A stretch of DNA of 32,076 nt, from positions 1 to 32,076 of the IMG/VR virus record IMGVR_UViG_3300029893_000045, one strand, 5' to 3'. The DNA is from a virus. Below the pieces are notes generated by a model. It was not told the origin of the DNA. It worked only from the letters and a program-made list of their open reading frames with translations, and searched no databases. Shown piece after piece: positions 1-32,076 of this stretch (its first letter is position 1; the number at the start of each line of letters is the position of its first letter). Made by a program: the position numbers and the translations under genes.

Positions 1-2
1 CC

Positions 3-122
3 AGCGAGTGCCCCGACGGCCCCCGCTACAAGGCCCTCGGCAATTCCTGGGCCGTGCCGTGCGCGGCGTGGATAGGGACAAGAATACAGGCAGTAGAGGA
101 GGAACGAAATGGGAAGCGGTAA
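3..122 (+). CDS. DNA cytosine-C5 methyltransferase, C-terminal fragment
   Basis: The reading frame is open from the left edge to TAA at 120-122 and gives 39 residues. It contains RYKALGNSWAVP followed by W-I-G, which is the C-terminal motif X region of Dcm/M.HpaII-type cytosine-C5 methyltransferases; this helix helps form the AdoMet pocket. The catalytic PCQ and ENV motifs would lie upstream, outside the window. In phages such enzymes usually methylate the genome against host restriction. The stop overlaps the start of the next gene by 14 bp, so they probably share a transcript. The family call rests only on this short motif, but that motif is distinctive. Confidence 0.8.
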   Translation, partial: SECPDGPRYKALGNSWAVPCAAWIGTRIQAVEEERNGKR

Positions 123-399
123 TTGGATAGTTGACGCCCATGAGGCCGAGCAGCGCCGGCTGGAGAAGCGGCACCTGTGCGATTGCGGAAGCGACGACTA
201 CACCGAGGAGGCGTGGTGCCGGGAGATCGGCTGCGATTGCCGGAACGATTGTTTCTTTAAGCAAGAGGAGCGCGGCCTGGTCATGCGCCTGCTCTACCGG
301 TTCGGCATACTGAAAGCGAAGGCGGACCCGAAGTGCGGGTTCTTCGCGTGGCGGGCCTACTGCGGTGGCTGCCGGTCGGTCCTGGAGCTGGAGCCATGA
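109..399 (+). CDS. Cys-rich small protein, unknown function
   Basis: A 96-residue protein whose ATG follows a GAGGAGG Shine-Dalgarno at about 95-101 and overlaps the end of the methyltransferase gene. Cysteines are clustered: C-D-C near residue 24, C-R-E-I-G-C-D-C near 37-44, then a single Cys, and near the C-terminus a Cys and a C-G-G-C pair. The spacing would suit one or two structural zinc sites, but I do not recognise the family. The stop overlaps the ATG of the next small ORF (ATGA). It belongs to a chain of short, tightly coupled genes at the left of the window. Confidence 0.7.
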   Translation: MGSGNWIVDAHEAEQRRLEKRHLCDCGSDDYTEEAWCREIGCDCRNDCFFKQEERGLVMRLLYRFGILKAKADPKCGFFAWRAYCGGCRSVLELEP

Positions 400-524
400 T
401 GATAAACTGGCCGCGGACGTGGCAGCTCTGGCACGCCCTGGCGGCTATGATTTCGGCAGAGTTTGAGATACCGCCGCTTCGCGCCTGGCAGATGGCGCGA
501 CGCCTGCTGGGACCGCAGATATGA
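396..524 (+). CDS. Small 42-residue protein, unknown
   Basis: A short ORF starting ATGATGATA; its first ATG overlaps the preceding stop (ATGA), and its own TGA overlaps the ATG of the next gene. The product is Trp-rich (three Trp in 42 residues), with a predicted helical stretch around W-Q-L-W-H-A-L-A-A-M. No family recognised. The main support is perfect ATGA coupling on both sides, the pattern of true genes elsewhere in this genome. Either of the two consecutive ATG codons could be the start. Confidence 0.5.
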   Translation: MMINWPRTWQLWHALAAMISAEFEIPPLRAWQMARRLLGPQI

Positions 525-880
525 AGAAAATCTGCCCGGTGTCGGGCGAGCTCCGCGATTGGACGGATTTGGGCTACGGTCTTTTCATCTGCCCTTGCTG
601 CGGGGCCGAGTGGCAGAACGGCAAGACCGCGCATCCGAGCATAAAGCCGCCGCCAAAGCCCGCCCACCAGAAGCGCCAGCCCCGGCCGCGTGGTTATGGC
701 AGGCCCGGCCCCAAGCCCAAGGTGGACGGCGCCACGGCCGCCTGGGTAAGCCAGCGTCTGCTTAACGGGGAGCGTATGCCGAAGATCGCCGCGGAGTTGG
801 GCGTCACGTATCATACCCTTTGGCGTTCCGTGGTGCAGGCCGGGGGCAAAGGGCTTAAGCGCTGGCTTAAAAATCGGTAG
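521..880 (+). CDS. Zinc-binding / helix-turn-helix DNA-binding protein
   Basis: 119 residues. The N-terminus has Cys5-Pro and Cys24-Pro-Cys26-Cys27-Gly, a probable small zinc-binding unit. Residues about 41-68 are a Pro/Lys/Arg-rich linker containing an AT-hook-like G-R-P. Residues about 72-107 read as a resolvase/sigma-type helix-turn-helix (GERMPKIAAELGVTYHTLWR), with the usual A-x-x-L-G-V turn. It is likely a transcriptional regulator or DNA-binding accessory factor. It is ATGA-coupled to the upstream small ORF, and a strong promoter for the next gene follows directly. The function is inferred from the HTH; the target is unknown. Confidence 0.7.
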   Translation: MKKICPVSGELRDWTDLGYGLFICPCCGAEWQNGKTAHPSIKPPPKPAHQKRQPRPRGYGRPGPKPKVDGATAAWVSQRLLNGERMPKIAAELGVTYHTLWRSVVQAGGKGLKRWLKNR

Positions 881-884
881 GCCC

Positions 885-913
885 TTGACAGTGATAATAT
901 ATTATCCTATAAT
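885..913 (+). promoter_or_regulatory. Consensus sigma70-type promoter
   Basis: TTGACA at 885-890, a 17-bp spacer and TATAAT at 908-913: a perfect match to the bacterial housekeeping consensus, and the best in the window. It sits in the 52-bp gap before the ribbon-helix-helix gene. Transcription should start near 920, leaving a short leader with a GGAGG Shine-Dalgarno. Such a strong promoter needs repression, and a palindrome fills its spacer. Confidence 0.85.
893..906. promoter_or_regulatory. Palindromic operator in the promoter spacer
   Basis: GATAATATATTATC is a perfect 14-bp palindrome lying entirely between the -35 and -10 boxes. Protein bound here would block RNA polymerase. The next gene encodes an Arc/MetJ-type protein, and that family binds DNA as dimers or tetramers at such dyads, commonly at its own promoter. 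The pairing of this operator with that protein is inferred. I saw no second copy of the 14-mer in the window. Confidence 0.65.
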
Positions 914-932
914 CTATTAACTTGGAGGCGAG

Positions 933-1067
933 ATGAAAAATAAAAATACCATATGCGTGATACTGCCCGACGGCTACAAGGCCGCCATCCGCAAGCATGC
1001 CAAATCGCAGGGGCTTAAAATAAGCGACGTGGTCCGGCTGGCCGTCAAGGCGCTGCTGGGCCTGTGA
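933..1067 (+). CDS. Ribbon-helix-helix (Arc/MetJ/CopG-type) repressor
   Basis: A 44-residue protein with ATG at 933 after Shine-Dalgarno GGAGG. Residues 6-11 form the antiparallel beta-strand (T-I-C-V-I-L), helix 1 covers about 13-26, and helix 2 about 30-43 (K-I-S-D-V-V-R-L-A-V-K-A-L). This strand-helix-helix layout is typical of Arc/MetJ/CopG repressors; Arc itself is 53 residues. These proteins dimerise through the strands, which enter the major groove. The gene lies behind a consensus promoter whose spacer is a perfect palindrome, so negative autoregulation is likely. It could be a lysogeny-type or early-gene regulator, but nothing in the window shows which. Confidence 0.8.
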   Translation: MKNKNTICVILPDGYKAAIRKHAKSQGLKISDVVRLAVKALLGL

Positions 1068-1072
1068 GGATC

Positions 1073-1160
1073 TGCGGCGTGACGGACGGGGCGCGGGCTA
1101 CTTGAAGTTCTTCTCCCTGCGCCATCAAAGCCAAAGCGGGTTAAACTCCCGCCCGCCGCA
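1073..1160 (+). other. GC-rich hairpin cluster between repressor and HD gene
   Basis: The roughly 100-bp gap holds no ORF. GCGGCG at 1074-1079 can pair with CGCCGC at 1154-1159, enclosing an inner hairpin GCGGG (1136-1140), loop TTAAACT, CCCGC (1148-1152). The inner hairpin resembles a tRNA T-arm, but no D-arm or anticodon arm can be drawn. No T-run follows, so it is not a standard terminator. It may attenuate read-through or shape the 5' region of the HD gene, which has no Shine-Dalgarno. Confidence 0.35.
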
Positions 1161-1168
1161 CCTAAAAT

Positions 1169-1741
1169 ATGAAAGACGTTATACTTAAGGAAATAAACAA
1201 GCTCGAGCGCCCCGCCTTAAACCAAAAGGCGGCGCTATCGATGTTCCTGACCGAGTCCGATTTCTTCCGCGCTCCGGCCAGCGGCGGGCAGGATAAGCAC
1301 TTGTGCGAGGCTGGCGGGCTGGCGCAGCATAGCTGGAACGTCTACCATGCCCTTAAAGGCATAGCCGCCAAGTACGCGCCGGAGGCCGGGCAGGATTCGG
1401 TCATCATCTGCGGCCTCTTGCACGATCTCTGCAAGGTCAATTTCTACAAGAGCGATTTTCGCAACGTCAAGAACGAGCGCGGGCAGTGGGAGCGCGTGCC
1501 TTATTACTCGATAGACGACCAGGACCCGCTGGGCCACGGCGAGAAGTCCGTCATCACCATACAGCGCTTTTTTCCGCTGACCGAGGACGAGGCCCTTGCT
1601 GTCCGCTGGCACATGGGCGCGTGGGACGCCGCCAATTACGGCCAGCAGCAGGCGCTCAATAAGGCCATCTCGAAGTCCCGGCTCCTGCGCGCGCTCATGC
1701 TGGCCGATCAGGTGGCGGCCTACTTCATGGAGGGCCGCTGA
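1169..1741 (+). CDS. HD-domain phosphohydrolase
   Basis: 190 residues with the HD superfamily pattern: His54 (A-Q-H-S-W), His85-Asp86 (G-L-L-H-D-L-C-K), His123 (L-G-H-G-E), His148 (R-W-H-M-G) and Asp180 (L-M-L-A-D-Q). These are the expected metal ligands. HD enzymes act on phosphoesters such as nucleotides, cyclic nucleotides or RNA ends; the layout recalls YhaM/dNTPase-like phage hydrolases, but the substrate cannot be read from sequence. An in-frame TAA lies directly upstream, so ATG 1169 is the first possible start, yet no Shine-Dalgarno precedes it. It may be involved in nucleotide metabolism for replication. Confidence 0.8.
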   Translation: MKDVILKEINKLERPALNQKAALSMFLTESDFFRAPASGGQDKHLCEAGGLAQHSWNVYHALKGIAAKYAPEAGQDSVIICGLLHDLCKVNFYKSDFRNVKNERGQWERVPYYSIDDQDPLGHGEKSVITIQRFFPLTEDEALAVRWHMGAWDAANYGQQQALNKAISKSRLLRALMLADQVAAYFMEGR

Positions 1742-1742
1742 C

Positions 1743-1853
1743 ATGGGCGAGTTGCGCTGCTCATCGTTCCGGCCTACGCCGCTTGGCTGGGCGGTCATCG
1801 TAACCGCGACGGCGTTCCTGGCGGGATTTGCTTTAGGATTTTTTTATAGTTAA
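1743..1853 (+). CDS. Small single-pass membrane peptide
   Basis: A 36-residue ORF starting 1 bp after the HD gene stop. Residues about 14-34 are a hydrophobic helix (W-A-V-I-V-T-A-T-A-F-L-A-G-F-A-L-G-F-F) with a G-x3-G-like pattern. It is probably an inner-membrane peptide with about 13 residues on the N-terminal side. No family recognised. A holin role is possible only in the sense that any small phage membrane peptide might be one; no lysis genes are nearby. Confidence 0.5.
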   Translation: MGELRCSSFRPTPLGWAVIVTATAFLAGFALGFFYS

Positions 1854-1876
1854 CATAGCGGTTTTGGTATAGTTAA
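1845..1876. repeat. Short direct repeat TATAGTTAA before the Sak4-like gene
   Basis: TATAGTTAA occurs at 1845-1853 and again at 1868-1876, 23 bp apart, in the short AT-rich gap upstream of the ATPase gene. The spacing is about two helical turns, so it could bind a regulator. No convincing -35/-10 pair was found here, so this is a weak call. Confidence 0.25.
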
Positions 1877-1899
1877 ACTGTCGGTAAAAGGAGAACATC

Positions 1900-2649
1900 A
1901 TGTCTAGTGTGCTGCCGGACAGGCCGCATACTCCGGTCGGCGGGGTGCCGTCGGAGATAAAGCTTGTCCTTGAGGGTAAGAGCAAGGTCGGCAAGACCAC
2001 GTTCGCGGCGTCCTTCCCGGACGCTCTGCTCATCGAATGCGAACCGGGCGGGGCCGCCCATGTCAACTGTCACGTGCTGGATCTGACCAAGGGGCAGGTG
2101 CCTCTTAACGGTCTACGCCGTGCCATAGTGGAGCTGCGCGACGACGACAGGTTCAAGACCGTGGTGCTCGACACTATAGACGCGGTCGCGGACCTGGTCG
2201 CAAAGGAGATCTGCGCGGAGCTCAAAATCAACACCATAGCGGACGCGCCCAAGGGCGCACGCCACGGCGTTCAGTGGGAGCGCTACGCCAACGAGATCGT
2301 GGGCATAGTGGGGGCGCTTATCGCCCTGCCCAAGAACATCGTGGTGCTGGGCCACACCAAGCCGGCGTCATACAACGAGCAGGGCGCGCTGATGCGCGAG
2401 GAGGGCCTTGACATATATGGAAAGGCCGCCCGCATGCTCTACGCCCGCGTGGACAACATCGGGCATATGTCGGTCGTTAACGAGGGGGGCGTCACCAAGA
2501 CGCTGCTGTCGTTCAAGTCCGGCATAGATTGCACGCGCGGCAGCCGGCATCCGGCCCTACGCGACCGCGAGCTGGTCCTCCCCCGGGAGGGTGGTTACGA
2601 TGCTTTCGAAAAACTGTTCATGCCGCAGACCGCGGCGGGGAGGAAATAA
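1900..2649 (+). CDS. Sak4-like RecA-fold ATPase (AAA_24), recombination
   Basis: 249 residues; ATG 1900 follows an AAAGGAG Shine-Dalgarno. Walker A is G26-K-S-K-V-G-K32-T-T, and Walker B is V-V-L-D91-T-I-D. The Walker A near residue 25, the short length and the motif style match the phage nucleotide-binding AAA_24/Sak4 family, RecA-fold single-strand annealing and recombination ATPases of phages. It is followed by an SSB-like protein and a RecB-like nuclease, the usual Sak4 neighbourhood. It likely acts on ssDNA during recombination-dependent replication. The stop overlaps the next start (TAATG). Confidence 0.8.
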   Translation: MSSVLPDRPHTPVGGVPSEIKLVLEGKSKVGKTTFAASFPDALLIECEPGGAAHVNCHVLDLTKGQVPLNGLRRAIVELRDDDRFKTVVLDTIDAVADLVAKEICAELKINTIADAPKGARHGVQWERYANEIVGIVGALIALPKNIVVLGHTKPASYNEQGALMREEGLDIYGKAARMLYARVDNIGHMSVVNEGGVTKTLLSFKSGIDCTRGSRHPALRDRELVLPREGGYDAFEKLFMPQTAAGRK

Positions 2650-3167
2650 TGGAGTTCGACTTCGACAGCGCGGAGGGTGGCCTCCGCTACGAGAACGGGA
2701 AGCGCTACACGCTGACCGTGAAAAGTGCGGAAGAGGGTGAGTCCAAGATAAAAGGCACGCCCTACGTGCGCCTGCACCTGGCCGACGAGAACGGGGCCGA
2801 CGCGTTCGCGGTCGACATATGGAACACGCCCAAGGCGATGTTTATCGCCGCCGCCTGGTTCAAGGCGCTGGGTCTGCGTGACAACGGCCGGGTTAATGCC
2901 GACCCGACGTCCCTGCGCGGCATAAAGCTGACGGCGGCCTGCAAGTACGAGACCTACACCGGCCTTGACGGCAAGGAGCGCAAGGCGGTGCGGTGGGAGG
3001 ACCCGCTGCCGATACAGTACGACGCCGGCCAGGAGACCGGCCCCGGTGCCATGCCGGGCGATCGGCGCGTGGATGAAGGCATGTCCAGCGACCAGGCGGC
3101 CGCCGCTATGGCGCCCAAGGGCAAGAAGGCTACCAAGAAAAAGGACGAGGAGGAAGTCCCGTTCTGA
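2649..3167 (+). CDS. SSB-like single-stranded DNA-binding protein
   Basis: 172 residues, starting at the ATG that overlaps the ATPase stop. Residues about 18-120 are strand-rich with a predicted OB-like core (Y-T-L-T-V-K, Y-V-R-L-H-L). The end is a low-complexity Lys/Ala tail followed by the acidic tip D-E-E-E-V-P-F, which imitates the D-D-D-I-P-F tip by which bacterial SSBs recruit partner proteins. DUF669-type phage proteins have a similar layout. It is placed between a Sak4-like ATPase and a nuclease, where ssDNA binding makes sense. The function is inferred from tail and context. Confidence 0.65.
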   Translation: MEFDFDSAEGGLRYENGKRYTLTVKSAEEGESKIKGTPYVRLHLADENGADAFAVDIWNTPKAMFIAAAWFKALGLRDNGRVNADPTSLRGIKLTAACKYETYTGLDGKERKAVRWEDPLPIQYDAGQETGPGAMPGDRRVDEGMSSDQAAAAMAPKGKKATKKKDEEEVPF

Positions 3168-3173
3168 CGATTC

Positions 3174-3196
3174 CGGGGGCGTTATGGGCGCCCCCG
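3174..3196 (+). terminator. Strong hairpin after the SSB-like gene
   Basis: CGGGGGCG (3174-3181), a 7-nt loop and CGCCCCCG (3189-3196) form an 8-bp GC stem 6 bp after the SSB-like stop. Only CTTTCT follows instead of a T-run, so termination would be weak; it may instead protect the 3' end or attenuate the operon. A fresh Shine-Dalgarno (AAAAAAGGAG) for the next gene follows. Confidence 0.5.
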
Positions 3197-3221
3197 CTTT
3201 CTAAAAAAGGAGAAGAACAAT

Positions 3222-4136
3222 ATGGAAGTCAACCTGCCTTACCGCCCCGCCGGGGCGAAGTACGAAGTGGAGTTCAAGGGGAACGGCTACTACATCGACG
3301 GCAAGCGTTTAAAGCGCGTCACGACCGTTCTGTCGAAATTCCCGGACGCCGGCAACGGCCTTATCGAGTGGAGCAAGAACCGGGTCGCCATCACCATGCG
3401 CCGGCTGTTAAAGGACCGCATAGTGGATGGCGGCGCCGATCTGCGCTGGTGCCATTTCGCGGCCGGGGAGATAGACGGCCTGGTGGAGCAGGCGCGCTCC
3501 AACCCGGACGAGATAAAGGACCAGACCGCCGAGGTCGGCACGGCTGTCCACGCGTTCGTGGAGGAGTGGCTTAAGGCCGGCGCTACGGCGGCCGCCGCGG
3601 ACGACATCCGCGCCAAGTATATGCTGCCGCCCAAGCCGGAGCTGCTCGAGGTCCTGCAGCGGCAGGCCGACACGGACAAGATGACCGATGCCGAGCGCAA
3701 CCTGTTCTACGACCAGATGAAGTCCTATATGTTCGCCCGCTTCTGCGAGTTCTGGCTTAAGTCCGGGCTGACCTACGTGGGTTCGGAGATCATGGTCGGC
3801 AGCCGGAAATACAAATACGGCGGTCGCATTGACATCCTGGCGCGCGACCGCAAGGGCCGGCTGGTGCTGGTGGACTTCAAGACGAATAAGTGGGTGTCGC
3901 CGGAGATGTTCTCGCAGGTGGCGGCCTATAAGACGGCCTACGAGGAGCAGTACGGCGAGAAGATACACCGCTGCGCGATCGTGCAGTGCCCGCGCGAGTG
4001 GACGGAGACCAACATGGGTTTCGGCGTCTACCCGGTCGCGCGCATAGCGACCTATCGGTCCATCTTCCTGTTTATCCTGAAAACATGGGAGCTGACGGAG
4101 TTCAAAGCGGCCAGGTGCCGCAAGGAGAAAATATGA
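3222..4136 (+). CDS. PD-(D/E)XK nuclease (RecB/Cas4-like exonuclease)
   Basis: 304 residues, starting after AAGGAG. Motifs in order: G106-T-A-V-H110, G-G-R-I-D204-I-L-A, V-D218-F-K220-T, and Q232-x3-Y236. These are the His, Asp, D-x-K and QxxxY signatures of RecB-family nucleases such as lambda-type exonucleases, AddB and Cas4. Metal-dependent cleavage or 5'-3' resection of dsDNA is expected, making ssDNA for the Sak4-like annealing ATPase two genes upstream. No Cys cluster for an Fe-S domain is evident, which argues against a true Cas4. It is ATGA-coupled to the following gene. Confidence 0.85.
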   Translation: MEVNLPYRPAGAKYEVEFKGNGYYIDGKRLKRVTTVLSKFPDAGNGLIEWSKNRVAITMRRLLKDRIVDGGADLRWCHFAAGEIDGLVEQARSNPDEIKDQTAEVGTAVHAFVEEWLKAGATAAAADDIRAKYMLPPKPELLEVLQRQADTDKMTDAERNLFYDQMKSYMFARFCEFWLKSGLTYVGSEIMVGSRKYKYGGRIDILARDRKGRLVLVDFKTNKWVSPEMFSQVAAYKTAYEEQYGEKIHRCAIVQCPREWTETNMGFGVYPVARIATYRSIFLFILKTWELTEFKAARCRKEKI

Positions 4137-4450
4137 CCAAGACCAAGCGGGCGCAGCCGGACCTGCCCATAAAGCCCGGCAAGATGAGCATGGACGGGTT
4201 CGACGGGAAGCCGATAAAGGCCACCACGCCGGAGTCCGTCCAGGAGGCGGCCGACCTCTATTTCGACCGGAAAGCCACCGCGGAGATGGCCAAGGACCGG
4301 CTGGAAACGGCTGTCATGTCGCTCGAGGCCGAGATGACGTCCCTCAAGATGACGGTCGCCGTGGTGCGCGACGCCACCGGCAGCCCCTATGTCGTGCGGG
4401 TGAAGCCCGGCAAGACGAAGCTGGAGGTCAAGGCGGCCTCCAAGGCATGA
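4133..4450 (+). CDS. Small helical protein in the recombination operon
   Basis: 105 residues; the ATG overlaps the nuclease stop (ATGA) and the stop overlaps the RuvC-like start. A basic N-terminal tail is followed by a predicted coiled-coil or long helix at about 35-70 (E-A-A-D-L-Y-F-D-R-K, E-M-A-K-D-R-L-E-T-A) and a small strand-rich end with Lys residues. No family recognised. Its place between the nuclease and resolvase suggests an accessory role in recombination or replication. Confidence 0.65.
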   Translation: MTKTKRAQPDLPIKPGKMSMDGFDGKPIKATTPESVQEAADLYFDRKATAEMAKDRLETAVMSLEAEMTSLKMTVAVVRDATGSPYVVRVKPGKTKLEVKAASKA

Positions 4451-4992
4451 GCTTCGTCACCGAAGCTTCCGCAGGGCGCGCCGGCTTCCGGCGTGCCGGC
4501 TGGACCCCGGATCCGCTGGCGAGGACGGTCCTCACAGTGGACCCGGGGCTCCGGGTAGGCTGGGCTATTGCCGCCGCCGAGCCGCGTACCTTGCTGGCCG
4601 GCGGCTTCTTCGAGCTAGACCGGGCGCTGCTCTATGGCTCTGCCTGGCGCTTCATGGTCAGCCTGCTCGACCTGTACGGGCCGTCGCTGGTGGTCATGGA
4701 GTCCTACTTCGTGGCGCCCGGCGCGCATTGCGGGCAGTCCATCGAGGTCCGCGGCGCCATTAAAGCGGCCATAGAGCGCGCGCACGTGGGCTGGACGCAG
4801 CTTAACCCGGCCCGCATTCGCGCGGGGCTTGGCGTAAAAGGTAAACTTAAGGACACGCAAATCCGGGAGATAGTCTGCGATCTGTTCGGCATGCCGGCCA
4901 AGTACCAGCCTGACCCGACCAAGCACCGGGAGGTATTCTTCCCGGCCGATGTATTCGACGCCGCCGCCCTGGCGTGGGTGGCTGAAGTTTAG
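4447..4992 (+). CDS. RuvC-like Holliday junction resolvase
   Basis: 181 residues with the RNase H-fold RuvC pattern: first strand L-T-V-D32-P-G-L-R-V-G-W, second acidic residue in V-V-M-E85-S, and C-terminal acids around D168-V-F-D171-A-A-A-L. This D-E-D arrangement binds two metals for junction or branch cleavage. Phage RuvC-like enzymes clear branched DNA before packaging. It is the last gene of the recombination operon, which ends just before a new promoter. The N-terminal 25 residues before the first strand are unusually long and Arg-rich; a later start is possible, but no internal ATG fits. Confidence 0.8.
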   Translation: MSFVTEASAGRAGFRRAGWTPDPLARTVLTVDPGLRVGWAIAAAEPRTLLAGGFFELDRALLYGSAWRFMVSLLDLYGPSLVVMESYFVAPGAHCGQSIEVRGAIKAAIERAHVGWTQLNPARIRAGLGVKGKLKDTQIREIVCDLFGMPAKYQPDPTKHREVFFPADVFDAAALAWVAEV

Positions 4993-4994
4993 AC

Positions 4995-5023
4995 TTGACT
5001 TTGAACACATATGAGGCTAAAAT
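4995..5023 (+). promoter_or_regulatory. Promoter of the replication operon
   Basis: TTGACT at 4995-5000, a 17-bp spacer, then TAAAAT at 5018-5023, two mismatches from consensus. Transcription should start near 5030, giving a leader of about 190 nt before the initiator gene. The spacer contains CACATATG (5006-5013), whose complement CATATGTG recurs downstream, so a regulator may act here. Confidence 0.75.
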
Positions 5024-5050
5024 ATAGCCAGCCGACCATCACCGGCCGTT

Positions 5051-5098
5051 CAATTTTCCCCGAAAGGTTGTGTGATGGCAACCGAGTAGGGGAAATTC
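5051..5098 (+). ncRNA. Structured leader RNA with candidate bulged-G module
   Basis: TTTCCCC (5055-5061) pairs with GGGGAAA (5089-5095), and an inner stem GGTTG (5066-5070) pairs with CAACC (5079-5083). Between them is an asymmetric internal loop, GAAA on one side and GAGTA on the other. AGUA facing GAA is the sarcin-ricin/loop E (bulged-G) signature, a rigid element that usually serves as a protein or RNA docking site. It lies inside the transcribed leader, about 25 nt after the predicted start. I do not recognise a known riboswitch class. The fold is drawn by eye. Confidence 0.5.
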
Positions 5099-5106
5099 AT
5101 TTATAC

Positions 5107-5154
5107 GGTGTCGGCCAAAGGGAGAATATATGTTGACATATGGTCCGACACGCC
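5107..5154 (+). promoter_or_regulatory. Second leader hairpin enclosing a small ORF start
   Basis: GTGTCGG (5108-5114) pairs with CCGACAC (5145-5151), extendable by CC/GG inside. The apical part holds an exposed GGGAG (5120-5124) and a small ATATG-TTGA-CATAT hairpin (5128-5141) that contains the ATG of a 25-codon ORF. Such a structure could control entry of ribosomes into the leader ORF and so the downstream initiator gene. The ATATGTTGACATAT block could equally be a DNA operator. Confidence 0.4.
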
Positions 5155-5207
5155 TTTCAGATATATGTGAAAAAGCCATATGTGATGTCTTTTTTAGTGG
5201 AAGATAA
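5130..5207 (+). CDS. Leader ORF of 25 codons upstream of the initiator
   Basis: ATG 5130 is preceded at 5 nt by GGGAG, and the frame runs to TAA at 5205-5207, nine bases before the initiator ATG. The stop overlaps the initiator's AAGGAG Shine-Dalgarno, so translating it would place a terminating ribosome on that site. The peptide (starts M-L-T-Y-G-P-T-R-L-S) has no recognisable domain. It may be a regulatory leader peptide or chance; the good ribosome site and stop position support it. Confidence 0.4.
   Translation: MLTYGPTRLSDICEKAICDVFFSGR
5162..5184. repeat. Repeated TATGTGA sites before the initiator gene
   Basis: TATATGTGA (5162-5170) and CATATGTGA (5177-5185) are tandem near-copies 15 bp apart. 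The inverse CACATATG is in the promoter spacer at 5006-5013, and a related dyad lies at 5128-5141. The set looks like operator sites for one regulator of the replication operon, but the region is AT-rich and short matches can arise by chance. Confidence 0.35.
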
Positions 5208-5216
5208 GGAGTTGAA

Positions 5217-5957
5217 ATGCATCAGTTGAAAAATGGTTATACCAGGATAGCAAATTCTCTGCTCCATGAGCTTTATAACCATAGCGTTTCCATGAACACG
5301 TTGCGCATTATGCTGTGGGCAATTAGGAATTCGTATGGGTATAATAGAAAAAAAACAGAATTCAAAACGTTGGCTAAAATAAGCGCCGAGGTTGGCATGA
5401 GCCGCAGTTCTGTTCACTTGGCCATAGGGATTTTACTGAAATCTGGTGTTTTAACAAAAAACAGCGCCGGGGAGTATTTTTTTAACAAAAACAAGGTGTC
5501 TAAAATTAACGCTTTTGTCCAGCCCACTGGACAACAAGTTTTGTCCAGCCCACTGGACAAAACTGTCCAGCCCACTGGACAAATTGTCCAGCCCACTGGA
5601 CAGCAATATATAAGGTACAAAGACAACTTAAAGAAAGAAAGAAAGGGGCGCTGCGCGCCCGCCACGCTCCCGGAAATAGAATTTTACTGCAAAGAAACGG
5701 GAATAACCGTGGACTTTAAGAAATTCTATTACCACTACGAAAGCACCGGGTGGATGACCGGAAAAACTCAAATAAAGGACTGGAAAGCCATGCTTAAAAA
5801 ATGGGAATGCAGCGAAAAATCAGAGGACAGGAAGGAAGCCAGCAATGCTATCCTGGACGAAATCGCGGAACGCCGTCGTCAGCAGGCGCTCGAAGAGCAA
5901 CAGGCGGCTAGGGAGGCCGATAAGGCGGCCGGCAAGGACAACGGGAGGTTTGAATGA
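5217..5957 (+). CDS. Lambda O-type replication initiator
   Basis: 246 residues, ATG after AAGGAG. Residues 5-85 match the phage replication protein O N-terminal winged helix (G-Y-T-R-I-A-N-S-L-L, then I-S-A-E-V-G-M-S-R-S-S-V), which binds origin iterons. Residues about 99-130 are encoded by the iterons themselves (Q-P-T-G-Q three times). Residues about 155-197 (F-Y-Y-H-Y-E-S-T-G-W through I-K-D-W-K-A-M-L-K-K-W) are the C-terminal module shared with DnaD-type replisome organisers that contact the helicase side. A charged Glu/Arg tail follows. The gene is clearly less GC-rich than its neighbours, suggesting acquisition as a module. A DnaB-type helicase lies downstream. Confidence 0.85.
   Translation: MHQLKNGYTRIANSLLHELYNHSVSMNTLRIMLWAIRNSYGYNRKKTEFKTLAKISAEVGMSRSSVHLAIGILLKSGVLTKNSAGEYFFNKNKVSKINAFVQPTGQQVLSSPLDKTVQPTGQIVQPTGQQYIRYKDNLKKERKGRCAPATLPEIEFYCKETGITVDFKKFYYHYESTGWMTGKTQIKDWKAMLKKWECSEKSEDRKEASNAILDEIAERRRQQALEEQQAAREADKAAGKDNGRFE
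5516..5646. other. Replication origin: four iterons plus A-rich tract
   Basis: Four identical 18-mers TGTCCAGCCCACTGGACA lie at 5516-5533, 5542-5559, 5564-5581 and 5585-5602. Each has 7-bp inverted arms around CCCA. Starts are 26, 22 and 21 bp apart, about two helical turns. They are followed by a strand rich in A and G (5603-5640, ATATATAAGG then AAGAAAGAAAGAAAGG), a likely unwinding element. Lambda ori has the same plan: four 18-bp dyad iterons inside O and an adjacent asymmetric AT tract. Iteron 2 is read in another codon frame than the rest, so it is the DNA that is conserved. Confidence 0.85.
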
Positions 5958-6115
5958 CCGGCGCCCTGGTCCTGCTCCTGCTTATCCTGTTCGGAGCTCT
6001 TATCTCCGTTCTCGAGGCCCGCCGCGCGCCGGTGGGATATATCTGCCCGACCTGCAAAGGCGAGGTGATCGGCCGGGAGGGCTGTCCCTGGTGCGGTCGT
6101 GGGCGGCGATCATGA
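5954..6115 (+). CDS. Membrane-anchored zinc-ribbon peptide
   Basis: 53 residues; the ATG overlaps the initiator stop (ATGA). Residues 4-20 are a very hydrophobic helix (A-L-V-L-L-L-L-I-L-F-G-A-L-I) followed by a positively charged turn. Residues 31-48 carry C-P-T-C and C-P-W-C-G, a zinc ribbon. The orientation would place the zinc ribbon in the cytoplasm if the Arg-rich side stays inside. It could tether replication proteins or DNA to the membrane, but this is a guess. No family recognised. Confidence 0.6.
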   Translation: MTGALVLLLLILFGALISVLEARRAPVGYICPTCKGEVIGREGCPWCGRGRRS

Positions 6116-6240
6116 GCAGGAAGCGGTGCTGTTATTGTCAAAGGTACGATGACTGCAATTACGCCCCCCACGTGGGGTTTCAGGTTCGCCATTGCCGCCG
6201 CTACAAGCGGGCATGGTGGCTCTTTTGGAGGCCGAAATGA
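6112..6240 (+). CDS. Small Cys-rich basic protein
   Basis: 42 residues, ATGA-coupled on both sides. It contains C-C-Y-C-Q-R-Y-D-D-C near the N-terminus and one further Cys after a His, then an Arg/Lys/Trp-rich end. A zinc site is plausible, and the positive charge suggests nucleic-acid contact. Not a recognised family. Support comes from the overlaps and the non-random composition. Confidence 0.5.
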   Translation: MSRKRCCYCQRYDDCNYAPHVGFQVRHCRRYKRAWWLFWRPK

Positions 6241-6593
6241 CTGGCTTGCAGAAATTGGTGGAGTGGGTAAACCGAATTAAGTTAAACCGGGGGTCTTACC
6301 CTACCCCGATAGCGATAGAGGACAAGGCCCGTAGGTTACTTGCCGAGGAGGAGCAGAAGCCCACGGCCCCGGCCTCGCTGGTGGACAAGATATACGACTT
6401 GGCGCAATCAAGAAATGGTGACGGGTGTGACCCTATATGGCCTAGCGAGTTGTTAGAGGTAATCTCCTGCTACCGCCCCGTCGAGGCCAAGGCAAGGGCC
6501 TACCTCAACGGCCTGCCGGACAAGGGAGGCAGTGGAACATGGGCTACACGCCGCTGCTGGCGATCTTCCGGCCGGAGGAAGCCGGTATGCTGA
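6237..6593 (+). CDS. Hypothetical helical protein in replication operon
   Basis: 118 residues, starting at the ATG that overlaps the previous stop. Two likely helical regions are visible: about 3-40 (V-E-W-V-N-R-I-K-L-N) and about 47-95 (D-K-I-Y-D-L-A-Q-S, E-L-L-E-V-I-S-C-Y). The last 25 codons overlap the next small gene in another frame and encode an Arg/Trp/Ser-rich tail of poor quality. Function unknown. Confidence 0.6.
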   Translation: MTGLQKLVEWVNRIKLNRGSYPTPIAIEDKARRLLAEEEQKPTAPASLVDKIYDLAQSRNGDGCDPIWPSELLEVISCYRPVEAKARAYLNGLPDKGGSGTWATRRCWRSSGRRKPVC

Positions 6594-6664
6594 CCGGCGC
6601 CTGCCAGCCCCTGGTGGACGAGCAAGGCCACGGCTGGTGCGGCTGCTGCCGGAGGGAGGCGTAA
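6539..6664 (+). CDS. Small Cys-rich protein preceding the helicase
   Basis: 41 residues; ATG 6539 follows AAGGGAGG at a 10-nt distance, and the stop overlaps the helicase ATG as TAATG. It ends with W-C-G-C-C-R-R-E, a possible metal site, with one earlier Cys. It overlaps the upstream ORF by 55 bp. It is supported by the clear ribosome site and the coupling. Function unknown; lambda P or DnaC-like loader motifs are absent. Confidence 0.5.
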   Translation: MGYTPLLAIFRPEEAGMLTGACQPLVDEQGHGWCGCCRREA

Positions 6665-7986
6665 TGGCTGACTTAAAGACCGGGATGGAGCGCGCCGTAA
6701 TCGGCGGGATCATAAGCGACGGGATCTGCGGACAGGTGTCGGACGAGGCGTTCATCGCGCTGCAGGCGGCCGATTTCAGCGACCCGCTGGCGCGCGGTGC
6801 GTTCGCGGTTCTGGCAGGCATGAAAGCGGAGGCCGCCGAAATAAACCACGTCACGGCCGAGGTGGCGTTCGAGAAGGCGGGGCTTAAGTTGCCGGCCGGG
6901 GCACAGGAGAGCTCTCTCTGCGGGTTGTTCCTGCTGGCAGAGGTTTACCCGGCCCTGGCGTCGCAGTATATCAAGGCGGTCAAGCGGGACAGCTACCTGC
7001 GCTCTATAAAACGGGAGATAATGCGCCTGCAGCCGGAGGCGGGCGCGAAGGACGTGGACGCGCTGCTTGACCTTATCGCCAAGCGCGACCAGGTGGACCG
7101 CCGGCACGTAATCTCCGCGGAGGCGGCCGCGGACATGTTTATGACCGGTATCATGGCGGGCAAGGTGCTGGACCTCAACACCGGCTTCCCTACGCTCGAC
7201 CGGAACCTGCATGCCCAGCCCGGCGACCTTGTCGTGGTGGGCGCCCGGACGAACGTGGGCAAGACGACGCTGTTAACCAACATGCTTTACAACATGCTGG
7301 TGGACACGATCCCCTGCCTCTACGTCCCGACCGAGATGAAGCCGGCGCAGTTCATGGGCCGGCTTATGCCGCTGATGACTACGATCCACGCGCACCGGCT
7401 GCGCTCTATGGAGCTGTCCGAGGCGCAGAAGGGCGAGCTTAAGGCGGCCGCCGAGGCGGCCAAGCATATGCCGCTGGAGGTCCTCGACATTGCCAGCCCG
7501 ACCATCGAAGAAATCCGGGCCGCGGTTAAGAGCAGCGGGTGCAAGGTGCTGTTCGTTGACTACCTGGGCCGGTGCTCTACGACCAAGGAAGTCACGCGTA
7601 TGCGCGAAATCGAGAAGTTCGTGGTTGCGCTCAAGTCTATCTGTGTGGAGGCCGGTATTGTGTGCTTCCTGGCCGTGCAGCTCTCCCGGGCCGTGGATAA
7701 GGCGCAGGAGGCGGCGCCTATGCTCTCCGATCTGTCGGACAGTTCTGCTATCGAAAAAGAGGCCGACCTGGTGCTCCTGCTGTGGAAGAACAAGGAGGCG
7801 CGCGGAGCGTCTTACAGCCAGGCGGCCATCTCGGCGCTGATCGCAAAGAACCGGCACGGCTATACGGACATGTTCGACATCGCGTTCGATAAAAACCACA
7901 TGAGGATGAGCGAGAACCGGGCCCTGCCGGCCGCCGCTACCGGGCCGGTCCCGGCGCGTGAGCCAGCGGAGCAGGCACTATTGTAG
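6664..7986 (+). CDS. DnaB-type replicative helicase
   Basis: 440 residues counted from ATG 6664, preceded by GGAGGGAGG; in-frame sequence further upstream is non-coding in character. An N-terminal helical domain covers about 1-140, a linker follows, then a RecA-like ATPase domain. Walker A is G193-A-R-T-N-V-G-K200-T-T and Walker B is V-L-F-V-D299-Y-L-G. A-V-Q-L-S-R (337-342) and D-L-S-D-S-S-A-I-E-K-E-A-D-L-V (356-370) are DnaB-family motifs. A hexameric 5'-3' helicase unwinding the fork is expected. It is likely recruited by the O-type initiator upstream, as in phages that carry their own DnaB. Confidence 0.9.
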   Translation: MADLKTGMERAVIGGIISDGICGQVSDEAFIALQAADFSDPLARGAFAVLAGMKAEAAEINHVTAEVAFEKAGLKLPAGAQESSLCGLFLLAEVYPALASQYIKAVKRDSYLRSIKREIMRLQPEAGAKDVDALLDLIAKRDQVDRRHVISAEAAADMFMTGIMAGKVLDLNTGFPTLDRNLHAQPGDLVVVGARTNVGKTTLLTNMLYNMLVDTIPCLYVPTEMKPAQFMGRLMPLMTTIHAHRLRSMELSEAQKGELKAAAEAAKHMPLEVLDIASPTIEEIRAAVKSSGCKVLFVDYLGRCSTTKEVTRMREIEKFVVALKSICVEAGIVCFLAVQLSRAVDKAQEAAPMLSDLSDSSAIEKEADLVLLLWKNKEARGASYSQAAISALIAKNRHGYTDMFDIAFDKNHMRMSENRALPAAATGPVPAREPAEQALL

Positions 7987-7988
7987 GC

Positions 7989-8017
7989 TTGACAAAAGAC
8001 CGGAGGAGGGTTAAAAT
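7989..8017 (+). promoter_or_regulatory. Promoter abutting the methyltransferase start
   Basis: TTGACA at 7989-7994, a 17-bp spacer, TAAAAT at 8012-8017. Only six bases separate the -10 box from ATG 8024, so transcription should begin at or next to the A of the start codon, giving a leaderless mRNA. The CGGAGGAGGG in the spacer would be a Shine-Dalgarno only for read-through transcripts, and at about 16 nt it is too far. The sequence after the -10 box resembles that of the replication promoter (TAAAATAT, then GCC). Confidence 0.7.
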
Positions 8018-8023
8018 ATCGCC

Positions 8024-9355
8024 ATGCCAGCACCTTTATCCTGGAAAACCGAACGCCGTAAGGTCAGCGCGCTCATCCCCTACGAAAAGAATCCGCGCCG
8101 GCTGACCGAGGCGCAGGCTGCGCAGCTCTCGAAGTCCTTATCCAAGTTCAACCTTGTGGAGATACCGGCTGTAAACACGGACGGCACAATCATAGCCGGG
8201 CACCAGCGCCTGGCTACGATGAAAGCGCTGGGCCGCGGTGATGAGATGGTGGATGTCCGGGTACCCAGCCGCAAACTGTCCGAAGCGGAGCTCAAAGAGT
8301 ATAACCTGCGCTCTAATAAAAACACCGGCGAGTGGGACTACGGCATCCTGGCCGAGGCGTTTGGCGTGGATCTGCTCAAAGACGTGGGCTTTTCCGACCT
8401 CGAGCTCTCCCTGCTGCCGATGGAGCACTTGGATGAGGACCAGCTCAACGATGTCCCGCCGGTCCCGGATAAGGCGGTCAGCAAACTAGGCGACCTTTAC
8501 GAGCTGGGCGATCACCGGCTTCTCTGTGGCGACTCCTGTAAGCCGGACGATGTCCGGCGGCTTATGGGGGGGGGCGTGGCTGATATGGTGTTCACCGACC
8601 CGCCCTACAACGTCAATTACACCGGTCGGCGCAAAATGCGCAACGAAATCCTCAACGACTCGATGTCGGGCAACGAGTTCTATTCTTTCCTGCTGGCCGC
8701 CTTTAAGAATATGGCCGCTTATATGCACGCCGGCGCCGGTATCTATGTTTGCCACAGCGACAACGAGCGCCTGAATTTTCAGCGCGCCATGACGGACGCC
8801 GGCTTGGAGCAGAAGGAGTGTCTTATTTGGGTTAAGAACAGCCTGGTCATCGGCCGCCAGGACTACCATTGGCGCCATGAGCCCATTCTTTATGGCTGGA
8901 AGCCCGGCGCCGGCCACCGCTGGTATGGCGGCCGGAAGCAGACCACGGTCCTGGAGGCGTTTCCCTGCTTACAGGTGGTCCCGTCCGGCAAGAACGCCTG
9001 GCACGTTACCGTGTCCACGGCCGAGAATCATGTAAGCTTCGAGTGTCGGGACGTGAAAATGCTGGAGGCGTTCACCGGTGATAAGTCCAGCGTGTGGTAT
9101 TTTAACCGGCCGACGTCGTCCAAGGAACATCCTACGATGAAGCCGGTCGAGCTGATCTGCCGCGCTATAAGCAACAGTTCGAAGCCTGGCGACGTGGTCC
9201 TGGACCTGTTCGGCGGGTCCGGCTCTACGCTTATCGCCGCGGAGAACGCGGGACGCAAGGCCCGCCTGATGGAGCTCTCTCCGGTGTTCGTGGACGTTAT
9301 CGTTAAACGCTGGGAGAAGATTACCGGGCGCAAGGCCAAGAAGGTGGAGAAGTGA
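8024..9355 (+). CDS. ParB-like domain / adenine DNA methyltransferase fusion
   Basis: 443 residues. Residues about 12-100 are a ParB/Srx-type domain (L-I-P-Y-E-K-N-P-R-R, then I-I-A-G-H-Q-R-L). Residues about 155-440 are a DNA N6/N4 methyltransferase with T-D192-P-P-Y195 as the catalytic motif and V-V-L-D-L-F-G-G-S-G-S-T near residue 400 as the AdoMet loop. DPPY before FxGxG is the beta-class order. The fusion is common in phages, where it protects DNA from restriction or regulates by methylation. A run of nine G sits at codons 181-184, just before DPPY. The gene starts without a leader and overlaps the small terminase start (GTGA). Confidence 0.9.
   Translation: MPAPLSWKTERRKVSALIPYEKNPRRLTEAQAAQLSKSLSKFNLVEIPAVNTDGTIIAGHQRLATMKALGRGDEMVDVRVPSRKLSEAELKEYNLRSNKNTGEWDYGILAEAFGVDLLKDVGFSDLELSLLPMEHLDEDQLNDVPPVPDKAVSKLGDLYELGDHRLLCGDSCKPDDVRRLMGGGVADMVFTDPPYNVNYTGRRKMRNEILNDSMSGNEFYSFLLAAFKNMAAYMHAGAGIYVCHSDNERLNFQRAMTDAGLEQKECLIWVKNSLVIGRQDYHWRHEPILYGWKPGAGHRWYGGRKQTTVLEAFPCLQVVPSGKNAWHVTVSTAENHVSFECRDVKMLEAFTGDKSSVWYFNRPTSSKEHPTMKPVELICRAISNSSKPGDVVLDLFGGSGSTLIAAENAGRKARLMELSPVFVDVIVKRWEKITGRKAKKVEK
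8566..8574 (+). repeat. G9 homopolymer in the methyltransferase gene
   Basis: Nine consecutive G follow CTTAT. The run lies between the ParB-like and catalytic parts. One extra G creates a stop four codons later (CGT GGC TGA); one fewer G also leads to an out-of-frame stop. G runs of this length are the usual phase-variation device in methyltransferase genes. Confidence 0.6.
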
Positions 9356-9753
9356 AAGGTCGCAAGCAGTGGGACGGTAAACCGTACGATGTTGTGCTTC
9401 AGAAATTGGAGCAGGCTTGGGCTATGGGCTGCCCTGATGTGGAGGCCGCCGCTTATGCCGATGTTTCACACGCGGCTTTAAGTGATTTTTTAAAGCGGAA
9501 CCCGGCAATTGCTGACAGAAAAGCCAGATTGCTTCAAAAGCCGTTCCTGGCGGCCCGCAATGCCATCCTAAAAAAGATATCCGAGGGTGATGCCGACCTG
9601 GCGCTGCGCTATATGGAGCGCAAGAAGAAGGCCGAGTTCTCCACGCTTCAGCAGGTCGAGGTGTCGGAGCAGGCGCCCTATCGCAGCCTGACCGATGAGC
9701 AGCTCGCGCAGATAGCCTCCGGCAAAGCTAAGCCGTCCGATTTCATAAAATGA
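9352..9753 (+). CDS. Terminase small subunit
   Basis: 133 residues from GTG 9352, which overlaps the methyltransferase stop (GTGA). The N-terminal half has an HTH-like layout (C-P-D-V-E-A-A-A-Y-A-D-V-S-H-A-A-L-S-D-F-L), as small terminases use to read packaging sites. A helical region (A-R-N-A-I-L-K-K-I-S-E-G-D-A-D-L-A-L-R-Y-M) is a standard oligomerisation part of this family, and the C-terminus would contact the large subunit. It lies directly before the large terminase. Its codon use is slightly less GC-rich than its neighbours. Confidence 0.8.
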   Translation: MKGRKQWDGKPYDVVLQKLEQAWAMGCPDVEAAAYADVSHAALSDFLKRNPAIADRKARLLQKPFLAARNAILKKISEGDADLALRYMERKKKAEFSTLQQVEVSEQAPYRSLTDEQLAQIASGKAKPSDFIK

Positions 9754-9830
9754 CAGGGTGCTACCGTGCCACGGCCTCCCTGAAAGCCTCACCTGGGGCA
9801 ACGTCGCGCGTTTTTTTTCATGGAAAATGA
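9750..9830 (+). CDS. Tiny coupling ORF at the terminase junction
   Basis: ATG 9750 overlaps the small-terminase stop (ATGA) and the 26-residue frame stops at TGA 9828-9830, eleven bases into the large-terminase gene. The large subunit has no Shine-Dalgarno of its own (T8 then C precede its ATG), so ribosomes ending on this ORF could re-initiate at 9820. The peptide itself is unremarkable. It may serve only for coupling, or may be chance. Confidence 0.3.
   Translation: MTGCYRATASLKASPGATSRVFFHGK
9811..9818 (+). repeat. T8 run immediately before the large terminase start
   Basis: Eight T directly precede C-ATG of the large terminase. In the frame that starts at GTG 9758 it is read TTT TTT after a T, a T-TTT-TTT heptamer that permits -1 slippage into the terminase frame. 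It could also be a weak U-run terminator or a replication-slippage site. Confidence 0.4.
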
Positions 9831-11331
9831 CGAGAACGCCCCGATTTCCGTTTCACCGGCCGAGCGCGCTATGCGCGAGCTTGAGCGCCGGGCGCTGACC
9901 GAGCGCTTCCGCTATTATACGCCCAACGGCAAAATTGAAAGCTACATCCGGTCCCTTGACCAGCCTGCCTGGCGCGAGGGCGAAATAAACGTATTCATCC
10001 TGCGCGCCGGCAACGGCGTCGGCAAGTCGGCGTTCGGCGTCAACCTAGTCAAGCACTTGGCCCATCCTGGGCCGAATCCCTGGTTCGGCGCCTCCCGGTT
10101 CCTGCGCGAGTTCCGGCGGCCGAACCGCGGCCGCGTCTATACTACCGGCAACGCGGCGGCCACAACCTACCAGGACGAAATTCAAAAGTGGTTCCCTGCC
10201 GGCCGGTATCGGTCCAGCAAGGGCGGCTACCGCTTTGACAGCGTGTTCTCTTTCCCGAATAAGTCCTCGTTCGACCTGTTCACCTTTGACCGCGACCCGC
10301 TGCAAGGCGAGTCTACCACGCTGGATTGGGTGCTTATTGACGAGCCGTTGCCGCCTAAATTCTGGACCGGTATCATCACGCGCCTGCGCTTCGGCGGTCC
10401 TATCTTCATCATCATGACCGCCCTGGAGGGAGCCGGCTGGATCTCCACGCTAATTGAAACCGAGAAGCGCGTCGGGCGCGACGTGTTCGTGACCGAGGTC
10501 TGCCTGGAGGACGCCTGCCTTGAGCATGGCGTACGCGGGCACCTGCCGCACGCTTTCATCGAGAACGTTCTTAAAAACTGCGACGAAGACGAGATTCAGG
10601 CGCGCGTGTACGGCCGCTACCTGTCCCTGGCCGGCGCTATCTACAAGAAGTTCGGCGCGGCCCATATTGTGCCTGGGCTGCAGGATTATTGGCGCGAGTG
10701 CATGCGCACCGGGCACGTCAACTTGGTCAACGTGGTGGACCCGCATCCGCGCAAGCCGTTCGCTATCGGGTGGTATTGGGTTTTTCCCAATGGCGACACG
10801 GTGACGTGCGCAGAGTTCCCGGACGACTCGTACCCGCCCTACCACACGATGAAAAGCGCCGACCTGCGTACCGAGGACTACGCCGGCATAATCAAGGCCA
10901 CCGAGGCCGCCCTGGGCCGGGAGGCCGACCGCCGGCTGATGGACCCGAACATGGGCAACAGCCCGGAGGCGATGGGCGACATCACGATCAAGCAGCGCAT
11001 GGCCGAGCTTGGCCTGGTCTACGAGGACCCGCTGGACGGCATTGTGGATGGCCACCAAGCGGTCAAGTCCATGCTGGGCGACCCGAACAAGGGCGTGCGG
11101 CCGTCGCTCTACGTGTTGGACCATTGTCAGAACCATATCTTCGGCGCCAAGAATTACGCCTGGAAGGAGAGTCGCAGCGAGGACCTGTCCGAGAAGCCGG
11201 CCACGGTCTACGATGATTTTATGACGCTATGGCGCTATGGCGCCATGTCCGGGTTTAAGTATTTCCCCCCGCGCGAGAAGCGCAAGCCGCTGCCGAAGCC
11301 CTGGGTGCCGCGCACCATGCGCGGCCGCTAG
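9820..11331 (+). CDS. Terminase large subunit
   Basis: 503 residues. The ATPase domain has Walker A G64-N-G-V-G-K69-S, Walker B W-V-L-I-D172-E173-P and the coupling motif I-I-M-T198-A. The C-terminal RNase H-like nuclease shows V-V-D305-P at its first strand and L-M-D373-P as a later metal ligand. Together these form the motor that cuts concatemers and pumps DNA through the portal. The gene begins without a Shine-Dalgarno, preceded by T8. An in-frame TGA at 9781 limits any extension unless frameshifting occurs. Confidence 0.9.
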   Translation: MENDENAPISVSPAERAMRELERRALTERFRYYTPNGKIESYIRSLDQPAWREGEINVFILRAGNGVGKSAFGVNLVKHLAHPGPNPWFGASRFLREFRRPNRGRVYTTGNAAATTYQDEIQKWFPAGRYRSSKGGYRFDSVFSFPNKSSFDLFTFDRDPLQGESTTLDWVLIDEPLPPKFWTGIITRLRFGGPIFIIMTALEGAGWISTLIETEKRVGRDVFVTEVCLEDACLEHGVRGHLPHAFIENVLKNCDEDEIQARVYGRYLSLAGAIYKKFGAAHIVPGLQDYWRECMRTGHVNLVNVVDPHPRKPFAIGWYWVFPNGDTVTCAEFPDDSYPPYHTMKSADLRTEDYAGIIKATEAALGREADRRLMDPNMGNSPEAMGDITIKQRMAELGLVYEDPLDGIVDGHQAVKSMLGDPNKGVRPSLYVLDHCQNHIFGAKNYAWKESRSEDLSEKPATVYDDFMTLWRYGAMSGFKYFPPREKRKPLPKPWVPRTMRGR

Positions 11332-11335
11332 GGTA

Positions 11336-11365
11336 TTGACAAACAATAGACGCTCGTAGTATGCT
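11336..11365 (+). promoter_or_regulatory. Promoter in front of the virion gene cluster
   Basis: TTGACA at 11336-11341, an 18-bp spacer, TATGCT at 11360-11365. It lies just after the large-terminase stop, and the -10 box ends seven bases before ATG 11373, so this transcript also appears nearly leaderless. It probably drives the portal-to-capsid genes. Confidence 0.6.
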
Positions 11366-11372
11366 TTCTTTG

Positions 11373-11729
11373 ATGGCTAAACGCGCAACTACCGATTTTG
11401 AAAAAAAGCACGGCTTCGCCGCGCCTCCTAAAGCCCACTTTGAGGGATATTGGGAGGCGTTTTTCATGCGCGTCGAAGCGCGGTTGCAGTGCAAGTCCTG
11501 CGGCACGCACCTGAACCTGACCCTCAAGGGCGACCCGACTCGCCTGTCCGAGAAGGTTATCGGCGCCCGGGTGCTGCGCGTGGCAGAGGCCCGGCACGAC
11601 TGCCCGGCGGTGCAGGATGAGATGACCGCGCACCTGGACAAGTATTTCTCCGACCTGCGCCGCGGCATGGAAAAGAAGCGCGAGGCCGATTATCTGCGCG
11701 AAAAGGGTAGCAATGGAAAATCTGCTTAA
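11373..11729 (+). CDS. Hypothetical protein between terminase and portal
   Basis: 118 residues from ATG 11373. An in-frame ATG at 11361 would add four residues but lies inside the -10 box of the promoter. There is one C-K-S-C pair near residue 50 and a later Cys near 78, possibly a zinc site. The C-terminal part is a charged helix (D-K-Y-F-S-D-L-R-R-G-M-E-K-K-R-E-A-D). No family recognised. The 3' end overlaps the portal gene by 17 bp. Confidence 0.65.
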   Translation: MAKRATTDFEKKHGFAAPPKAHFEGYWEAFFMRVEARLQCKSCGTHLNLTLKGDPTRLSEKVIGARVLRVAEARHDCPAVQDEMTAHLDKYFSDLRRGMEKKREADYLREKGSNGKSA

Positions 11730-13848
11730 AAACGCCGAACCCGCCAAAGTGGACGAGCTCGCCAAGAGCGTCTATCAAAAGTATTCCGCGTCCGCTAACT
11801 ACTACCAAGATGAGCACGAGCTTTGGCGCCTGTGCTGGGAGGAGTATGGCGGCGTTAAGGACGACAAGGACGATACCGAAGAGCCCGATATAAAAATCGG
11901 GCTTGCTTATTCCCTGGTAGAGAACGTCGTGGCGCGCTGCGTGCAGGCGTTCCTGGGGAACCCGTCGGTCATCACCAAGCCCAAGCGCAAGGATCATGTC
12001 GCCAAGGCCGAGAACTACGACGGCCTTATCCGCGGCTACCGCGCCTCTCCCGCTTACCGCCTTGACTCGATAGACGCCACGCGCGAGCGCGTCATCTGCG
12101 GTACGTCCTGGGAGATAGACGAGTGGGCCAACGACTTTGTAGAGGGCTTGCGCTGGGCCAAGACCATGTCCGAGAAGCTGGTGGATATGGACATCCCGGT
12201 CGTGTCGGCCGTGGCCAAGGTGGCCAGCAAGGTGGCGTTCCGCGCCTGGAAGAAGGTCAAGCACATTTTCCCGGTGCGCGTAGGCTACCGGACGCGCTAT
12301 CCGTCTATTTTCGATATGTTCCCGCAGCCTGGCCGCAACCGGCTGGAGCATTGCGAGTGGGTCATCGAGCGCGTGCGCTATAAGTCCATAGCCGACCTGA
12401 AAGAGGCCAAGTATACGGACCCGGAGACCGGCGAATCGGTTCCGGTCTACGACCTCTCCGCTTTCGAGGAAATGCAGGAGCAGAAAATTAAAATACGGCC
12501 TATGCAGTATAACGAGGGCCTGGACTACGAGGCGTTCAAGGCTGATTACACGAAGCAGCGGGACGTCGAAGAGGAGCACGATGACGGCGTGGACGCCGTG
12601 TCCCTGCTGGTGCTGCGCTCTGACCGGGAAATCATCACGGTCGCCAACGGCTGCCACGTCATCCAGCATGTCAAGGACCTGTTCCACAAGCCCGGCAAGC
12701 GTATCCGCGTGCGCTACTATACGCAGAACCGCCATTCCATCTACGGCAAGGGCCTGCTCGAGCCTATCCTTGACCTGATTGACGAGATTCACGACGTCCA
12801 CAACTTGTCCATGCAGAACTGGTTCCGCGAGGTCAACCGGATGATGGCCTACGTTGAGGACGCCATCCCCTACCCGGACGACCTTAATCCGCGCGCCGGC
12901 GGTAAGGTGCGCATAAAGCAGGGCATGGACGTGCAGCGCGCCATAATGCCGATAGTGAGCCGGCCGCCCACCGGCGAGATGATAACCGCCGAGTCCAATT
13001 TGCGCGGCTTGACCGAGAACATCGTGTCGGTGGCCGATCTGACGCCCGGCGCTATGGGCACGAAGCCGTACCATAAAACTTACGGCGGCATGATGGAGAT
13101 TCAGTCCTTGTTTGATAAGCGCTTCGGCGTAATCGCCGCGCTGGATCAGGCCGTCACTATGCAGCAGTACGAGGACGCCTATTGGCTGCACGAGCAGTTC
13201 ATGTTTGATGACGTGACCGTGGCCGGCGGCAAGGGTGGCCTGGGTGCCCGGACGTTCTCGCGCGAGGACATAGACACCGAGGGCGAGGGCTTCCTGTTTG
13301 TGGCCTCTGACGACCCGTCGTTCGGTGACACGCAGGTGCAGCGCAATCAGAACATGGTCCTGCTGGACCTGTGCTTGAAATACGTGCAGGCGCGCGCCGC
13401 GCTCAATAAGACCGAGTGGCGCGACGTGAAAGCCGACGAGGTCCTGGAGGACGTGTTCGAATCGTTTGGCCGCTACGACATGGACAAGCTGCTGGTGGTG
13501 GACGAGGGCGTCTTGTCGCCGGAGAAAGAGTACGAGCTTATCCTGCAAGGGGTGGCGCCGCAGGTCAATCCCAAGGAGAACCTGACCTGGCACCTGATAA
13601 AGCACATGATTCAGCTTCAGACCATGCGCAACGCCAACCAGAACCTGCCGCCGCAGCTTGAGGCCATGCTAGTCAACCATATGGCGGCCACGCAGGACGC
13701 CATCAACGCGGTGGCGCAGCAGCCGGAGGTTTTCGCCGCGGAGTTCGCGCAGTCAGAGGCCATGCGCGACATGTCCAAAATGCCGGCCACGCCTATAAAC
13801 TTGGGTCAGAATTTACCGCAATCGCAGGGGGTGACCGGTGCAGCCTAG
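11713..13848 (+). CDS. Portal protein
   Basis: 711 residues. The early conserved region (Y-S-L-V-E-N-V-V-A-R) and the long stem section (L-D-L-I-D-E-I-H-D-V-H-N-L) are in the style of large portals. Its length and place between large terminase and scaffold/capsid genes match the portals of P22-like and related short-tailed phages (about 700 residues), whose C-terminal barrel projects into the head; residues about 640-711 are Gln/Ala/Met-rich as such barrels are. Twelve copies should form the DNA channel. Called on position and length together with these segments. Confidence 0.75.
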   Translation: MENLLKNAEPAKVDELAKSVYQKYSASANYYQDEHELWRLCWEEYGGVKDDKDDTEEPDIKIGLAYSLVENVVARCVQAFLGNPSVITKPKRKDHVAKAENYDGLIRGYRASPAYRLDSIDATRERVICGTSWEIDEWANDFVEGLRWAKTMSEKLVDMDIPVVSAVAKVASKVAFRAWKKVKHIFPVRVGYRTRYPSIFDMFPQPGRNRLEHCEWVIERVRYKSIADLKEAKYTDPETGESVPVYDLSAFEEMQEQKIKIRPMQYNEGLDYEAFKADYTKQRDVEEEHDDGVDAVSLLVLRSDREIITVANGCHVIQHVKDLFHKPGKRIRVRYYTQNRHSIYGKGLLEPILDLIDEIHDVHNLSMQNWFREVNRMMAYVEDAIPYPDDLNPRAGGKVRIKQGMDVQRAIMPIVSRPPTGEMITAESNLRGLTENIVSVADLTPGAMGTKPYHKTYGGMMEIQSLFDKRFGVIAALDQAVTMQQYEDAYWLHEQFMFDDVTVAGGKGGLGARTFSREDIDTEGEGFLFVASDDPSFGDTQVQRNQNMVLLDLCLKYVQARAALNKTEWRDVKADEVLEDVFESFGRYDMDKLLVVDEGVLSPEKEYELILQGVAPQVNPKENLTWHLIKHMIQLQTMRNANQNLPPQLEAMLVNHMAATQDAINAVAQQPEVFAAEFAQSEAMRDMSKMPATPINLGQNLPQSQGVTGAA

Positions 13849-14164
13849 CAAGATGACCAACGACGAGCTGGCGGCCGCCGTGAGCAAGGGCGCGGCCGTC
13901 GCGCTGTTTATAAGCGAGAACGCGATTTATCGCGACATCATACTGCCGGCGATCGCAGAAGCGGACAAGGTCGCCTCGCGTGACGGCGATTGGCGGCCGG
14001 GTCATGTCACGGACGCCGTTGCTATCGCAATCTACAATTCATATAATTCGGGGAAGAAGGACGCGCACGGCTTTGTGGCCTCTGTCCTTGAGCGCGTGGT
14101 GCGGGACGGTGAAGAGGCCAGGAAAGAGTTGGAGCGGAGAGGCAACAATGCCGGTAAAAAGTAA
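13838..14164 (+). CDS. Hypothetical helical protein after portal
   Basis: 108 residues from GTG 13838, eight bases after GGGGG; an alternative ATG is at 13853. The product is Ala-rich and helical, with a charged C-terminal end (D-G-E-E-A-R-K-E-L-E-R-R). It overlaps the portal stop and the following gene. No family recognised. Position suggests a head assembly accessory. Confidence 0.6.
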   Translation: MQPSKMTNDELAAAVSKGAAVALFISENAIYRDIILPAIAEADKVASRDGDWRPGHVTDAVAIAIYNSYNSGKKDAHGFVASVLERVVRDGEEARKELERRGNNAGKK

Positions 14165-14285
14165 GGCGCAGTTGCGCTGGCTGGCCGCCGCCGAGGAACG
14201 CGGCGACGTAAAGCGAGGCACTTTTAAGAGATGGAGAAGGCACACCGGGAGCACGAAGCGGCTTCCCGCGCGCAAGGGCTGGTAG
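14148..14285 (+). CDS. Small basic MPVKSKAQ-type phage protein
   Basis: 45 residues beginning M-P-V-K-S-K-A-Q-L-R-W, a recurrent start among tiny phage proteins encoded close to portal and capsid genes, and ending in K-R-L-P-A-R-K-G-W. About one third of residues are Lys or Arg, so nucleic-acid contact is likely. The exact role in other phages is not established to my knowledge. It overlaps the preceding gene by 17 bp. Confidence 0.65.
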   Translation: MPVKSKAQLRWLAAAEERGDVKRGTFKRWRRHTGSTKRLPARKGW

Positions 14286-14428
14286 AGGCTCTGCATATCC
14301 TGGACAGGCGGTGGCCGTTCCGCTGGTGCCGGGACTACGATTTCGGGGACAACCCCCAAAAACCAAAGCCGGAAAACCCGGCGCAAGGAGAAAGTGATGA
14401 CCGGAAACGCGAGCGAGACGACAGGTAG
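14231..14428 (+). CDS. Hypothetical small charged protein
   Basis: 65 residues, overlapping the basic protein upstream and the scaffold downstream in a different frame. It fills an otherwise empty gap of about 110 bp. The middle has W-P-F-R-W-C-R-D-Y-D-F, and the end is a highly charged tail. A weak AAGAG precedes the ATG. It could be a chance frame; support is the gap it fills and the overlapping style of this genome. Confidence 0.45.
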   Translation: MEKAHREHEAASRAQGLVEALHILDRRWPFRWCRDYDFGDNPQKPKPENPAQGESDDRKRERDDR

Positions 14429-15392
14429 CGCAGGGGCGCAGACAGCGGCCCCTGCCGGCACGAATACGCAGACCCCGCAGGCCCCGACCCCGGCGGCCGC
14501 TGCGCCCGATAAGGGCGGCCAGCGCGACGCTTGGGATCGCATGGGCGTGTCCCTCGATGATCTGCCCGTAGTAGAGGGCGGCAACGAGGAGGGGGAGGCA
14601 ACTGCCGAGGGCAACACCAACGAGGATGGCGGCGAACCCGCCAAGCCGGAGGCCAAGCCCGATACCGGGTCCGAGCTCACGACCAAGGCTGGTCGCGTCT
14701 TTAAGACGCCGACCGAGCTTCTGACTGCTTACGAGAACTCGTCCAATGAGGGCGTTCGCCTGGCCGCGGAGATAAAGATGACCAAGGCCGCGCACGAAGC
14801 CCTTAACGGGCAGCTCCAGGAGGCCAACAAGGCCCTGATGGAGCTGCAGGAGTATGTAAGCACTACCGGGACGTTCCCCGGCGCTAAAACGCCGGACGAG
14901 GTCGCGGCCATGACCGAGGAGGAGAGGTATAACTACTACTCCGACAAGCGGGCATGGGAAGCCAAGCGCACCGAGTATTCGAACCGCATATCCAACGCCA
15001 AGAAGGCCGCGGAGGAGTACGCCAAGAACGTGCGCTCTATCATAGACCGGACGGAGAGGGAGATGGCTGCCGACACGGCCGCCTATCCCGGCTTCACCGA
15101 CATGGCCGAGCTGCGCGGGGAAATACTCAAGAACTCGCCCCACCTGGACAACAAGCCCGACACGCCCTACGTGACGTATTTCATAGCCAAGGGTCTGCTG
15201 GCCGGGCGCGAGGCCGCCGAGAAGGCGCGCCTAGAGGCCGAGTCACAGCAAAAAGCCAAGGCCGATGCGGAGGCCGCGTCGCGTCAGGCAGGCGGTGGCG
15301 CACCGTCAGCCGGAGGGAAACCTGCGCCGAAAGAAAACACCGGATTGGACCGTACCGTGGCCGCTTTCAAGCGTCGCCGCGGCGGCTTCTGA
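14397..15392 (+). CDS. Scaffolding protein
   Basis: 331 residues; ATG 14397 lies six bases after AAGGAG (a GTG one codon earlier is too close). It begins with an Ala/Thr/Gly/Pro-rich disordered part, then a long charged helical section (about 100-290, rich in Glu, Lys and Ala) and a Gly/Pro-rich hinge before a basic tip (V-A-A-F-K-R-R-R-G-G-F). Basic C-terminal tips bind coat protein in P22-type scaffolds. Its position just before the major capsid gene supports the call. Sequence identity with known scaffolds was not testable here. Confidence 0.7.
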   Translation: MTGNASETTGSAGAQTAAPAGTNTQTPQAPTPAAAAPDKGGQRDAWDRMGVSLDDLPVVEGGNEEGEATAEGNTNEDGGEPAKPEAKPDTGSELTTKAGRVFKTPTELLTAYENSSNEGVRLAAEIKMTKAAHEALNGQLQEANKALMELQEYVSTTGTFPGAKTPDEVAAMTEEERYNYYSDKRAWEAKRTEYSNRISNAKKAAEEYAKNVRSIIDRTEREMAADTAAYPGFTDMAELRGEILKNSPHLDNKPDTPYVTYFIAKGLLAGREAAEKARLEAESQQKAKADAEAASRQAGGGAPSAGGKPAPKENTGLDRTVAAFKRRRGGF

Positions 15393-15421
15393 CCGAATCT
15401 TAGCAGACAGGAGTTACTACA

Positions 15422-16588
15422 ATGGCAAACAGACAGGTGGTGCAGACCAGCTCGAACCAGGGCACGGAAGGACGTGCGGTTCGCGCGGTCGCGCCGAAGA
15501 TACACGAACTGGAACCCGATAAGTACCCGCTTTGCGTCATCCTGACCAAAGCCGCCGGCCGCCTCATCAGCGCCGGCAATAAAAAGGTGGAATGGCTGGA
15601 GGACGAGCTGACCCCGCAGTTCGACGCCCTGGGCGCCGCCCTGACCGCCGACGCGACCTCGATGACCGTGGTGGACTACACCAAGTTCGTCAAGGGCATG
15701 CTGGTGCGCGTGGACAAGCAGGAAATCGTCCGCGTCAAGGCCACCCCTACCTCCACGACCGTGACCATAACGCGCGCCGTGGGCGAAACCGCCGCGCGGG
15801 CCGCCGTTAACAGCTCGCAGCTCCACATAATCGGCGTATCGGCCGAGGAAGGCGCCCCGCTGGCGTCCATCCTGGCGACGGTCAAGACCAACCCGTATAA
15901 CTACATGGACATCACCCGCACCCCGTTCGGCTGGACCGGCACGGCGCAGGAGTCCGACGTCTACGGGCAGGGCGACCGGGAATATGACCGGGCCAAGGCC
16001 ATCGTGGAGCACTGCCGCGACCTCGAAAAGAAGCTAATCCTCTCCGAGCGCTCCCTGACCGCCACCGGCGGCGCGGACAGCAAGGAGCACAGGACCATGC
16101 GCGGCGTTCATCACTGGATAACCACCAACGTCCAGGCCGAGAACGGCGAGCTGACCGAGGCCGAGTTCGACGAGTTCGTGCGGAAATCGTTCCGCTACGG
16201 CTCCAAGAAGAAACTGGGCCTGATGTCGGGGAAAATCCTCAACGTCATCAATGACTTCGCCAAGAACCGCATACAGCTCAAGCCGATGGACTCGAAATAC
16301 GGCCTCGCGCTCAAGAGCTACTTGACGGCTTTCGGCGAGCTCGAACTGGCCTACCACCCGCTGCTGGAGAACGACTCGCTGACCGACCTGACGGGCCTGG
16401 CCGGCACCGGCTACATCCTGGACGTGGCGAACCTCGCCATCCACCACATGCCGAACCGCTACATGGTTCACCGCATGGACGTGGGCACGCCCGGCGACGA
16501 CGCCAAGACCGAGGAGATGCTGTCGGAATGCACAATCAGCGTCGCCCTTGAGAAAGCGCACGGCAAGATAACCGGCGTCACGCAGTAA
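15422..16588 (+). CDS. Major capsid protein (DUF5309/SU10-like)
   Basis: 388 residues, preceded by AGGAG. The sequence shows the DUF5309 style: N-terminal strand region, Thr/Val-rich insert at about 75-135 (T-S-M-T-V-V, V-T-I-T-R-A-V-G), T-P-F-G-W-T-G-T-A, and the spine helix with D-V-Y-G-Q-G-D-R-E-Y-D-R-A-K. This family folds like HK97 coat and forms the icosahedral shell. It follows the scaffold and precedes a signal-peptide protein. No protease gene is seen, so the delta domain is probably the separate scaffold. Confidence 0.8.
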   Translation: MANRQVVQTSSNQGTEGRAVRAVAPKIHELEPDKYPLCVILTKAAGRLISAGNKKVEWLEDELTPQFDALGAALTADATSMTVVDYTKFVKGMLVRVDKQEIVRVKATPTSTTVTITRAVGETAARAAVNSSQLHIIGVSAEEGAPLASILATVKTNPYNYMDITRTPFGWTGTAQESDVYGQGDREYDRAKAIVEHCRDLEKKLILSERSLTATGGADSKEHRTMRGVHHWITTNVQAENGELTEAEFDEFVRKSFRYGSKKKLGLMSGKILNVINDFAKNRIQLKPMDSKYGLALKSYLTAFGELELAYHPLLENDSLTDLTGLAGTGYILDVANLAIHHMPNRYMVHRMDVGTPGDDAKTEEMLSECTISVALEKAHGKITGVTQ

Positions 16589-16600
16589 GGGCTTAAGCCC
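16589..16600. other. Dyad GGGCTTAAGCCC after the capsid gene
   Basis: A perfect 12-bp palindrome starting right after the capsid stop and followed at once by AAGGAG of the next gene. It can form only a 4-bp stem with a TTAA loop, so it is more likely a stability or processing element than a terminator. Confidence 0.3.
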
Positions 16601-16614
16601 AAGGAGATAAAGAC

Positions 16615-17397
16615 ATGATAAAGATGATAGCGGGCTTCGTCCTGGCGGCCCTGATGGCCGGGAACGCGTCGGCTCTTTCTTCGGAGAGCGCGCTCATAGC
16701 GGAGTATACGAAGAAGCACGTGGCCGCGATAAACGACTACAACGACGCCGGGCTGATAAAGCTGACTTATGTCGGCTCTGCCACCCAGGCCGTTGTCGGC
16801 GTTACCGCGACTGCGTTCACGACCGAGGCGCCTTTGGGCACGGCCGACCTGACGATAGACATATCGGCGGCGGCCTATGACACCATAGGCGAGCTCTGCG
16901 ACTACCTGGACGCGCAGGCCAATTACACCTGCGTGCTGACCGGCGGCAAACGCGACGACAGCTCCGGCCTGCTCAAAAACGTGACCGCTGCGGCGGCTAC
17001 CGACGCGAAAGCGGCCGGCGGCTATGAGGTCCTGATAGACACCGGCGGCGCTGTGGCGACCGACCCCTACATCCTGCGCCTGGGCATAACCCCGGCCACC
17101 GGGAAGCGGGTCGTGCTGAAATACTGCACCGGCAACATCAACGTCATAGACAGGCTGGCCGTTTACGGCAAGCTCGCCAAATACGACGGCATATCGGACG
17201 GCGTAACCCGCAACGATACGACCCTCGTCTACAGCGAGGTGACCGCCGACGACACCGACAAGACCATCGGCAACATCTACGACGGCTCCGGCTGGCTGGA
17301 GTTCGCGAAAGATGAGCACGTCGTCATCTCCAGCGTAGATGCCGATAATACCCAGGCCGCCGCCAACTTCATAAAGTGCGCCTGGTTCGAAAAGTAA
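16615..17397 (+). CDS. Secreted-type virion protein with signal peptide
   Basis: 260 residues; ATG 16615 has a clear AAGGAG. Residues 1-20 form a textbook Sec signal: Lys3, hydrophobic core I-A-G-F-V-L-A-A-L-M-A-G, and cleavage site N-A-S-A/L-S. The mature part is Thr/Ala/Asp-rich and strand-rich, with four Cys (95, 106, 171, 255), an even number that would allow two disulfides. It directly follows the major capsid gene, the usual place of decoration or head-fibre genes. A signal peptide on such a gene is very unusual. No family recognised. Confidence 0.7.
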   Translation: MIKMIAGFVLAALMAGNASALSSESALIAEYTKKHVAAINDYNDAGLIKLTYVGSATQAVVGVTATAFTTEAPLGTADLTIDISAAAYDTIGELCDYLDAQANYTCVLTGGKRDDSSGLLKNVTAAAATDAKAAGGYEVLIDTGGAVATDPYILRLGITPATGKRVVLKYCTGNINVIDRLAVYGKLAKYDGISDGVTRNDTTLVYSEVTADDTDKTIGNIYDGSGWLEFAKDEHVVISSVDADNTQAAANFIKCAWFEK

Positions 17398-17410
17398 GAG
17401 CAGCAGTCAA

Positions 17411-17433
17411 GGGGGCCGGCCAACCCGGCCCCC
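17411..17433 (+). terminator. Nine-bp GC hairpin after the secreted protein gene
   Basis: GGGGGCCGG (17411-17419), a 5-nt loop, CCGGCCCCC (17425-17433). TATGTTAAAA follows rather than T-run, so it is at best a partial terminator; it could stabilise the abundant capsid message upstream. Confidence 0.5.
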
Positions 17434-17456
17434 TATGTTAAAAGCAGGAGAAAAAA

Positions 17457-17810
17457 ATGATCAAGACCTACATAACCCCGAAGATGAAAGAGCCCGAGCT
17501 GGTGGTGCAGCCTGCCGGTAAAAAGGACCCCCAGGGGAACCGCATACCGCGCAAAACCATACAGTTCCGGCCCAACGGGGCCAGCGTGGGGCAGTACACG
17601 ACCTCCGATCCCAAGGAGCAGGAGTTCCTCGACAGCCACGAATACATGACCACCGGCGAGATGATGGTGATGGGCGCCGAGAGCGATCTGCCGGCCGCCG
17701 AGCCGACCGTCAAGACGCGCGTTGGCCCGCAGACCGCCGCGGAAGATACCCCGCCTACGCCGCCGGCAGCCAAAGCCGTGCCGGCCAAGGCCGCGCGGGT
17801 AAAGAAGTAA
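17457..17810 (+). CDS. Hypothetical virion-region protein
   Basis: 117 residues, ATG seven bases after AGGAG. Residues 1-75 look folded (strands around Y-I-T-P-K-M, T-I-Q-F-R-P-N-G); residues 76-117 are a Pro/Ala/Lys tail ending A-A-R-V-K-K. The arrangement is seen in small head-completion or linker proteins, but no family is recognised. Confidence 0.6.
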   Translation: MIKTYITPKMKEPELVVQPAGKKDPQGNRIPRKTIQFRPNGASVGQYTTSDPKEQEFLDSHEYMTTGEMMVMGAESDLPAAEPTVKTRVGPQTAAEDTPPTPPAAKAVPAKAARVKK

Positions 17811-17834
17811 AGCAGCCCCGGGAGGGTGATGGAT

Positions 17835-18548
17835 ATGGACCTGGACGTTTTTATCGCCAAGCTTAAACGCAAGACGCAGTTCGGCAATCCGTCAGTGGCC
17901 ACCGATCAGCAGGCGAAGGACGTCCTTGATTCAATAAACCAGAGCCTGCGCGTCATCACGCGCAATTGGTTATGGGACTGGCTCATGGACCCTATATCCA
18001 TCGCCCTCGTCGCGGGCACTACCGACTACACGCTGGACGCCGACATCAGCAAGATAATCAGCATAGACGCCGGCAACGGCAAGACGCTGGACAACATCAC
18101 CGTTTCCGAGTATCACCGCTACCGCAAGCCCGACACCACGTCCGGGGAGACGATCTACGGCGATCCCGGCTGGTACCTTTATATCGGACGCGACGCCACC
18201 GGGGCGCGCAAGATACGGATAGGCAACATCCCGACCTCATCCACGACGCTGACCGGCTTTGGTAAGTTGAAGCTCACGTCGTTCTCCGAGAGCGACCTGG
18301 GCACGGCCGCCGATTTCCTGCCGTTCCCTGATGAGGGGGAGGACGTGCTGGAGGCGTTCGTCCTGGCCGACATATACGCCTATCAGGGGAAGAAGGACCT
18401 TATTTTCCCGCAGAAACAGGAGGCCGAGAAAAAGCTGCTGCTGTGGCGTGGCGAGTCCACCACGGAGCCGTCATCTCGCGCGACCACCTCGTTGCCGGAT
18501 TACATCCGCAACAAGCGCGCCGACAGACGGGGCGGCCGCTATGTTTAA
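17835..18548 (+). CDS. Head-tail adaptor-like protein (P22 gp4 / T7 gp11 type)
   Basis: 237 residues from ATG 17835, nine bases after GGAGG; ATG 17829 or GTG 17826 would be too near the Shine-Dalgarno. The helical start (A-K-D-V-L-D-S-I-N-Q-S-L-R-V-I), W-L-W-D-W, a strand-rich middle, and a final helical part (A-F-V-L-A-D-I-Y-A-Y-Q-G-K-K-D) match adaptor proteins that sit under the portal of short-tailed phages. The gene overlaps the nozzle-like gene by 8 bp. Assigned by fold style and position. Confidence 0.6.
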   Translation: MDLDVFIAKLKRKTQFGNPSVATDQQAKDVLDSINQSLRVITRNWLWDWLMDPISIALVAGTTDYTLDADISKIISIDAGNGKTLDNITVSEYHRYRKPDTTSGETIYGDPGWYLYIGRDATGARKIRIGNIPTSSTTLTGFGKLKLTSFSESDLGTAADFLPFPDEGEDVLEAFVLADIYAYQGKKDLIFPQKQEAEKKLLLWRGESTTEPSSRATTSLPDYIRNKRADRRGGRYV

Positions 18549-21156
18549 GGCCGCCGCGGCCCTGCTGCTTGCCTTGCCGGGCCTCTCTTGCGCCGCCGAG
18601 CTCCATATATCGGGCTTCGGCGGCGTAAACAATTACGCCGACCCGATGTTCATCGCGGACACGGACGCCTCCGACGCCCGCAACGTCATCACCTACGAGG
18701 GCGACCTGCGCCCTGTCTATGGCAGCGTGCGCTTCAATACTGTGGCCGCCTCGTCCATTACCTACCTGGGAGAATACGTCAACAGCGACGGCCGCCGCAC
18801 CGTCTTTTCTAAATCGGGGCTGGGGCTTTATGCCACCAACCCCAACACCGGCGTCATGACGCTGCTCAAGGCTTTTGATTCCGAGCGCGAAATAGACGCG
18901 GTCCCGGCGTTCGGCGCTATGTACTTTGTGGACGGTAGCTCGGCCTGGTGGTCGGACGGCGTTAGCACCTACACTGCTACGAATATGTCGGCCTGCGATT
19001 ATGTCGAGTTCTATGCCAACCGCCTGGTCTGCGTGAGCGTGTCCACCGAGACGAGCCGGATGAACCTTTCGGCCTACAATTCCTCAACCACCTGGGCGAC
19101 CGGCTCCGGCGACGACGATGCTGCGGTCAGGTATTTCGCCAAGGATGATGGCTACCAGATAAACTGTGTCAAGGCGACGCCCTACGGCATATTCGTAGGC
19201 AAGGACCGGTCCTCTCATATTCTTAAAGGCGATAGCAATCCCACGTTCTACCAGTTCCCGCTTTCCGACACCATCGGCTGCTCCGACGATCGCTCTGTTC
19301 AGTTCGTTGACGGTGTCATCATGTGGCTGGGCAATAAGGGGAACGTCTACGGCTGGGCCGGTGACGGTCGCGTGGAGGACATGTCCGCGGAGATACGCGG
19401 CTGGACGAAGGACATCCGCAAATCGCAGTCACAGGAGGGCAATTGGACCGTGGCTTCGCAGGCCGGCTGGGAGCTTGGCGCTTATAGCGGCTGGGAAACG
19501 ACGGCAGATCCGTCCGTCTTAAAAGCGCGGTCCTACAACAGCGGCCTTTTGACCAGCGGTGCGACCTCGTATTTTCTGCCGACCATGTTTGCTAATTCTG
19601 GATTCGAGAACGGGACAAGCTCCGGCTGGACGCCCGCCTTTGGCGCTATCGAGTCCCAAAATCTGACTTGGTGTTCGGGCACGTCCTGCACGCCAACGCT
19701 TACCTCGGGAAGGACTTACTCTGCATTTACGTCGTGCTCCAGCAAGTGGATGGATTTGCCGCGGGCTAGGGTAGACGTTATAAACGCTTCCGATGACGCA
19801 GTCATTTTTTCCTACGAGCTATTTGCCGCCTGCGACTCACCATCGGTTGCTGTGCAGCAGAACATATCGTCACCGACCATATCCGGGTCCGGCGACATAA
19901 AAATAAGGATTTTCGACATAGACGGTTCGACCAGGACCTCGACCGCCTTTGACCGCAGCAACGGCGTTTTTCTGATGACAAAATCGGACTATACCGGCGT
20001 TCGGTACGACTCTATGGAGGGCAAGTCCGCTATTGAGACATCGGTGTCGCAGGTTTACGATACCGGCTTTGTAGCGCCCGATCTGTCGCTCTCGATATAT
20101 GCCTCCTATGGCAGCACCCTGACTTACTACGCCTCTGCCGATAGTTCGACGTGGGTATCAACGACCATTGCCATAGGCGGCAGCGTGCCGACGGATTATA
20201 AACTGCGGTACTTTAAGTTCAATATTTCCATGACGGCGTCCGGTGCCGGCGTGGTCTATTCGAGCTTTACCGGTATTACGTTGTCCATGCTGGACACCGC
20301 GACCTATTACTCGCCCGTCACTTTCACGTCGGTGGGAATATCCGACTGGAAGCAGTTCGTGGCGGCCTACACGTCCACGGCCACGACCCCCGTTTTCTCG
20401 GTGCGTTCGGGCACCTATGCCTTTGCCTCTGATGGCGCCGCGCCGGCCTGGACCGTTCAGTCCAACGGCGGCGAGATAACCATATCGACGGGCGCCTATG
20501 TTCAGTATGCCATAGACCCGAAAATAACGAGCTCGACGCAGGCCCTTGCCTTTCAGTCAACCTCTATCAACTACGTGGTCGGCGCGGTGTCACCGCGCGT
20601 GGCCTCACTGACCTGGGACGGTCATTACCTGCTGTCGGTGTCTACTAATTCAGAGACGACCAACCACCTGACGCTGATGTACCAGAAGAACAAGAAATGG
20701 ACGGCGCTCGAGGGGCAGAGCTATGGCGCCATGACCGTCTACAACAACCGCCCGCTGGCCGGTGACGGGACTTCGGGCTCCCGCCTTTGGTACTTGCTGG
20801 ACCAGGACGCAAAATCCTTTGACGGCGCGGCTATTAATTCGTGGTGGCAAACCAAGGATTACACGTTGGGCTCGGTCAACAATCATAAGGTCATAGACCG
20901 AATGTGGATAAACGCCGGCGGCAACGGCGTGGATGCGCTGGATATATCCTGGCAGGCCGACCGCGCCGGGACCTGGTACTCTACTTCGACCGCCCTGTCC
21001 GGGACCAGTTTTGTCATCCGCGAGGTGGACGGCCTGTTTGAAAACTACAATCTGGCGCGGCAGGCGCGCTTCAAGTTTGCCGCTGACGAGATCGACCGGG
21101 ATTTCCGGCTCAAAATGTTTTCACTTTACTATACCGTGAATCCTCTGATAAAATAG
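18541..21156 (+). CDS. Nozzle-like beta-propeller protein with signal peptide and CBM-like insert
   Basis: 871 residues from ATG 18541. Residues 1-19 are a Sec-type signal (Lys3, A-A-A-A-L-L-L-A-L-P-G-L, site S-C-A/A). The mature start, I-S-G-F-G-G-V-N-N-Y-A-D, then D-A-S-D-A-R-N-V, mirrors T7 gp12/P22 gp10-type nozzles (G-G-L-N-x-R-D, D-A-x-N-V). Strand-rich repeats follow, with W-x-G-x-x-G turns. Residues about 350-500 begin N-S-G-F-E-N-G-T-S-S-G-W, as jelly-roll carbohydrate-binding modules do, and are less GC-rich than the flanks. The mature chain has eight Cys. It is expected at the tail tip, gating DNA and contacting the host. Confidence 0.6.
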   Translation: MFKAAAALLLALPGLSCAAELHISGFGGVNNYADPMFIADTDASDARNVITYEGDLRPVYGSVRFNTVAASSITYLGEYVNSDGRRTVFSKSGLGLYATNPNTGVMTLLKAFDSEREIDAVPAFGAMYFVDGSSAWWSDGVSTYTATNMSACDYVEFYANRLVCVSVSTETSRMNLSAYNSSTTWATGSGDDDAAVRYFAKDDGYQINCVKATPYGIFVGKDRSSHILKGDSNPTFYQFPLSDTIGCSDDRSVQFVDGVIMWLGNKGNVYGWAGDGRVEDMSAEIRGWTKDIRKSQSQEGNWTVASQAGWELGAYSGWETTADPSVLKARSYNSGLLTSGATSYFLPTMFANSGFENGTSSGWTPAFGAIESQNLTWCSGTSCTPTLTSGRTYSAFTSCSSKWMDLPRARVDVINASDDAVIFSYELFAACDSPSVAVQQNISSPTISGSGDIKIRIFDIDGSTRTSTAFDRSNGVFLMTKSDYTGVRYDSMEGKSAIETSVSQVYDTGFVAPDLSLSIYASYGSTLTYYASADSSTWVSTTIAIGGSVPTDYKLRYFKFNISMTASGAGVVYSSFTGITLSMLDTATYYSPVTFTSVGISDWKQFVAAYTSTATTPVFSVRSGTYAFASDGAAPAWTVQSNGGEITISTGAYVQYAIDPKITSSTQALAFQSTSINYVVGAVSPRVASLTWDGHYLLSVSTNSETTNHLTLMYQKNKKWTALEGQSYGAMTVYNNRPLAGDGTSGSRLWYLLDQDAKSFDGAAINSWWQTKDYTLGSVNNHKVIDRMWINAGGNGVDALDISWQADRAGTWYSTSTALSGTSFVIREVDGLFENYNLARQARFKFAADEIDRDFRLKMFSLYYTVNPLIK

Positions 21157-21165
21157 GGGAGACCT

Positions 21166-21909
21166 ATGGCCATATACGATTACAACGACATCCGCAACGA
21201 CGACTGGTATAACCGGCTGGTCCGCGGCGTAAAGGAGCGCACCACGGCGTCCATCCGCAAGACGGGCTCCGATGTTGACGACCCTTATTGGCGGGCCAAG
21301 GAGCGCGAGCAGCTGGGCGACCTGTCCTCTGCTAGGGATTCCGCTTTCCGGCGCGCCTTTGCTGCGGCGCGTGAGCGTCAGGCGGCCATAGGCGCTTCCA
21401 TGCGAGAGCGAGAGGCGGCCCGGCAGCGCACGATTTCCGGCGCGTTGGCGGCGCAGTGGCGGCCCGATGTGGGCCTGGGCGTGCAGTCAGATGGCGGCGA
21501 GGCGCCGTCCGGGCTGGGCGCGGCTGCGCCGGAACCTATTCAGATGTCGCCGGCTCAGCCGCCGGAGGCATATCCCCGCCCGGCCGCCCCGGCTTTATAT
21601 GCGCGAGACCGCGGCGCAGCGCCCGGTGGCGGTGTTTACACGAACCGCGCCTGGTCCGCGGGGCAGGCTGCCGCCGGCGGCTACCGCCCGCCGGAGCCAC
21701 CGAAGCCGCCGGTGGTGGCCGGCTATAACCCGGACGTATTCAAGGACAAGGGCATGGAGGACCGGCAGGCGTACCTTGACCGGCTTATCCAGCAGACAGC
21801 CGAATCGCTTTACAGTCAGCGCCCCCGCGCCAAGTTCACGCCTGGCTATATGGAGGGCAGCCCGCGCGATTTCTACGCGCAGGCCACCAAGATAGTAATG
21901 GGGAGGTAG
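21166..21909 (+). CDS. Ala/Pro-rich virion-region protein
   Basis: 247 residues. The N-terminal 80 residues form charged helices (S-A-R-D-S-A-F-R-R-A-F-A-A-A-R-E-R-Q); the middle is a disordered Pro/Ala/Gly linker; the C-terminal 60 residues look folded (D-R-Q-A-Y-L-D-R-L-I-Q-Q-T). It is encoded between the nozzle-like protein and the giant protein, where internal or ejection proteins are found in podoviruses. Not recognised. Confidence 0.6.
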   Translation: MAIYDYNDIRNDDWYNRLVRGVKERTTASIRKTGSDVDDPYWRAKEREQLGDLSSARDSAFRRAFAAARERQAAIGASMREREAARQRTISGALAAQWRPDVGLGVQSDGGEAPSGLGAAAPEPIQMSPAQPPEAYPRPAAPALYARDRGAAPGGGVYTNRAWSAGQAAAGGYRPPEPPKPPVVAGYNPDVFKDKGMEDRQAYLDRLIQQTAESLYSQRPRAKFTPGYMEGSPRDFYAQATKIVMGR

Positions 21910-21910
21910 C

Positions 21911-22489
21911 ATGGCAAAGTTCGAGAGTTGGTTTCCCTCCGGTCAGTTCGACCCGCGCGGTGGCGGCGAGGCGGGCCTGCCCGATTTCCGCAAGCGCCGG
22001 GCCGAAGAGGCCGAGTTCTACGCCCGCTACGGCATGTCGCCGGCCGAGCTTAAAGAGGCCGAACGACTGCGCGGAGAGTACCCTGGCACCCTGCCGGCCG
22101 GGCAACGCCCTAAAGGCGCGACCCCGCCCGCTAATATCACCAGTCAGCAGCAGGGCGTGCTTAATCGCTACGGAGATTTCCGTAGTCTGCTGGACACGGC
22201 GCTGGGCGCCGGTGGTCGCCGCGCGCCTGCCGGCGGGGCTGACGAGGACGAGCGCAAGCGCCTGGAGGCCATGATGGGCGCCTACAAGGGCAAGGTCCTC
22301 TCCCCGCAGGAGGAAGCCGAAATTCAGGCTATTAAGAAGCGCTGGTATCAGCTTTCAAACATACCTATGCCAGAGGCCGGCGGTGAGGCCGAGCGCGACT
22401 GGTCTATATGGAAACCCACCACCTGGCCGGTGTGGGGCGGTAAAAAGACGCCGCCCGGTTCTGCCGGCGGGCTGGAGGGCCTCGAGTAA
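21911..22489 (+). CDS. Hypothetical protein preceding the giant protein
   Basis: 192 residues, one base after the previous stop; its own TAA overlaps the ATG of the giant gene. Charged helix at 15-60, Gly/Pro-rich linkers, a short helical part (E-E-A-E-I-Q-A-I-K-K-R-W-Y-Q-L) and a Trp-rich C-terminus. Like the preceding gene it appears to be a small, flexible virion or ejection protein. No family recognised. Confidence 0.55.
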   Translation: MAKFESWFPSGQFDPRGGGEAGLPDFRKRRAEEAEFYARYGMSPAELKEAERLRGEYPGTLPAGQRPKGATPPANITSQQQGVLNRYGDFRSLLDTALGAGGRRAPAGGADEDERKRLEAMMGAYKGKVLSPQEEAEIQAIKKRWYQLSNIPMPEAGGEAERDWSIWKPTTWPVWGGKKTPPGSAGGLEGLE

Positions 22490-25400
22490 TGGCTGACACT
22501 AGGGCGTATCTCGACTACATTACCAAGAAGCGGCAGAAGCGTGAGCGTATAGAGAACGTGGATTTCTCTAAAATGCCCGCTGGCGTTGACGTTATGGCCG
22601 TGGCCGAAGAGCTGGGCCGCGACCTGCCGGATTCCTACCGCAACGAGATAATGTCCCGCGCCACCAAGCGCGGGCAAATAAAGGCCCTGGACTATAATGT
22701 CGCCCTGCCGCGCCCTGCGGTTCAGTATGCGGAGCCCGGCACTATGCCGCAATGGCCGCCTACTGCGGCCCCCACGCCGGGCCGCCCGGATGTGCCGGCC
22801 ATAGGCATGGCGCCGTCCCTGCCCACCCCCACCCCCGCAGAAATAAGCGCCGGCCGCAAGACCGTCAAGGAGTTCGGTGTGGATCTGCCGAAAGGACTTG
22901 GCAAGGCCGCCGCGGGCGGCTTGACGTCCGTGGTGTCAGGCGGCGTGGAGGGCTTCGGCAATATCGCCGGGGCGCTCGGCGCACTGGACGTGGAGGCCGA
23001 CAGCAAGACCGTTTCCGATTTCGTCAACGCTTTCTCGCAGCGCCATCTACAGAACGAGGAGAAAGACATCCTCTACGATATAGCCTCCGGCCTGGGCTCA
23101 ACCCTGCCCTTTATGGGAATCGGACGGGCGGTGGCCGGTGGCGTGCGCGTGGCCGGCGCCCTTGCCAAGACGCAGAAGGGGCTGGACCTGGCGGCCAAGT
23201 TGGGCACGGTCCTGGGCGTGTCCTCCATAGCCGTCACCAACGCTATGGTGGAGGGCGGCGCGGCGGCGCAGGAGCTGCGCTATGAGGGCAAGAGCCGCAA
23301 GACGCAGGACGACGCTTTCTGGCGGGCTTTCTTCCTGAACGTGCCGCTGACGGCGGTCCTTAACCGCTGGATGATAGGCGACAAGGCCGTAAAGAATCGG
23401 CTGGCCGCTTTCTTGCAGGGCGGCAGGTCAGAGGCCGCCGAGGAAACCTTACAGAATTTCATCAGCAAACTCTCGCAAGGCAAGCCGGTAGATTTAGGCG
23501 AGGCCCTTTACGAGGGGGGAATAGGCGCTATAGTGGGCGGCGGCATGGCTACTGTTGCTACCCCTGTCCAGGCGCCGGCGCCCGCCCCTCTACCCGGCCT
23601 CCCGCTTTCCCCTAATCTTGACGAGGCCACCAAGGCGCGCGCCGGCCAGATGGCGCAGACCGACCCAGTCGCCGCCATGAAGCTGGTCGTCCCGGCCTCC
23701 GAGTGGCAGGCCATTGACCGCATGGCCGGCGAGATAGCCGAGGCCGCCGAAGCGGACGCCTCTGTGCCCGCCGCGGAGAAGCGCATGGCGGTGCAGGCGG
23801 CCCTGACCGGCGTGTTGCAGAATAGCCTGGCGCCTGCCGCCCCGGCCGTGACCGGCGCGGAAGCCGAGGGCGTGGCGCCCGGTATGCCAGCCCCGGCGGT
23901 CCCGGTTGACCCGCAGGTCAATTTCATGCGGACGCAGGTGGGCGTGTTGCGCATGGTGTCGGAGAAGATGGGCCTCGACAATAAGCAGATTTCCGACCTG
24001 GTGCTGGATAAGGCCCGGGACGGTGTTACGCTGCGGCAGATCGTGCAGAAGGGCATAGCCGAGGGCAAGACCCCGGAGCAGATGGCCGATGAATACGGCG
24101 CTTTCCTTGAGGGCATACAGCGCACGGCCGCCGCGCAGGCGCAGGCCGCCCCGGCCCCTACCCCCTTACCCGAGGCCGAAAAGCCCGCCACGGCCCCCAC
24201 GGCGGCCCCGGAAGCGGCCCCCGAAGCGGTTGAGGCGGCTCCCGCCGGCCGCTGGTCCGATATAGCCGACGCCAAGACGGCGGCCCCCGGCATGGCCGTG
24301 GCCGCCCTGGACATGACGGACGAGGGCGCCGGCGCGGTCATCCTTAAGACCGCCGATAACCGCTTTGTGGTGCGCTCCGAGTTCGCTGACGTGCAGAGCG
24401 AGGACCCTGATGGCTTCTTCCCCAGCGTGGAGGCCGCCAAGGCGGCCATAGAGGCCGCGGTCCCTACCCCCGGCGTTGCGCCCGCCGAAATGGCGCCGGA
24501 GGCCGCCCTGCCGGTTATAGAGGCCGCCCCCGGCCGCCCGGAGGGCCGTCCCGATCTGCCGGAGGCCGCCTTGGAATACGAGGCCCAGCGCGAGGAAGCG
24601 CGGGCCGCCAACCAGCCGGTCTACGAGCCGGAGGTCGAGACCCCCGATTTCGAGACTGTCGTGCCCACGCCGGAAGCCGGCCATCCGGCCGCCCTTACCT
24701 ACGAGGCCGCCAAGGGGCGCTTTAAGAACCTGACCCCGGAGCAGCACAAGGCCCTAGTTCGCGGCCGCCTGGCGGCCGGGCAGGTGGTGCCGGAGGAGGT
24801 CATGGCGGCCTACCCCGACTTGGAGGCTGAATCCCGGGCACAGGCCGAGGAAGCCATGCGCCGGGAGGAAGGCCCCGCCGCGCGCCCGCTGCTGGACCTT
24901 ATCGTAAGCCGCGGCTATATCAATCGCGCCAACTACGAGAAGCATTGGGCCGGCGAGCTGCCGCGCGACGATATGCGCTTTTACATCCGCAAAAACGGCA
25001 AGGCGACCGTGTCCCAGCTTGCCGAGGCCGCCGCGGAGGCGGGGATTATACCGGAGGCCAGCGAGAACGCGCTGTTCGAGGCCGTAGGTAAAGAACTGCG
25101 GGGGAGGGCGGTAATAGCCAAGGAGGCGCCCGCTTCTTTCCTGGCCGAGCCCGCCGCCCCTGTTTTCTACTCCAAGTTGCAGGCCACTATCGCGGAGAAG
25201 ATGTCCGGCCCTATGTCGGCCGACCAGCTTCGCGCCCTGGTTAAGAACGCAGCCATCAAGCAGGAGGAGCTCGACTGGTACGACCTGGACGGCTTCCTTG
25301 AAAAGAACCCGAAGCCGAGCAAGGCCGACGTGCTGGATTACCTGGCCGCCAACGAGCTCAAAATAACGGAGATTGTAAAGGGCGAGGCGGTCGGCGGCAA

Positions 25401-28400
25401 GATGTCCCGGCAGGAGGCACTGTCGCGCATAAAGCCGGCTTTCGAGGCCAAGGGCTACACCGTGGCGGTGGATGAGGCTGACCCCGACAGCCCGATCTAT
25501 TTCTCCAAGGGCGAGGAGGACATAGAATTTGCCGACCTGCCGGAGGACCTTAAGGCCGCCGCGTTACAGTACGAGAACCGCGTGCTGGCGCCCGGCGAGG
25601 TGCGCAGGAAGTCCGACACCAGGTATGGGGCGCACGTCCTGCCCGGCGGCGAGAATTACCGCGAGGTTCTTTTCACGTTGCCGGTCGAGCGCGTCAGCGC
25701 CGTTCCGGCAGATGTGCAGGCCCTCATAGATGAGGACAGCGGTGAATCCCTTGAGGCGGCCGATAACCTGGCGCGCGAAAAATACGGCATGCGCGTGGAA
25801 ATAGACCCGGACACGGACCTTGCCTACGTGGTGCCGATGAAAGGGGAAAGGCTTTATCAGGGTCCGCATTGGAGCGAGGACAATGTTCTGGCGCACCTAC
25901 GGCTCAACGATCGCACCGTAGACGGGAAGCGCACGCTATTCATCGAAGAGGTGCAAAGCGATTGGCATCAGGCCGGTAGGGAGAAGGGCTACAAGGCAGA
26001 CGTCAAGAAGCGTTACCCGGAGATAATGAAGAAAATAGAGGCGCTCAATAAAAAAGAGGCCGCTATGGACTTCAATAATTGGAGCCCCGAAAAAGAGCAA
26101 GAGCATAGCGCTTTAAAGAACGAAAGGGACGACCTTTATGACCTTATCAGGAGCCAAAAGCGCGACGCTGTCGCAGACGCCCCTTTTAAAAAAACATGGC
26201 ACGAGTTCGTAATGAAGCGCGCCCTGCGCATGGCCGTGGACGAGGGCTACGACGTGGTGGCGTGGACTACGGGGGCGCAGCAGGCAGACAGGTATAATTT
26301 AGGCAAGCACGTAGATAGTCTGGAATGGACGCAGGTAAGCGGAAGGTCTTTCGACATACGCGGTATAAAAAATGGCAAACAGGTGATAGTGAGGCAGTTT
26401 GTAAGGGAGCCAGATTTGCCCGGGCTGGTCGGAAAAGAAGTATCTGCGAAAATAATAGCGGCGCGCGATGTCTACAAAAATCCGACGGGCAAGCCCTATG
26501 ACGCGACGCCCAAAGGGGAGTTAAGTGGAGCCGACCTGCAGGTCGGCGGTCAGGGCATGGCCGGCTTTTACGACAAAATGCTGCCCGATTTTGTCAACAA
26601 GTTCACCAAGAAGTGGGGCGGGAAGGTAGGACAGACACAAATGGACATATCCGGGGGCAAACCGCTTACCGGCTACGAGCCGGATTTTGCCCCGGATGGA
26701 GTAGCGCAGATTCATACCCTCGCCATCACGCCCGAAATGCGCCGCGCCGCCATGTCCGGCTTTCCGCTGTTCGAGCCCGGCCACAAGTACACGCAGGACG
26801 AACTATTTCCTACCGAGCTGGAAGCCTTTACCGAACCGCCCGCGAAAGCCGAGGCGAGAGTCATAGACGACATAAAAAAGGTTAAGCCGGTAGGTCAATT
26901 TCACGATCTGCGCCTGGACAAGGCCGCCAAGCGCATGGAAAAGGACTTTAAGGAGCGCGGTGTTACGCGCTTTGTCGGCCAGAAGATAGAAACGCTGCAG
27001 GACGTGGCCGAGATAGCGGCTGTTTACCGCCATCCGTTTATCGAGCACGCACAATTCATCTTCATAAAAGACGGGAAGTTTGTGGGTTCGCAGCATTTTA
27101 GCAGCGGGCTTATAGACGAGATACGGATTACGGAGCAGGAAGTGATGGACGCCGTGGCTAAAGGCATGACGGAGTTCGGCGCCGACGGTTTCTATATGTC
27201 GCACAACCATCCCTCCGGCAACCCAAGTCCTAGCGATACTGATGTAAAAACAGCCGGCAAATTGGGCCGCAATTTCGGTGATTCTTTCAAGGGTTCGCTG
27301 GTGACGGACCATAGCCACTTTGTGGCCATAGACACAAAAGGCGAGGCCATCCTGCACGCTTTCAAGGAAGAGAAGCCGCGCTTCCGCAAGGGCGAGCTGG
27401 AGCCCGCCGCGGTCGGCGCTTTCTTCCGAGGTCAGCCCGTAGTTGATAAGCCCGGGAGCGCGGCCGATTTTTCGCGCGGCGTGCTTGATGGGAGGCAGAT
27501 GGGCATCATGTTCCTGGACGTGCGCCTGGCGGTGCTGTCTTTTGACCATGTAGACCCGTCCGGCGTGGATGTGAATAAATACATTGAAAAAATGCGGCGC
27601 AAATACGGGGCCGCCACTACTATTATGGTGACCGGTGATGAGGGTTTTTCCAAGATGAAAAAGACCGGCGTCATAGGCGGCGTGACGCAGGACCTTGTTG
27701 TTCTTTCCGCAGACGGCTCCTATAAGAGCGTCCGGCTTGGCAATATACCCGGCTGGCGCTATTCTAAAATGCAGACCCAGGTTTCGAGCCTGGTCGGTGA
27801 GGCCGCCCCGCAGTATGGCGCTCCCGATCGCAAGGCGCTGCGCCGTATGCGCCCTGGCGCCAAGTTGACCGCCCGCGGCCGCATAAACGACCCGTCTATC
27901 AAGGGCGGCATACCGCGCGGTGCATCCGTGACCGTGGTGGACGTGGACCCGTCTACCGGGCAGATGGTGGTGGACTATGAGGGCGCCCTGGCCTTTGCCG
28001 GCCCGGAAATGTTCCGCGAGACCTACCAGAAGCCGGAGCCGGTGCGCCCGGTACCTGGAATCCCGGTAAAGCGCGCCGTGGAGCGCGCGACCGGCGTCAA
28101 GCCGGTGGAGCGCCCGGTGGAAACCACGGAGATGAGGCTGCTCAACGCCAAGTTGGCTACCGAGGAAAAGGCCGCCCGGCTGGCCGCCAAGGCCGTAAAG
28201 GCCGAGCTACTGGAAGATATGCGCGAGGCCAAGAGGGGCGCCGAATCGTTGCGCAAGTCCGCGGTGGAATACATCGGCAAGAACGTGCCGAAAGCCTTGC
28301 AGTATAAATTCGTGCAAATGGCGGCCAACGCCAAGACCGTGGTGGGGCTTGCCAAGGTGGTGGTGCGCGCCGACGCCGAGGCCGACAAGGCGTATCGCCG

Positions 28401-30852
28401 CGGCCTGGTGGACGACATCAAAAAGGTTTCCGACCGCGCTCTATCCAGCATGAGGGTGGACGTGGAATACCGCGAGGCCGTCAAGGCCCTGCTGACCGAG
28501 TTTGACGTGGTCAAGCGGCGGCCCGACACCATCCTTAAACTGAAAGCCTTGCAGGAATACGTCAACAAGGCCGAGGCCAGCGGCAAGGACATCTTCCTGC
28601 CGGACGAAATGCGCAAACGCCTGGAAATTCTGACGCTGCGGCCGCTGGACGAGATGTCCAACGCAGAGCTGGAGAATGCCCTGCGCGACCTGCACATCAT
28701 CGAGGCGGTCGGCCGGGAGGGCCAGGCGCAGAAAGAGGCGGCTTGGGAGATGGAAAAGGGCGAGTGGCGCCGGTCGCTTGCCGCGGCAGCCAAGCCGCTG
28801 ACTAACTTGTCGGCCGAGCTCTCCAAGGCGGCCCAGCGGTGGGCCTGGGCGCAGGAGGTCTACTGGTCGCTGGCGCCTATGAACGTCCTGTTCGACCGCC
28901 TGGACGGCGGCAAGGGCGATTACAGCGGCCCCCATTCGCGCATGAAGGCTATCCTGGACGCCGATTTCTTCCGCTTCCTGGACCTTAAGCGCCGGCACAT
29001 CGGCCCGGTCCTTGACCTGGTGGATAAGCACGGCATGGGCGAGGGCGAGCTTACCCGGATAGGTATTTACGCTTTCAAGGTGCAGAAGGACGGCGTTGAC
29101 CGCGTGCTGTCCACCATGCCCGAGCTCACGCGTGAGTTCGTCGAGCGCCTGACGCTGACCGGCCCGGAGATGGAGGTTTACCGGGCTATGCGCGAGAATA
29201 TGGAGGCCCTCTACCCGGAGATGAAGCGCCTGATGGGCCGGCTTTATAACCGGGAGGTCGGCAAGGTGGAGAATTACTTCTCCATGATGACCGATTGGGA
29301 TAAGCTGATGGACATGGAGGTCCTTGAGCGCCTGGCGGCCTCGCCGGACGAGTTCACCGGTATGCGCAAGAACATCACGGCCGGCTTTTCTAAAGAGCGC
29401 AAGCCGCGCGCTAAGACGCCCATCAGGATGAATGCCGGGCAGGTGTTCATCCAGCATATGACGGACCTGGCCTACTTTGTGGCTATGCAGGAGAACATTA
29501 AAAAGTTCTCCGAGATAGTCAGCAGCGAGGAGTATGTCGAGGCCGCCGGCCCCACCGGCGCCAAAATAACGCGCGGCTGGCTGGATCTGCTGGCGCGGCA
29601 GGGCAAGGCCGAGGGCTCCAAGCGCATAGCCATGCTGGACACGTTGCGCGTCAATATCGGTTCTGCGGTGCTGGGCTTTAAGCTGTCCTCGTTCCTGATT
29701 CAGACCACGTCCTTTATGGACGGGGCGGCCCTTACCGGCGGCGCGAACATGACGCAGGCGCTCTCCTACGTCCTGTCGGACAAGCAGGCCCGGTCTTGGC
29801 TGCTGGCGAACTTTCCGAAGCTGCGCGAGCGCGTGGGTGATGACGTGTCGTTCCGCGACCTGGCGCAGACCGAGTGGCTGAAAAAGATTCAGACTATGGG
29901 ATATATCCCGCTGAAATGGCTGGACGGGATAATGGCTACGACTACCACCCTGGCCGGCTATATGCAGCGCGCCAAGGAGAACGGCGTGGAGCTCGACTTC
30001 ACCGCGGCGCCGGATAAGGTGGCGGCCAAGCACGCGAGCTGGGCGCTCGACCGGACGCAGGCCAGCCCGTTCTTCATAGACGTGGGCGTGGCGTTCAATT
30101 CGCCCAAGTTCCTGTTTGGCAATGTGTCGGTCAATAAGGCGCTGTTGCAGTTCAAGCAGTTCGTAATAAACCGCTGGTTCTTCATGTCCTACGATGTGCC
30201 GCGGCTGGAATCCACGGCCGACAAGGCCAGCGCTTACGGCTGGCTGCTGGCCGCCGGTCTGGCCGAGATGGGCGTGCGCGGCGCCTCGCGCGGGATCGTG
30301 CTGTCGGCCCTGGGCGCTGCCGGCTTGGGGATAGCCTCTGCGGTCAAGGGTGCCGACGACGATGATGATATGTGGCGCAATTACGCGCTGACCCTGTTGG
30401 GCATGGTGCCGTTCCTGGACGCGCCGATGTCGGCCATGCGGTATGGCTCTTTCCCTATCCCGGTCCTGGACACGGCCGCCAAGGCGTTCACCAATTCCGG
30501 GGACGCGATTAATGCGCAGAACGGCTACCGGCGTGTGACCGGGCTGCGCAAGGCCCTGACCGCTTTCGCTTCGTTGGCGGGCATACCCGGTACCGCGCAG
30601 GTCGGTCAAATACTGGCCTGGTCGTATAACCCCAAGACGCTGACTTTTCCCTACAGTGCGGAATACTGGGAGCTAGTCGAGCTGGGGCACACACGCACGG
30701 CCGGGGAGACGGCCCGCCTGCGCCGCCTGGACGCAGCCAAGGGGCGGTTTTCAGCCTACGCCAAGGTCTACCGCGACGCCATGCAGAAGGGGGACATAGA
30801 GGCCGCGGCCGGGTCCGCGCGCCGGGCGGCTGACGCGTTGGAGGGGCTGTGA
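22489..30852 (+). CDS. Giant polyvalent virion protein with JAMM/RadC-like domain
   Basis: 2787 residues in one frame. About 135-360: Gly/Ala-rich amphipathic or membrane-active segments. Pro/Ala linkers to about 850. About 890-960: a polyvalent-protein module (F-Y-S-K-L). About 1060-1410: another, with F-I-E-E-V-Q-S-D-W-H. About 1460-1640: a metalloprotease-like domain with H1572-N-H1574-x7-S1582-x2-D1585, the JAMM pattern of RadC. About 1640-1770: a mixed domain; about 1780-1845: SH3-like; 1870-2110: helical; about 2110-2787: the conserved C-terminal region of large polyvalent proteins, with a hydrophobic segment near 2600. Such proteins are packed in the head and ejected; domains may counter defence or remodel DNA and membrane. 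Confidence 0.8.
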   Translation: MADTRAYLDYITKKRQKRERIENVDFSKMPAGVDVMAVAEELGRDLPDSYRNEIMSRATKRGQIKALDYNVALPRPAVQYAEPGTMPQWPPTAAPTPGRPDVPAIGMAPSLPTPTPAEISAGRKTVKEFGVDLPKGLGKAAAGGLTSVVSGGVEGFGNIAGALGALDVEADSKTVSDFVNAFSQRHLQNEEKDILYDIASGLGSTLPFMGIGRAVAGGVRVAGALAKTQKGLDLAAKLGTVLGVSSIAVTNAMVEGGAAAQELRYEGKSRKTQDDAFWRAFFLNVPLTAVLNRWMIGDKAVKNRLAAFLQGGRSEAAEETLQNFISKLSQGKPVDLGEALYEGGIGAIVGGGMATVATPVQAPAPAPLPGLPLSPNLDEATKARAGQMAQTDPVAAMKLVVPASEWQAIDRMAGEIAEAAEADASVPAAEKRMAVQAALTGVLQNSLAPAAPAVTGAEAEGVAPGMPAPAVPVDPQVNFMRTQVGVLRMVSEKMGLDNKQISDLVLDKARDGVTLRQIVQKGIAEGKTPEQMADEYGAFLEGIQRTAAAQAQAAPAPTPLPEAEKPATAPTAAPEAAPEAVEAAPAGRWSDIADAKTAAPGMAVAALDMTDEGAGAVILKTADNRFVVRSEFADVQSEDPDGFFPSVEAAKAAIEAAVPTPGVAPAEMAPEAALPVIEAAPGRPEGRPDLPEAALEYEAQREEARAANQPVYEPEVETPDFETVVPTPEAGHPAALTYEAAKGRFKNLTPEQHKALVRGRLAAGQVVPEEVMAAYPDLEAESRAQAEEAMRREEGPAARPLLDLIVSRGYINRANYEKHWAGELPRDDMRFYIRKNGKATVSQLAEAAAEAGIIPEASENALFEAVGKELRGRAVIAKEAPASFLAEPAAPVFYSKLQATIAEKMSGPMSADQLRALVKNAAIKQEELDWYDLDGFLEKNPKPSKADVLDYLAANELKITEIVKGEAVGGKMSRQEALSRIKPAFEAKGYTVAVDEADPDSPIYFSKGEEDIEFADLPEDLKAAALQYENRVLAPGEVRRKSDTRYGAHVLPGGENYREVLFTLPVERVSAVPADVQALIDEDSGESLEAADNLAREKYGMRVEIDPDTDLAYVVPMKGERLYQGPHWSEDNVLAHLRLNDRTVDGKRTLFIEEVQSDWHQAGREKGYKADVKKRYPEIMKKIEALNKKEAAMDFNNWSPEKEQEHSALKNERDDLYDLIRSQKRDAVADAPFKKTWHEFVMKRALRMAVDEGYDVVAWTTGAQQADRYNLGKHVDSLEWTQVSGRSFDIRGIKNGKQVIVRQFVREPDLPGLVGKEVSAKIIAARDVYKNPTGKPYDATPKGELSGADLQVGGQGMAGFYDKMLPDFVNKFTKKWGGKVGQTQMDISGGKPLTGYEPDFAPDGVAQIHTLAITPEMRRAAMSGFPLFEPGHKYTQDELFPTELEAFTEPPAKAEARVIDDIKKVKPVGQFHDLRLDKAAKRMEKDFKERGVTRFVGQKIETLQDVAEIAAVYRHPFIEHAQFIFIKDGKFVGSQHFSSGLIDEIRITEQEVMDAVAKGMTEFGADGFYMSHNHPSGNPSPSDTDVKTAGKLGRNFGDSFKGSLVTDHSHFVAIDTKGEAILHAFKEEKPRFRKGELEPAAVGAFFRGQPVVDKPGSAADFSRGVLDGRQMGIMFLDVRLAVLSFDHVDPSGVDVNKYIEKMRRKYGAATTIMVTGDEGFSKMKKTGVIGGVTQDLVVLSADGSYKSVRLGNIPGWRYSKMQTQVSSLVGEAAPQYGAPDRKALRRMRPGAKLTARGRINDPSIKGGIPRGASVTVVDVDPSTGQMVVDYEGALAFAGPEMFRETYQKPEPVRPVPGIPVKRAVERATGVKPVERPVETTEMRLLNAKLATEEKAARLAAKAVKAELLEDMREAKRGAESLRKSAVEYIGKNVPKALQYKFVQMAANAKTVVGLAKVVVRADAEADKAYRRGLVDDIKKVSDRALSSMRVDVEYREAVKALLTEFDVVKRRPDTILKLKALQEYVNKAEASGKDIFLPDEMRKRLEILTLRPLDEMSNAELENALRDLHIIEAVGREGQAQKEAAWEMEKGEWRRSLAAAAKPLTNLSAELSKAAQRWAWAQEVYWSLAPMNVLFDRLDGGKGDYSGPHSRMKAILDADFFRFLDLKRRHIGPVLDLVDKHGMGEGELTRIGIYAFKVQKDGVDRVLSTMPELTREFVERLTLTGPEMEVYRAMRENMEALYPEMKRLMGRLYNREVGKVENYFSMMTDWDKLMDMEVLERLAASPDEFTGMRKNITAGFSKERKPRAKTPIRMNAGQVFIQHMTDLAYFVAMQENIKKFSEIVSSEEYVEAAGPTGAKITRGWLDLLARQGKAEGSKRIAMLDTLRVNIGSAVLGFKLSSFLIQTTSFMDGAALTGGANMTQALSYVLSDKQARSWLLANFPKLRERVGDDVSFRDLAQTEWLKKIQTMGYIPLKWLDGIMATTTTLAGYMQRAKENGVELDFTAAPDKVAAKHASWALDRTQASPFFIDVGVAFNSPKFLFGNVSVNKALLQFKQFVINRWFFMSYDVPRLESTADKASAYGWLLAAGLAEMGVRGASRGIVLSALGAAGLGIASAVKGADDDDDMWRNYALTLLGMVPFLDAPMSAMRYGSFPIPVLDTAAKAFTNSGDAINAQNGYRRVTGLRKALTAFASLAGIPGTAQVGQILAWSYNPKTLTFPYSAEYWELVELGHTRTAGETARLRRLDAAKGRFSAYAKVYRDAMQKGDIEAAAGSARRAADALEGL

Positions 30853-31430
30853 GGGCGCTCCTGGCGGTCCTGCTCCTGCTGCCGGCCTATGCCGGCGCGC
30901 AGGTGTTTCCCTATGAGGTTAAGGATCCGGCCACCAACCGGAATCTGTATTTCCTTTGGGAGAACATTTTAAAGCTCAAAAACATCACCGGGACCGGCGG
31001 CTCCTTTATCTTCACATCTTCCGAGTTCGGCGGTGATGTGTCCGGCACCTACGACAACCTGGTCGTGATAGACAATAGCCACCTACACAACATGACGTCG
31101 CTACAGGGCGTTTTGTCGAGCACTTCACCGGTCCCGATTGCGCTTGTAGATTTGTCCACAGTTACTACTGCATTGGATGGGAAATTATCTCTATCCGGCG
31201 GGACGGTGACGGGCGGCCTTACGAGCACGTCGTGGGCTAATTTCACGTCCAGTGTAACGGCTTCCGCTTTCTACGGTGACGGGTCAAATCTTACCGGGAT
31301 TTCGTCTGTTGGAGGGGCCGGGGTTTTGCAGCTTGATGATGACGGCAATCTGCTTCCTGACGATATTGTGACGTTGGACTCCTATCTTGAAGTCGTCGGC
31401 AATGATATAATCCCTTTGGAGATACCATGA
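30849..31430 (+). CDS. Fibre-type protein with signal peptide
   Basis: 193 residues from GTG 30849, which overlaps the giant gene stop (GTGA). Residues 1-17 are a Sec signal (Arg2, A-L-L-A-V-L-L-L-L-P-A-Y, site A-G-A/Q). The mature part has fibre features: T-G-T-G-G-S-F-I, D-L-S-T-V-T-T-A-L-D-G-K-L, S-G-G-T-V-T-G-G-L, and G-D-G-S-N-L-T-G-I, all recurrent in tail fibres and in endosialidase-chaperone proteins. It ends with L-D-D-D-G-N-L-L-P-D. It is a short fibre or fibre base, followed at an ATGA overlap by a related protein. Confidence 0.65.
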   Translation: MRALLAVLLLLPAYAGAQVFPYEVKDPATNRNLYFLWENILKLKNITGTGGSFIFTSSEFGGDVSGTYDNLVVIDNSHLHNMTSLQGVLSSTSPVPIALVDLSTVTTALDGKLSLSGGTVTGGLTSTSWANFTSSVTASAFYGDGSNLTGISSVGGAGVLQLDDDGNLLPDDIVTLDSYLEVVGNDIIPLEIP

Positions 31431-32017
31431 TAAAAATACTGCTGACTGTTTTTCTTTTCGCGGGAAACGCCGACGCCGCCACCCGCAATTTCATACCTCG
31501 CAGGACCGGCGAAGGGTATATCGGCCTGTCTACGCGCACCTGGGCGGGAGTGTATGCTGACCAGTTTTGGGGCTCCGGCGCGGGCCTGACCTCCCTCACC
31601 GCTTCGGAACTGACGGGCACGGTGCCGACCGGCAGCGTTGATCTGTCCACCGTGACAACGGCTCTGGCCGGGAAGGTCGCCAAAGCCGGCGACACGATGA
31701 CGGGCAACCTAGCGCTCCCCAACTTGACGGCGACCTACGGCGTATCTGCGGCCACGGCGGTTATCACTTCGTCTATGACGGCGGGGTACGTCCTTGGTGA
31801 CGGCAAGGGGCTGACGGGCGTTATCCATTCTACGGCTACGGGGACTTATGGGCATTCCATAACGGGGAACGCCGGGACTGTCACCAATGGCGTGTATACG
31901 ACCGGGTCCTATGCGAACCCCGCCTGGATAACGTCCCTTGCGACATCGAAGATAGACCTGTCCACGGTGACGGCCAACCACGTCCTCAAAGCTGGCGATA
32001 CCATGACGGGCAATCTG
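31149..32017 (+). repeat. Three fibre modules DLSTVT...TGNL across two genes
   Basis: Related coding units at 31149-31220 (first fibre gene), 31640-31711 and 31955-32017 (second fibre gene) each encode D-L-S-T-V-T, a short variable part and G-G/D-T-V/M-T-G-G/N-L. The nucleotide sequences have diverged, especially the first. They suggest that the two fibre genes arose by duplication. Confidence 0.6.
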
Positions 32018-32076
32018 ACCCTTAACAGCGGCTCGAATACGCGACACGTCTATGGGTACATAGACTCAACGCAGAG
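31427..32076 (+). CDS. Tail fibre protein with signal peptide, 3' end outside window
   Basis: The frame is open from ATG 31427 to the window edge (216 codons). Residues 1-17 are a Sec signal (Lys3, I-L-L-T-V-F-L-F-A-G, site A-D-A/A). The next residues T-W-A-G-V-Y-A-D-Q-F-W are typical of receptor-binding fibres, followed by two modules D-L-S-T-V-T plus G-D-T-M-T-G-N-L (at 31640-31711 and 31955-32017) and G-D-G-K-G-L-T-G-V. T-M-T-G-N-L is a familiar repeat of phage tail fibres. The C-terminus, probably the host-binding or chaperone part, is missing. Confidence 0.75.
   Translation, partial: MIKILLTVFLFAGNADAATRNFIPRRTGEGYIGLSTRTWAGVYADQFWGSGAGLTSLTASELTGTVPTGSVDLSTVTTALAGKVAKAGDTMTGNLALPNLTATYGVSAATAVITSSMTAGYVLGDGKGLTGVIHSTATGTYGHSITGNAGTVTNGVYTTGSYANPAWITSLATSKIDLSTVTANHVLKAGDTMTGNLTLNSGSNTRHVYGYIDSTQ

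Follow-up and report, generated by a model that had tools for sequence, protein, structure and literature searches.

The assembly of tailed phages is taught as a process that takes place entirely in the cytoplasm. In the filamentous phages (Inoviridae), the coat proteins pIII and pVIII are made with Sec signals and are assembled from outside the cytoplasm. Among tailed phages, the surface proteins Lom and Bor of lambda have signal peptides. Tailed-phage genes with signal peptides also include those of the SP-endolysins (PMC8951688). The phages described here differ from Inoviridae in being tailed, with terminase, portal, scaffold, capsid and lysis enzyme. They differ also from the latter cases: SP-endolysins, Lom and Bor are not virion parts, whereas the signal-bearing proteins described here correspond to the nozzle, adaptor and fibres. 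In the open-licence literature, where absence is no proof, no report was found of Sec signals on the adaptor, nozzle or fibres of a tailed phage.

The likeness is closest to Escherichia phage SU10 (Kuravirus) and related short-tailed phages, in the capsid and adaptor families, in the order of capsid, small head gene, adaptor and tail genes, and in ejection proteins, which in SU10 are located inside the head (PMC9509320). However, all 14 SU10 virion-region proteins tested lack a signal peptide. The marine podoviruses of Roseobacter (CRP-2, CRP-603) and Pelagibacter (HTVC033P) have a homologous nozzle domain including the IGC motif, but their nozzles have neither the signal nor an equivalent of Cys209. 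The present phages are of known kinds; export of the outer shell would be what is new.

Predicted signal peptides in the window

The window, that is, the whole 32,076-base virus record IMGVR_UViG_3300029893_000045, has the gene layout of a tailed phage (Table 1). It contains an SU10-like short-tailed phage module with an SU10-type capsid and adaptor (PF17236 and PF24175), followed by a nozzle recognized by homology. The capsid, adaptor, portal and terminase matches are those of tailed phages and not of a filamentous phage (Inoviridae). AlphaFold2 gave no usable model of the head-adjacent protein (pLDDT 37) or of the nozzle (pLDDT 27), and no phage protein was matched when PDB sequences were searched with a nozzle profile.

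Table 1. Late-region features of the window, with predicted signal peptides
Feature	Position	Strand	Signal peptide and basis of assignment
Terminase	starts 9820		hit in window
Portal	starts 11713		hit in window
Scaffold	starts 14394		by position
Major capsid protein	15422..16588	+	without signal peptide; Pfam SU10_MCP PF17236, E 1.4e-45
Head-adjacent protein (260 aa)	16615..17397	+	predicted signal peptide 16615-16674; position of SU10 Ig-like gene
Small protein (117 aa)	17457..17810	+	without signal peptide
Head-tail adaptor	17826..18548	+	without signal peptide; Pfam SU10_adaptor PF24175, E 1.1e-10
Tail nozzle	18541..21156	+	predicted signal peptide 18541-18594, preceding nozzle domain; homology to nozzle/stabilization proteins
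Two small ejection-type proteins	21166-21909, 21911-22489	+	without signal peptide or Cys; role suggested by position
Ejection/internal-type protein (2787 aa)	22489..30852	+	without signal peptide or Cys; role suggested by position
Short fibre protein, DLSTVTTAL repeat	30849..31430	+	predicted signal peptide 30849-30899; C-terminus resembles c298 fibre 1
Fibre protein, truncated by contig end	31427..32076	+	predicted signal peptide 31427-31477; start of the mature part homologous to that of c298 fibre 2

The first-pass annotation had described Sec-type signals on four virion-type products of this region, and the N-termini are as it described. Cleavage is predicted between MIKMIAGFVLAALMAGNASA and LSS in the head-adjacent protein, where the peptide LSSESALIAEYTK begins at the predicted site, between MFKAAAALLLALPGLSCA and AEL in the nozzle, between MRALLAVLLLLPAYAGA and QVF in the short fibre, and between MIKILLTVFLFAGNADA and ATR in the truncated fibre. 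The starts were scored with a rule-based Sec scorer (not SignalP), which looks for a positive n-region, an uncharged hydrophobic stretch and small residues at -3 and -1; in calibration it accepted 9 of 10 classical E. coli signals. These Sec/signal peptidase I features were found by rule in all four proteins, with scores of 12.8-15.7 against 13.4-16.6 for the classical E. coli signals. Among the sense-strand late genes of the window only these four pass; two antisense ORFs pass too.

The controls were 123 virion-region proteins with annotated starts from 23 other phages, including SU10, homologous nozzles and homologous fibres. None reached the threshold, one lying just under it. With 4 of 12 late genes in the window against 0 of 123 controls, Fisher's test gives 3.7e-5. 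The pooled comparison of five focal phages (17/57 against 0/123, 5e-10) is descriptive only, because the phages are not independent and two prophage loci, L014 and L138, were picked partly for their fibres. Seven signal-like cases, with no recognized nozzle or adaptor among them, were seen in a cruder set of 442 ORFs called in other phage and prophage loci. It should be mentioned that an annotated OmpA-family protein in the late region of Roseobacter phage CRP-810 (L004, 7721-8476) has a borderline signal score.

The Shine-Dalgarno sequence is good at 16615, 30849 and 31427, and weak at 18541. The starts at 18541, 30849 and 31427 all overlap the stop of the gene before, which suggests translational coupling; the overlap of the nozzle ATG with the adaptor stop is 8 nt and is also present in the close relative L002. 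It had been argued that no internal start with a ribosome site could remove the signals, and this holds: the in-frame starts present within codons 9-70 all lack a Shine-Dalgarno-like motif. A Cys near the cleavage site is found only in the nozzle (C17). A lipoprotein (signal peptidase II) reading of this protein was rejected, since Tyr occupies the equivalent position in L002 and the signal thus has no conserved lipobox Cys. The argument from even Cys counts fared less well. The counts of 4 and 8 are correct, but even parity is not general (three Cys in the adaptor of a relative and five in one head-adjacent protein), and this weak argument was set aside. The four Cys of the head-adjacent protein are conserved in L002. 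In the favoured reading the four N-termini would be functional Sec signal peptides.

Signals and nozzle cysteines in related phages

The only close relative of the window found was L002 (IMGVR_UViG_3300001605_003585), whose capsid and terminase are 84-85% identical to those of the window. It retains both signals that it covers, MKKLIMGFILAALTAGNVFA for the head-adjacent protein and MSKALTALLLFLPAFSYA for the nozzle. Identity between the window and L002 is 61-65% in the signals and 76-88% in the mature parts. The h-regions of L002 are still hydrophobic, with zero charges introduced. Such fast drift with kept character is typical of cleaved signals. When equally many residues were replaced in simulation, only 11-33% of the altered versions of these two signals still passed, which is modest support.

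A far more divergent podovirus, c298 (IMGVR_UViG_3300023296_000998; 37-kb contig, 35% GC), was located via the motif common to the fibres. Its late gene order is that of the window. Signals are predicted on two head-adjacent proteins (167 and 142 aa), on the adaptor and nozzle and on the two fibres; its terminase, portal, scaffold, capsid and three ejection-type proteins have none. This distribution suggests that the signals mark the outside, post-packaging parts. Judged from the SU10 virion (PMC9509320), they are restricted to outer virion proteins added after packaging and are missing from those with a part in packaging or a place inside the head, the signal-less adaptor of the window being an exception. 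The c298 nozzle signal, MRLIILCLLLTPSFLKA before Q, failed the strict rule owing to a Lys in the c-region and passed a looser one; one head-adjacent protein has a weak cleavage region. This contig (L062) also encodes GroEL and a GroES-like protein (11520-13136 and 7411-7722, respectively).

In the fibres, nozzle and adaptor, homology picks up right at the predicted cleavage site. The PF24175 match of the c298 adaptor starts from residue 20, directly past the signal (E 3.7e-18), and the c298 and window nozzles match by BLASTP at 6e-13. The mature part of fibre 2 starts with QTRNIVPRGTSEGYIGLSTRTWAGMYAD in c298 and with ATRNFIPRRTGEGYIGLSTRTWAGVYAD in the window, and the fibre motif immediately after the signal is TRN.xPR.T.EGYIGLSTRTWAG. 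More contigs of the c298 group, part of them belonging to a clade with 83% terminase identity, retain the head-adjacent, adaptor and nozzle signals that they cover. Between the c298 clades, the codon changes in the adaptor signal are five synonymous and zero nonsynonymous.

The window nozzle aligns with nozzle/stabilization proteins of CRP-2, CRP-603, HTVC033P, MaAM05 and others. The homologues from Roseobacter, Pelagibacter, Microcystis and Manatee Spring phages begin right at the nozzle domain without an extension; only the nozzles of the window, L002 and c298 have the extra N-terminal signal. Cys247 of the IGC motif is present in most aligned homologues, signal-less ones included, whereas Cys209 is confined to the three signal-bearing nozzles. 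This distribution fits, without proving, a candidate Cys209-Cys247 disulfide that would form after export.

Probable host phylum and recurrence across tail types

The host phylum of the window phage, as inferred from the fibre motifs, is probably Elusimicrobiota. When 84,980 species genomes were searched with the fibre motif, five loci matched, of which three were titled Elusimicrobia and two were from untitled bacteria. Related fibre domains were found in 35 of 295 Elusimicrobiota genomes, several in large proteins with their own signals. The c298 GroEL is 71% identical to that of one Elusimicrobiota genome, against at most 57% for the best-ranked phage GroELs listed. A nucleotide search with positions 6000-25900 of the window for CRISPR spacers and prophage relatives gave only short, mostly low-complexity matches, none convincing. 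Many large signal-bearing chromosomal proteins of Elusimicrobiota with phage-fibre-type repeats were observed (L115, L121-L125, L128, L129, L131, L140, L141 and L145); their signals often precede ..YQGRL or FQGRL.

Wider viral scans with capsid, nozzle and fibre motifs matched only L002, the c298 group and G299 (IMGVR_UViG_3300045051_000584). The last is T7-like; its gp17-type anchor lacks a signal, and the three genes after it are signal-bearing, the final one encoding a 1280-aa fibre. A terminase scan added a few more distant relatives, whose recognized tail genes are without such signals. In L014, a siphovirus-type prophage locus of a metagenome-assembled genome titled only 'bacterium', a tape measure gene is accompanied by a 701-aa signal-bearing fibre. 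Two Mu-like prophages in two Elusimicrobiota genomes (L138 and L171) each have a signal-less anchor and then a homologous signal-bearing fibre, and the baseplate locus L174 has a signal-less tail-fibre-type protein and then an 800-aa signal-bearing protein. A signal-less tail or anchor protein is thus directly upstream of the signal-bearing fibre in L138, L171, L174 and G299.

Among seven Baseplate_J contexts read in Elusimicrobiota, the fibres were signal-bearing in three and not in four. The nozzle and adaptor of the SU10-capsid prophages of Elusimicrobiota have no signals, and the Mu-like sibling L170 has a 523-aa signal-less fibre that is similar at its start to the anchors of L138 and L171. 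On these grounds it was rejected that such signals are common to all Elusimicrobiota phages. Since the predicted signals occur in unrelated phages across tail types, yet other Elusimicrobiota prophages lack them, the trait is recurrent rather than universal. The genes of L170 (11800-13371), L138 (12738-15670) and L171 look as if a fibre gene had been split.

Proposed assembly in two compartments and rival explanations

The signals persist in relatives and recur on the adaptor, nozzle and fibres of other phages with the same probable host phylum, which supports and extends the original proposal of export for part of the virion. In the model that we slightly favour, the outer proteins of the virion are exported to the periplasm, where they mature, and are attached at lysis to heads made in the cytoplasm. 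The head-adjacent protein, nozzle and fibres, which are outer and added after DNA packaging, would be made as precursors; the Sec machinery of the host would take them through the inner membrane, and signal peptidase would cleave them. Folding would follow in the periplasm, where disulfides might form, for example Cys209-Cys247 in the nozzle, while heads with portal, adaptor and ejection proteins would be filled with DNA in the cytoplasm. Once lysis opens the inner membrane, the two pools would meet, and tail and fibres would attach. Holin-type lysis that mixes both compartments seems plausible, as no signal is present on the c298 endolysin, an Amidase_2 protein. Of these steps, export is the one with the best support, which comes from the sequence; cleavage, disulfides and incorporation after export, with joining at lysis, would be steps that we infer. 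Assembly outside the cytoplasm is consistent with the identity of the signal-bearing genes, and the model is in keeping with fibres that are divided between an anchor with no signal and a distal part that is exported. Against it, the adaptor is signal-less in the window and signal-bearing in c298, which means that the division between the compartments is not fixed, and an exported adaptor raises the question of how the packed head is closed. Furthermore, many Elusimicrobiota prophages, including those with SU10 capsids and one Mu-like sibling, manage without signals. A broader version, which we hold at a little under even, is that a compartment-split assembly with oxidative periplasmic maturation arose or spread independently in podo-, sipho- and myovirus types of Elusimicrobiota tailed phages. 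DNA-filled heads would be cytoplasmic, and adaptor or nozzle, head-adjacent proteins and fibres would pass through Sec and be attached only at lysis.

The exported fibres might instead act off the particle, coating the infected cell or lysogen and blocking receptors or superinfecting phage in the manner of a surface protein encoded by a phage, with virion copies in the minority or absent. The prophages L014, L138 and L171 carry such fibres, related secreted proteins are common in Elusimicrobiota chromosomes, and the separate signal-less protein ahead of the exported fibre would suit this role. The signals on head-adjacent proteins and on nozzle and adaptor, which have known places within the tail, would be left unexplained, and we consider this explanation rather unlikely. 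Hydrophobic helices alone would yield an equal pattern if the N-termini were left uncleaved, either to tether tail parts to the inner membrane for assembly there or to stay in the virion as membrane-contacting helices, and the weak cleavage region in one c298 head-adjacent protein would agree with this. However, cleaved signals are a better fit to the small-x-small motifs at the right distance, to the homology that restarts at the cleavage site in unrelated proteins and to a signal that drifts faster than the mature chain between the window and L002; retention of the N-termini is judged unlikely.

An origin from host secreted proteins, which the first-pass annotation had offered as an alternative, can be kept for part of the fibre domain, common to secreted proteins of Elusimicrobiota, and not for the nozzle and adaptor, which belong to phage tail families with otherwise signal-less members. 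For this reason, and because the signals stay functional-looking despite divergence, the view that they are relics without a role for the phage seems improbable. Wrong starts or chance hydrophobic N-termini might be suspected from the weak Shine-Dalgarno sequence at the nozzle and the purely rule-based scorer. The zero count among the controls, the starts and overlaps conserved in relatives and the lack of internal starts with a Shine-Dalgarno motif make such an artefact very hard to sustain.

If the favoured split assembly were shown, it would count as a new way of building a phage particle. It would provide a second assembly compartment and a route to disulfide-stabilized tails, and the fibres would be kept from the heads, or on the cell surface, until lysis. 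The recurrent signals concern phages of a largely uncultivated phylum. As this reading predicts which proteins have trimmed N-termini in viral metaproteomes, it is directly testable.

Three further genes should be mentioned. The L171 fibre (10546-14661, minus strand; 1371 aa, signal-bearing) has a long collagen-like G-x-T repeat. In the Elusimicrobiota prophage L081, a 142-aa signal-bearing gene (2280-2708) adjoins the scaffold-type and capsid genes on their upstream side. In the window, positions 8024-9355 encode a 443-aa fusion of a ParB-like protein and a DNA methyltransferase (phrog_498, E 7e-140).
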